Shown here: piece after piece, positions 1-64,000 of the stretch | Layout of the letters: every line of letters starts with the position of its first letter | Position numbering within the stretch: position 1 is the first letter of the stretch | Assembly (NCBI GenBank): GCA_027422505.1 | Contig: JAPQWV010000658.1 | Span: forward strand, 62,001-126,000 | From: Craterostigma plantagineum | Taxonomy: Eukaryota > Streptophyta > Magnoliopsida > Lamiales > Linderniaceae | Reading direction: 5' to 3' | DNA: 64,000 nt | Program-made: the position numbers and the translations under genes | The notes under the pieces: model-generated | The model's database searches: none | What the model was told of the DNA's origin: nothing | The model's input: only the letters and a program-made list of their open reading frames with translations

Positions 1-1093
1 CCCGTTCTGGAATTCGGAAGGTCTGGGCTGAAATCCTGGTGGTCCTTGGCTCTGATGGTTTTGATTCCCGTACGCCAGGTTCGGATGTGCCCGGGGCTGG
101 AAACTTCGCTGGCCGCCTTGGTAATTTCCCATATAATCTACGTGTTCCAGCGGCTGCCCAAGTTGGCAATCTGAGGTCTCGTGGGCTGCGCCGCAAATCC
201 CGCATAATGGTACGTAAGGCGTGTGCTGTGTCGGTGTGGTGGTGGTCACGGCGTTCACGGGCTGAGTCTGCCCGGACTTGGGAAGCAATGCACCAATCAC
301 CGTCTGCAGCTGAGAGTTCGTCGAGGCGAGTTGTTGCTGGAGCGCCTCGATCTTAGCATTAGTGGCCGTCTCCTCGCTCACTCCAAAGACGCCTGTCGTC
401 TTCATCCTGGTATTGCCCCTCATGAAACTGTTCCTCGAGTAGTCCTCAATCAAATTCCACGCGTCGGTGGCGTTGAGCTTCACGAGCCCTCCTCCTGTGG
501 CTCCGTCTAACATATGGACCGTCTGATCATTGAGACCTCTCGTGAAATCGGTTGATCTGGGGTGCCTTCGACATCCCGTGCTGTGGGCACCTCTTCAGTA
601 GCGCCTTGTAACGTTCCCACACCTCATACAAGTTTTTGGAGTCCTTCTGGTGGAATAGAGAAATCTCCGTCTTCAATCTTAATACCTTTGTGAGTGGGAA
701 GTAGTGGTTGATGAAGGCGGCTCGCATCTCCTCCCAGGTAGTGATCGATCTGGGCGGCAACATATCCAACCAGTCTCTCGCTCTGAACTTGAGCGAGAAC
801 GGAAACAGCATCAATTTGATTGCATTGCCTGGGACACAGTTGATCTTGATAGTGTCGGTCACCGTTAGAAACGCCTTCAGATGGGAGTAAGGGTCGTCAT
901 CTGGGTTGCCCTCAAACTGGGCCGTCTGAAAGATCATCTGAAGCCAAGAGTGCTTCAGTTCAAAGTTGTTGTTCTCGATTGGCGGGATGACTATTGCTGA
1001 TTCCGTACCGCCTAGCACGGCATTCTTGAGGAGATCCTGAAGTGATGGTTCCTCCTCGGGAATGTTATGGACGGGCACTCGGTGGTCCGCCAT
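1..1093 (-). pseudogene. gag: Athila-type Ty3 retrotransposon gag, 3' end beyond window
   Basis: The reading frame opens at an ATG whose complement lies at 1091-1093 and runs 188 codons to 527. It has the Retrotrans_gag core: an N-terminal stretch with PPIENNNFELK, the hydrophobic block LMLFPFSLKFRARDWL, and later LYEVWERYKALLKRCPQHG, which is typical of Athila capsid proteins. A one-base shift near 545-552 breaks the frame. The gag reading continues in another frame (NDQTVHMLDGATGGG, then a Q-rich stretch) down to base 1. That part holds a zinc-knuckle-like motif CGICGAAHETSDC at about 166-203. The protein would form the virus-like particle. The 5' LTR, pol and 3' end are not seen. The lineage is inferred from the motif pattern only. 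Confidence 0.85.
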
Positions 1094-2040
1094 GTCTACT
1101 TCTGTGTAGGGACTATCTACGGCTGCCTCTACACGTGAATTTTGGATGGATTCCTGTGAACACTATGATTTCGAGATGATGCACGAAGTTTCAAGGTCGA
1201 TCTTTTAAAATGGATTTCGAGCTTCTACCTCAAAATTCCATTTTGAATTTTGGTTCGACTTTCTTCTATTCTCATTTCTGGACCTCGAAATCGTATCTAT
1301 AAAACTTAATATGGCTTCGAGCTTTACAGTCTGAAGAAATCAAATCACATGAAAAACCTTCTTTTGTACAAAATCATCTGAACCATCGATCAAATTTAAT
1401 TTTCCTTCAAGGACAGTTGAAATTTTTTAGGGTTTCATAGCTATAAATCTTTCGGTATTTGGAGTTACCCTAGTATTAACCAAATTTTTATTCTAACACT
1501 CTCCTATGCTTAGTAATATAGGAATGAAACAGATTAAAAGAAAAAAATAACAGTTCATACCTTTCCAAATTAGCTCAAGTCTCGTTCTCCTCTTCGATTT
1601 TTAATTCCTTCTAGTTCTGAGTTTTTTTTAGAGTTTAGTTTGTGACTTGTCGAATGAAAATCTGTTAGTTTCTTCCTAATGAACTAAGATAAGTATGTTA
1701 TATTTTTATCATACTTGCGTGTTATTTGAGCTAAGTGACATTGCTTTCTACTTTTTACACACTTATCAAATTCCTTGGTAACAATCATTATAATATTAAT
1801 TTAAACTATTTCCCTCCTTGCTAAGTTATCAAGCTATCTCTATGTCCTCATTCCTTAAATAATAAGCCCCATAATATTGTTAATAAATCGCACCCACCTA
1901 TCTAAATTTCTTAAGTAACAATTTTAGTCTTACAATCATTTCCTAAATGTTAAAGTAATAAACTACCATTATTCTAAATCTTAGTTTTCGAAAACCTCTC
2001 CATACCCAAGTTAGTGTGCCTATTTTAATATTAAAATCGT
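1094..2040 (-). other. AT-rich gap: Athila leader plus probable Ty3 LTR fragment
   Basis: There is no coding sequence. About 1140-1330 has scattered TTTCGAG/CTCGAAAT words, and 1560-1620 reads like the TTCATACCTTTCC...TTCTCCTC stretch of the long minus-strand Ty3 LTR near 58890-59000. I therefore think most of it is the LTR of the Ty3 copy that follows. No clean TGTAATACC end is visible at 2040, so the boundary is uncertain, and the first about 40 bases may be Athila leader. Confidence 0.4.
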
Positions 2041-3462
2041 TTACTCTATCACTAAGGGTTCAAACCTTACATCATGTACTTGAGCTAATGAAGCGGGTAA
2101 TTCGAGTTGGTATGCTACTTCATCCACTTTCCTGAGGACTCGAAATGGTCCTATATATCGTGGGCTCAACTTGCCTTTCTTCCCGAATCTTCTCACGTCT
2201 TTCATGGGAGACACCTTAAAAAATAGGAAGTCATCTACTTGGAATTCCAACGGTCTACGCTTTTGGTCTGCGTAGCTTTTCTGTCTGCTTTGGGCTGTCT
2301 TCATCCGTTCCCGCACCTTTGATATTGCTTCTGTCATTTCTTGCTCTAGATCGGGCCCTTGTATCGCTTGTTCTCCAACTTTATCCCAATGGATTGGAGA
2401 TCTGCATTTGCGTCCGTATAGAGCTTCATATAGAGCCATTCCGATCGTTGCATGGAAGCTGTTGTTATATGAAAATTCGATCAGAGGAAGGTATCGGATC
2501 CAATTTCCTTTAAAGTCGAGCACGAAGGCTCTTAGCTTATCTTCCAACGTCTGGATTGTTCGTTCAGACTGCCCATCTGTCTGAGGATGATAGGCAGTAC
2601 TGAATGATAACTTTGTTCATATGGCCTTCTGCAAACTCATCCAGAATTTGGAAAGAAATCTTAAATCACGATCGGAAATGATTGAGTTTGGAACACCATG
2701 AAGTCGTACTATTTCTTGAATATATAATTCCGCTTATCATTCCATTGAGAATGTTGAACTGATAGATAGAAAATGAGCGGACTTGGTCAATCGATCAACG
2801 ATGACCCATATAGCGTCGTGGCCTTTCATGGTTTTAGGTAAGCCAACAACGAAGTCCATCGTGATGTGATCCCACTTCCATTCGGGTACTGGCAGGGATT
2901 GCAAGGTTCCTGCCGGTCGCTGATGTTCTGCTTTAATTTGCTGACATGTCAGGCATTGGCTTACGAAGGTTGCGATTTCTTTTTTCATCCCTGGCCACCA
3001 ATAGTTGGTTCATAGATCTCCGTACATCTTCGTTGCTCCCTCAATTCCTTCATCTCAGCTGGAGCAAGTCGGTACGGTGCCTTAGAAATCGGTGCAGCTC
3101 CTGGCACTAGATCAATCGTGAACTGAATTTCACGATCCGGCGGAAGTCCGGGTAAGTCTTCAGAGAACACATCGGGAAAATCTTGTACTACTAGGACTTC
3201 TTCTAGCTTCGGGGGTGCACGTTCTTCAGATGATATTGCATATATTAGGTACGCTTCCCATCCTGTCTTGATCAAACGATGTGCTTTCGTTGCTGAAATC
3301 TTGGGAATCTTACCACGCCTGCTACTTCCCATGAATGTGAGTGGTTCAGTGTCTCCTAGATTAAAGGTTACTTGCTTACGGTTGCAGTCAATAACTGCTC
3401 CGTATTCGATAGCCAGTCCATTTCGAGGATTACTTCGTAATTGTTCATTGGAATGACTATCA
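2041..3462 (-). pseudogene. pol: Ty3 pol remnant (protease end, RT start, integrase), copy gypsy-1
   Basis: Read from 3462 downward, this holds the end of the protease region, the start of reverse transcriptase ([35 protein letters not shown]) and then, without the RT core or RNase H, the integrase. The integrase keeps the zinc-finger cysteines (QCLTCQQIK) and the catalytic-core sequence [10 protein letters not shown]. In another frame come SDRD and GQSERTIQTLED, and then the C-terminal part ending ASLAQVHDV. Compared with the fuller copy at 18578-22385, about 1.48 kb is missing at 3037-3040. A stop follows [10 protein letters not shown] near 2737. Lineage is probably Tekay/Del-like, but no chromodomain survives. 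It cannot encode a working enzyme. Confidence 0.85.
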
Positions 3463-3489
3463 TGTGAGTGGTTCAGTGTCTCCTAGATT
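3463..3489. repeat. 27-bp direct copy of 3336-3362 at a rearrangement junction
   Basis: Bases 3463-3489 repeat 3336-3362 exactly (starts TGTGAGTGGTTCAGTGTCTC). To the left is genuine Ty3 sequence, which the second Ty3 copy continues differently. To the right Copia sequence begins at 3490. The repeat therefore sits as filler at the join of two unrelated elements. Confidence 0.85.
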
Positions 3490-5173
3490 TTGAAATCAAA
3501 CCTTAAAAACCAAAAACTTTTCGAAACTGAAATTGTAAAAGCCAAATATTTTAATCGATATTAAAAGTCAAATCAATAAACACGTCTACGATCAAAATAT
3601 CCAACCAAAATTTAGACTACAATAAAACATCATGGATCCAAATATAAAAATATTACAAGACCATGTAACAATCAATTTTAATTCGGCAGTGAGACATTAT
3701 GAAAAAAATAAGAATGAACTTGAAAATGTTAGAACACTCGAGGCTAAGATAGAAACCTTAGAAATTAAGGTTAAGGAACTTAGCAAAAATGCTGATGTAG
3801 TCCAAGTAGAGGAAAATCAGGATGCATGTAGAGGTAGAAATTCCATAGAAGAATGCAAAGTCAAACTAGAGTTAGAATTAAGACTAGCTAGTGCTCTCGA
3901 TATGATCTCTAGTCTTGAATCTAAGCTAGAAACTTCCGAATCTAACCTTATGAGCTCTAGTGCGAAAATAGATGAACTTAACTAAGAGCTCAACTCTTAG
4001 CAAGGCTAAGCATATTTCGTTAGAGAAGCATAGCTCGGTAGTCAAGGAATTAGAGGACAGGCTAGACAACAACCATAAATGTCTACTTAGAAATCTAGAC
4101 GAGAAAAGTCTTCTTAAATGTAGAATAGAAGGTGTGAACAAAAAGGTCACCAGTCTCGAAGCTCAAATAGAAAAATCTAATTCTAAGATAAGTGAGTTAA
4201 CTAAGAGTCTAGACACTTGTCAAGCCGAGAAGAGCACTGCTCAAAATAACTATGCTTTCTTAAGAGAAGAATGTGGGAAGCTCTATTCTAAGATTAATCA
4301 ATTAGTAAATCTTCTTGCGATTTCTAAGACCAAGGAAGCACAATCTCGTCATTACGAAAATTCTTTTCCGTCGATATACCTCCTATTCTTAAGAAAATTG
4401 AGGATTTAAATTCAACATTAGAAAGGGAAAGAAAGAATTTTGAAGCGGAAAAGAATGCGTTTTTATTGGAAATATCTAATTTCAAAGCTTCCTCACAAGA
4501 AAAGTAATCTTTAAGCAGGTTAAGAAAGATAAAGAGGCTTTGAGCGCTAGTAGATCAAATACTCCAATTTCTATAGCCGTTACTTCTACATGTTCGTTAA
4601 AGCCTATGAATTTTAGAAGTACAAACTTTGAAAGTGGCTCTGTCTCCACCAAGAAAATTTTTCACGAAAATAATTCAGATTCTAGCGCACAAACTTCATC
4701 GTGTGTTTCAAATGATTCTACTAACTTTTCACTTAAAAAGCCTAGACTTGAACATAATTTTTGAAATTCTAATTCTCATGTGAAAAATGTGCATTCTCCA
4801 CGTAGGAATTACGACAATTCTACTTTACATGTTTATCACTCTATTTGCTCGTATTCTTACAATAATATCCAGTCAATATTCGTTCCGAAAAGCATTTATT
4901 ATGACTGGGTACTGAGGAGACCTTTACAAGTACACATTCTAGGAGCACATATTCACATGCTAGGATTACTTATCCGTTTAAAATCAAGCAAAAATGGATT
5001 CCTAAGTCGGATATCAAGTCAGAAAGTCCTAGTCAAATATGGACTCCTAAGACTACATCTTCAGCCAACTTAGGCGCACAATCTAATTTTACACGATTTA
5101 CGACTAACTCAATTTCTGCTAATAAGGGAGGACCCATACGACAATGGGTACCAAAGTCCCGATAGTTTTGCAG
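3490..5173 (+). pseudogene. Copia copy A: coiled-coil linker region between gag and pol
   Basis: An ATG at 3632 opens a 117-codon reading frame, and after a frameshift near 3980 a second frame continues to 4409. Both are rich in E, K, L, S and N in heptad-like order (LEAKIETLEIKVKELSK; LEDRLDNNHKCLLRNLDEKS), which predicts a coiled coil. They match the coiled-coil segment of copy H (34340-35220) and of copy F on the other strand. The 3' end carries the conserved WVPK, a stop TAG at 5163-5165, then TTTTGCAG ending at 5173. This segment behaves like an intron that carries coding sequence. The gag and the 5' splice site of this copy are lost. Confidence 0.75.
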
Positions 5174-5279
5174 AATTCCCTCATGTGTGGTACTTCGATG
5201 ATAGTTGCTCCACATACATGATCAAGGGCGAGCGGCAGAGCAACTACAACAAATTCCTACCTAAGCGACAAACTCGGTG
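5174..5279 (+). pseudogene. pol: Copia copy A: start of protease, truncated
   Basis: Directly after the CAG come residues PHVWYFDDSCSTYM, the aspartic-protease region of Copia pol. The D-S-G of the intact copies has become D-D-S. About 30 codons later the pol sequence ends and post-pol noncoding sequence follows, so the rest of protease, integrase, RT and RNase H has been deleted. Confidence 0.7.
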
Positions 5280-7651
5280 ACAATTCCTTACTCATTTTTT
5301 CCTAAAAGTGCTAAAATTTAGGATGAGTCACTATTAATTTTCTAGGGATTACAATTTGGTACATTTGCATCTGAGCTGAAATGTTAAATGCCAAACTTTA
5401 ACAAAAAAAATCTATCATGCATTTTTCCGCATTTAGTTCTATTAATATATATATATATATATATTAATACATATGTAATATATATATATACATAAAAAAA
5501 ATTTCATGCACTTTTACAGAAAATGTTTTTCCTTTTCTTTGTTTTTATATCATGTTCGTGTTTTTTTCTCTTTAATAATAAAAAATCGCAATTCAACAAT
5601 AAAAAGAACAAACAAAAAACGAACACAAAGTTTTTTTCATTGTTTTGAAAAACAAATTAAACAAAAACAACGAAAAGATGGGGAGTGACGATTACTCGAT
5701 CTACTTTGATTTGTTCACAAAAATCTTTCCTCGATATATGTGGTTATTTGCTCAATATTGTCTGTCTAGTCGCATTTTGTTGTCTAAAGGTTTGTTCCAC
5801 TAGACACAAACCCACATCATATACATGAGATTTTGAACCTTATTATTTTTCGGGAATTTATCCTTGAGCGAGTCACTTCAAATGTTGTCTTAACTTGTAT
5901 TTCTTGATCTCATAGTCGCCTTGCGTTAGATTGTAAGGAAAATGATTAGGCACGTAGGATCCTCACTTGGCCAAAATCAAAATATCATCCTTGAAATTAT
6001 TCCTCTAGTCATCCCTTTTGAGCATTCTCCGATATCCTTTTCTTCATTTGTATCCCAATCAAGCCTTCAACCGTAATTCATAAATTTCGGAGGGTTGCGT
6101 AAATGAGAAAAGGAGGGGGAGAAAAAGGTGACGAAAGAAAAAGAAGAAACTGATGAAAAAAGAGGTGGAAAACGCACACGAGGAATGCTCAACGCACAAT
6201 GAATAGTCCAAAAGAACCTACCTTCCTAATTATTGAAATCTTATAGAAATCATAAGAGGAGGGCATGGATCTTGCTGTGAACTTCTCCTTCGATAATGTA
6301 GTGTACTCGTCAGAACGGCTGGAAGAGGAGCACCACGAAGTGAACTTCTCCAACGATAATCTGGTCTTATATCGAGACAACGAGAGGAGGAGCACGGCCT
6401 TGGGTTCGAATTCCATAACTGTGAACTTCTCCAAATCGATAATCTTTGGAACCTCTCTAGGGATTAAAAGAAGAGGAGCACGGTATCGACCCGAGAACCA
6501 ACAAGAAGAACTTCACTTAGATAATCTCTCAGCCTCGTAGAGAAGCGGAGCTTCAGTTTGAGCAAGTGTAGAATAATATGAAAAAGTTTAAGGATGGAAA
6601 AGAAAATACCGGTGAAGAGGACGACGACGAAAAAGAAGAAGATCTTTAGTCCAGGATTCCTAAATATTTTCTTTCCCTTCTAAGTGAAAACCAAAATACT
6701 AAATCCCTAAGTCCCTTTGATTCTGAATCCACGGTCTCTTGCTCAGTGAAATGATTAAAAGTGCCTTGATAGCAGGTTAATTGATATAATTTTTCTTGTG
6801 TTGACATGAGTGATATATCTAGTATATAAATCGCATGATAAAAATAATTGAACGCTAGAGCGAACCTCGTGAGAGTTGTCGAAGTGGATCACTCTATGAA
6901 CTTAGGAAGGACATGACTTGACGGAGAATTATTATTCTTTGTGTAATGTGAAATATTTGCGTGAAAATGATCAAAGTGACGTAATATGACCCCAAATAAA
7001 ACAAAAATAAAAAATAAAAAAAGACTTAAAAAAATCGTATAGTATATTGTTTCGAATTTTTTTTCTTTCTTTGCATATTTTTCATGCATATTTCTCTTAT
7101 GTTTTGCATTATTTTAGTCGCATTTTTTCTTATGCATGAAAAATTTCGCACATTTTCAAATGCAATTGCATATGCATTGGCACAGACTTGTTTAAAAGCG
7201 AAATATTTCTTGCTTAAATGGTTACGCAAATTTTCATATGCATGCTTAGGAGTTCATGCATACATGCTGAAATTATTATATGCATCTCTACTCGTTCTAT
7301 CATATGTGTTACATTTTCATATGCATATCTTGGTGAATACGTATATCTTTTCGAAATTGTTAAACACTAGATGCGCACTTTTTGAGGGGGAGTCAAGATT
7401 CTTAGGTGTGAAAACATGAATTAAGGCGCGAGAATGAAAAATTATTCTATTATTTTAAAATTACTCCTTTAGTAAATTTCTGCTGAGCATTATCTGAGGA
7501 GGAGTAATATACTTTTACGGGGAGTAATTTTTTATTTTTGTAATTCATGTCTACATTTAACTTTAAATGTTACTCTTGACTCACTACTCTCATTTAGTAT
7601 GAAAAAGCATAAACGACTAAATCCTCGAGAGAGCCTTTTAATGATTTTCAG
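5280..7651 (+). other. Copia copy A: post-pol noncoding spacer
   Basis: About 2.4 kb without a coding frame. It aligns by eye with the post-pol spacers of copies G (29673 on), C (43437 on) and H (51855 on), for example through CACTAGACACAAA near 5799. It contains a TA microsatellite (about 5446-5495), a polypurine tract GGAGGGGGAGAAAAA (6111-6125), the four-unit repeat at 6276-6561, and another purine tract TTTGAGGGGGAG at 7381. It ends in GATTTTCAG (7651), a possible splice acceptor before the degenerate third ORF. Confidence 0.7.
6276..6561 (+). repeat. Four-unit degenerate tandem repeat in Copia spacer (copy A)
   Basis: Four units of roughly 56-86 bp. The first three begin TGTGAACTTCTCC-(ACGATAATC) and end near GAGGAGCACG; the last is a shortened variant. 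The same block, with unit order and unequal spacing kept, is at 30370-30660 (copy G) and 44116-44405 (copy C). In copy H the sequence stops just before it, at the insertion at 52535. Confidence 0.8.
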
Positions 7652-8397
7652 GTACATGAAGTGGATGCATTTCAAGAAGATCTTCCAACCACTTCTCAGA
7701 AGCATACCATTGAAGATTTAGCAAATGAAAAACAAGTCGGTCAATCCACCAAATTCCGTCGCGCGTATCACTTTGAAACCGGGCTCTCTCCCAACGCCAC
7801 ATTCAAAGGAGGCTCGCTACAACTTAAAACAATGAAAGAAAGAGACGCCCTACCTACTTCTGGAACTAGAGGCACTTCTTCGAGGCCGAACCAGGCAACT
7901 TTCATTCGGAGAGGACGAATCTGGCGAAACGGAGAAGATGGCTAAACCCCGAGCCCTCTCCTCGTCTGAGGACTAAATGACACGTGACTCAAGCATCATC
8001 AAGGACTGAAGCTGCCAACTGTGTCCACTGCATCAAGGACCGAAGTTGCCAACCGTGTCCCCAGCATCAATGATCGAAGTTGCCAACTGTGTCCACCTTT
8101 CCAAACCTCACATCGGACTCCCCGATCTCAACACAAGGTTGAACCAAATAGGGGGAGTTTCGAGTTTCGTGTGCTTTCAACGGGAGAAATGGAACGCGGA
8201 CTTTCTAAATCCGGCAAGAATACTTCGTACATGTTACGGCATTTAGGAGAAGAACTTCAAAGAAAGATTCAAAGAAAAAGCCAGTGCCTAGAAGACCGGG
8301 TGAGCTTGAAGATTTTCTAACATGGAGATTTCGAGGACTCGTGGACTCTTTCCATTGCAAGACGAAGACAACCCGTGCAATGTTGAAAATTGCATAC
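7652..8397 (+). pseudogene. Copia copy A: degenerate third ORF before the 3' LTR
   Basis: The region sits where copies C and D carry their long third ORF. A frame of 94 codons begins at 7661, and another runs from about 8021. Near 8110-8160 the reading LPDLNTRLNQIGG resembles the repeated LPNPNARL reading of element E (11290-11640, minus). The end carries AAGACGAAGACAACC before the polypurine tract, which element E also has in its equivalent place. Frames are short and broken, no known domain is recognised, and I cannot show homology to the third ORF of copies C and D. Confidence 0.45.
7997..8098 (+). repeat. Three tandem 34-bp repeats
   Basis: Units at 7997-8030, 8031-8064 and 8065-8098 share CATCAA-GA-CGAAG-TGCCAAC-GTGTCC with few differences. 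The length is not a multiple of three, so each unit changes the frame of the degenerate ORF around it. Confidence 0.9.
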
Positions 8398-8409
8398 AAA
8401 GGGGGAGAT
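8398..8409 (+). promoter_or_regulatory. Polypurine tract, plus-strand primer
   Basis: AAAGGGGGAGAT lies immediately before the LTR start at 8410. This is the normal position of the RNase H-resistant primer for plus-strand DNA synthesis. The same tract precedes the LTRs of elements E and D on the minus strand. Confidence 0.85.
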
Positions 8410-8772
8410 TGTTGGAACTATTTTATTGTATTCAATTAATAGAGTTGTCTTAGTCATGCTATGCAAATTAGTAGTCTTGGGTTAAATTGTAATTAGTCAT
8501 TGTATAGGACTACTTGTGTAAATATACCACGAGGTGGTATATATAAGTGAACTCCTAAGAAAATTAGGAGTGCGTTGTACAAGGGAATACAGATGGAAAA
8601 ATAGAATTGAAAACTTAGAGAGAAGATATTCGCCTCCCTTGAGTGCTCTCAACGTTGCTTCTCTCCCAAGCTTTCTTTGTAAGCAAATCTCAATCGTAAG
8701 CTCTCAAATTTCTTAGATTTGCTATTCAATTCTTAGTAATTTGATCTAGGTTGGATATTAGGGGACCTAACA
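8410..8772 (+). repeat. Copia LTR, 363 bp, shared between copies A and A'
   Basis: The LTR starts TGTTGGAACT and ends GACCTAACA (TG...CA). A polypurine tract is on its left and a primer-binding site on its right, so it serves as 3' LTR for copy A and as 5' LTR for copy A'. A TATA box TATATATAAG is at 8538-8547, inside a perfect 9-bp inverted repeat (8522-8530 with 8534-8542). No second copy of this exact LTR is in the window. Confidence 0.9.
8538..8547 (+). promoter_or_regulatory. LTR TATA box inside an inverted repeat
   Basis: TATATATAAG overlaps the right arm of the inverted repeat ATATACCAC / GTGGTATAT, with loop GAG. It is the likely core promoter for the genomic RNA of copy A'. Confidence 0.65.
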
Positions 8773-8774
8773 AT

Positions 8775-8786
8775 TGGTATCAGAGC
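8775..8786 (+). promoter_or_regulatory. Primer-binding site for initiator Met-tRNA
   Basis: TGGTATCAGAGC begins two bases after the LTR end. It is the standard complement to the 3' end of plant initiator methionine tRNA in Copia elements, where minus-strand DNA synthesis starts. Confidence 0.95.
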
Positions 8787-9858
8787 AGATTCGTTCTGGT
8801 TTGAATCGAAATTGTTAGAATTCGGATCGAATTTTACATTCTCGAACTGTTCACGCGAAGAACAGTTTTGGCGCGAAATAGTTTTTCGATCTGAATTGCC
8901 TAATTCTTTGCGTATCTGATTTGATTTTGATGTTTCCGTGTTTGTTCTAGCAATAGAAATCGATGGCGATTAGATTCATAGCAGTTGGAATATCAATTTA
9001 GCAGAATAGATCAGATTGGAATGGTTACTGTTCACGCGAAGAATAAACTTGAACACAGTTTGATTTTGATTAAAATTGACATATTTTGCTTCATAATGTG
9101 TTTAATTGTCTATTCGTGCGAATCAAACATCTGATTACGAGCAGAAACCTGCGATTTCATAGTCTAATTCATCGTTTTCGGTTGAATCATGGTTAATTAG
9201 GGTTCTGATTTTATTTGCGGGACTTCAATTTTTCTTGCTAAAGTTTCCGATCGCAGAAACTCGATCGCAAATCTCCGCGCAAGAATTTTTATCGATCAGA
9301 ACACTAAGTCAACGCTAAAATCGTCTTTACTAAGAACGATTTTAGTAGAAAATTTTTTCGAGCGTTACTTAGTGCAAAACTTTTTTGACGAAGACATATT
9401 TTGACCTTTTGCGCTCGCAAAACATACCGTCGAAATTTTTTTCGGTGAAAACTAATACAGTTTGACCAAGCGAAAAATTACTTACGATCGAAAAACTTTT
9501 CCAGTCAACGGAGTTATTCTGACTAAGCAAGAAACCTACCTTAAGTACTGTTTCTTGCAATCGAAATAAATTCACGATTAAAAGATTTTTCTTGATCGAA
9601 AACTTTTGAACAAATTTTTCTCGCTCGTAAATTTCTCGCTGACGCACTTTCTCGCACGACAACAGTAACATAAATTTTAGTCACGACTAAATTATTTTCG
9701 ATCAAAAATCTAAAGATAGAATCGAAAATAATTCACGGCTGCTTTAATATCAAACGCTACTAACTAATTTGCTACTTGTGAAGCACATAATATCACTCAA
9801 ATCCATCAAAACAACAAACGAAGATCCTTCGTCAACAAAAAAAAGGGGGAAAGAAGAG
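8787..9858 (+). other. Copia copy A': untranslated leader
   Basis: About 1.07 kb between the primer-binding site and gag, without a convincing coding frame. It has many TTTCTCGATCG-like words and the long hairpin at 9302-9374. It matches the leader of copy C (38999-40059) along most of its length, and that of copy H (32556-33088), which lacks the hairpin part. Confidence 0.8.
9302..9374 (+). other. Two-part hairpin in the Copia leader
   Basis: The inner arms CTAAAATCGT (9315-9324) and ACGATTTTAG (9336-9345) pair perfectly. The outer arms CACTAAGT (9302-9309) and ACTTAGTG (9367-9374) also pair, and AACGCT (9311-9316) pairs with AGCGTT (9361-9366). Copy C keeps the inner stem at 39520-39529 / 39541-39550 with a change that leaves a G-U pair. 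Confidence 0.7.
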
Positions 9859-10671
9859 ATGGATGCATACTCACTAGGAAATAAAAATTGTCCGCCGATC
9901 TTGCACGCGGTGAATATACAGTCTGGAGAAGCCGCTTCCTAAACTTCATAGCTCTGAAAGATCAAGCCAAAAATTTATTGCAATCACTCGAAGAGGGACC
10001 TGCACAGTTTTGGGTCACCATAGCCGGTGATGACACTGCTACTCCTCAAATTCCCGCTACTAGGCGACTTAAGGAGCCTAGGGAATACTTTATCGAGGAA
10101 AAGGCCCGCGCGAACGCTGATCAGATAGCCATGAACACACTCATGCAAGGCATCCCCAATGACATCTATAGACAGATAGAAAGCCTCCCAACGGCTAAGG
10201 GAATGTTGGATGAGTTGCATAGGATGATGCAGAGGACGGAGGAGGGCCTATATGATGTATATCAAAGATACCTCACTCTTCTCAATGAGATGAGGAAGAT
10301 AGAAATCTCGAAAACGAACATGGAAACAAATATCAGATTTCTATCCTCTCTGCCCTCGGACTGGAAAAAGATATCCACTCAGCTTAGATAAAACAAATAT
10401 GGAGGAGTTGGATATTCATGCAATTTTTGATAATCTCACCCAACACGAGGAAGATGTTTGCGAGACAGAGAGAGCAGAAGGGCAAGCAGGTTGACAACAC
10501 CGTTGCTCTAGTCTCAGAGAAGCGTGGAATAAAGCCTCGGAAAGAGCAGATCGTTAGGCCTCCCTCCTCATCTGAGTCAGAAGAAGATTCAGAATCAGAC
10601 GTCAAGCTAAGCATGAAGGCACTGGGGAAGCAGTTGGCTTTAATCGGAAAAACGATGAGCAGGAAATACTT
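9859..10671 (+). pseudogene. gag: Copia copy A' gag, broken and cut by element E
   Basis: The ATG at 9859 begins MDAYSLGN, the conserved start of this family's Gag. A one-base loss near 9895-9905 shifts the frame, and the main frame then reads RGEYTVWRSRFLNFIALKD. The UBN2-type capsid domain follows (AMNTLMQGIPNDIYRQIESL, RFLSSLPSDWKK). Relative to copy H, 22 residues after QRTE are missing in frame, apparently by recombination between short GGAGGAG-like words. Another shift occurs near 10390. The sequence ends at 10671, where the minus-strand element E is inserted, before the zinc knuckle. Confidence 0.85.
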
Positions 10672-11016
10672 TGTTGGTCCTAGTATATCCAACTAAAACA
10701 CATTACTAGCATTTTAACCTCGAAAAATAATGGGAAGAATTTAACTTATCGTGGGGGAGTGCGTGCGTGTTCTTGAGAGGGGTTTGGAGCTTCTCTCACA
10801 AAAATTAAATTTTTGTATTCTCACACACACAAGACCCTTAACTATGTGTTAGGGTTTCAGTACTTATACCACATGTTGGTATATTGTACTTGGGCCCTTG
10901 TAAGCCCATTACAAATAAAAGCTTACTGGACTTCACAAAGTAAAGCCCAGTTCACTTAAATAAATTACAAGACTAAGATAAAATAATTATTTGAACACAA
11001 TAAAATATTCCTAACA
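10672..11016 (-). repeat. 3' LTR of minus-strand Copia element E, 345 bp
   Basis: On the minus strand it starts TGTTAGGAAT and ends GACCAACA. On the plus strand it is preceded by gag of copy A' and followed by a polypurine tract in minus orientation (11017-11028, ATCTCCCCCTTT). The possible target duplication TACTT (10667-10671) cannot be confirmed because the other end of E is not found. The inverted repeat TATACCA (10865-10871) / TGGTATA (10877-10883) overlaps the presumed TATA region. Confidence 0.9.
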
Positions 11017-11031
11017 ATCTCCCCCTTTGTG
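11017..11031 (-). promoter_or_regulatory. Polypurine tract of element E
   Basis: Read on the minus strand, CACAAAGGGGGAGAT directly precedes the 3' LTR of E. Confidence 0.85.
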
Positions 11032-12899
11032 TTCAATTTGCAATTCTGCGCTGGTTATCTTCGTCTTGTAATCGTCCTGAGTCCTCATAGAACACGTATC
11101 AGAGTTACTTATGCGAAAGCATTTGCATGCGTGTTTTCCTTCAATCACATCCTCATTTGTCTTGTCTTGTGACCCTTCTTTAAAAGATCTTCAAGCTCAT
11201 TGTCTCTTGAACTTTCCTTCTCTTAAGTGTTGAAAGCTGCTTGTTGGATCGTCTCTTTTTGTGTTCGAACTCTCCCTTGGATAGTCACCACTCCTCTGCA
11301 TTTGATCAAGTTCTGGGTTGTGGATTTCTCTTTAAATTTGGAAAGGCATACACGAGTCGAATATTCTCTTTAGGTGTTCCAGCTTTCCCTTCACTTGTCG
11401 CAACTCCCCTTACATTTGTTCAACCTTGTGCTGGGATTGGGAGTTTTCTTTAAACTGAAGAGCTCTACACGAATCAGCAGCTTTAATCTCAGAAGTCCGT
11501 GCTGAAATTGTTGGCCGCATCTTGTCATTTGAGTCTGATCTCTACGTTTGATAGTGGCACAACTCCCCCTACATTTTCTCAACCTTGCATTGGGATTGGG
11601 GAGTTCTCTAAAGTCGATGGGATGTACTTGAGGTGGCAACTTCAGTCTTTGGACTCTGTGGTCTTTGCTGGATTCTTTGATGACGCTTGAGATTTAGCAT
11701 TTTCTGATCTATCTTGATCTTTAGTCGTGGTGTTGCTCCCATTTTGCTTTCATACCCCTCCCTCTGAAGATCGAGCTGGAGAGATCATCATGCGATGGGT
11801 AGATATGGGGCATCGTCTTTGGCAAGAAGATCGCGTTGTTTGGACAAGATAATGGTGTTGATTTGTGGTCACGATTACTCTACTTCTCGTTGTCAGATTC
11901 GTCATCTTCGAAGAAAATTGTCTGGTTCGGCCTAGAAGAAGCTATCTGGCTCCAAAAGAAGGTTGGCGTGGAGTGTGTTTTCTGACAATGTGTTTGGGCT
12001 CCTTGAGATTATCCATTTAAATGCATAGAGCCCGGCTTCAGAGTGGTACGCTCGGCGGAAGTTTGGTGGGTGGTCCGACCTATTTGAGTGTAGGAGAGCC
12101 CGGCTTCAGAGTGGTAAGATTGGGAGAAATTTGGTGGGTGGTCCGACCTATTTGTTTATACGTATCCCCTGGGTGGTCCGACCTATTTGTTTATACATAT
12201 CCCCTTCTCCCCCTCATGGCGATTCGTGTCAACGAGATCGACATGCTTGTATAGGAGGCGAAGGAGGACACACACGACAGGTCGTGCGGGTAATAACCAG
12301 ACGGAGCCACTAAGGCAATCCGTCGACACGAGTTCAGAGTTAAACTCTGAGACGCGGCCTTTAAGGATAGGGTTTGATAACCGGGGCCACTTAGGCATCC
12401 CATTAACATCTATCTAGGAGCGTAGCTCTTAGACGATGGCCTAATTCCGTAGTTGTTTTGATGGTGCCACGGCAGGACTTCCTTCCGATCATCGAAGCAA
12501 GTCTTGCAATGACATGTCTACGGAAGTTCAGATCTGGTCACGAAGTCCAGATGAGAAAAAGGTGTATGTGTCCTAAAAATATATAAAACATATAGATAGT
12601 GCAGACACCTAGACTCGATGTGTTCAAGAAAGTTCAGTGGTCTGGGGCTAACTACCACTAAATTCAATATCTCCCGCTTCCAAGTGAAGCGGTGATAGCA
12701 TACGTGGCTTCCCGTGATTTGATGAAACATCGGTCTTATGGGAGATCGATGTGTGGGTAAGGCTTGGTTGTCCATGCGCCATTGGACCAAATGAGGCGAC
12801 TGCTATCCGTGAGCTAATAAAATTAGCACCGGTACCTATGGGGGTTGGTCCGAGTAATTTGTGAGCTAAGGGAATTTTGTATCTTCCTCTCTTCGGTCT
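11032..12899 (-). other. Element E: decayed region before the 3' LTR, with internal repeats
   Basis: Three related segments (about 11290-11330, 11400-11445 and 11560-11605) carry, on the minus strand, a word like CCCAATGCAAGGTTGA followed by a purine run AGGGGGAGT. Translated, two of them read NPNARLRKCRGSC and NPSTRLNKCKGSC. Copy A has a related segment near 8115-8160. The rest shows no recognisable domain. The tandem repeat at 12028-12205 lies within it. This is probably the remains of the element's region downstream of pol. Confidence 0.45.
12028..12205. repeat. Nested tandem repeats, 59-bp and 35-bp units
   Basis: A 59-bp unit starting GAGCCCGGCTTCAGAGTGGT occurs at 12028-12086 and 12096-12154. 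Overlapping the second, a 35-bp unit starting GGGTGGTCCGACC occurs at 12136-12170 and 12171-12205 with one difference. Confidence 0.85.
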
Positions 12900-13196
12900 T
12901 GTCATGATTTTCCACATATGGGTAGCTTTATGAGTTTGAGATCGTTAGTAACACTCGGCTGTGTTCCGGGGTTAGGTTCAGTTTGGTCTGACTGAACCAT
13001 AGGAGCATGAAATCCATACGTCCGGTACAAAGTGATGCGTGCTGCTTGATTTTGGTCAGCAGTTCGGAGCAGGTCTGTTGAGGTCCTTGCCGAGTTAGCA
13101 CTAGAAGCCACCGTCGCCTTTTGGAATTCTTGAGCTCTCGAGAGTTGCTTGTTTTTGTGGAGTCCGTCTTGAAGGTCGACGTGCTTGAGGGGCCAT
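12900..13196 (-). pseudogene. Element E: short ORF of unknown function
   Basis: An ATG at 13196-13194 (minus) opens MAPQARRPSRRTPQKQ, a strongly basic start. The frame breaks near 13110 and continues as a 69-codon reading to 12902. It lies where the third ORF of the Copia family would be, but I see no similarity to the third ORF of copies C and D and recognise no domain. It may be the element's own divergent third ORF or a chance frame. Confidence 0.3.
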
Positions 13197-13218
13197 TTTC
13201 TTTCTTTTTTTACCTTTT

Positions 13219-13412
13219 ATGTATATATATATATATATATTTGTATAATCGTATTAATAATGTAGTAGTATACTATATATTATACTACATATATATATGT
13301 ATATATATATACAGATATTTTATATATATATGTATTATTGTATTAATAATGTAGTAGTATACTATATATTATACTACGTATATATGTGTGTGTGTGTATA
13401 TATATATATATT
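13219..13412. repeat. TA/TG microsatellite with duplicated palindrome
   Basis: Long TATA and TGTG runs surround two copies of GTATTAATAATGTAGTAGTA and its extension. Each copy contains perfect inverted arms GTAGTATA / TATACTAC. Confidence 0.85.
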
Positions 13413-13994
13413 TTGTTCCTCCCCCTCAAATCATGCTTCTTAGAACTGAATTACTCTCCCTCAATAGATGCAAATACGGATCAAATTTATCTTTCGAATC
13501 TCTTTCCCTAAGTTCACGTATTTAAGTTTGCTCCCCCAAAAACTATTTAATTCTCTCTCCCTTTAACACAAATATAGGAGTTGCTTCTCTTCGAAAAATA
13601 AAGAGCTGCTCCCCCTCAAATTTAGCTCAATTAAAAGGATGGTATTTATCAGTTGGCCACGGAATAAGCGTTGTCTATTTCAAAATCTTGCAAGAACATG
13701 CATATTCAAAATGTATCATTTAAAAGATATAGGCATTTATCAATTCAGATTATATGCATACGTAAAAGTTAAGGTTGAAACTTCTATAAGTTGTACGCAT
13801 AATGAAATTATACCTGTTATAGGTATTTTTGCATTTCAGCTCGTGTTTGCAGGTAAAAATTTGGAATTTAACGTTTTTCTTAAACATGCATAACTATAAT
13901 GTACCCTATTGTTTTAAGGTAGGCAAATTGAAGTTACAACTTGATAAGCATGCAGAAATTACAAAAGGATGCATATAAAATTTACCTACGTTGG

Positions 13995-14264
13995 GTTGCT
14001 CACATCCTAACCAGTCGTGTCTGTGCTGCAGCCTGACATACCAGGCATGCTGGGAGGTGTGGTTGCTCGCATCTCTTACCAGTTATGCATGTGGATCAAC
14101 CCGAGATAGTATGCATGCTGGGAGTGTGGTTGCTCGCATCTCTTACCAGTCATGCATGTGGAGCAACCCGAGATACCATGCATGCTGGGAGGTGTGGTTG
14201 CTCGCATCTCTTACCAGTCATGCATGTGGAGCAACTCGAGATACCATGCATGCTGGGAGGTGTG
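13995..14264. repeat. Minisatellite, four 67-68-bp units
   Basis: Units at 13995-14061, 14062-14128, 14129-14196 and 14197-14264. The last two are nearly identical and the first is the most diverged. Each good unit holds the inverted repeat GTTGCTC / GAGCAAC and ends GCATGCTGGGAG-TGTG. Confidence 0.95.
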
Positions 14265-14682
14265 TTTTCACTAGGTGTTTTTGAAGAATTTTCAGTTCAT
14301 AAGTGAGGAGTTCGAAGATGTGTGGTGCTGTTAGTTTCGAAGATTTCAAAGTGTGGTGCCAAAAATCCCGTATGCGAAAATGATTTTCTAAGATGTATGT
14401 CTTCGAAAGAATTTGAAGTCTTTGAGTTGCAAATTGGAATTTGGCTTGGACCGCGAATTGAGTTGTGGTTTGCGAACTGAATGATCCGCGAATTCAAAGT
14501 TGTTCGCGAAACTGAAGAGGGTTCGCGAAATTTGAGTTTCAATGACACGGGAACTGAACTCACGAAACTCTAGTTCTTAAGCTGACCCGCGAAACTTGAT
14601 GACTTCACGAGGCTGATTCGTGTATACAATTTTGGGAAAAGTGATAAAATCGCGCAATTTGGTATATATATATATATATATA

Positions 14683-14969
14683 TGAGGAATCTTATGGTGC
14701 TCACCTTATGTGAGCACCTTACGTGGGTACCTGTTGATGTGGCACCGATTCGTGCCATTTCAACATCCCGCATCGACATCTAAGGTTATGTCGTCTTATT
14801 TAACACCTTCTAGGTGCTGTTAGTCGGCACTTCGGATGCCGATGTGGCATATATTAACGCCTTACATTACATTTAACATGTCAATGAAATATATCGCGTC
14901 AATATGCCACATCATCATCAGGTGCCCACATAAGGTGCTCACATGAGGTGAGCACCATAAAATTCCTCA
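14683..14969. mobile_element. Small terminal-inverted-repeat element (MITE-like), 287 bp
   Basis: The ends are inverted copies for about 60 bp starting TGAGGAAT(C/T)TTATGG, with few mismatches and one 3-bp gap. Each arm contains its own perfect hairpin GGTGCTCAC / GTGAGCACC (14696-14704 with 14710-14718; 14934-14942 with 14948-14956). TA repeats flank both sides, so the target duplication cannot be read and the superfamily stays open. There is no coding capacity. Confidence 0.85.
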
Positions 14970-15014
14970 CAAATGTATATATATATATAAGATGCACTGT
15001 AGCATGTTCGATCG

Positions 15015-15300
15015 ATTGAGGAGTCGGGCGATTGTAAGAATCACCGAGAAAATGATGTACTGTAGGGCGTTTGATTGATGGAGGAATCGGGCAATTGCAG
15101 GAATCGGGCAATTTGAGGAATCGGGTGATTGGAGGAATCACCGAGAGAACTTATAATAAGGACCTAGGTTCGATCGATTCCAGAATTGTGCGATTCATGG
15201 AATCGCTTAGTGAATGTGGGATTCGGGCGATTTCTAGAATTCAGCGATTTGAAGAATCGGGCGATGATGAGTCGGCCGATTTCAAGAATCGAGGATGGGT
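15015..15300. repeat. Degenerate short tandem repeat, GGAATCGGGCGATT type
   Basis: About ten variants of a 14-17-bp word (GGAATCGGGCAATTGCA, GGAATCGGGTGATTGGA and others) occur in one orientation. Related words recur singly up to about 15390 and at 16200-16270. Confidence 0.7.
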
Positions 15301-15785
15301 AATTTCAAACAAGTTGTTGTATCGGCCAATTTCGAAATAGAGCATTTCTGAGATTCGCCGAGATAAAATTTGTAAAATCGAGCGATTTAGTTTGTAGTTT
15401 AAAGATTTAGCAACGTCTAACTTAAAAAACTTGGACCCAAAAATCGATTAATGGAAAATTGAAGGGAATCACCCAGAACTGTCTAATGTAAGATTTCAAC
15501 TAGTCAATGATATACCGACTTCAAAGAAAAATAGGCCCCAAAATTAATATCGAATCAACGAGTCTTCCTAGATTGATTTCTGTGAGGCAGAATCCGATAA
15601 TCGACAAAGAAAGCATTGCTTTCGTACGCGGCGCTAAACCCTTAAGTCAAAAATTCGTCTGTGTCATTAATTATGTTTTCGTGACTTTATGATTTCGTTA
15701 GTCGATTCATGCCTACAAATAGACCCGATTGGAACAACACGATAATACCGTCAATCATTCATACCAACTAATCGAGGTCACAGAG

Positions 15786-15959
15786 ATGAACTGGAATCAA
15801 CAGCGAGACCAAGAGCAGAACAACGAACACGCAGAGTTAGTGCGTCGCTTTAATCGCAATCTGGAAATGTTAGTACTCGAGATTTTGTTTTTTATGTGCT
15901 TGGTCGTTGTTTTGATGGCTGTTCTGTTTTGGGTTCTTACAAGTCGTACTGGTTTTTGA
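15786..15959 (+). CDS. Small predicted single-pass membrane protein, 57 aa, antisense to element E
   Basis: The ATG at 15786 opens 57 codons. The N-terminal half is hydrophilic and rich in N, Q, E and R (MNWNQQRDQEQNNEHAEL). It is followed by a strongly hydrophobic segment, residues about 28-50 (LVLEILFFMCLVVVLMAVLF), and a short polar tail. A TATA-like CTACAAATAGAC lies about 75 bases upstream. The frame is open further upstream without an ATG. It lies on the strand opposite element E's presumed spacer. Antisense ORFs are known in some plant LTR retrotransposons, which is one explanation. It may equally be a chance frame. Confidence 0.35.
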   Translation: MNWNQQRDQEQNNEHAELVRRFNRNLEMLVLEILFFMCLVVVLMAVLFWVLTSRTGF

Positions 15960-16289
15960 GTCTGTGTGATGTAATATTATTTTCATGATTTGCGTTGTTG
16001 GAGTGTTTGAGATTTTAAAGATGTTTTGTGTGTTTGAGTTGTAACAGTGTTTTTCGCATTTGGGAGGATGGACGTATCGTAAGATTAGTTTGCGAAAAAA
16101 CAACTACTCCCACTCAATATTTGAAGTTTTAGACTTTGACCCTCAAAGATAAAAACTTAAAGCAAAGAAATATTTTAATAAATAAAATATTTTCCCGATT
16201 CTTAAGTTCAGGCGATTCAAAAGTTGCAAAGGAAGTTTCGAGCGATGCTCAGTTTCGGGCGATTCACAGGTTCGGTCAACTAATTACTA

Positions 16290-18452
16290 TTTTATGTGAC
16301 TGCATGTGATATAAATGAAATCTATATGCGAAAATGTGTACAAAATTTTTACTTTTATATGAAGGAGACTCTTCTGTACAATATAAAATATTCCTAGGAT
16401 ATGAATACAAGGTAGAGTGCGCATGCGTGTTCAAAATAATCTATTGGCCCGCCACACAGGTCGCATCAATGTACACACTGCCACCTCAAAAAGTCCTCCA
16501 GAAGCTTCAAAATTTTGCCTCGCCTTCGTAAAGATCACGTATTGTGATCCCGTGAACCTACAACACATAAATACGTGGAATGAGCTTATAAAGCTCAGTA
16601 AGTGAAAGCCATGCATGCCATGCACGTGTCCCAATTCGCAAAGGCATCCGCGCCAATGCTCCCTAGACCTCATATTTCCTTGTCTTGTCTTGTCGTGTAG
16701 GGCCCTCGGCTATCTTGCTATGCACCATCATGGAGCTCGAATCCACAAGGGATAAATAATCATATAAGGGGCCTTTTCTGTCCCAAGGTGGTTTCATACG
16801 CCACGCGGACGCTTCGCACTGGTTGATCAGAGGTAGTCCACACCAGAGATACCCTCAGTGTCGCTTACTCTCTCAGCTCGCACCCTCCAGGTTTCACGAT
16901 CCGCCATGAGGGCATTAACCCTAAAATCATGTCTTGCCTTGTACATGTCATGTCTTGACGGTAGCGCCATACGACGTCACCATGGTAGCATAGAAGAGGC
17001 GTGAGTCAACTGTGAGTCGACATCAGACGCCCATATCGGCGAATCTTTATCGCTCTCAGGCGATCGTATATTATGCACACTCTCATATCACGCCTTTCGT
17101 TCTAAACGTGCGTGCATATGCTCATGTCATGAATATGCGTGTCATGCCATCATATCATATAATTAAATCATGCATGTCATGTAACGCAAATAATTCACGT
17201 AGGAAGTCAAATAATATCATAGAAACACATAATACATAATTTCATGCACATCAATTATGTGTTGTAGTTGGGACTTCCACTTACCTGGTACTCCTTAGCT
17301 ATTTAAATTTAGCGTACTGTAAGTCTCTTATCTTTGAACCCTAAGTATAGAAACATATGGAATTAGGGTTTGTTAGTCTAATTATAGTTTCACTCAAATG
17401 GCTTAATTTAGGAAAACCCTAGTTTCGACTTTTATAAGTTTTGAAATAGATCTCTACATGGGTTAAAGGGATCTCGACATGAGTTTTGGCATAAATCTGG
17501 ACATGACTTAAAAATTGATCTCGACATCACACATACAAAAGTTCGACATTTAAACACTACACAAGATCTCGACATAATTACAAGATGTTGCTTAATTCTA
17601 TTTTATATATCGAGATTAATTAAACAGTATTGTAAAAGATGCCGAGATGTATTTCGATATTACACACATAGATCTCGATATGTCCATCAAAGATAGATTT
17701 CGAGACATATAAATGTCGAAGTCAATTTCAGAACTAAATCTCGATATGGATTTTAAGATGAATGTCGAGCTTTTACAAAATTTTGAGGTGTGTGCCGAGA
17801 TCATGAACAAGATATCGAGATGTAATAATGCACAATTTCGACATGGAGGACCTCGACATTCTTAAATATTCATACAGACTTGGAAATATTTCCTGCAAAA
17901 CCACTATGGCTTCGAGGTCTATAATCTGGACAGATCATATCATTATTCGACATATCTTAACTCATCAAATTTTCAATCGAAACTTATTCCTCTCGAGAAC
18001 AGTCTATTCACCACAGAAACTTCAAACATTCTTAACCCTAAAATCAATATCTAGAACCCTTAGAACCTAAAATTCTTATTAAACCCTAGTTAGCATACTT
18101 TAGTAATACAAAAACTGAGATATCGAATTATACGTTCAAGGATAAGAGAAGCAAATGTATTAGTAATGAGGTTTTACCTTTCTTAGTCGAAAATCAGAGG
18201 TTTGATTTGATTGAATTCCTATGCCACTTAATTCCTTATTGTTGCTTGAAGACACTTTTGCTGTTGAGTTTCTTTCGTTGATTGAAGTGTCTTAATATTT
18301 ATCTTATAAGATATACATGAATGTCTTGAGTTTAACGAATGATTTGACACGGTTAGCATGAAATCACATAAACACACACATGCAATCACATAAGGCATAT
18401 AAAATGCATGCATATTTATTGGCCAGCTTACTCACGGGACTCGGGTATTACA
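16290..18452 (-). repeat. Long Ty3 LTR without partner, about 2.2 kb
   Basis: The right end is GGGTATTACA (minus: TGTAATACCC), the same end as the 2.6-kb LTR at 56785-59383. The sequence order also matches that LTR: CACCTCAAAAAGTCC...CCTACAACACATAAA near 16480-16570, CACTTACCTGG near 17278-17288, and then many TCTCGACAT words (17440-17870). The left end is not sharp. The right flank is Copia linker sequence. No coding frame of note. Confidence 0.7.
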
Positions 18453-18577
18453 CCAAAAGAAGGCTTAGGTTTCACTAACCCACGTGTTCTTCGGAAGAAA
18501 GAAATATATGATATTAAGCACATGGGTTTAGGAGTAACCTCTCTTAGAGATTTTACTGAATCGACGTACCTAAATAT
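18453..18577 (+). pseudogene. 125-bp splinter of Copia coiled-coil linker
   Basis: It matches copy H at about 34863-34985 nearly base for base (reading KEGLGFTNPRVLRKKEIYDI). It starts exactly at the end of the Ty3 LTR and runs into Ty3 pol at 18578. It may be what remains of copy A', which the Ty3 LTR entered. Confidence 0.85.
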
Positions 18578-19600
18578 TAAACATCATGTACTTGAGCTAA
18601 CGAGGCTGGTAATTCGAGTTATCCTACTTCGCCAACTCTTCTGAGGATTCGGAACGGTCCTATGTAACGCGGACTTAAATTGCCCTTTTTCCCGAACGTT
18701 TTACGCCTTTCATCGGGATACTTTTAGAAATACAGTCTTCTGGTTCAAATTCCAGTGGTCTACGCTTTTGGTCTGCGTTGCTTTTCCGTCTGCTTTGGGC
18801 CATTTTCATCCGTTCTCGTACCTTTGATATTGCTTCCGTCATTTCTTGCACTAGCTCGGGCCCTAGTATCGCCCGTTCTCCAACTTCGTCCCACTGAATT
18901 GGGGATCTGCATTTGCGTCCGTATAGCGCTTCATATGGAGCCATTCTGATCGTTGCATGAAAGCTGTTATTGTATGAGAATTCAATCAAAGGAAGGTATC
19001 GGCTCCACTTTCCTTTAAAGTCGAGCACGCAGGCTCTTAGCATATCTTCTAATGTCTGGATAGTTCTTTCAGACTGCCCGTCTGTCTGAGGATGGTAGGC
19101 AGTACTGAATGATAACTTGGTTCTCATGGCCTTCTGCAAATTCATGCAGAACTTGGATAGAAATCTTGAATCTCTATCGGAAATTATCGAGATTCGAACT
19201 CCATGAAGTCGTACTATTTCTTGAATATATAATTTTGCGTATCTTTCTATCGAAAATGTTGAGCTGATAGGCAGGAAGTGAGCGGGCTTGGTTAATCGAT
19301 CAACGATAACCCATATAGCGTCGTGGCCTTTCACGGTCTTAGGAAAACCAACAACGAAGTCCATCGTAATCTGATGCCACTTCTATTCAGGTACTGGCAG
19401 GGATTGCAAAGTTCTTGCCGGGCGTTGATGCTCTGCCTTAATTTGTTGACATGTCAGGCATTGGCTTACAAATGTTGCAATTTCTCTTTTCATCCCTGGC
19501 CACCAATAATGGCTTCGTAAATCTCTGTACATCTTTGTTGCTCCCGGGTGGATAGAATAAACGGTTGTATGGGCCTCCGTCATGACAGTCTTTGAAGTTT
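18578..19600 (-). pseudogene. pol: Ty3 integrase, copy gypsy-2
   Basis: Read downward from about 19600: the HHCC zinc finger (HPGATKMYRDL, then QCLTCQQIK), and the catalytic core with D in TMDFVVG, D in SDRDSRF and E in GQSERTIQTLED. Then come the GKWSRYLPLIEFSYNNS region and a C-terminal part that loses frame near 18735. A stop replaces the tryptophan of PEWKW at 19383-19385, which the first Ty3 copy still has. The DNA ends in the same AQVHDV region as gypsy-1. It would insert element cDNA into chromosomes if intact. Confidence 0.9.
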
Positions 19601-21290
19601 GGTGTCGTTAGGAACATATAGACATCTTCTATAATATAAGCTTCTGTCGTCATGTATTGTAAAGTCTGCTGATCTTTGTTCTGGTTGTACTTCTTTGATT
19701 TTCATATATAACTCGTCATTCTTCTGGCCCTTCGTAATCTATTCCATCAATGTGGGTCGAAGTGTTAACGCTGCAAGTCTTGTCTCAATCTCATCCATTT
19801 GTATCACTTCTACTTAAAGTCTTTGTAATTCTGTGTTCACAGTCTTGCGGCTTAGTGCATCAGCCACTACGTTCGTTTTTCCCGAGTGGTAACTAATTAC
19901 ACAATCATGGTCTTTAACCAATTCTAACCATCGTCTCTGCCTCATATTCAACTCCTTCTAGGTGAAGAAGTATTTGAGACTCTTGTGGTCAATGAAAATC
20001 TCACATCGCTCGCCGTATAGATAATGCCTCCAGATTTTGAGAGCAAAAATTACGGCGGCAAGCTCCATGTCGTGAATCGGATAGTTCTTCTCATAATCTT
20101 TGAGTTGTCGCGAGGCATATGCTACGATATTTCCATTCTGCATTAGGACACACCCTAGGCCGTTTTTAGACGCATCACTGTAGACAGAAAATCCTCCAGT
20201 GCCTGTGGGAATAGTTAACACTGGGGCCGTAGTGAGTCGTCGCTTAAGTTCCTGAAAACTCTGCTCGCAAGCGTCGTCCCATTGAAATGGAGTATTATTC
20301 TTTGTTAGCCTCGTCAGGGTTGATGCAATTTTGGAGAAATCTTTGATGAACTTCCGATAATACCCAGCTAGTCCGAGAAAACTTCGTATTTCCGTGACAT
20401 TCATCGGTTGAGGCTAGTTGTTAATAGCCTCGATCTTGCTGGGATTAACAGAAATTCCAGCTCCTGAGATAACGTGTCCGAGAAATGCGACTTGATTGAG
20501 CCAGAACTCGCATTTCTTGAATTTTGCATACAACTGCTTTTCTCGTACTATTTCCAATACGATCTTTAAGTGTTGTTCATGCTCCTCTTTGGTCTTCGAA
20601 TAGATGAGAATGTCATCGATGAATACGATAACACACTTATCTAGGAATGGCTTGAATACCCGGTTCATCAGGTCCATGAATGCTGCCGACGCATTAGTCA
20701 GCCCGAAAGGCATGACTAGGAACTCATAGTGCCCGTAGCAGGTACTGAAAGCCGTCTTCGGAATATCCTCTTCTCAGATTTTCAACTGATGATATCCCGA
20801 TCTTAAGACTATCTTCGAAATAACAGTTGCGCCTTGCCGTTGGTCAAATAAGTCATCAATTCGAGTGAGGGGGTATTTGTTCTTGATCGTAATCTTATTC
20901 ACTTCCCTATAATCGATGTAGAGCTGCATCGATCCATCTTTCTTCTTAACGAACAGAATTGGTTCTCCCTAGGGTGAGAAGCTCGACTGAATGAATCCTT
21001 TTTGTAACAATTCATCTAGTTGGTCCCTCAATTTCTTCAATTTAGCCGGGGCGAGTCGGTATGGTGCCTTAGAGATTGGTGCAGCTCCTGGTACTAGGTC
21101 AATTGTGAATTGGATCTCACGATCTGGCGGAAGTCCGAGTAAGTCTTCAGGAAACACTCGGGAAAATCTTGTACTACTGGAACTTCTTCTAGCTTTGGCG
21201 GTAAGCGTTCTTCGGATGATATTGCGAATATTAGGTAAGCTTCGCACCCGTCTTGATCAAACGATGTGCCTTCATTGCTGAAATCTTGGG
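19601..21290 (-). pseudogene. pol: Ty3 reverse transcriptase and RNase H, copy gypsy-2
   Basis: In order: [19 protein letters not shown], then the fingers region, [20 protein letters not shown], and the catalytic [10 protein letters not shown]. RNase H follows ([47 protein letters not shown]), then the link to integrase. In-frame stops lie at 20969-20971, 20773-20775, 20414-20416 and 19958-19960, each explained by one C-to-T or G-to-A change from the family codon (W, R, W, Q). The catalytic aspartates remain. There is also a frame change near 21250-21300. Confidence 0.92.
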
Positions 21291-21893
21291 AATCTGACCA
21301 CGCTTGCTACTTCCCATAAACGGGATTGGTTCGGTGTCTCCTAGGTTGAAGGTCACTTGCTTACGGTTACAGTCAATAACTGCTCCGTATTTCGATAGCT
21401 AGTCCATTCCGAGGATTACTTCATAATCGTTCATTGGAATGACTATCAGGTCCACGGGTAAGGTCCTATCGTTCACTATTACTTGGCTATCTCTTAAGAT
21501 TTGGTTGGTGCTCGTAGAGGTTCCATGTGGGATAGTAACATTGTATAAGTAGTTAACTAGGTTAGGCGTAACCCCGAGTCTCGCCACGTAGTTAGTAGAT
21601 GCAAATGAATGCGTGGCTCCTGAGTCAACTAATATGCATGTCGGGGTTGAATAGATTAGGAGAGTACCTGCCACCACAGACGGGTTGTTCTCCGCCTCCT
21701 CAGAAGTCAACGTGTAAACTCTAGCAGGTACCATATGCGGCCTAGTTTGAACAGGTGCTTGACTTCCAGACGCAGTCTCCGTGCATGCCTTGGAAAAGTG
21801 GCCTGTCTTGCCGCACTTAGAGCAGACTGCATTCTGAGAATAGCACACGCCCAGATGTCGTCGTGTGCACCTGGGACATGGGGGTATAGTCAT
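21291..21893 (-). pseudogene. pol: Ty3 zinc knuckle and aspartic protease, copy gypsy-2
   Basis: A 164-codon frame (21893-21399) has the nucleocapsid knuckle CSKCGKTGHFSKAC and the protease active site LVDSGATHSF. The flap and C-terminal side (VDLIVIPMNDYEVILGMD) follow. The frame ends in a stop close to the position where the first Ty3 copy continues WLS. The protease would cut the Gag-Pol precursor. Confidence 0.9.
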
Positions 21894-22385
21894 TGGAGGT
21901 CTTCCTTGATTAGGACTAAATTGTTGTGGGGGTCCAGGTCGGTTCTGGAAATTGGGTCGGGCATTCTTGGGGTTAAAGGGCTTCTTTGGGTTGCCTCCGC
22001 TCCATTTCGGTCCTTGAACGAACTTTCTCTTTGTTCTTGGGCTCGGATGATTCGGAGCTCAACTTGCTCCGCCATTAACGCTCGTTCCGCTACTTGAGCG
22101 TAGGTAGCTCCTTTAGATCCGGCCATGTTTACATCTCTGTATAGTTCAGGCTTCAGGCCTTCCAAGAAACGCTCTACCTTTAACGTATCCGTGCTCACCA
22201 TGTGAGCTGCAAACCGGGACAACTGCTCAAATTTCCTAATGTCCGCCACTATCATTGAGCCCTGTCGTAAATTGATGAATTCATTCATCCGTTGAGCTCG
22301 CATAGGGCCGATAAAGTACTTGCTTCGATAAAGCTCCTTGAATCGATCCCATGTCATCGTGATAGGGTCTTCAAAGGCGAGAATG
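21894..22385 (-). pseudogene. gag: Ty3 gag, 5' part missing, copy gypsy-2
   Basis: The reading begins abruptly at FEDPITMTWDRFKELYRSKYF and continues through EFINLRQGSMIVADIRKFEQL and FLEGLKPELYRDV, the Retrotrans_gag core. Upstream of 22385 the same frame reads Copia sequence from the antisense side, so the true gag start is lost at a junction with element F. The frame toward the zinc knuckle shifts near 21990. Confidence 0.88.
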
Positions 22386-22815
22386 GTCTTTGAAATTGAT
22401 ATGAGAGAGCCGCTGGTGCCAGAGATCGTTCTGATGTAGTGAAGCACGGAAGATTAGACATGTCGGTCGAACAGTCGTGAGATCAATGGAGGAGAGATTT
22501 ATCTTCTTGTGGCCCGTGAGTAGTTCCCTTCCATTGTCGTCGGTGACGCTACATTTATTAGTTTCAAAGTTCACCTCGTAGCCCTTATCGCAGAAGCGTC
22601 CAATACTGAATAAGTTGTAGCTCAGTCCTTCGACGTATGAGACCCCTTTGATGGTGAGTCTGTTATGGATTAGGTCCCCTGTACCTAGCATGATGCAGAT
22701 TGACCATTTCCGAAGTAGACCTTTCCTAGAAAACCCTCAGAAAGTTGCTCAACAGCTCTTTACTTCCGGTGATGTGCGTGGAGCAACCTGAATCTAAGTA
22801 CCACACATGACGGAC
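22386..22815 (-). pseudogene. pol: Copia element F: protease start and pre-integrase region
   Basis: After the splice-acceptor-like CAG (intron end 22816) the minus strand reads VRHVWYLDSGCSTHITG, with the protease DSG intact. The GAG-pre-integrase domain follows (LTIKGVSYVEGLSYNLFSIG, later LWHQRLSHIN). The sequence stops at a junction with Ty3 gag near 22385, so integrase, RT and RNase H are absent. The family is related to but clearly diverged from copies C, G and H. Confidence 0.85.
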
Positions 22816-24293
22816 CTGCCAAATAAATCAGGTTAGCTTAGGGACCCATTTAAAAACAGGTCTTACTTTAATCACAGGAGAGGAATCCAACGTATTTGTC
22901 GTTATATTGGTTTCTTCGTTAGATTGCTGAAGAGATGACTTATGAGCCCAGAAACGACCACTGCCTAAAGTGTGTAGTTGGGATTTTGGGATCCAAATTT
23001 GTCTTTGATTTAACTTCTTATTGTGCTTGGTTTGGGAAGTGGTGTTTTTCTCCCTCTAAGATTTGCGAGTGTGATTGTTGAGCTCGGGAGACGCATCGAC
23101 AGAGCGAGAGCTGGGCAACATGGAAGCCTTTTCGCATAACATATCGTTATGAGGATGTGGCAGTACATCATTGTTTACATAACGATATTTAAGTTTTTGA
23201 GTATAAAATAAGGTAACACGATCTGCGACACGACAATAAGTCACTTTTGGAAATATAAAGGAATTGAGAACATGAGAAGCAAGATTCGAGGCTGGTTTCT
23301 TTTTCTTATCAGGGACAATTTTCTTATTTACTGAGCCCGATTTAACCTTCTTCTTTTCCTTGGAACTCACGCCTTTGTCTGTGGGTACACGCGATACAGA
23401 GTTAGTGTGAGATAAGAAAGTTTTCTTTGTAGTTTACTCGTATTTAAACGTCGAGGTTTCGGGAACAGGACGTGAAGTGGAAGGTTTGTGAGCGTTAGGA
23501 TAGTTTTCAAGAGTATAGATTTTGCTTAATAATATAGTTTTCACTTCTTCATGGGCTTTCCTTTCTGATACCAGAGAGGTCGTTAGATCGCCTATATTGT
23601 GAATATTTTCTGGAATGTTGATAAATGAATAAATGGGTCTATCCTGCTCGCCAGTGCTTTCCTGAATTTCGGGTCCAAATGGTGACATGTAATCATCAGA
23701 GATGGTTATTTCTCTAGTTTTGTAGCTATCATTGAGTTCTGTGTAGTCACCTCGCTTGATCCAACGAAGGGCCTTAGTTGTTCAAGGCTCAATCTAAAAC
23801 GTTTAATATTGTACAGAGAGAGTACTTTATCTGTCTCTGGTTTAGTGGTGTATTCAAATCCCAATCCTTCGCGAGGATCATAGAATTCAACATCTTTAGG
23901 TTGGCAAAGAAACATGGTTCATTCACTTTGACCTCTTTTGGTGATGATGTCCTCTAAGTCTTTTACTTTCTTGTATAGTCGAACACGTTCGTTGGTGACT
24001 AGTTCATACTGAGACAATACATTTTGTCGTTCTTCTTCGCTGTCTTTCAAGCTTCTACACATATCGCTAATTTCTTTTTCCTTGCTTTCTTTAAGATCTT
24101 CTAAAGTCCTTGCTTTAGTTTCAGACAAGGTCAAGGATTCATTAAGAATGGCTATCTCTTCCTGTTGTTTGTTTAGTAAGGCATAATTTTTGTCAAAATT
24201 GCTTTGGAGTTCTGAGTAATCTTTAGGATGCATGGAGAGTTCGGCTATCCTACGTTCAAGTTTAACGAAATCATTTAGGGATGGAGTGTATAC
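22816..24293 (-). other. Element F: intron-like coiled-coil segment, 1478 bp
   Basis: On the minus strand it starts GAG|GTATAC (exon/intron) at 24294/24293 and ends TTTATTTGGCAG at 22816. It stays in the gag frame at the start and reads a charged coiled coil (LERRIAELSMHPKDYSELQS, VRLYKKVKDLEDIITKRGQ) to about 23919, then KDVEFYDPREGLGF, further linker sequence in changing frames, and finally FKWVPK and a stop TGA (22828-22830) just before the acceptor. Borders, stop and domain order match copy H although the protein is diverged. Splicing is inferred. Confidence 0.65.
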
Positions 24294-25343
24294 CTCCAGG
24301 TCGGATGAAGAGACATCCGTCTTGTCTGACCCTATGACTGGCTCATCCTCATCGGAATCATCATCATTGCTTTTCACCATGAAGGCCATTTCATCTTCCT
24401 ACTCGTCAGACGTGTCCTCCAGCCATTCTTCTTCCTCAGCAACCAAGACAATTCCCGCCTCCTTGCGCTGTGAGAGCTGAAATTTTTTCTTGTAGTATTC
24501 AGTGTTTTTCTTCGTAGGTCTGAAGCATTCACAAGCAAAATGACCCGGTTTTCCACAGTTGAAGCACTTCTTTAATACTTCAGATTTCTTGGTTTCAGCT
24601 TCTTCAGGGGCAACAAACTTCTGTTTCCCGCCCGAGGTTCGTTGTTTGTTGAAGGAATATGATGACTTCTTGGCGCTCATCTTATTGACTGTCTCTGAGA
24701 TCATTGCCAGTTTCTTTCTGATTGATTTGAGTTCGTCCTCAGATTCTTGGTCAGATTCAGCGTTGTCAGAAGTGTTGGATTGTACAACATGCTTTCCCTT
24801 TGAAGTTCTCGAGCTCCTGTTGCTTGTCTTAGAGGTCACGAGTGGAATTGGTTCCATGTCGACATTTGTTTTTCATTCGTTCTTGATTTCTTTGGCATAC
24901 TGGGAGTATTGTGAGAGGTTATCGTGTAGAGAGTGAATGTCCATAGCATTCAGATCTTTGTTCTGTTGCTTAACCAGAACTGCAATCCGTCCCCACTCAG
25001 GTTGAAGTGTGGAGAGGAACTTGATGTTGTGTTCGAGATTGGAGTGTTGGATGTTGATCTTTCTCATCTCGTTGATGATGGTCAGGAAGCGAAGGTAAAC
25101 ATCTCGAAGTTCTTCCCCCTCCTTAGCTTTGAAGGAATCATAGGCAGTGAGGATGCTGGATTTCTTAGACAGATTGCTAACTTCTGTCCCAAGCATCATT
25201 TTGCATACTTTATCCCAAATTTCCTTTGCAGTGACCATTGCATCGACTTGCTTGTAGACGTCATTTGGTAGGGCCTGAAGTACGTAGTGTCGGGCAAGCT
25301 TGTCCGCTCTGGCTCGTGCTCTCTCAGCATGGTTCTGAGAAAT
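24294..25343 (-). pseudogene. gag: Copia element F gag, N-terminus missing
   Basis: The reading enters at about 25343 (QNHAERARARADKLARHYVL). The UBN2-type capsid follows (EIWDKVCKMM, SILTAYDSFKAKEGEELRDV, IKFLSTLQPEW). After a break near 24865 come a serine- and acid-rich spacer and the intact zinc knuckle CFNCGKPGHFACEC. An in-frame TAG after DTSDE at 24399 interrupts an otherwise open reading that goes on through DDDSDEDE into the splice donor. The protein resembles but is not the same subfamily as copies C and H. Confidence 0.88.
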
Positions 25344-26311
25344 GTGTTGGGAAGTCGAACTAAGTATATTGAGAGTATAATTAACTAAGTATAATTAACT
25401 TAAAATTGAGGAAGTCAGCAACACACCAGTGAATACGGGTTCTGACTCTCAAACACACCACGAGGAAGTCAAAGACGTTAATTATAAAAATTCTCTCTAA
25501 ATACCTCCTATTATAAAACAGATAGAGGAATCTCAAGCTGAACTAGATAAAGAACTACAGAAATTCGAAGCTGAAAAGAAAAAGTTTCTTAAAGAAATGG
25601 AAAATCTCAAAGCTTCCTCATCCTCCCAAGCTACCTCACACGCTAATATGAAAAGCATGAAAATTGAAAAATCGCCTTCAAAAGATAAAAAATGTAAAGA
25701 TAATTCTGTTATAAGTGCTATGACTAACTCTATGTCACCTACGTCTACAGGGAGCGTAGGGCTGGCACTGAAAACGAAGGCGAGAGTGTCTAGTATTAAG
25801 ATAAAGAAGGGGCAAGTAGAATTGATTGTTTCTAAGAATGTTACTCCTTCTGTTACAATAAAAGACACTCGTAGTAATAAAAGAGCCATTTCTACTATTA
25901 AGATAATTGCTTCTACTTGTTCACTTCAGCCTATCACCTTTAGAAGCGACAATTTCTAAATAGGCTCTACTTCAAAAATTGAGTCCCCCAAGCACCCTAG
26001 GAGATTATTAAAAGAAAAGATCTTTTCCTCGGTCAAACCTACCAAAGCATTTGTATGTGCTAAAATTAACCTTCCCTGCACGGTTCAACCCAAATGGGTT
26101 CCTAAATCACTGCCTAGGACGACAAAAGCCGAAAAGGCCAAGTCACCTAAAGAGGCAAAACCCAAACCCACTTCTCCGAAAGTTAAATGGGTTATTAAGA
26201 CTCCCTCAAGAAATAATTTAGGAATCATATCCGTACCTAAAACTATATCTGCTAAGCTGAGAGGACCCATGCTTAAGTGGGTACATAAAGCTCTCTAACT
26301 TGTTTTTGCAG
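25344..26311 (+). pseudogene. Copia copy G: 3' half of coiled-coil linker, with splice acceptor
   Basis: After a short junction (25344 to about 25420) the plus strand joins copy H sequence at about 35115. It reads AELDKELQKFEAEKKKFLKE (charged), a basic and serine-rich middle, and KPTSPKVKWVIKTP. The segment ends with the conserved WV-K-AL stop (TAA 26296-26298) and TTGTTTTTGCAG ending at 26311. The gag and 5' splice site of this copy are lost at the head-to-head junction with element F. Confidence 0.75.
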
Positions 26312-28012
26312 ATCCATCATGTGTGGTACCTCGACTATGGTTGCTCCACACACATTGACTTGAAATCAAGAGCAGCTGAGCAACTACAAAGATCAACCAA
26401 ATGGGAAAGTCAGATTCGGAAACAACGACTCAGCTCCCATTCTTGGATGTCGGGATATCATTTTGGAAATCTGACGATAAAAGATATCTTTTATGTCGAT
26501 GACCTCCACCATAACTTGTTCAGCATAGGCCAATTCTGTGATAAAGGATTTCAAGTGGTCTTTCACGCTGAACGGTGCAGAATTTTGGACAGTCAGGACA
26601 CAGAACTCCTCTACGGACTTCGGAAATCCAATCTTTACACAATCAACCTGACGTCTGTACGGCCCTCGACAGCTGTATGCCTCATCTCTCAGACTGTTTA
26701 CAGAGAACAGCTTATAGCATCAACGACTGTCTTATCTAAATATGAAAGCTCTCCAACACCTTTCTACGAAAAAGTTGGTCCACGGTCTTCCAACTATACT
26801 ACTACAAAGGGAGCATCAATGTTCGGCATGTCAATTAGGAAAAATGAAGCGAGCGTCTCATCATGTCAAGCAAATTACGTCTACTTCTCGCCCATTGGAA
26901 TTAATCCACATGGACCTCTGTGGGCCAATGCAGACACAGAGTATCAATGGACGCAAGTATGTGCTAGTTATCGTCGATGACTACTCTCGCTACACTTGGA
27001 CAAAATTCCTCCGAACCAAAGATGAGACTAGGGACTTGGTTATCAACTTTGTGAACACTACTCAGAATCTGCTGCAACAGACTATTCAAGTTATTCGAAC
27101 GGACAATGGCGCTGAGTTCAAGAATAAACATCTCAGTGAGTTTTATCAGAAACTTGGAATTAGTCAATAATTCTCAGCCGCAAAAACACCTCAACAAAAT
27201 GGGTCGTTGAAAGGAAAAATAGAACTCTAGTGGAAGCTGCACGTACAATGCTGATCCATTCCGGCCTTCCACACTTTCTTTGGGCTGAAGCAGTAAATAC
27301 CGTCTGTTTTACCCAAAATAGGACAATGGTTTACAAACGGTTCAACAAGACTCCGTACGAGATCGTAAACAAGAGAGTACCCAACATCTCATTTTTTAAG
27401 GTCTTCGGGTGCAAGTGCTTTGTGGCGAACGACAGAGCAACGTGCAAAGTTCGACCCTAAAGCATTCGAAGCAACTTTCGTCGGGTATTCTTCAACATCA
27501 AAAGCGTACCCAGTATATATCAAGTTCAACCGCACGATTAAGGAAAGCTATAACGTCACTTTTCACGAAGTGAACGAGATGGCTTCTAGGCACATCAGTC
27601 CAGGACCCGAGCCTAACCAGATGGCTCCTGTTCAAATCAATTCAGGACCCGTGCTCAAACAGTTGGCTTCTGAAGACAACATCTCAGAACCCGTATTCAC
27701 TGGTGTGTTGGCACAAAACCAACAGAAGATGGCAACAACTCAGCAATCAACGCCAGACGAAGCGTTAAGATTTGTGTTGGAAGACTTGGATTCCCTCTTT
27801 GAGCCTCTCACAGTCAATTATACACCCGACGAGGCCGATATTCCAAGTTCTTCAACAGTCCCTACCTCACCCAATTCAGAACTGCCTCAGAATAATGAAG
27901 AACCTACCGTGAGTGTTGAGGAAGAATCATCAGAGTCGCTCCCTCCCAGTGCAGATATGGAACTTCCTCACACAAATGAACAATCAGAGATCATTGGAAA
28001 CTAGACCCACAA
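26312..28012 (+). pseudogene. pol: Copia copy G: protease, integrase and connecting region
   Basis: It starts IHHVWYLDYGCSTH, where the protease DSG has become DYG. Next are the pre-integrase domain, the integrase zinc finger (HQCSACQLGK), and the core with D in LIHMDLCGPM, D in IRTDNGAEF, and the glutamate region V-ERKNRTLVEAA. A stop replaces glutamine at 27167-27169, a base is missing near 27201, and the TAG at 26711-26713 replaces a tryptophan that copy H keeps. The GKCFVAND-type end and a proline-, serine- and glutamate-rich connector to RT follow. Confidence 0.9.
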
Positions 28013-29672
28013 ATGGCTGATGCTTCGTCTTCAGCTTTGCCACATGAGCGCAAGTGGACTAGAGCTCATCCGGTTGATCAGATAATTGGCGATCCTTCGA
28101 GTGGAGTAAGGACACTACATCAACACAGTCTTTCAGCTGTTTTTAAGCCAAAACGAGCCTACCAAGGTAGCAGACGCACTACGAGACTCGGATTGGATAA
28201 TTGCGATGCAAGAGGAAATCAACCAATTCGAACGTCTTCATGTGTGGAAATTAGTACCCCGCCCGCATGGGAAGACTATCATTGGAACAAAATGGGTATT
28301 TAAGAACAAGAAGAATGAAGATGGCGAAGTGATCAGGAACAAGGCACGATTGGTTGCAAAGGGATACAACCAAAAGGAAGGCATTGACTACGACGAAACG
28401 TATGCTCCTGTTGCGCGAATTGAAGCCATTCGTCTCTTGTTGGCTTACGCGGCTCATAAAGACTTCAAGGTCTATCAAATGGACGTTAAAACCGCCTTCC
28501 TCAACGGCGTACTTAAAGAAGAAGTCTATGTCGCTCAGTAGATGGCTTCGTTGATCAAGAACATCTCGATCACGTCTATCGATTGGATAAAGCACTCTAC
28601 GGACTAAAACAACCCCCACGTGCTTGGTATGATGTCTTGAGTGAATTCCTCGTAATGTCTGGATTTATTCGAGGAACAATCGATACGACCCTCTTCATCA
28701 AATGGCAAGACAAAGATCTGATGGTCGTTCAAGTTTACGTCAACGACATCATTTTCGGTTCAATAAATCCACGGCTTTGCAAGAAGTTTGGAGATCTCAT
28801 GAAGAGTAAATTCGAAATGAGCCACATGGGAGAGATGCAATTCTTCCTAGGACTTCAAGTCAGACAGCTCAATGATGGAATATTTATTAGTCAAACAAAG
28901 TATATTAAGGACATTCTGAAAAAGTTCCATTTGCAAGCCTCTCAGCACTCCCATGTCAACAAGCTGCAAGTTGGATGCCTATCCCACAAGAAAATCTGTC
29001 GACATCACACTCTATCGCAGCATGATTGGATCTCTTCTCTACCTCACTTCTAGTAGGCCATATATCATGTTTGCCACTTGTCTTTGTGCCCGCTTCCAAG
29101 CCGATCCCAAAGAATCCCACATGCTCGCGGTGAAGCGCTTTGTTCGCTACCTTAAGGGCACATCTACCTTAGGGCTTTGGTATCCTAAAGGTACGAACTC
29201 CAAACTTATCGGCTATACTGACGCTGATTATGCAGGTTGCCGAATGGACAGGAAAAGCACCTCCAGTGGCACTCAATTTCTAGGGAAAAAGCTAGTCTGC
29301 TGGTCATCCAAAAAGCAAAATTATGTCTCAACTTCGATGGCGGAAGCCGAATACGTCACAGCCACCAGCTGTTGCTCACAAATGCTATGGATGCGGACTT
29401 AGCTTCGCGATTATGGGTACAATCTAAATAATATACCCATATATAGTGATAGCCAAAGTGCCATTGCGATTACGTGCAATCCTGTTCACCATTCACGCAC
29501 GAAACACATAGACATTAGATATCACTTTATCAAATATCACGTAGAAAAAGGCACCATTGACATGTACTTTGTAAGTACGGAGCATCAACTAGCTGACATT
29601 TTCACCAAGGCATTGGATGAGAAGCGATTCCAATTCCTTGTCGGAAAATTAGGCATGTTGAATCTTCCGTGA
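28013..29672 (+). pseudogene. pol: Copia copy G: reverse transcriptase and RNase H
   Basis: RT begins near [19 protein letters not shown] and includes [33 protein letters not shown] and DKALYGLKQPPRAWY. The catalytic box, YVDD in copy H, is YVND here. A two-base loss near 28539 and another break near 28940-28980 shift the frame. RNase H follows ([25 protein letters not shown], then SQSAIAI-CNPVHHSRTKHID). The pol stop codon is at 29670-29672. This is the fullest Copia pol end in the window. Confidence 0.92.
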
Positions 29673-32555
29673 TATGTACATTACCTGATCTTCTGTGCTA
29701 TCACATGCTCTATTCTATGTGTTTTCCATGCTTATTTGTCTTTATCTTGCGTGATAAACAACAAAAAAAACTACTGTACAAACATCTATAATAGAAAGGG
29801 AATGACGAGATCCTTTAGGATGCTTAGGTGTAAGTCACGTAGAATTTTTCCCGACGTACTACTGATTCAACTGCTTAATTCTGTTAGTCTAAGTCGCTTT
29901 CTTGTGTCTATAGGTCTTAAGTTTGCTCCACTAGACACAAAGCCGCCTTCCAAATGTGAGGACTCTAGCCCTTCAATTTTTCTCTCCTTGGATCGATCTC
30001 TTGAGTGAAGTCACACTTCAACTAAATGTCTTTTCTAGTGATACTCGACTTCATACTCGCCCTTCTTTAAATCGTCAGGAAAATGATTTGGGGTATTTAG
30101 GTAATTCCTTACTCGGCCTGTCATAATCCTTTTCCATATCATAGCCCTTAGTCATCCAGTTTGGACCTTTTCCGACTTCCTTTTCTTCATTTGAAACCCA
30201 TTTCAATCTTCAACCGATTCTATTTTCGTCAAATGGCTGTTCAAACAAGAAAAGTAGGGGGAGAAAAGTAAAAGAAAACGAGAAGATGACTAAAGAAGGC
30301 AATGCTCAACGCACAAATACAGACCAAATGACCTACTTTTCAAACTACTAAAAGAAGGCATGGATCCTGTTGTGAACTTCTCCGTTGATAATCTCGTACG
30401 CTCGTCAGAACGGCTGGAAAGAGGAGCACCTCGAAGTGAACTTCTCCAACGATAATCCAGTCTTATATCGGGAAACGAGAAGATGAGCACAGCCTTGGGT
30501 ACGAATTCCATAACCGTGAACTTCTCCAAATTGATAATATCTGAAACCTCTCTAGGGATTAAGAGAAGAGGGGCATGGTATCGGCCCAAGAACCAACAGG
30601 AAGAACTTTGCCTACGATAATCTCCTAGAGCCTCGTGGAGAAACGGAGCTCCAACTTGAGCATAAATGGGATAACATAAGGGATGGGATTGAAAAGATGA
30701 AAATATTTTTTTGCCGAAAGAACAGAAGGAGACGGAGGTAGAAATGGAATACGATAAAGATAAGCTCACCTTTTGCCTATAAATTTCCTTCCTCCCTAAG
30801 TCCTAGCCAAATTAAACCCTTAAAAGTCCATTTGATTCCAAACGACGATTTCTAGCTTAGGTGAAAATGATTAAATATGCCTTGATCATAGGAAAATTGA
30901 CTTAAATTGCCTCTGTTGACTTGAGCGATATATATAAATCCCCGAGTCAAAAAATAATAAGAGCGCTAGAGAGAACTTAGTGAGAGTTGTCGAAATGTAT
31001 CACTCTATGGTCTTAGGACTTTAGTTTGATGACTAGACTTGACGGCAGTGTGTCTTTCAAGTGTCATACGAAAACTTAGGCGTGACGATCGATTGAAACA
31101 AAATAATCTGGCCCCATACTATTAATAATATTAATATACATATGAAAATTATACATATATATATATACGAAAAAAAAACTATTCGCACATTTTGAATGCA
31201 AACTTAACTTGCATTGGTACTAAATGAATTAAAATGCGATTCTATTTGTTCATGCTCTTACCCTCACGCAAATCTTTATTATATGATTAGGGGAACATGT
31301 AACTAGTCAAAAATGATTAATTGCATGTTATATGATTGTTACTTGTATTGATTTGCATAATTACGTGATAAATTGATACATGTGCACTATTTGAGGGGGA
31401 GCATCTACAATGACTCCATGTTTTGAGGTCCAAATATTTTTTATGTTCTTTGCTTAAGTGTTGCAGAAAATTTTCATTTTGATTCGCTTTGGACAACGCT
31501 TAAATAAGGAGGACTTCACAAATCTTCATGACTGTGGACTCAAGACATTGTTAAAACAATTCAGGCGGAGCCTTATTATAATAATTACTTCCTATTAACT
31601 CTCATATTCTCGACATCTTGCTCTAAGTATTGCGGATTTTCAAAGATCGATTTTGGAGCCAGATGTCAATTCTTCGAAAATATAGGGAGTTAAATTGCAT
31701 TTTCATTTATATTTAGGGGGAGTAATTCTGTGGTTTATTCTTAAAATTTAGGATCAATATGAAATATTAAGGTAAACTTACTATCGAGAAATTCGGGCAA
31801 ATGCGAAAATTAATTTGGGACCAAATTGTAATTTTCGCTCTTATACTGACGAGCGAAAATTAAACAGGAACCGAAAAATTTTCAATCGGAATTGTCGAGC
31901 GAAAATTCAACAGTAACCAAATTACATTTCTCTATCGTAAGTTTCTCGATCGCAAATAGATATGGGTTTAATTCTCTAAGTGTCGAAAACGTCTAATCAG
32001 CCCAATTAAACGAAATCATTAGTTTGCAGTCGAAAATTCCTAAATACACGCAAAACCCTCGATCGCAAAATTCAACAGTCAAATTTCTCATGCGAAAAAC
32101 TTCTTCTCTCAAAAGACGAACGTAAAAAATCTTCAAAATCTTTCGATTTTTCATCCGATTTTCGTCTTTAGAAGGTAGATTTGACATCTGTTAGGGTTTA
32201 TCGTGCATTTAAACTAGATTTGCGTCTGTATTTTGGAATATTTCGCATGATTCTTTGAAAATTTCTCGACTGTTCATACCCTGGGAACTCGAAATACTCG
32301 TTAGCAGTTTATTAGACCTTATTCTAAGTATAATATGGGTTAAACACTGCATAATAGGCTAGTTTCAATGTTTCTTTAACATCTTGGGTGAATATATCTT
32401 CGATTTTATGCGTTATCAGTGTCCGATTGACAGATAAGACCAAACTGGAGTTTAAAGGTTTAAATGCATCGAAGAACTTTCTCGCTCGCAAACAGTGAAA
32501 ATTAAATTTTAATTTAATTAGATCAAAATTGTGCTCACATAAGTATGTTAGATCA
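29673..32555 (+). other. Copia copy G: post-pol spacer
   Basis: Noncoding. It begins GATATGTACATTACCTGATC, which copies C (about 43437) and H (51855) share. It holds a purine tract AGTAGGGGGAGAAAAG (30253-30268), the four-unit repeat at 30370-30660, purine tracts at 31392 and 31718, and a TTTCTCGATCG-rich part from 31780 on. It matches copy C's spacer to about C position 46350. Near 32555 it passes into the leader of copy H, so this copy's third ORF, its 3' LTR and the next 5' LTR are missing. Confidence 0.75.
30370..30660 (+). repeat. Four-unit degenerate tandem repeat in Copia spacer (copy G)
   Basis: Same four units as at 6276-6561 and 44116-44405, with the first starting TGTGAACTTCTCCGTTGATA. 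The opposite strand reads 159 codons without a stop here but has no ATG at its start. Confidence 0.8.
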
Positions 32556-33088
32556 ATTGCGATTAGATTCGTAGCGGTTTGAATATCAATTTTGCAGAAT
32601 AGATCAGATTTGAATCGTCACTGTTTGCACGAAGAACATACTTAAACACAGTTTGAATTTGATTAAGACATATTTTGCTTCATAATGTGTTTAATTGTCT
32701 GTTCGTGCGTACTAGACATCTGATTACGAACTAAAACATGCGAGTTCATAGTCTAATTCATTGTACTTGGCTGAATCAAGTTTAATTAGGGTTCTGATTT
32801 CATTCGCAAAATTTCAATTTTTCTGGCTAAAGTCTTCGATCGCAGAAATTTCTCGCTCGTAAATTTTCTCGCTGACACACTTTCTCAGAAGAGAACAGTG
32901 ACATACATCTTAAGCTCGATTGAATTATTGTCGATCGAAAATCTAAAGATAGAATCGAAAATAATTCTCGACTGCTTCAACATCAAACGATACTGACAAA
33001 GTTGCTACTTGTGAAGCATATTACATCAAAATCCATCCATCAAAACTAACGAAGATCCTTCATCAACTCTACCACAAAGAAAGAAAAG
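32556..33088 (+). other. Copia copy H: partial leader
   Basis: It matches the leader of copy A' from about 8960 (GCGATTAGATTC-TAGCAG) to the gag start, with the hairpin region absent. The LTR and primer-binding site of copy H are missing, lost at the junction with copy G. Confidence 0.75.
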
Positions 33089-34285
33089 ATGGATGCATAC
33101 TCACTAGGAAATGACAATCGTCCGCCGATCTTGCAACGCAGCGAATATACAGTTTGGAGAAGTCGCTTCCTAAATTTCATAGCCTTGAAAGATCAAGCCG
33201 AAAACCTGCTAAAGTCACTCAAAGAAGGGCCCGCACAATTCTGGGTCACTGTAGCCGACGATGACACGATTACTCCTCATATTCCCGCTGCTAGGCGACT
33301 GAAGGAGCCTAGGGAATATTCCATCGAGGAAAGGGCCCGCGCTAAGGCAGATCTAATAGCCATGAACACACTCATGCAGGGCATCCCCAACGACATCTAT
33401 AGACAGATAGACAGCCTCCCAACGGCTAAAGAAATGTGGGATGAACTGCATAGAATGATTCAAAGGACGGAAGTGGGCATCAAGGCCAAAAAGGCCAATA
33501 TTCTCACGGCTTATGACTCATCCAAAGTAAAGCCGGAGGAGAGCCTATATGACGTATATCAAAGGTTCCTCACCCTTCTTAATGAGATGAGGAAAATAGA
33601 AATCTCTAAGACAAACATGGAAACAAACATAAGATTTCTATCCTCCCTGCCCTCAGACTGGAAAAAAGATATCCACTCAACTTAGGCAAAACAAAGATTT
33701 GGAGGAGTTGGATATCCATGCAGTCTTTGACAATCTCGCCCAACATGAGGAAGATATTTGCGAGATTCAGAAGGAGCAAAAGGGCAAGCAGATTGAAGAC
33801 ACTGTTGCCCTTGTCTCAGAGAAGAGTGGAACAAGGTCTCGTCAAGAGAAGATTGTTAGGCATGCCTCCCCATCAGAGTCAGAAGAAGATTCCGAGACAG
33901 ACGATGAGCCAAGCATGAAAGCACTGGGGAAGCAGTTGGCATCAGCAAATTGATAAGCAAGACGTACTTCAAAAAGAAGTCCTCATCTTCGGCCAACCGA
34001 CTTCGGACCTCAAGCTCTACAAATAAAGAAGATGCACCTGAGAGCTCCGAAATCAAAAACACCAAAGAGCCTAACAAGTGCTTCAACTGGGGCAAGCCCG
34101 GTCATTTCAAGTTTCAAAGCAGAAGGAAGCTGGAGTAGCCCTCATGGCAGAGCAGGACCACTGGCTCAAAGACACGTCCAACTCAGAAGAGGAGAATTAG
34201 CCCTCATTGCCCGCTTGGACGACACCCTGGATGCCGAACTTCAAACCAGACGGACGATGACGACGCATCCATCCCATCACAAGAG
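33089..34285 (+). pseudogene. gag: Copia copy H gag
   Basis: ATG at 33089 (MDAYSLGNDNRPPILQR). The capsid domain of UBN2 type runs 198 codons (RSEYTVWRSRFLNFIALKD, AMNTLMQGIPNDIYRQIDSL, ILTAYDSSKVKPEESLYDVY, RFLSSLPSDWKK). Frameshifts near 33670 and 33945 break the frame. The zinc knuckle is damaged: CFNWGKPGHFKFQS keeps one of three cysteines. The reading ends ...DDDDASIPSQE at 34285, where a GT begins the intron-like segment. Capsid and nucleocapsid functions are known for the family. The boundary interpretation is mine. Confidence 0.9.
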
Positions 34286-36078
34286 GTAGTCTCTTCTTCC
34301 ACATTATTGACCATATTAGAATCATATAAAAACAATATGCTAACATGACGTGAGCAGAAAAGTATTAAGGAAGTAGAGGATAAACTTTCGAGGTCTCAGG
34401 AGAAGATAGACATTCTCGAATCAGAACTTAGAAGCTCTAGTGCTAAAATTGAAGAAATTACTAAGAGCCTACATTCTAGAGAGACTAGTCAACCTCAGAC
34501 AGGACAGCATAGCGAAAAGATTAAGGAATTAGAAGATAGGCTAGCAAATAACTACAATTGTTTGGTTAGGAATCTCAATGAGAAAGCCACATTAAATTGT
34601 AGGATAACCGAAACTACCACTAAGATCACTAACTTGGAAACTCAATTAGAAATATATAATGCTAAGGTTAGTGAGCTTAGTAAAGAACTAGATGCCTGTC
34701 AAGCCGCCAAACTGACGGTAGAAAATAATTATGCTCTCCTAGGTGAGGAACGCAAGAAACTATATGCAAAAATTAAGAAATTAGATGATATAGTCACGCG
34801 TATGGGACAATCCGAACAGATGATATTCCTAAATCAGCCCAAGGATGTAGACTTCTATAATCCAAAGGAAGGCTTAGATTTCACTAACCCACGTGTTCTA
34901 CGGAAGAAAGAAATATATGATATTAAGCACATGGGTTTAGGAGTAACCTGTCTTAGAGATTTTACTGAATCGACGTACCAAAATACTTTCGATTCATCCA
35001 TGAGAAAAGCCTCACACGGGCCTGAAATCCCCCTTGAGTACACATCACTAAATGAAAGAGACAGAAATATGAAACCATCATTATCACCTGTCTCTGACTT
35101 ACTTCAACTTCCTGACCCTCAAAGAGTCCACGAGGAATCCAAAGACGTTAATTATAAATATTCTCTTTACATACCTCCCATAATAAAACAGATAGAGGAA
35201 TTCTCAAGCAAAATTAGATAATGAAAGAGAGAATTTCGAAGCTGAAAAAAAAGTTCTTAAAGGAGATGGAAAATCTTAACACTTCCTCATCCTCCCAAAC
35301 TACCTCTCAGGCTATTATGGAAAGCGTGAAAAATCAAAAAATCACCTTCGAAAGATCAAAAGTGCATTAATAATTCTGTTAAAATAGCTAAGCCTAAATC
35401 TATTTACCCACGTCTACAGGGCGCGTAGGGCAAGCACTAGAATCGAAGGCGAGAGTGTCTAGTCTTAAGAAGGAGCTAGTGGATTTGAGTATGCCTAACT
35501 CCTGTACAAATAAATGACACTCGTAAAAATAAATGAGCCATCGTTTCAAATAATTGCTTCTACATGTACTCTACAGCCTACCATTCTTAGAAGTACTAAT
35601 TTCGAAATTGGCTCTACATCTAAAGCTAAACATAATCATTCGGAAACAAATGCCACAAGGAAGACCCGTAAGAAACAAGATCCAGCCATAAAGAAAGCTT
35701 ATGGCGCTGTACATGCCTGTTCTCACCTAAGGTATCTCGTAAAGATTGAGTCCCCAAAGCACCTTAGGAGATTATCAAAAGAAAATATCTTTTCCTCGGT
35801 AAAACCTACCAAAGCATTTGTACTTGCTGAAATTAACCTTCCCTGCAAGGTTCAACCCAAATGGGTTCCTATATCTCCGCCTAGGACGAGAAAAACCGAA
35901 AAGGCCAAGTCACCTAAAGAGGCAAAACCCAAACCCACTTCTCCGAAAGTGAAATGGGTTATTAAAACTCCCTCAAGTAAAAATTTAGGAATCATATCTG
36001 AACCGAAAACTATATCTACTAATCTGAGAGGACCCATACTTAAGTAGGTACCTAAAGCTCTCTAACATGTTTTTGCAG
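34286..36078 (+). other. Copy H: intron-like coiled-coil segment with GT...AG borders, 1793 bp
   Basis: It starts GAG|GTAGTC and ends ATGTTTTTGCAG|ATCCATCATG. The first codons continue the gag frame (VVSSSTLLTILESYKNN), meet one TGA near 34348, and go on in the same frame through a coiled coil (EVEDKLSRSQEKIDILESEL; LEDRLANNYNCLVRNLNEKA) to 35221. A basic region follows, then a stop TAA at 36063-36065, thirteen bases before the CAG. Pol after the CAG is in a different frame from the coiled coil but in phase with the codon GAG at the donor. Copy C lacks precisely this segment. F has the same borders, and A and G the same 3' border. Confidence 0.75.
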
Positions 36079-37375
36079 ATCCATCATGTGTGGTATCTCG
36101 ACTCAGTTTGCTCCGCACACATGACTGGAAGTCACGAGTTGCTGAGCAACTACAAAGACCGACCAAACATCAAAGTCATATTCGAAAACAATGATTTAGC
36201 TCCCATTCTTGGATGCGGGGATATTATCTTGTCTAATCTAACGATAAAAGATGTCTCTTAGGTCGAAGGCCTCCGCCATAACTTGTTCAGCATAGGCCAA
36301 TTCTGTGATAAAGGATTTCAAGTGGTCTTCCATGCTGACCGGTGCAGAATTTTGGATAGTCAGGACACAAAACTCCTCTATGGACTTCGGAAATCGAATC
36401 TTTACACGATCAACCTGACGTCCGTGCAGCCCTCGACAGCTGTATGCCTCATTTCTCAGACTGTCATACAGAGGAACAGCTTATGGCATCAATGAATGTC
36501 TCATCTGAATATGAAAGCTCTCCAACGTCTTTCTACGAAAAAGTTGGTTCAAGGTCTTCCAACTATACTACTACAAAAGGAGCATCAATGTTCGGCATGT
36601 CAATCAGGAAAAATGAAGCGAGCGTCTCATCATCTCAAGCAAATCGCATCTACCTCTCGCCCATTGGAACTAATCCACATGGACCTCTGTGGGCCAATGC
36701 AGACACAGAGTATCAATGGACGCACACGTGCTAGTTATCGTCGATGACTTCTCTCGCTATACTTGGACAAAGTTCCTCCCAACCAAAGATGAGACAGGGG
36801 AATTGATTATCAACTTTGTGAACACTACTCAGAATCTGCTGCAACAGACTATTCAAGTTATTCGAACTGACAACGGCACTGAGTTCAAGAATAAATACCT
36901 CAGTGCATTTTATCAGAAACTTGGAATTAGTCAACAATTCTCAGCCGCAAAAACACCTCAACAAAATGGGGTCGTTGAAAGGAAAAATAGAACCCTAGTG
37001 GAAGCCGCTCGTACAAAGCTGATCCACTCCAGCCTTCCACACTTTCTTTGGGCTGAAGCAGTAAATACCGTCTGTTTTACACAAAACAGGACGGTGGTTC
37101 ACAAACGATTCAACAAGACTTCGTACGAGATTGTTAATAAGAGAGTACCCAACATATCATTCTTTAAAGTCTTCGGATGCAAGTGCTTTGTGGCGAACGA
37201 CAGAGAGCAACTAGCAAAATTCGACCCTAAAGCATTCGAAGCAACTTTCGTCGGGTATTCTTCAACCTCAAAAGCGTACCGAGTATACATCAAGTCCAAC
37301 TGCACGATCATGGAAAGCTATAACGTCACTTTTCACGAAGTGAATGCGATGGCTCTTGCACACCTCAGTTCATGA
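36079..37375 (+). pseudogene. pol: Copia copy H: protease and integrase
   Basis: It starts IHHVWYLDSVCSAHMTG (DSG changed to DSV). The pre-integrase domain has stops near 36259 and 36496. The integrase zinc finger HQCSACQSGKMK is followed by the core with D in LIHMDLCGPM, D in IRTDNGTEF and E in NGVVERKNRTLVEAA (frame 36689-37375), ending in the FGCKCFVANDREQ and YNVTFHEVN region. The frame shifts near 36720. The catalytic D, D and E are all visible. Confidence 0.9.
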
Positions 37376-38638
37376 CCCGTGCCAAACCCGATGGCTTCTG
37401 AACAAACCAGTTCAAGACCCGCGCTTAACCCGTCGGCTTCTAAAGACAACATCTTAGAGCCCGTATTCACTGGTGTGTTGGCACAAAACCAACAGAAGAT
37501 GGCAACAACTCAGCGATCACCGCCAGATGAAGCGCTAAGACTTGTGTTAGAAGACTTGGATTCCCTCTTTGAGCCTCTCACCGTCAATACTATACCCGAT
37601 GAGGCCTATGTACCAAGTTCTTCAACAGTCCCTACCTCACCCGATTCAGATTTGCCACAGCACATTGAAGAACCTACCATGGGTGTTGAGGAAGAATCAT
37701 CAGAGTCGCTCCCTGCCAGTGCAGATATGGAACTTCCCCACACAAATGAACAATCGGACCCACAAATGGCTGATGCTTCATCTTCAGCTTTGCCACATGA
37801 GCGCAAGTGGACTAGAGCTCATCCGGTTGATCAGATAATTGGCGATCCTTCGAGCGGAGTAAGGACACGACATCAACATGGTCTTTTTAGCTGCTTCTTA
37901 AGTCAAAACGAGCCTACTAAAGTAGCAGACGCACTACGAGACCCGGATTGGATAATTGCAATGCAAGAGGAAATCAACCAATTCGAACGTCTTCAAGTGT
38001 GGAAATAACCCCGTCCGCATGGGAAAACTATCATGGGGTCAAAATGGGTATTCAAGAACAAGAAGAATGAAGATGACGAAGTGATCCGGAACAAGGCACG
38101 ATTAGTTGCCAAGGGATACAACCAACAGGAAGGCATTGACTACGACGAAACGTATGCTCCTGTTGCCCGAATTGAAGCCATTCGTCTATTTTTGGCTTAC
38201 GCGGCTTATAAAGACTTCAAGGTCTATCAAATGGATGTTAAAACCGCCTTTCTCAATGGCGTACTTAAAGAAGAAGTCTATGTCGCTCAACTAGATGGCT
38301 TCGTTGATCAAGAACATCCCGATCACGTCTATCGATTGGATAAAGCTCACTATGGACTAAAACAAGCCCCACGTGCTTGGTATGATGTCTTGAGCGAGTT
38401 CCTCGTAATGTCTGGATTTATTCGAGGAACAATCGATACGACCCTCTTCATCAAATGGCAAGACAAGGATCTGATGGTCGTTCAAGTTTACGTCGACGAC
38501 ATCATTTTCGGTTCAACAACACGACTTTGCAAGAAGTTTGGAGATCTCATGAAGAGTAAACTCAAAACGAGCCACATGGGAGAGATGCAATTCTTCATAG
38601 GACTTCAAGTCAGGCAGCTCGATGATGGAATATTTATC
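37376..38638 (+). pseudogene. pol: Copia copy H: connector and reverse transcriptase, 5' part
   Basis: A proline-, serine- and glutamate-rich connector leads into RT ([20 protein letters not shown]). A stop follows at 38006-38008, then [34 protein letters not shown] and the intact catalytic [10 protein letters not shown]. The reading is cut after DDGIFI at 38638 by insertion of element C and resumes at 51063. Confidence 0.92.
38634..38638 (+). repeat. Target-site duplication TTATC, left copy
   Basis: TTATC directly precedes the 5' LTR of element C and is repeated directly after its 3' LTR at 51063-51067. RT of copy H reads on across the two flanks if the insert is skipped. Confidence 0.95.
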
Positions 38639-38984
38639 TGTAGAATACCATTTCTAATTCTGCTTGATTTTATTAGTTGTTCTTGTAATTTGGGGCGTTT
38701 TGTGTAGTAGTCCTTAGATTAGGACTAGTTTGATATTTATACCGAGCTTGTTTGGTATATATACATGTAAAGAAATTGTGCTGAAAAAAGTTTGAAGATT
38801 GATCCGAAAGGCTTGCAATTCAATTTCTAGAGAGAGAAGCAACAGTAACTTTCTCACTCTACTTGAATTCTGTCTCTCGTTCTTCAAATGAGTTTTTCGA
38901 TCGAATCTTAGTGATTATCATTATCGTCGAATTACTTTGAATTCTTGCCTAGGATCTTAGATTTGTTAATCGTAGGACCTAACA
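38639..38984 (+). repeat. 5' LTR of element C, 346 bp
   Basis: Starts TGTAGAATACC and ends GACCTAACA. TATA-like TATATATAC at about 38757-38765 follows the short inverted repeat ATACC / GGTAT. No related full LTR except 50714-51062 (partner) and 52536-52887 (element D, inverted). Confidence 0.97.
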
Positions 38985-38986
38985 AT

Positions 38987-38998
38987 TGGTATCAGAGC
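38987..38998 (+). promoter_or_regulatory. Primer-binding site of element C
   Basis: TGGTATCAGAGC, two bases after the LTR, complementary to the initiator Met-tRNA 3' end. Confidence 0.95.
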
Positions 38999-40059
38999 AG
39001 ATTCGTTCTGTTTTGAATCAAAAATTGTTAGAATTGGATCGAAAATCATTTTCTGGATACTGTTCATCGAAGAACAGTTTGGCGCGAATTTTTTCGATCC
39101 AATAGCATAATTCTGTGCTTAATTGACTTGAATTTGATGTTTCTGTGCTCGGTTAAGTGCTAAATGTTGATTTCGATCAAATTCGTAGCTATTTGAACTT
39201 CGGATTTAGGATTAAATCAATCCTGTGAGTTACTGTTTGCGAAGAACATGAAGAACACATTCTGATTTTGCTCAAATTTGACATATTTTGCTTCATAACG
39301 TGTTTAATTGCTTGTTCGTGCGTAGTTAGTGATTGATTGCGGGCAATTACCTGAAATTTCACTGTCTAATTCCTTGTTTTTGCTTGAATCCGTGTTAATC
39401 GTATTCTGTGAATTTTTCTCGATCGTTCTAATTTTTCTCGCTAGGTTAACGATCGGATTAGTTTCTCGATCGAAAAACTTGGCGCGAGAATTTTTCTCGG
39501 TCAGAATACGAAGTCAGCGCTAGAATCGTCATCACTAGAAACGATTTTAGTTAGAAACATTTCTGGAGCTTTATTCAGCGAAAAACGTTTTCGTGAGAGA
39601 CCAATTTTGACTTTGCATGCGTAAAAACTATCTCTCGAAAAACTTTTTCGGTCACCTTTAACGTTTGACCAGGCGAAAATCATTTACACGCGATAAAACG
39701 TTTCTAGTCAACATATTTATTTTGACTTGTCGAGAAACTTACTAACGTACTGTTTCTTTACGATCGAAATAAATTCACGATCAGGAAATTTTTATCGACC
39801 AAACAATTTTGAGCAATTTATTTCGCTCGTAAAATATTTCGCTGACAAACTTTCTCGCACGAGAACAGTACAGAGTATATTCTATTTCAACGAAATTATT
39901 TTCAATCAAACTTCAAAGATTGAATCGAAAATAATTCTCGAACTAATTTTTCGAATCAAACGCTACTAACGAACTTTGTCACTTGTGAAGCCATTATATC
40001 ATCTTCAAACCTACAAAACACTTAACGAAGATCCTTCAGCAACTCGACTAAAATACAAA
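38999..40059 (+). other. Element C: untranslated leader
   Basis: About 1.06 kb without a supported coding frame. It carries the conserved leader hairpin (39520-39529 with 39541-39550) and many TTTCTCG(A/C)TCG words. Confidence 0.8.
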
Positions 40060-41316
40060 ATGGATGCATACTCGCCCGGAAATGACAACCGTCCGCCGAT
40101 TTTGCAACGAGGCGAATATACCGTGTGGAGAAGCCGCTTCCTAAATTTCATCGCTCTAAAAGATCAAGCTGAAAATCTACTGCAGTCTCTTGAAGAGGAC
40201 CCGGCACAATTCTGGGTCCATGTACCCGGAGATTGAATAGCTACTCCTCCAATTCCACCTTCTAGTCGACTAAAGGAGCCTAGGGAATACTCTCTAGAGG
40301 AAAGGGCTCGAACTAAGGCTGATCTAGTAGCCATGAATACCCGCATGCAGGGCATCCCCAATGACATATACAGACAGATTGATAGCCTTTCATCGGAAAA
40401 AGGAATGTGGGATGAACTGCATAGGATGATGCAGAGGACGGAAGTTGGCATAAAGGCCAAAAACGCTAACATTCTCACTTCTTATGACTCCTTCAAAGCA
40501 AAGCTGGAGGAGAATCTATACGAGATCTACCAAATATACATCACTCTTCTCAACGACATGAGGAAGATAGAAATCACAAAGACCAATATGGAGACAAACA
40601 TCAAATTTCTATCTTCTCTGCCTGCGGATTGGAAGAAAATATCCACTCAGATTCGACAAAATAAAGATCTAGAGGGAGTTGGATGTCCATGCCGTGTTTG
40701 ACAATCTCGCACAGCATGAGGATGATATCAGCGAGGTTGCCAAAGAGCAGAAAGGCAAACAGACCGAAGACACTGTTGCCTTAGTTTCGGAGAGGAGGAG
40801 CTCAAGATCAAGAAAGGAAAAGATCGTTAGGCCTCCTTCACCTTCAGAGTCGGAAGAAGAGTCAGACTCCGATGTTGAGCCAAATTTGAAAGCTCTAGGA
40901 AAGCAGTTAGCTCTCATAGGACAAATGATGAGCAAGAAGTACTTCAAGAAGAAGTCTTCAACCTCAGCCAACAGACTTCGGACTACAAGCTCTAAAAACA
41001 AAGAACATGCACCAAAGAACTCCGAAGTCAAGAACCCTAAGGAGGCTAACAAATGCTTCAATTGTGGCAAGCCAGGTCACTTCGCCAGAGAGTGCACTCT
41101 TCCAAAGAAATAGATGCCAACTACTACTCCAGGAAGCTCCAATTGACGAAACAGAAGGAAGCTGGAGAGCTCTCATGGCCGAACAGGACCAATGGCTCGA
41201 GCACGTCGAGTTATGAAGAAGAGAATCTAGCTCTCATGGCCCGTCTCGACAATGAATCGGACGCCGAAACATCTAATCGTACGGACGACGACAACGCATC
41301 CACTTCGTCAAAAGAG
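40060..41316 (+). pseudogene. gag: Element C gag
   Basis: ATG at 40060 (MDAYSPGNDNRPPILQRGEY). The capsid follows family order but carries a stop TGA at 40234-40236, an extra base near 40676 and a frame change near 41105. The nucleocapsid zinc knuckle CFNCGKPGHFAREC is intact. The reading after the knuckle (ARLDNESDAE, then DDDNASTSSKE) runs at 41316/41317 straight into the protease sequence IHHVWYLDSG with no intervening segment, unlike copies F and H. Confidence 0.92.
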
Positions 41317-42578
41317 ATCCATCATGTGTGGTACCTCGACTCTGGTTGCTCCACACACATGACTGGTAATCAAGAGCTACTGAGCAGCTACAAAGACCGA
41401 CCAAACGGCAAAGTCAGATTCGGAAACAATGACTCAGCTCCACTTATTGGATTTGGAGATATCATTCTGGAGAAACTGACAATAAAGGATGTCTCGTATG
41501 TCGAAGGCCTCCACCATAACTTGTTCAGCGTAGGCCAGTTCTGTGACAAAGGGTTTCAGGTGGTCTTTCATGCTGACTGGTGCAGAATTTTGGATAGTCA
41601 GGACATAGAACTCCTTCAAGGACTTCGCAAATCCAATCTTTACACGATCAACCTGACGTCCGTGCGGCCCTCGACAGCTGTATGCCTCATCTCTCAGATT
41701 GATTTACTGAGGAACAGCCTATAGCATCAACGACTGTTTCATCTGAATATGAAAGCTCTCCAACGTCTTTCTACAAAAAAGTTGGTTCACGGCCTTCCAA
41801 CTATACTACTACAAAGGGAGCATCAGTATTCGGCATGTCAATTGGGAAAAATAAAGCGAGCATCTCATCACGTCAAGCAAATTGCGTCTACTTTTCGACC
41901 ATTGGAACTCATACACATGGATCTCTGTGGGCCGATGTAGACTCAGAGTATCAATGGAAGAAAGTATGTGCTAGTGATCGTTGATGACTACTCTCGCTAC
42001 ACGTGGACAAAGTTCCTCCGAACCAAAGATGAGACCGGTGACTTGATTATCAACTTTGTGAACACTACTCAAAATCTGCTGCAACAGACTATTCAAGTTA
42101 TTCGAACAGACAACGGCACTGAGTTCAAGAACAACCACCTCAGTGCGTTTTATCAGAAACTTGGAATAAGTCAACAATTTTCAGCCGCCAAAACACCTCA
42201 ACAAAACGGGGTCGTTGAAAGGAAAAACCGAACACTAGTGGAAGCAGCTCGTACAATGCTGATCCATTCAGGACTTCCGCACTTTCTATGGGCTGAAGCA
42301 GTCAATACCGCCTGTTTTACCCAAAACAGGACAGTGGTTCACAAACGGTTCAACATGACTCCGTACGAGATTGTGATCAATAGAGTGCCCAACATCTCAT
42401 TCCTTAAAGTCTTCGGGTGCAAGTGCTTTGTGGCGAACGACAGAGAGCAACGTGCAAAGTTCGACCCTAAAGTATTCGAAGCAACTTTCGTCGGGTATTC
42501 TTCAACATCAAAAGCATACTGAGTTACATCAAGTCCAACCGAACAATTAAGGAAAGCTATAATGTCACTTTCCACGAA
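41317..42578 (+). pseudogene. pol: Element C protease and integrase
   Basis: Protease active site LDSGCSTHMTG is intact. The pre-integrase domain is followed by a TAG (41721-41723) in place of tryptophan. In the integrase zinc finger, the first CxxC cysteine is tyrosine (HQYSACQLGK). The core has D in LIHMDLCGPM, D in IRTDNGTEF and E in NGVVERKNRTL. Stops TAG (41938-41940) and TGA (42520-42522) replace codons kept in copies G or H. Function would be processing and integration, but not from this damaged copy. Confidence 0.92.
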
Positions 42579-43407
42579 GTGGCAGATATGGCTTTTGGTC
42601 ACTTCAGTCCAGGACCCGTGCCTAACCAGATGGCTCCTGCACAACTCAGTTCAGGACCCGTACTTAACCCGTTGGTTTCTGAAGACAACATCTCAAAACT
42701 CGTAATCACTGGTGTGTTGGCACAAAACCAACAGAAGATGGCAACAACTCCGAATTCAACGTCATAAAAAGCAACGAGACTTGTATTGGACGATTTGGAT
42801 TCTCTCTTCGAACCAGTATATCGGTCATGCAGTGCTACACCTACAGTGGATTCCCCACCCGACGATACCGATGTACCAAGTTCTTCTCACATCTCTGCCC
42901 CACCCGATTCAGAATGCCAAAGAATAACGAAAACCTATAGTGGTCATCGAGGAAGTATTATCAGAGACGATCGATCAAAGTGCAGTATTGGAACTTCCTC
43001 AAAATGATCAATCGAAGACTATAGGAAATCTAGACCCACAGATGGCTGACGCATCGACTTCAGCCTTGCCTCATGAGCGCAAGTGGACTAGAGGTCACCC
43101 GGTTGATCAGATAATTGGCGATCCTTCGGATGGAGTGAGGACACATCGTCAACACAGTCTATTTAGTTTCTTCCTGAGCCAAAACGAGCCTACTAAGGTA
43201 GCAGACGCACTACGAGACCCGGATTGGATAATTGCGATGCAAGAGGAAATCAACCAATTCGAACGTCTTCAAGTGTGGACCTTGGTACCCCGTCTACATG
43301 GGAAAACAATAGTCGGAACTAAATGGGTATTCAAAAACAAGAAAAATGAAGATGGTGAGGTGATCCGGAACAAAGCAAGGCTAGTTGCAAAGGGATACAA
43401 TCAACAG
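42579..43407 (+). pseudogene. pol: Element C connector and first part of reverse transcriptase
   Basis: A proline- and serine-rich connector has frame breaks near 42766 and 42930. RT starts with [20 protein letters not shown] and [20 protein letters not shown] and ends in [12 protein letters not shown] at 43407. The palm with the YVDD box, the thumb and RNase H are deleted. The join contains filler DNA (43408-43436), and the sequence resumes in the post-pol spacer. Confidence 0.9.
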
Positions 43408-43436
43408 TCGCATGCTTATTTGTTGCAAAGGGATAC
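43408..43436 (+). other. Templated filler at the pol deletion of element C
   Basis: The filler contains CATGCTTATTTGT, also found just downstream (43480-43492), and GTTGCAAAGGGATAC, also found just upstream (43384-43398). Both donors lie within about 70 bp, as expected from error-prone end joining or template switching. Confidence 0.8.
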
Positions 43437-44115
43437 CCGATCTTCTGTGCTATCACATGCTCTATTCTATGTGATTTCCATGCTTATTTGTCATTATCTT
43501 GCGTGATATCAAAAATAAAAATAAAAAATATACAATATATACCTATAATATAAATGGTATGACGAAATCTTTAGGATGCTTTGATCTAAAGTCACTTAGA
43601 ATTTCACCCCAACATGCGATCGATTTAACTGCTTAATTTTGTCAGTCCAAGTCGCATTCTTGTGTCTAAAAGGTCATTAGGTAGCTCCACTAGACACAAA
43701 GTCACTTTAAATATGCGAGGATTCAAGCCTTGTTCTTTTTTCTTTCTTTGGATCTAATTCTCGAGTGAGTCACACATCAATAACTTGTCTTACCTAGTGA
43801 TACTTGGTTTCATACGGAAAATGAAACCACTATGATGTGTGATATTCGTCACTCGGCCTCAAATAATTTTTCGCTCACATTAGCCCTTAGTCATCCACTT
43901 TGAGCCTTCTCCGATGTCTTTTTCTTCCTTTGAAATCCATTCCCAGCCTTCAACCGAATTCCATACTCTTCGGATGGTTGTACAAACGAGAAAGGAGGGG
44001 GAGAAAATCAAAGAAAAGGGGGATGATGACAAAAGAAGGCATTGCTCAACGCGCAAAAATCAGACCAAAGGAACCTGCCTTCCGACTATCTTGAAGAAAG
44101 TGGCATGGTTCCTGC

Positions 44116-44405
44116 TGTGAACTTCTCCAACGATAATCTCGTATGCTCGTCAGAACGGCTAGAAGAGGAGCACCACGAAGTGAACTTCTCCAATGATAAT
44201 CCAGTCTTATATTGGGAAATGAGAAAAGGAGCGCAGCCTCGGGTACGAATTCCATAACCGTGAACTTTTCCAAAAAGATAGTCTCTGAAACCTCTCTAGG
44301 GATTAAGAGAAGAGGAGCGCGGTATCGGCCCTAGAACCAACAAGAAGAACTTCGCCTACGATAATCTCCTATAGCCTCGTGGAGAAGCGGCGCTTCAGCT
44401 TGAGC
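44116..44405 (+). repeat. Four-unit degenerate tandem repeat in Copia spacer (element C)
   Basis: Same block as 6276-6561 and 30370-30660. Unit starts TGTGAACTTCTCCAACGATA. Confidence 0.8.
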
Positions 44406-47164
44406 ATAACATAAAAAGGGATATTTCTTAAAAGAAAAAGAGGGTGAAAAGATTGAAAAGAAGAAAGACGCCGAAAAAAAGGGAGACGGACGTAGAAATG
44501 GAAGATGACGAAGAGATAAGCTCACTTTCCTCTAAATTCCTTCCCTTCTAAGTCCTAGCCAAACTAAAACCTTACACCCCTTTTGATTCCAATTGACGGT
44601 CTCTCGCTCAGGTGAAATGATTATAAAATGTCTCGATCACAGGTAAATTGACTTAAAATTGATTGTGTTGACTTGAGTGATATAAATATAAACATCCAAG
44701 TTAGAAATAATTGAGTGCAAGAGCGAACCTAGTGAGAGTTGTCGCAATGGACCAGTCTATGAACTTTGGACTTTAGTTTGACGACATGACTTGACGGCAT
44801 TTTCTTCTTTCAAATGTCTCGTAAAATTTTAGGTGTGACGATTGATCGAAGCAAAATAATCTGACCTCATACTATAATAATAGTAATATACATAAAAAAA
44901 TTATACGTATAGAAAAATAATTTTTTTTAATTTCTGATAAAATATAAAAAATAATAATAATAATAATAAATATATATATATATGAAAGAAAATTTCTCAC
45001 ATTTTGACATGAAATGTTATGTTTCGTATGAGTTGAATTGAATAAATGCGAATCTGTTTTAGTATCGCACATTCTAAATGCAATGTTAGATTGCATTGGT
45101 ACTGAATTGTTTAAATGCGATAAATTTGTCATTGCTCTTATCCTCACACAATATTAGAAGTACATGTTTTCGGAGACCATGTATATGTGCTTAATGAGTA
45201 AATTTGTGTGTTATATGCTCGCGACTTGAATTGATTTCATATGCTTGCATACTTAGTCAATTCTTGCGCATTATTTGTGGGAGCAAATATAAAAATCGTG
45301 CATTAGCTCCAAATATTCTTGACATTTTTCTCTAAGCGTTTCAGATTCCTTCAAACAAAATTACGGAGCAAGACGTCAACACTACAAGGAAAGGAGCTAG
45401 TCACAGACCAAATATTTCATCCCTAAAAGAATTGCTGATTAACTCCATTATTTCTAACGTCTTCTTTCTAAGTGGTACAGATTTTAATTTCTGCCAGGAA
45501 TCAAGATGTCACTACACGGAAAATACAGGGAGTTAATTGCGTTTATTTTAATTCTAAGGAGGGGGATTTACAATGTGATTTTATTTGAAATAGAGGTCAA
45601 TCTGAAAATTTTAGAAGTGCTTACTTTCGAGAAACTAGATAAAAGACTTAATTCACGATCATAAGTTTCTCGATCGTAAACAGTGTTGGGAACAATTTTG
45701 AACAGCCGCGATAATTTGTGATCGAAAAAAATTGAATTGAGGAGCAATTTTCGAATCAAAAGTTTCTCGAGCGCAAATAGTAGTGGGCCTGATCCATTTA
45801 ATCGCAAAACGTCCAATCGCAAACCCAACATTGATTTATAGCGAGTTAATAAAAGTTCACTTTTTGTCAGTCGAAAAACGTTTTCTCACGCAACCCTAAT
45901 GCAAAAAATTTCTCTCGCGCAAAACTTTCACAAACAGCTCAAATTCTCAAAAATCTTTCAATTTTCAACACCAAACTGCCTGTTTAAGGTAATTTTGACA
46001 TCTGCGTGTGATTTACCTTCGTTAGCATCTGCATTTGAAGTTTTTCGCATGTTTAGGCTTAGACTTTCGACTGTTCTTCAAAACTGAGAAAAACCGTAAC
46101 TATTTTATAGTGATTGAGGCTTGATTTTGAGTTTTATCTGAGTTTAATGCCTGCACTTAAGATAGTTTCGATATTCTTTGTGAATCTGGTAGAATGAATC
46201 ATCGGAAAATCTGCATCTTCGACTGAAATTTGAGGTTGGATGAAACTGGGCTTTTAAATGTTTGAAGCCATCGAAGAACTTTGTCGATCGCAAACAGTCT
46301 TAATTGAATTCCGATTTAATTGAGATACTGTTTGTATTGAATTAGTTCTCGATCGATAAAATTCTGATTTAGTCGCTAAGATAGAAGATTTTGACTGAAA
46401 AATTATTTACCATCGAGAAATCTAATTAGGATTCTTCTGAGCGAAAAACTTAAGCACTGATTAGACAATTTAGATGCAAACTTTATTGAGCATAAAACTT
46501 ACTATCACAAAATAGAATTTTCGATTTAATTTCAATTTGGTCGCAAAAATTTAGCAGCGAAAAATTAATTTTTCAACGCTTACTTTTTCGATCGTAAAAT
46601 TCGCCGCTTAGGATTTAATTGCACGAAAAATTTCTCGACGATTGACTTAGTCTTTTGTTGACTAATTTCTCGACAGAAATATATCGCAGCGAAAAATTTT
46701 ACTTACAATCGAAAATCACATACCGCTCGACAATTTTCAAATCGAAAAATTTTATTCAATCGAAGAAAATTTCTCGACAGTAAATTTACCTAAGAAACAA
46801 TTTCTCGATCGTAAATTTACACGGAATATTTCTCGATGTTAAAATTGATCGACTACAGTCTCGATTTCAACTTCAACACTTAGAAATTTTTCTCTAAGTC
46901 TTTTACACTGTAGCGAACATTAGCGAATTAAAATTTTCTCGATCAAAAAATTAAACGGAGTCATTACAATTGAAATCAATGCATAGGAAAGCAATTTGAA
47001 AACCAAATTACATTTTTTTCAAAATCAAGTATTCTATATGCATATCATACGATTTCAATTCAAAATTCATCAAACATGTCATGACTTGATACAATATTAT
47101 AGTTTGATGAAATTAGATCCATTTTCGACTATAATAAAAAATTATGAACTAATGAACTTTTATA

Positions 47165-47183
47165 TCTCCTTATTTCTTTTCAG
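47165..47183 (+). promoter_or_regulatory. Predicted splice acceptor directly before the third ORF
   Basis: A pyrimidine-rich tract TCCTTATTTCTTTTCAG abuts the ATG at 47184. This would let the ORF be read from a spliced subgenomic RNA, as retroviruses do for env. The donor is not identified. Confidence 0.5.
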
Positions 47184-50100
47184 ATGGATCGCTACCCTCG
47201 ATACAATCACATATACGACCACAATTTAAATATGAAGGACCAGGATACAAACTTCCAGCTCGATCTGAGCACCATTCGATGCCCAGACGAGATCATTGTC
47301 TCTATCCTGCGAGGCCATCCCATCTGGCACGCATTGACGGTCACCACCTCTGTACCAATGGTCTATCTCCAGCAATTCTGGGGATGTATACAAGGAGCTG
47401 TAGCGAATGGAGCAGTCTCCTTCACAACGAGAATCGGGACACGGCATATTCATATGGACAAGAACCAGTTCGGGATGATACTGGACTTTCCATACAGCGC
47501 AAATTACGACCCGCTCCCGTCGGATGCATAAATGGTCCATGACTTCATGCAAATGGGATATCAACCATAGCTCACCAAGTTAGCTCAGGTCCAGAGCAGC
47601 GGTATCCCTCACCCCTGGAAGACACTGTTCGGGATTGTGAACAAGTGTCTATCACCCAAGCATGCTGGCTTCGACAAGGGCAACGGCAATATAATGCGAA
47701 TCTTTCACGGACTCGCTTTCTCCAGAAATTACGATTTCGCGCAGCTGATCTGGAATGATCTGGCTGAACAGATTCGGCTGAAGGAGAATCGGAGATCGAA
47801 GAACGTACCCTATGCTCGATGGTTCAACGTGATCATCAGGGAGTTCATGGAGTTACACACGGAGAATATCCCTCAGCTGCCTCCCGGAGGAAACTATCAG
47901 CCACCAAGGCTAAAGTTCTTCATAATCCACGGCTCACGGACTTGGATCAACCGCCGATGCAGATTCCACTCAACCTACTCAGGCTCGCCGACCCCGCGGG
48001 AGCTGAGTATCAGAGATTCTGCCGGGGACACAATCTAACCGAGCAAATGATCAGAGGGCCCCTGGCAGATGTACATGTGAGCCCTCCCCAACCGGAACAC
48101 CAACCAAGCCCTGACGACGCGATGATAGATGTTGTCGCTCAGGAGCTTTAACAGGGGTGGGTCTCCTTTGGTCGAAGAGCCAATGCCTGACGTAGATGAC
48201 ACCCTAATAGACGTCGTGGCTACTGAGATGGCGCTTGAGGCTCCTGCACATGAATATCAAGAGGAAGTGCCCGTACATGTAGGCGTGCTCGAAGAAACCA
48301 TTGAGGAGATTTTTCAACCAGTAGCACAGCCCGAGGTCGAAATGGGACAAAGCTCTCTTCCACTAATGACGGATCAGGCATTGGAGGACGTCGATCGTGA
48401 CCCCACTCCTCACACAGCCACCCCGTCTGACACGGAGTCTAACGAGGAAATAAGCCTGATAAGGAGGACTCCCAGGAGACATAGCATTCAACTGGAGTCC
48501 CTCTTTCCGGCCGTCACCATCGCACCAGATACTATGCTGACCACATCTACAAGTGTCGCTGGCACTTCTTCGCTCAATCTTGAGCCGCAACCAAATCTCG
48601 TGGTGTCTGGTTCGCAGGCGCAACCTGAGCCTGCCATAACACCCATAGAGGCAAATCTTCAAGATTCGACTCGAGGATTGGGTGGAAGTCTCATACAGTC
48701 ACAACCTCAAGTGACTGTGAGCCAACCTGAAGTCGGTGACTTCTCAAGGGTTGATAACAGGCGACATCAGTCGTCCTGGTCCATCCAAGGAGGCATCCGC
48801 ACCCTTTGTGACGAACGAGCAGTTCCAGGCCACTCTCTCTGCCGCTGTACAATCCACGGAAGACAAAATCATGGAGAGAGTACTCCAAGCCATCGAGACA
48901 TACCGAAGAGATACCGAGAAAGCACCTGTCTCAGAAGGCCCTTCGTCACAAACCAATCCCACCTCCACAACCCACACCCACCGACCCTTTAGCCACTTCC
49001 TCCATCCTCATCAACCCATACACTTTACCGATAACCGAGCTCCACGACATATTACTCGCCCGCTTGATCGGCCTTTCCATCCGGTCGCCGCAAGAAGAAT
49101 CCCTTTATCGGCGATTGGTGGATAACCCTGAGCCACCGACTAAAACTTGCCGAGGCCAAAGCTCCCACTCACGGCACAGACATGACGATCCTGACGATCA
49201 GGACCATCATGAGGGGGAGAAGAGGCCAAGGACATCAACAGCTGGCCAAGGACAAGGCTCGGGCGCTACGCAGACAAGCGCTGGAGCTGGTGAAACCAAA
49301 ACCCAAACCCCAACCCAAACACAAACCACCCACACCATGCACCGCACCGCCACTCTACCACATATCGACCTACCAACCTTCACCCTACGGACGCCTCCGC
49401 CCACACCGCCGATCTACTCAAGCCCCTTGCTTCCGGAAGAATAAGCAAGTGCAGCAATGCTTGTGGCCCTAGCAGCTACCCAAGCTACTCCCTCAGTCGC
49501 TCCAGTCCAACCGGGCCCCTCAGGACATAGCGTCAATCCACACGAGGTCCTAGATAAATACATCTTCGAAGGACAGGATGACCCATTCCATGCCCGATGA
49601 GCATCAGAGACAACGGCTTCAGGACGTCCGACACTTCTTACAACAAGCATCCTTGGACCTCATTATCATAGAAGACGACGAACTTCTGGAAGGCGAAGAC
49701 TATCAAAGAGACATCCCAAGGCTACCAGAGTTGATCGCACAACGAACGGTGTCCCCCACCAGACAGATGCCAGGGACCGTTCGGATCGACACGCCATGGG
49801 AGAACCTCCGTATAGAGATACCTTTCCCTGAAGAAGTCAGGGAAAACATTTGGAGGTCACCGGATAAAGTCAAGAAGCCGAATGAGTTTGAGCTGAGAGG
49901 GATCTCTCACTGGGATCAGCAGAAGAGGATGACTTATCTATGGATGCTGACCCAACTAGGACCAGGCGTAAGGCTGGGGATTCCGAAGGACTGAACAGTC
50001 ACTTCATGGAACTCTCCCCGATATGCCAACTCCTCAGTGTCTACTGTGCAAAAGGAGGACTTCCATCACCTCACTACGTTATTGAGCGAGTGGACAGAAC

Positions 50101-50713
50101 CCGAGAGGAACTGAACGAGAGCGACCTATCGTACCTCCCTGCCGATGATGTATACCGCCTCTATCAGCTGTACGTGGAGAAGTACAAAGGTCCTCAACGT
50201 TTCATCAAGAAAGAAGGCCTCAAAGGGCTCTAACTGTTCATGATGCGACAAGTCAAATACTTCGCCGCGCACGACCTTCAGATGGCTCTGGAGAGCAACA
50301 TGAAGAAGGTCAACATGGCCGAACCACTCAACAAAGGACCTGAGATCATAGGGCTTCCAAGCAATCATGTGCACTTCAGCTCTGTCATCGGCATCACCTA
50401 GAACAATCCAATTGCCAAGAAGACTAGGATGATGCTGAAGACAGAGATTCATAAGTTTTGCGACGGAACGCTCAAGGTCGTCAGGAGGAACATCGAGCAG
50501 AGGTTGGAAGAAATTTATCGAGACACTATGCTGAGGATCCACCGGTTCGTGAGAGAACAGCCGCTCCTGATGGAATTGCTGGATGACATCGAGCAGCGCC
50601 TGAAGCTAAGGGAAACGGTTAGACATTATGAGCATGCACTGGCTTGCGCAGATCGTACTACGCCCGACAAGGACGAACAACGCGGAGACGCAATCAAGCA
50701 CAAAGGGGGCGAA
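47184..50713 (+). pseudogene. Element C third ORF (env position), unknown function
   Basis: ATG at 47184. About 1,150 codons in all, with stops at 47529-47531 and near 47570 and frame changes near 47925, 48150, 48730, 48985, 49440, 49995 and 50630. The N-terminal domain (about 270 residues) is rich in W, F and Y (VPMVYLQQFWGC, NKCLSPKHAGFDKGNG, RNYDFAQLIWNDLAEQ, YARWFNVII). The middle is acidic, then proline-, threonine- and glutamine-rich with low-complexity PKPKPQPK-like parts. The C-terminal domain is helical and charged (DQQKRMTYLWMLTQLG, ALESNMKKVNMAE, QPLLMELLDDIE). There is no signal peptide and no clear transmembrane span. It overlaps the polypurine tract. From memory, other asterid Copia elements carry a protein of similar layout after pol. 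The function is unknown. Confidence 0.75.
50702..50713 (+). promoter_or_regulatory. Polypurine tract of element C
   Basis: AAAGGGGGCGAA immediately precedes the 3' LTR. It lies within the end of the third ORF. One C interrupts the purines (AAAGGGGGAGAT in the other elements). Confidence 0.85.
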
Positions 50714-51062
50714 TGTAGAATACCATTTCTAATTGTGCTTGATTTTATTATTTGTTCTTGTAATTTGGGGCGTTTTGTATAGTAGTCCTTAGATTAGGAC
50801 TAGTTTGATATTTATACCAAGCTTGTTTGGTATACATACATGTAAAGAAATTGTGCTGAAAAAAAGTTTTGAAAATTGATCCCGAAAGGCTTGCAATTCA
50901 ATTTCTAGAGAGAGAAACAACACTAACTTTCTCACTCTACTCGAATTCTCTCTCTCGTTCTTCAAATGAGTTTTTCGATCGAATCTTATTGATTATCATT
51001 ATCGTCGAATTACTTTGAATTCTTGCCTAGGATCTTAGAGTTGTTAACCGTAGGACCTAACA
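50714..51062 (+). repeat. 3' LTR of element C, 349 bp
   Basis: TGTAGAATACC...GACCTAACA, partner of 38639-38984 at about 96 percent identity by eye. The inverted repeat TATACCAA (50813-50820) / TTGGTATA (50827-50834) is perfect here. Target duplication TTATC follows. Confidence 0.97.
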
Positions 51063-51854
51063 TTATCAGTCAAACAAAGTATATTAAGGACATTCTGAAA
51101 AAGTTTCATCAAGATCAGAGCAAGCCTCTCAGCACTCCCATGTCAACAAGCTGCAAGTTGGATGCCGATCCCACATGAAAATCGGTCGACATCACACTAT
51201 ACCGCAGCATAATTGGATCTCTTCTCTATCTCACTTCGAGCCGGCCAGATATCATGTTTGCCACTTGTCTTTGTGCCCGCTTCCAAGTCGATCGCAAAGA
51301 ATCCCACATGCTCGCGGTGAAGCGCATTCTTCGCTACCTTAAGGGCACATCTACCTTAGGACTATGGTATCCTACAGGTACGAATTTCAAACTTATCGGC
51401 TATACTGACGCGGATTATGCAGGTTGCGAATGGACAGGAAAAGTACCTCCGGTGGCGCTCAATTTCTAGGCGAAAAGCTAGTTTGCTGGTCATCTAAAAA
51501 GCAAAATTGCGTCTCAACTTCGACGGCCGAAGCTGAATACGTCGCAGCCACAGCAGTTGCTCCCAGATGCTATGGATGCGGACTCAGCTTCGCGACTGGG
51601 TACAATTTAAATAATATACCCATACATAGTGATAGTCAAAGTGCCATTGCGATTACGTGCAATCCTGTTCACCATTCACGCACGAAACACATAGACATTA
51701 GATATCACTTTATCAAATATCACGTAGAAAAAGGCACAATTGACATGTACTTTGTGAACACATAATATCAACTAGATGACATTTCACCAAGGCATTGGAT
51801 GAAAAACGATTCCAATTTCTTGTCGGAAAATTAGGCATGTTGAATCTCCCGTGA
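51063..51854 (+). pseudogene. pol: Copia copy H: end of reverse transcriptase and RNase H
   Basis: It resumes copy H after element C with TTATC and SQTKYIKDILKKFH. It then reads [21 protein letters not shown] and YTDADYAG, a frame change near 51425, [20 protein letters not shown] and AEAEYVAA, and the RNase H end SQSAIAITCNPVHHSRTKHI. The pol stop is at 51852-51854, equivalent to 29670-29672 of copy G. Confidence 0.92.
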
Positions 51855-52535
51855 TATGTGCATTACCTGATCTTCTGTGCTATCACATGCTCTATACTAT
51901 GTGTTTTCCATGCTCACTTGTCTTATCTTGCGTGGTAATAATAATAAAAAAAACTATACATATATCTATAATAGAGGGGAATGACGAGATCCTTTAGGAT
52001 GCTTCGGTCTAAGTCATGTAAAGTTTTTTCCGACTAGGGACTGATTCAACTGCTTAATTCTATCAGTCTAAGTCACATTCTTGTGTCTAAAGGTCTTAAG
52101 TTTGCCACAATAGACACAAAGCCACCTTTCCAATGTGAGGACTACAGCCCTCCAATTTTTCTCTCCTTGGATCTATCTCTCGAGTGAAGTCACACTTCAA
52201 TTAAATGTCTTTTCTAGTGCTCGGCTTCATACTCGCCCTTCTTTAGATCGTCAGGAAAATGATTGGGGCATCTAGGCAATTCCTCACTCGGCCTTTTCAA
52301 ATCCTTTTCCATATCATAGCCCTTAGTCATCCACTTTGGACCTTCTCCGACTTTTTTTTCTTCATTTGAAACCCATTTCAACCTTCAAACGATTCTTTCG
52401 TCAAGTGGTTGTTCAAACAAGAAAAGTAGGGGGAGAAAAGTAAAATAAAACGATAAGATGACTAAAGAAGGCAATGCTTAACGCACAAAAACAGACCAAA
52501 GGAACCTGCTTTTCAAACTACCAAAAGAAGGCATG
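51855..52535 (+). other. Copia copy H: post-pol spacer, cut by element D
   Basis: Noncoding and matching copy G from 29673 on. It includes the purine tract AGTAGGGGGAGAAAAG (52426-52441). It ends GGCATG at 52535, just where the four-unit repeat would begin. The inverted LTR of element D starts at 52536. Confidence 0.8.
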
Positions 52536-52887
52536 TGTTAGGTCCTACGATTAACAACTCTATGATCCTAGGCATGAATTCTAAGTAATTTGATGATAAT
52601 GATCGACATTGAATTTCGATCGAAAAACTCAAATGAAGAACAAGAGACAGAATTCGAGTAGAGTGACAAAGTTACTATTGTTTCTCTTTCTATAAATTGA
52701 ATTGCAAGCCTTTCGGATCAATTTTGAAAACTTTCTCTATTCAGCACAATTTGTTTACATGTATTTATGCCAAACAAAACTTGATATAAATATCAAACTA
52801 GTCCTAATCTAAGGACTACTATACAAAACGCCCCTAATTACAAAGACAACTAATAAAATCAAGCACAATTAAAACATATACTCTACA
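52536..52887 (-). repeat. 3' LTR of minus-strand Copia element D, 352 bp
   Basis: On the minus strand it starts TGTAGAGTAT and ends GGACCTAACA. It is homologous to the LTRs of element C, in inverted orientation. The adjoining GCATG (52531-52535) may be one target duplication, but the other end of D is lost. Confidence 0.93.
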
Positions 52888-55800
52888 ATCTCCCCCTTTG
52901 TGCTTGATTGCGTTTCCGCGCTGTTTGTCCTCGTCGGGCGTAGTACGATTTGCGCAAGCCCAGCGCATACTCGAAGTTTCTGAGAGTTTCCCTCAGCTCC
53001 AGGCACTCCTCAATGTCGTCTAACAACTCCATCAGGAGCGGCTGTTCTCTCACAAACCTGTGGATCCTCAGCATTGTATCTCTATTGATTTTTTCCAACC
53101 TATGCTCGATATTCCTCCTGATGAACTTGAGCGTCCCATCGCAAAACTTATGAATCTCAGTCTTCAGCATCATCCTAGTCTTCTTGGCAATTGGATTGTG
53201 GTAGGTGATGTCTAGGACTGAGCTGATGTGTACATGATTGCTTGGGAGCCCTTCGATCTCAGGTCCTTTGTTGAGTGGTTGGCCATGTTGACCTTCTTCA
53301 TGTTGCTCTCCAGAGCCATCTGAAGGTCATGCGCTGCAAAGTATTTGACTTGGCGCATCATGAACGGGTAGTGCCCTTCGAGGCCTTCTTTCTTGACGAA
53401 GCCTTGAAGACCTTTGTACTTCTCCACGTACAGCTAATAGAGGTTGTATACCTCATCGGCAGGGAGATACGGAAGGTCACTCTCTCTTAGTTCCTCTCGG
53501 GTTCTGTCCACTCGCTTAATAACATATATTGGGGTTGGAAGTCCTCCTTTGGCACAGTAGATGCTGAGAAGCTGGCAAATTATGGAGAGCCTCTTATAAT
53601 GACTCCTGACTTGTCCTTTAGTCATCCCCAGCCTTACGTCAGGTCCTAGTTGAGTCAGCATCCAGAGGTATGTCATCCTCTTCTGCTAATCCCAGTGAGA
53701 GATCCCTCTTAGCTCAAACTCGTTACGCTTTTTGATTCTGTCCGGTGACCTCCAAATATTCTCACGGACTTCTTCGAGGAAGGGTATCTCTATTCGGATA
53801 TTTTCCAAGGCGTGTCGATCCGAACGGTCCCTAACATTTGTCTTGTGGGGGAAACCGCCCGTTTCGTGATCAGCTCTGAAAGCCCTGTGGGATCTTGTTC
53901 GTGGTCTACACCTTCCTGAAGTTCATCGTATTCTATCAGCACGAGTTCCACCGAAGCTTGTTGCAAAATTTGTCGAACTTCCTTGAGTCGTTGTACTTGA
54001 TGCTCCTCGGGCATATAATGGGTCGCCCACTGTTCTTCAAAAATAAATTTGTCGAGATATTCATGTGGGTTGACCCCGTGTCCTGAAGGGCCCGGTTGTT
54101 CTGGAGCTGTTGAGGGAGTAGCTTGGGTTTGTGCTAGAGCTACGAGCATGGCAGCACTTGCTTCTTCTTTCGGAAGCAAGGGGCTTGAGTAGATCGGTGG
54201 TGTGGGCGGACGCGTCCGTAGGTTGAAGGTTGGTGGGTCGATATGGGTTAGAGTGGTGGTGCGGTGCGTGGTGTGGGTGGTTTGTGTTTGGGTTTGGGTT
54301 TGGGTTTCACTTGCTCCAGCGCTTGTTTGCGTTGCGCCCGAGCCTTGTCCTTGGCCACTTGTAGATGTCCGTGGCCTCTTCTCCCCCACATGATGGTCCT
54401 GATCGTCAGGATCATCATATCTGTGCCTTGGGCGGGAGCTTTGGCCTCGATAAGTTTCAGTCGGCTCAGGATGATCCACCAATCGCCTATAAAGAGATTC
54501 TTCGTGAGGTGACCGGATGGAGAGGCAGATCAGGCGGGCAAGTAAGATGTCGTGGAGCTCGGTGATTGGGACGGTATATGGGTTGATGATGATGGATGAA
54601 TTATGTAGAGGGTCGGTGGGTGTGGGTTGTGGAGGTGTGAGGTTGGGCTGTGACGAGGTGCCTTCGAAGACAGGTGCTTTCCCAGTGTCTCTGCTGGATG
54701 TCTCTATGGCAGCAAGAACTCTCTCCATTATTTGTCTTCAAGCGATTGAACAACAGCGGAGAGAGCGACCTAGGCTCGTTCGTCACAAATGGTGCGGATG
54801 CCTCCTTGGATGTACCATGACGACTGATGTCTCCTGTTATCAACCCTTGAGCAGACACCGGCTCCTCAGGTTGGCTCACAGTCACTTGAGGTTGTGACTG
54901 TATGAGACTTCCACCCAATCCTCGAGTCGAATCTTGAAGATTCGCGTTTATGGGTGTTATGGCAGGCTCAGGTTGCCTGCGAACCAGACACTGGTAGATT
55001 TGGTTGCGGCTCAAGATTGAGCGAAGAAGTGCCGGCAACACTCGTAGAAGTGGTCAGCATCGTGTCTGGTGCGGTAGTGACGGCCGGGAAGAGGGACTCC
55101 AACTGAATGCTAAGTCTCCTGGGAGTCCTTCTTATCAGGCTGATTTCCTCATCTGACTCCGTATCGGATGAGGTGGCTGTGTGAGGAGAGGGTTCATGCT
55201 CCATGTCCTCATGAGCCTGTTCCGTCACCAATGGAAGTGAACTTTGCCCCATTTCAGCCTCGGGCTGTGCTTCTTGTAGAGGAGCCTCCTCGATAGGCTC
55301 TTCAAGCACGCCTACATGTATGGGCACTTCCACTTGTAGTTCGTGTTCAGGAGCCTCGAGCGCCATCTCGGAAGCTACGGCGTCTATCAATGAATCATCC
55401 ACGTCGAGCATTTGCACTTCGACCAGAGGTGGCTCCTGTTCAAGCTCCTGAGCGACGTCATCAATCATCGTGTCCTCAAGGCTTTGGTGTTGTTGTGGTT
55501 GGGGAGGACTAACTCCAAAATCTGTCAGGGGCCCTCGAATCATCTCCTCGGTTAGGTGATTCTCCCGGCAGTAAGTGCGGTATACATCTCCTCTGGGTCA
55601 GCGAGACGTAGAAGGTTGAGTGGAATAGGCATTGAAGGTTGAGCTAGGTCTACCAGCCTTGGGTTGTGGAAGAACTTGAGCCTTGGTGGCTGATATTTTC
55701 CTCCCGGAGGCAGGCGAGGAATGTTCTGCTCGTGCATCTCCATATGTTGGCGGATGATGACGGAGAACCATCTCGCATACGGCACGTTTTTTGGACCATT

Positions 55801-56255
55801 TATTCTCTTTCTGTCTGATCTGCTCTGCTAGATCGTTCCAGATCAGTCGAGCAAAATTGTAATTCCGCGAGAACACGACTCCGTGAAATATCCGGAGTAT
55901 GTGGCCGTTGCCTTTGTCGAAGCCTGCGTGCTTCGGGGATAGACACTTATTTATAATCCCAAATAGTGTCTTCCATGGATGGGGAATCCCGTTGATCTGC
56001 ATCTGAGCTAGCTTGGAGAGAGGTGGACGGTACCCCATCTGGAGGAAATCATGCACCAGTTCGGCATCTGATGGGAGGGGGTCATAGTTTTGGCTGTGAG
56101 GGAGGTCGAGTAGAATTCTGAACTCATTCTTGCCCATGCATATATGCCATGTCCCTACAGCCTGGTAAAGTGGTATGCCCAGTCCAAGATGAGGCTCTTG
56201 ATCATCCCTCAAACCTGCTGGAGGTAGACCATCGGCACTGATGCCGTCACTAAGG
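52883..56255 (-). pseudogene. Element D third ORF, longer open stretches than copy C
   Basis: The same protein as in element C, minus strand, N-terminus truncated. Long frames survive: 56212-55598, 55543-54968, 54728-53790 (312 codons) and 53173-52883. It has the N-terminal domain (NKCLSPKHAGFDKGNGHILR; LIWNDLAEQI), an acidic and RRTPRRLS-containing middle, a proline/threonine-rich region with QTQTQT, and the C-terminal helical domain (KRMTYLWMLTQLG, QPLLMELLDDIEECLELRE). In this frame the last codons are basic (RKRNQAQRGR), and the stop TAG is formed by the first bases of the LTR. Sequence homology to element C breaks off near 56255. No enzyme motif was recognised. Confidence 0.8.
52888..52902 (-). 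promoter_or_regulatory. Polypurine tract of element D
   Basis: On the minus strand, CACAAAGGGGGAGAT lies next to the LTR start. Confidence 0.9.
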
Positions 56256-56784
56256 TTCTGAAACCGGGTTTTCGAACCGGACCGGAAATTTTAGTGGTTT
56301 AAGGTTTAGTGGTTTAACTGGTATAAAACCGGAGTAAAACCGGTATCTTATGTAAAACGAATATATATTTTATAAATGAATTAATCAAAATATCATAGAA
56401 CACATACATATTTTTATGACTTTTTTCCAATTTATTATTTTATAAAATTAAGTGGCAAATTAAATAATACTAAATTGTGTAGGGGTTATAAGTTAATTGC
56501 AATTGACGATGTCTAAGTATTAAAATTAATCAATTTGGGGTCAAAACGTAAATAAAAAACTATTGGGCTAATATCGTAATTATAAATTCAAAATGTACGT
56601 GGTGGGTGGTGTTCGAACCCATGCTTTTCAGATACAAAAATCAAACCTTCACCAGTAGACCAATCCATCATTTTCATAAATTTACTCATTTTCGTGTAAC
56701 TTATAGATAATCGAATTATTTTTTTTATAAATATAGACCGGACCGGGACCGGACCGGATTTGTGACCGGTCCGGTCTGAACCGG
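56256..56784. mobile_element. Probable non-autonomous hAT-like fragment
   Basis: Both ends are rich in inverted ACCGGACCGG words. The left reads GGTTCTGAAACCGGG...CGAACCGGACCGG and the right GACCGGACCGGGACCGGACC...TCTGAACCGG. This imperfect terminal inverted repeat pattern is common in small plant hAT relatives. The inside is AT-rich and noncoding. Exact ends and target duplication cannot be set, because element D's end and the Ty3 LTR abut it. Confidence 0.45.
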
Positions 56785-59383
56785 TGTGGCGACCCTACTT
56801 TTCTAACTAGGATTAGTGGCGGATTTCCGCAACGTAAGCCGCGGAAGGCCCGTCTAATTAAAACTTTTTCCTAAAATAATAAACACTAATATAAAAATTC
56901 GTCTACATCGTCATGTCTGTACACGGGCCGAATCCCCAAAAATACCAAAAGAACCAAAAGTCCTAAAGCCGCTCTACAGGTCTTCATCCATGTACCGCAC
57001 CGCCCTCAAAAGTCCGTGGAGCACCGCCACCAGCCGCCTCACTCACGACGCGTATCAGCGTCGGACTCAGTACCTACAACACGTAAACACTGAGCAATTT
57101 GCCCAGTAGTTAATAAAATGCATGTATGCAAGTGTGCACTCAATCCCAATCCCCATATCTCACATGCCAATGGACACTCTTTCTTTTCCCACATCCTATC
57201 TCATCTCATACAACACAGGGCCCTAGGTCAGGCTCGGCACCCACGCGCGCAATAAATATCATGGGTGGTCCCGTGATTCCACCCGTATCCAATATCATGG
57301 GAAATAACACCCATATCCGATATCATGGGTGATAACCCATAGTCATGGGCGGTCAGACCCGTATCAGTACCATGGGTAATATATCAATATACCCGTATCA
57401 ATATCAGCGGTATGCCCTCGAATCGACCACATTCGAGTAGACAGATCGATCACGTCTGTCTCCGCTAAGTGGCCTCCGAGCCCAACCTCAAACAATAGTC
57501 AAAATCATTTCAGTCTACCCCAATCGTTCGTATATCAAATCATCACCGTATCGCTACGGTGGAAACCATCTCTCAACCTGATGTGACATGCACATGCTAT
57601 GCATATAAGCGTAATAACATATAAAACATGATTCATATGAAATATATGTAAAACACATAAAACACGTATTTCACATAAATCACTGAATCACATAAAATCA
57701 CATAAGTCACATATGTGTTTACGCATTGTAGATGGATGATCCACCTACCTGTCCTCTTGCTAGCGTCAAATAAAAAGTCCGGTGTAGTCCCTATATATCG
57801 ATCCTCTGAATATAATAAATATTTTCATATTAATTTACTAAGTCATATAAATTTCGAAAATGCTAGAATTATCAAAATCCTAAAATTTATGAAAACCTAA
57901 AATAATGAAATCCCTAAAAATAAATAAACCCTACAACATTGAAAACCCTAGGAATAGCAAAACCCTAAAATTATGAAAATCCTAAAAATCCTAAAATGCT
58001 AAAATTACTAATTAACGGAAACTATTATATTTCGAAGTCTTTGTATGATATAATTATTACATCTCGATTTCTTTTGATAACTATCCTATATCGAAATCAT
58101 ATATAAATGTCGAGGTTGTTGGTTGAAATAGTTCTCGACATCTTCCTAAGGTTTATGATATCTTGAAATCATCTAAATGTCGAAAGCAATACATGATAGT
58201 TAATATCGAGATAAAAGAAATGTTGAGATTCATTACCTCTCAAGATCTAATAAATATCGAATTATATCATGGAGGATGTCGAGATTTTCACTATTATTAT
58301 CAAACATTTCGATATTCTACAAGCTATCATACTTCGACATTTTATATATATCGACATCTATCTATAATAAAAATACAACACGCAAACATACCTCGAAATC
58401 ATTAGTGGTACTATACTTCGACATCTATCTTTCGAATTTATTCCATACCTCGAAATCATTAGTGGGATTATACCAATTCGAGATCTAAAAATCGTGATCC
58501 TCCCAAAAACCTAAAATCAGTACTATCAAAATCATCTTCAAAAAATCATTTCTAATGCGGAATACGGTACACCTTAAATTTAACCTTCATTAAAATTTCA
58601 TATACTCCAAAAATTCACATAAATATCGAAACCTCGTTAGATAGCTCATATGATTATTAGTAAGCTTCTAAAATTAGGGTCTCTATCCATAACAGGTTTC
58701 GGACCTTCATGATACTATCGACAATTAAAACTCATACTCTACCATATGAATACCCATAATTATGAATTAGAATTCGGAAATCCTAGGATCTTGACAGAAT
58801 ATCCTCGAAAGTCTTCTGTTGTTTACCACATAGTCATGTGAGTGTATATTCATATCGAAAATAGTCTAAACATATTAAGCGTGGGGAATTTTTCATATAC
58901 CTCTTCTTCACAGCTTTTGGATTGGTTATTGACCTTAGTCGAATTTCTCCCTTCTTGGCTCGAGAATGGTTGTTCTCCTCTTTTTAATTCTTATCTTCTT
59001 AAGGTTTCTTTATACTGAATCGTTACTTCAATAGGTATGGATATTATCTCTTAAAAACTCGTGTGATAAGACAAGGTGGTGACGTAAATTTCCTTAACCT
59101 TAAGTAATGTGGTAAACCTTATCATACTTTAATATCTTTAAGCCACCTTTGGGCCTCATTCACATTTAAAGTATAGCTTATTCATTTGTTGGGTCTTAGA
59201 GATATTATTTAAATTTCCTATAAGTCCAAACGAATTTATCCCCATAATGTTTTCTTTAAAATTCTTGGCCAAATCTTGAGAATGATTCTTATACAATTAG
59301 TATTTAAGACACATATTATGTAAATTTCGTTTAACTATATATCTAATTATATCGAATCCCGTATTAAATTTACGGGTATTACA
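56785..59383 (-). repeat. Long Ty3 LTR, 2599 bp, copy 1 (3' LTR)
   Basis: On the minus strand it starts TGTAATACCCGTAAATTTAA and ends GGGTCGCCACA. It contains repeated CATGGGTG/CACCCATA words (57255-57400) and many TCTCGACAT or CTCGAAATC words (58020-58500), including a direct repeat ATACCTCGAAATCATTAGTGG (58389-58409; again at 58444-58464). No supported gene lies in it. The partner at 61420 is nearly identical over the shared 2.1 kb. Confidence 0.93.
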
Positions 59384-59397
59384 TCATCCCCCCTTAA
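59384..59397 (-). promoter_or_regulatory. Polypurine tract of Ty3 element gypsy-3
   Basis: On the minus strand, AAGGGGGGATGA directly precedes the LTR start. Further upstream is the TTTCGGGGACGAAATTCTT signature common at the 3' end of such Ty3 elements. Confidence 0.85.
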
Positions 59398-59641
59398 AAG
59401 AATTTCGTCCCCGAAATTCAGTGGTGGAGGACTCACGTTCGGTTCTAGGACTAGCCTTTATTCGTGTATTCCCCAGACCCTCTAGGTGTACTTATTTCTA
59501 TTCTCATCACGCTTTCGCTGCGCACTCTAGGCGATAAAGAGTTTCAGAAATAGGGGCAAACCCTGGTATCAGATCTATCCTGAACCTTATTTCTCGATTA
59601 AGGGGTAACTTCTGGAGATCATTTGGAAATACATCAGCATG
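59398..59641 (-). pseudogene. pol: gypsy-3 pol remnant: RT start joined to 3' end
   Basis: After the protease, the minus strand reads [20 protein letters not shown], the start of reverse transcriptase. At about 59510-59515 it passes to the element's 3' noncoding end. RT core, RNase H and integrase are therefore deleted. The same join is present in the second copy at 63549-63570. Confidence 0.8.
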
Positions 59642-60060
59642 CTAATTAACTATCGTTACGCTTTTCAGTTCTGGCTGAGGTAATTCCTCCGCCTTCACCG
59701 CATATACGAGATAAGACTCACGACCGGACCTCAAAAATCGCTGAGCCTTTAGAGCAGAAATTCGTGGAACACGTGTCGAATTGGCTTTACCCGAAAAAGT
59801 GAACACCTCTTCTTCGGGCAGTTGAAATATTACGACCTTCTTGTTATTATCTATAATGGCTCCGAATTTCGAAAGCCAGTCCATCCCAAAGATGACATTA
59901 TAGTCATTCATTGGGATCACAATTAGGTCGACGCTCAAATTCCTACTCTCAACGTTCATGGAGCATCCTTTTAGCACTTGGTTAGTGCCCGTCGGATCTC
60001 TATATGGCAGAGAAACTACGTAGTTACATTTAGATAAGGTAGGAGAGATCCCACCTTTGC
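59642..60060 (-). pseudogene. pol: gypsy-3 protease, C-terminal part
   Basis: A 111-codon frame (59977-59642) follows a frame change near 60020. It reads NLSVDLIVIPMNDYNVIFGM and LSKFGAIIDNNKKVVIF, then the link to RT (RISALKAQRFLRSGRESYLV). A nearly identical second copy is at 63689-63985. Confidence 0.88.
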
Positions 60061-61261
60061 CACGTACTTGGCCGACACGAACGTATGTGTGGCCCCAGAG
60101 TCAATTAACACGGAAGTGGGAACGTAATAGATAGTTAACGTACCCGTTACTACAAAAGGATTTGCTTCGGCCTCCTCATTTGTCAAAGTAAAAACTCGTG
60201 CTGGCACCGGTGGAGGTCGGACTAACGGTTGATTTGCAATTTGAGGAATATTCACATGGCAAGTTATGGCATAGTGCCCAGTCTTTCCACATCGAAAACA
60301 CTGCGGAGTTAGGTTCGGTCCTGTCCTACGACGTACCCCGTAGTGGTAGCGTCCGCACTGTTTACACTGCGGTACGATGTTCGTGGGTCGGTTTGGAACA
60401 TTACCCGGTCCCTGGTTCGCCCTCGGTTGCCAGTTTTGTTGGCCTTGTGGATTCCCGTGGTAGTCTGGCCCCTTACCAAAGAACTGACGCTTCTGGTTCC
60501 CTCCTCCCTGTTGCACTTCCGTCTTTCTTTTTGCTTCTTGCGCTTTTGCAACTCTACTCTCCGCCTGTTCGGCTAGGATTGCTCGTTCAGCAATGCGTGC
60601 ATAGGTCTTCCCCTCGGTGTCGTACATACTTACGTTTCGGAAGATCTCGGGTTTGAGACCTTCCAGAAAACGCTCGATCTTCAGCTCGTCGGTAGCTACT
60701 ATATGTGGTGCAAACCTCGAGAGTTGCTCGAACTTGCGGATGTAATCCGCTACTGACATTCCTCCTTGCTTGAGATTGATAAATTCGTTCAGCTTCCGCG
60801 TCCTATCCGGCTCCGTAAAATATTTTCCTCGGAATAGAATCTTAAACCTTTCCCAGGTCATCGTAGTGGAATCCTCAAACACCTGAATTGTATCCCACCA
60901 GTAGCCCGCGTTCCCACGTAGCATGAATGTGGCACATGTCACCTTTTCTGTATCGGGTAAATGGCTCACACGGAACATATTCTCGATGGTCCTAAGCCAA
61001 TCCTCGGCATCGGTAGGATCGGCGGCCTCCTCAAACATAGGGGGTTTAACCTTCGGAACCTCTCCCCGGCAGTTTCTACACGTTCTAGTCCTGGGGATGC
61101 ATGACGTTCCGAAGAATTCTGACGGTGAATGAGATCATTGATCTGATCTGACTGTCGTCGGATCAGATGGTCAACTGATGGATGGTAGAATTGTCGTTAG
61201 GTGGGGATTCAGATCCCGCCCTACGACCAGAACTGCCTATCTCTCGACGTCCCTTCGGCAT
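60016..61261 (-). pseudogene. gag: gypsy-3 gag with zinc knuckle and protease active site
   Basis: A likely start ATG is at 61261-61259 (MPKGRREIGSSG), with frame changes near 61170 and 61040. From 61038 a clean 340-codon frame follows. It has the Retrotrans_gag core (EEAADPTDAEDWLRTIENMF, TMTWERFKILFRGKYFTEP, FINLKQGGMSVADYIRKFEQ), then a Q/N/G-rich basic region. Next is a first CxxC cluster (CKQCGRYHYG), the zinc knuckle CFRCGKTGHYAITC, and the protease active site LIDSGATHTF. Gag and protease are fused in one frame, as in many plant Ty3 elements. Confidence 0.93.
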
Positions 61262-61400
61262 TTTTAACTAGTTCTACAGTCATTCATATAAAACACGTAT
61301 ATCAAATAACACGTAATGACATCAATCATTGAACTTACTGGCCAGGCTGGTTCTCCAGGCTTTTGAGCGACAGTACATGGACAGTCTGCAGAATCTAAAG

Positions 61401-61419
61401 CCTACGCTCTGATAGCACC
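61401..61419 (-). promoter_or_regulatory. Primer-binding site of gypsy-3
   Basis: On the minus strand, immediately after the LTR end, is GGTGCTATCAGAGCG, close to the Met-tRNA complement TGGTATCAGAGC. Confidence 0.75.
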
Positions 61420-63548
61420 TGTGGCGACCCTACTTTTCTAACTAGGATTAGTGGCGGATTTCCGCAACGTAAGCCGCGGAAGGCCCGTCTAATTAAAACT
61501 TTTTCCTAAAATAATAAACACTAATATAAAAATTCGTCTACATCGTCATGTCTGTACACGGGCCGAAGCCCCAAAAATACCAAAAGAACCAAAAGTCCTA
61601 AAGCCGCTCCACAGGTCTTCATCCATGTACAGCACCGCCCTCAAAAGTCCGTGGAGCACCGCCACCAGCCGCCTGAGTCACGACGCGTATCAGCGTCGGA
61701 CTCAGTACCTACAACACGTAAACACTGAGCAATTTGCCCATTAGGTGAATAAAATGCATGTATGCAAGTGTGCACTCAATCCCAACCCCCATATCTCACA
61801 TGCCAATGGACACTATTTCTTTTCCCACATCCTATCTCATCTCATACAACACAGGGCCCTAGGTCAGGCTCGGCACCCACGCGCGCAATAAATATCATGG
61901 GTGGTCACGTGATTCCACCCGTATCCAATATCATGGGGGATAACACCCATATCCAATATCATGGGTGATAACCCATAGTCATGGGCGGTCAGACCCGTAT
62001 CAGTACCATGGGTAATATATCAATATACCCGTATCAATATCAGCGGTATGCACCTCCAATCGACCACATCCGAGTAGACAGATCGATCACGTCTGTCTCC
62101 GCTAAGTGGCCTGCGAGCCCAACCTCAAACAATAGTCAAAATCATTTCATTCTACCCCAATCGTTCGTATATCAAATCATCACCGTATCGCTACGGTGGA
62201 AACCATCTCTCAACCTGATGTGATATGCACATACTATGGATATAAGCGTAATAACATATAAAACATGATTCATATGAAATATATGTAAAAACACATAAAA
62301 CACGTATTTCACATAAATCACTGAATAACATAAAATCACATAAGTCACATATGTGTTTACGCATTGTAGGTGGATGATCCACCTACCTGTCCTACTGCTA
62401 GCGTCTAATAAAAAGTCCGGTGTAGTCCCTATATATCGATCCTCTGAATATAATAAATATTTTCATATTAATTTACTAAGTCATATAAATTTCGAAAATG
62501 CTAGAATTATCAAAATCCTAAAATTTATGAAAACCTAAAAATAATGAAATTCCTAAAAATAAATAAACCCTACAACATTGAAAACCCTAGGAATAGCAAA
62601 ACCCTAAAATTATGAAAATCCTAAAAATCCTAAAATGCTAAAATTACTAATTATCGGAAACTATTATATTTCGAAGTCTTTGTATGATATAATTATTACA
62701 TCTCGATTTCTTTTGATAACTATCCTATATCGAAATCATATATAAATGTCGAGGTTGTTGGTTGAAATAGTTCTCGACATCTTCCTAAGGTTTATGATAT
62801 CTTGAAATCATCTAAATGTCGAAAGCAATACATGATAGTTAATATCGAGATAAAAGAAATGTTGAGATTCATTACCTCTCAAGATCTAATAAATATCGAA
62901 TTATATCATGGAGTATGTCGAGATTTTCACTATTATTATCAAACATTTCGATATTCTACAAGCTATCATACTTCGACATTTTATATATATCGACATCTAT
63001 CTATAATAAAAATACAACACGCAAACATACCTCGAAATCATTAGTGGTACTATACTTCGACATCTATCTTTCGAATTTATTACATACCTCGAAATCATTA
63101 GTGGGATTATACCAATTCGAGATCTAAAAATCGTGATCCTCCCAAGAACCTAAAATCAGTACTATCAAAATCATCTTCAAAAAATCATTTCTAATACAGA
63201 ATACGGTACACCTTAAATTTAACCTTCATTACAATTTCATATACTCCAAAAATTCACATAAATATCGAAACCTCGTTAGATAGCTCATATGATTATTAGT
63301 AAGCTTCTAAAATTAGGGTTTCTATCCATAACAGGTTTCGGACCTTCATGATACTATCGACAATTAAAACTCATACTCTACCATATGAATACCCATAATT
63401 ATGAATTAGAATTCGGAAAACCTAGGATCTTGACAGAATATCCTCGAAAGTCTTCAGTTGTTTACCACATAGTCATGTGAGTGTATATTCATATCGAAAA
63501 TAGTCTAAAAACATATTAAGCGTGGGGAATTTTTCATATACCTCTTCT
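61420..63548 (-). repeat. Long Ty3 LTR, copy 2 (5' LTR), truncated
   Basis: It repeats 56785 to about 58910 almost perfectly, at a distance of 4635 bp. The last about 475 bp of the LTR and about 120 bp of the following internal sequence are missing. The join at 63548/63549 shows TTC shared by both sides. Confidence 0.92.
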
Positions 63549-64000
63549 TCTCATCACGATTTCGCTGCGCACTCTAGGCGATAAAGAGTTTCAGAAATAG
63601 GGGCAAACCCCGGTATCAGATCTATCCTGAACCTTATTTCTCGATTAAGGGGTAACTTCGGGAGATCATTTGGAAATACATCAGCCTGCTAATTAACTAT
63701 CGTTACGCTTTTCAGTTCTGGCTGAGGTAATTCCTCCGCCTTCACCGCATATACGAGATAAGACTCACGACCGGACCTCAAAAATCGCTGAGCCTTTAGA
63801 GCAGAAATTCGTGGAACACGTGTCGAATTGGCTTTACCCGAAAAAGTGAACACCTCTTCTTCGGGCAATTGAAATATTACGACCTTCTTGCTATTATCTA
63901 TAATGGCTCCGAATTTCGAAAGCCAGTCCATCCCAAAGATGACATTATAGTCATTCATTGGGATCACAATTAGGTCGACGCTCAAATTCCTACTCTCAAC
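63549..64000 (-). pseudogene. pol: gypsy-3 second copy of internal region, runs off the window
   Basis: It matches 59503-59955: the same RT-start-to-3'-end deletion join, the protease frame 63985-63689 (NLSVDLIV-type reading, 98 codons visible) and the same stop. The rest lies outside the window. Confidence 0.88.

Follow-up and report, generated by a model that had tools for sequence, protein, structure and literature searches.

A probable coding intron separating gag from protease in a Copia retrotransposon family of Craterostigma plantagineum

A Copia retrotransposon family of C. plantagineum carried a protein-coding segment bounded by GT and AG between gag and protease, and this segment is probably a coding intron that can be retained or spliced, in which case unspliced RNA would give Gag plus a coiled coil and spliced RNA would give Gag-Pol. 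The segment of one copy (copy H) was exactly missing from a second copy (copy S) in the window, by which we mean the whole 64,000-nt stretch that was analyzed, and at 225 junctions in the genome. Repeated exact loss is the trace expected from reverse transcription of spliced RNA, and the segment is therefore most likely a retained or spliced intron.

Results

The family of copy H belongs to the Copia superfamily, with the Copia domain order of gag (33089), protease (36079), integrase (approximately 36728), and reverse transcriptase (38033) in copy H itself, and the ORF of copy H at 33089-33685 matched PF14223 (Pfam, E 1.8e-15). The donor border read ...CATCACAAGAG/GTAGTCTC at 34285/34286 and the acceptor border read TTTTTGCAG/ATCCATCATGTGTGG at 36078/36079, and the borders that the original prediction had named, GAG/GTAGTC and TTTTTGCAG/ATC, were thus present. 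As the donor directly follows the codon GAG and the protease frame opens with ATC, the exons would join in phase 0, which was borne out in the letters of copy H and in other copies of the genome. The frame of copy H was decayed, with stops inside the segment (TGA at 34346-34348, another at 35219-35221, and TAG at 36045-36047), changes of frame after 35219-35221, and further frameshifts within gag, and so copy H by itself cannot prove the coding-intron reading. The prediction that the gag frame stays open through the donor into the coiled coil failed for the decayed copy H and held for L024.

Table 1. Positions of the elements and of the putative intron in the window
Feature	Position	Strand	Basis or remark
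Copy H gag exon, Retrotran_gag_2, frame damaged	33089..34285	+	tblastn, ORF/Pfam
Copy H putative coding intron (retained or spliced), GT...AG, 1793 nt	34286..36078	+	sequence, exact absence in copy S and at 225 junctions
Putative 5' splice site GAG/GTAGTC	34286..34291	+	GT in 27/27 alignable loci of 40
Putative 3' splice site TTTTTGCAG/ATC	36070..36078	+	12-mer genome count
Coiled-coil open stretch, 219 aa, in the gag frame at the donor	34562..35221	+	ORF, helix model
Open stretch, C-terminal part of segment, 177 aa	35514..36047	+	ORF, homology
Copy H pol exon, cut by insertion of copy S	36079..38638	+	homology, LTR analysis
Another copy, 3' part of segment and pol	25442..28887	+	acceptor at 26311/26312
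R2, divergent relative, equivalent segment	22816..24293 (R2 as a whole 25325-22742)	-	homology
R1, degraded relative	3632..5173 (R1 as a whole 3632-5252)	+	homology
Copy S (intronless), 5' LTR	38639..38984	+	95.4% identical to 50714-51062
Copy S gag exon, ends TCAAAAGAG	40060..41316	+	sequence, homology
Copy S pol, joined straight to gag, GAG^ATCCATCATGTGTGG	41317..43407	+	match ends near 43.4 kb
Copy S 3' LTR	50714..51062	+	purine-rich tract before it

Two relatives in the window, R1 and R2, shared a layout similar to that of copy H. In R2 (protein identity of 54% in gag and 37% in the coiled coil), the donor read CTGGAG/GTATAC and the acceptor TTTATTTGGCAG/GTCCGTCATGTGTGG, with a TGA ending 12 nt before the border; the GT and AG borders were kept despite the low identity of the coiled coil. 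The coiled-coil part of R1 ended in WVPKSR and a stop, followed by TTTTGCAG/AATT ahead of a protease remnant, and no donor was identified in this degraded relative.

Several other features of the window were observed. ORFs resembling a Ty3/gypsy element by eye (zinc knuckle, protease, and reverse transcriptase motifs) lay at 19958-22447 on the minus strand, directly adjoining the truncated pol of R2. Positions 19828-42543 recurred inverted on the same contig at approximately 136-166 kb (L052-L054) with 99.3-99.7% identity, indicating that the contig carries a large inverted duplication or joined haplotypes; near position 34106, close to the zinc knuckle, copy H differed from its inverted duplicate (L053) by a few dozen bases. 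A block at 56785-64000 and in L051 was repeated at a spacing of approximately 4.6 kb and approximately 98% identity, and the stretch directly downstream of the window resembled this block at approximately 98%.

Beyond the window, the acceptor 12-mer TTTTTGCAGATC was present at 4343 exact places in the 1.71-Gb genome, compared with 186 for the reversed control, and seven of the first eight places cut out were family members, L001 being the exception. Forty loci of 4.8 kb around the acceptor were fetched, all from one contig (C1) and all selected by the exact acceptor, so that AG in these loci is the selection pattern itself; AG was also present in R1 and R2. GAG/GTA was located 1.72-1.87 kb upstream of the acceptor in 23 of the 40 loci. 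The remaining 17 did not have it at the expected distance and 13 of these had no alignable donor region, which counts against an intron. When loci were aligned without a fixed distance, the donor column was GT in all 27 alignable loci of the 40, six query pieces for this alignment having been picked by GAGGTA.

Copy S sits inside the reverse transcriptase of copy H, which resumes at 51063, as determined by comparison with the copy at 25442-28887. It was flanked by a target-site duplication, TTATC (38634-38638 and 51063-51067), it encoded a zf-CCHC domain (Pfam), and its 5' LTR was followed by TTGGTATCAGAGC, which we take to be the primer-site motif. The LTRs, the TTATC duplication, and the primer-site motif indicated that copy S came through reverse transcription. 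At 41316/41317, the junction read TCAAAAGAG^ATCCATCATGTGTGG without the segment, the letters expected after exact removal of the GT...AG segment, and the simple reading is that the segment was lost from copy S before insertion. The interior of copy S is now interrupted, and long inverted repeat arms, 76-90% complementary, were observed at 48165-55429, partly between its LTRs. An intronless copy in L052 was considered as a second independent case and was rejected, as it lies in the inverted duplicate of the window and is 99.7% identical there.

Exact gag^protease junctions were found in the genome in several subfamilies, with AGAG^ATCCATCATGTGTGG at 107 places (copy S and its L052 duplicate both among them) and [CGT]GAG^ATCCATCATGTGTGG at 118, for a total of 225; both reversed controls gave 0. 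Intronless copies were selected by the exact junction, and the count thus covers exact junctions, with inexact deletions falling outside it. Together with the acceptor counts (4343 against 186 in the reversed control), these counts (225 against 0) excluded chance borders. The junctions amounted to approximately 5% of the acceptor matches (225 compared with 4343), the two patterns differing in stringency; TGCAGATCCATCATGTGTGG is the acceptor pattern of stringency equal to that of the junction patterns. Of 40 junctions fetched from the 225, 39 were genuine. The exception was L090, in which the junction letters stem from a mutated acceptor, so that L090 is intron-bearing. L078 kept only 27 nt of alignable gag, and the remaining 38 loci had a gag-like frame up to the junction; L073 and L088 aligned only partly, and L094 not at all, to the intron-bearing gag set. 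The intronless set comprised 41 rows, namely the 40 fetched loci (L090 included) and copy S. Of these, 17 were free of stops over 590 nt, and the joined exons placed gag and protease in one frame.

The exon ends of intronless copies tended to follow the subfamily. An intron-bearing copy matched over more than 250 nt in 36 of the 41, and among these the fourth base before the junction agreed in 32 and all of the last four exon bases in 17. Intronless copies ending in TGAG matched TGAG intron-bearing copies in every case (11/11), those ending in AGAG matched either AGAG (5) or AGAA (15, all one copy, L027), and those ending in GGAG matched GGAG in one case of five, the four disagreeing ones having distant matches. 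Copies with TCAAATGAG^ reached 98.75% identity to the intron-bearing L012, and those with CCTCATCACAAGAG^ were 92.8-96.0% identical to L023 or L011. On the gag and pol sides, respectively, identity was 0.967 and 0.900 between L060 and L023, and 0.942 and 0.860 between copy S and L027, and in several intronless copies the nearest intron-bearing copy differed between the two sides. This is the pattern that recombination or sparse sampling would give, and it counts against the intron.

The differing kin on the two sides bear on a very unlikely alternative, in which DNA deletion produced the intronless form on one or a few occasions, after which recombination or template switching carried it into other subfamilies. 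Retroelement RNAs recombine, the AG common to both borders allows the junction to be placed in three ways, and some intronless copies cluster together in the gag tree, all of which would suit such a spread. However, the letters beside the junction mostly matched the local subfamily, including the fourth base described above and the TATCT that follows the junction in L067 and L068 as it does in L023 (TACCT in L060), and L082 was 98% identical to the intron-bearing L029 on the gag side and on the pol side. The gag tree also spoke against deletion and spread. It was built from 400 nt of 37 intronless and 27 intron-bearing copies (64 of 69 rows, leaving out L090, L078, L073, and L094 of the intronless set and the intron-bearing L047); 16 state changes were needed, of which well-supported branches forced at least eight, and holding the intronless copies together as one clade was rejected (AU p 6.7e-72). 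L037, L039, and L088 had long branches in this tree. The number of state changes does not equal the number of splicing events, as a change may be a gain or a loss and the state can be transferred by recombination. Two earlier trees, which kept 23 of 25 and 39 of 43 rows, nested a single intronless copy among intron-bearing copies on both sides; another kept 42 of 52 rows, and its looser donor rule misplaced some rows. Some clustered intronless copies may descend from other intronless copies. L055, L059, L066, L069, and L071 formed a cluster in the gag tree (93/72) that held no intron-bearing copy, as would be expected if an intronless copy had proliferated on its own.

The segment codes for protein in the gag frame and is under purifying selection. 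In L024, 600 codons were open from the donor to a TAA ending 13 nt before the border, the distance that the original prediction had given for copy H, and the frame was continuous with 200 open gag codons upstream; a segment open over 600 codons was found in this one copy of 23. In L029 and L048, the open gag frame that runs to the donor comprised 444 and 445 codons, respectively. In nine inter-subfamily comparisons of L024 (with L023, L009, L011, L044, L015, L034, L013, L039, and copy H), which are not independent because all share L024 as partner, segment dN/dS was 0.33-0.41 in the gag frame, compared with 0.83-1.05 and 1.19-1.61 in the other frames, and stop-bearing codons numbered 0-4 in the gag frame compared with 60-104 in the others. 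Nearer copies gave segment values of 0.60-0.69 (L012, L021, L048), 0.44 (L010), and 0.39 (L014) against L024. Constraint on gag was stronger than on the segment (dN/dS of 0.08-0.24 in eight of the nine comparisons); the ninth, L039, was badly aligned and gave 0.85. A non-coding intron was ruled out by the frame-specific dN/dS.

Single-sequence structure prediction modeled the 219-aa open stretch of copy H as one helix of 82 residues, with pLDDT of 88-97 in the first seven ten-residue blocks and 78 in the eighth, and with low confidence in the remainder of the model. Neither the 219-aa nor the 177-aa stretch had a Pfam match at E 0.001.

A stop was found 14-18 nt ahead of the protease border in all 41 rows (the 40 loci and copy H). 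It started 16 nt before the border in 34 rows, holding one fixed frame relative to protease. In L034-L037, which are near copies of each other, it lay at 18 nt and shared the frame of protease, as the closing stop of R2 also did, and in L011, L019, and L020 it was in the third frame. Splicing tolerates such variation in frame (34, 4, and 3 of 41), and a fixed frameshift does not; a programmed frameshift as the sole route to Pol was consequently disfavored. More generally, ribosomes could continue from Gag plus coiled coil into Pol by translational recoding (+1 shift or bypass of the stop), with intronless copies as side products that play no role in expression. We consider this improbable. The fixed frame in most rows and a protease frame that is free of stops for some codons ahead of the acceptor would fit recoding, and for Sireviruses, whose Gag carries a zinc knuckle and a coiled coil and whose pol is often at +1, the available part of PMC2829016 proposes bypass or internal entry. 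The frame relation was nevertheless not conserved, as L034-L037 and R2 on one hand and L011, L019, and L020 on the other attest, and recoding leaves the GT and AG borders and the 225 exact junctions across the tree unexplained.

Two properties of the segment count against the intron that we favor. The donor GTAG is presumably weak compared with the plant consensus GTAAGT, though a weak donor beside a good acceptor would fit partial splicing. The segment was also A-rich and not T-rich (T fraction of 0.25, compared with 0.17 in the 5' exon and 0.25 in the 3' exon), and plant introns, as described in the portion of PMC3735527 at hand, differ from this composition.

Proteins of other plants gave a mixed picture. 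A search with the coiled-coil part alone found no homologues. With L024 gag plus coiled coil as the query, five proteins were found (two from Arctium lappa, two from Tanacetum coccineum, and one unnamed), and with P0002 as the query, 26 including itself, 24 of them from Arctium. Of 30 proteins, 21 were aligned, and E-V or D-V occupied the place of the donor in 14 of the 20 aligned Arctium proteins. The gene models of four more (P0008, P0018, P0020, and P0022) left Gag exactly after the conserved E; rejoining at protease was seen in none of these four, with P0008 rejoining within the coiled-coil region, and this counts against the intron. The original prediction had named relatives with the segment continuous in frame with pol as the contrary case, and the proteins divided on it. 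Eight from Arctium (P0002, P0006, P0009, P0010, P0012, P0014, P0016, and P0023) ended near WVPK or LVPK without a protease, while five gene models, P0001, P0007, P0008, and P0018 from Arctium and P0028 from Tanacetum, joined the coiled-coil region, whole or in part, to protease in a single chain (the layout of P0007 and P0028 was read by eye) and count against a coding intron. These five would suit the idea that Gag-Pol simply includes the segment in this lineage and that its GT...AG borders are accidental, an idea that we find scarcely credible: a stop preceded the protease border in all 41 rows, exact excision at the borders recurred on the tree, and the one-chain proteins are gene models that may have introns. 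In view of the one-chain models, the polyprotein may originally have included the coiled coil as one of its ordinary parts.

Discussion

The coding segment, the 225 exact junctions, and the repeated change of state supported the prediction that unspliced RNA would give Gag with a coiled coil and spliced RNA Gag-Pol, splicing being inferred from DNA. By this mechanism, the spliceosome would remove the segment from part of the transcripts. Translation of unspliced RNA would yield Gag with a coiled-coil tail, and translation of spliced RNA would yield Gag-Pol, with Gag shared by both proteins and the coiled coil probably acting in structural Gag only. Spliced RNA would at times be packaged, reverse transcribed, and inserted, giving rise to intronless copies.

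The prediction had also described this logic as opposite to that of known elements, which agreed with a comparison to BARE1, Drosophila copia, and Arabidopsis EVADE and did not extend to Ogre. In BARE1, copia, and EVADE, according to the available text of PMC3735527, PMC12786077, and PMC8892269, spliced RNA yields Gag alone and unspliced RNA yields Gag-Pol. These elements share with the copy H family the Copia superfamily and, as far as those texts describe, splicing near gag and protease or of pol that balances Gag against Pol. The family of copy H differs in that its spliced RNA would yield Gag-Pol; a Gag-only spliced product of the BARE1, EVADE, and copia type does not fit, as the joined exons fuse the gag and protease frames. 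For Ogre, the accessible part of PMC6317226 describes an intron spliced from a subset of transcripts, allowing the entire polyprotein to be made, which resembles what the copy H family would do. Ogre, however, has the Ty3/gypsy domain order, whereas integrase precedes reverse transcriptase in the copy H family, and its separating region averages 274 bp in that account, compared with approximately 1.8 kb for the coding segment that lies between gag and protease here. What is new is the long coding intron; spliced RNA for a full polyprotein is already known from Ogre. Among the matches listed for the open-licence literature, titles and abstract openings gave no pointer to Copia elements in which a coding intron separates Gag from protease.

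Within Copia, Sireviruses are described in the available part of PMC2829016 as having an enlarged Gag with a zinc knuckle and a predicted coiled coil downstream, and pol is often out of frame with gag. The zf-CCHC of copy S and the long modeled helix downstream of gag in copy H resemble this layout. Sirevirus LTRs average 1.28 kb, compared with 0.35 kb for copy S, the one copy to which this figure applies, and that part of the source describes no intron. Bianca, another Copia element, has two ORFs with a gap averaging 172 bp (PMC6317226, part available); the gap differs from the copy H segment in length and content, and no coding intron is described for Bianca there.

A broader picture is possible, if less than probable. 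A Copia lineage may have turned the coiled coil of its Gag into an intron, so that full-length RNA would make structural Gag without enzymes and the enzymes would come from spliced RNA, which would repeatedly enter particles and found intronless copies. The E-V or D-V that Arctium proteins have at this position suggests an old and widespread arrangement, which may be the missing expression route of further Copia elements that have a coiled coil and an out-of-frame pol.

A standing question about plant LTR elements is how they produce Gag in quantity but Pol sparingly, and a coding retained intron would be a simple answer. Keeping or removing the segment would decide between a coat protein and a coat-plus-enzyme protein. 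If the reading is true, the Copia logic of spliced RNA for Gag is reversed, two forms of Gag with different tails exist, and numerous splicing events have left a fossil record in the genome. The exact intronless junctions would then be a natural retrotransposition reporter, which could be used to gauge the frequency of packaging and copying of spliced RNA in each subfamily.
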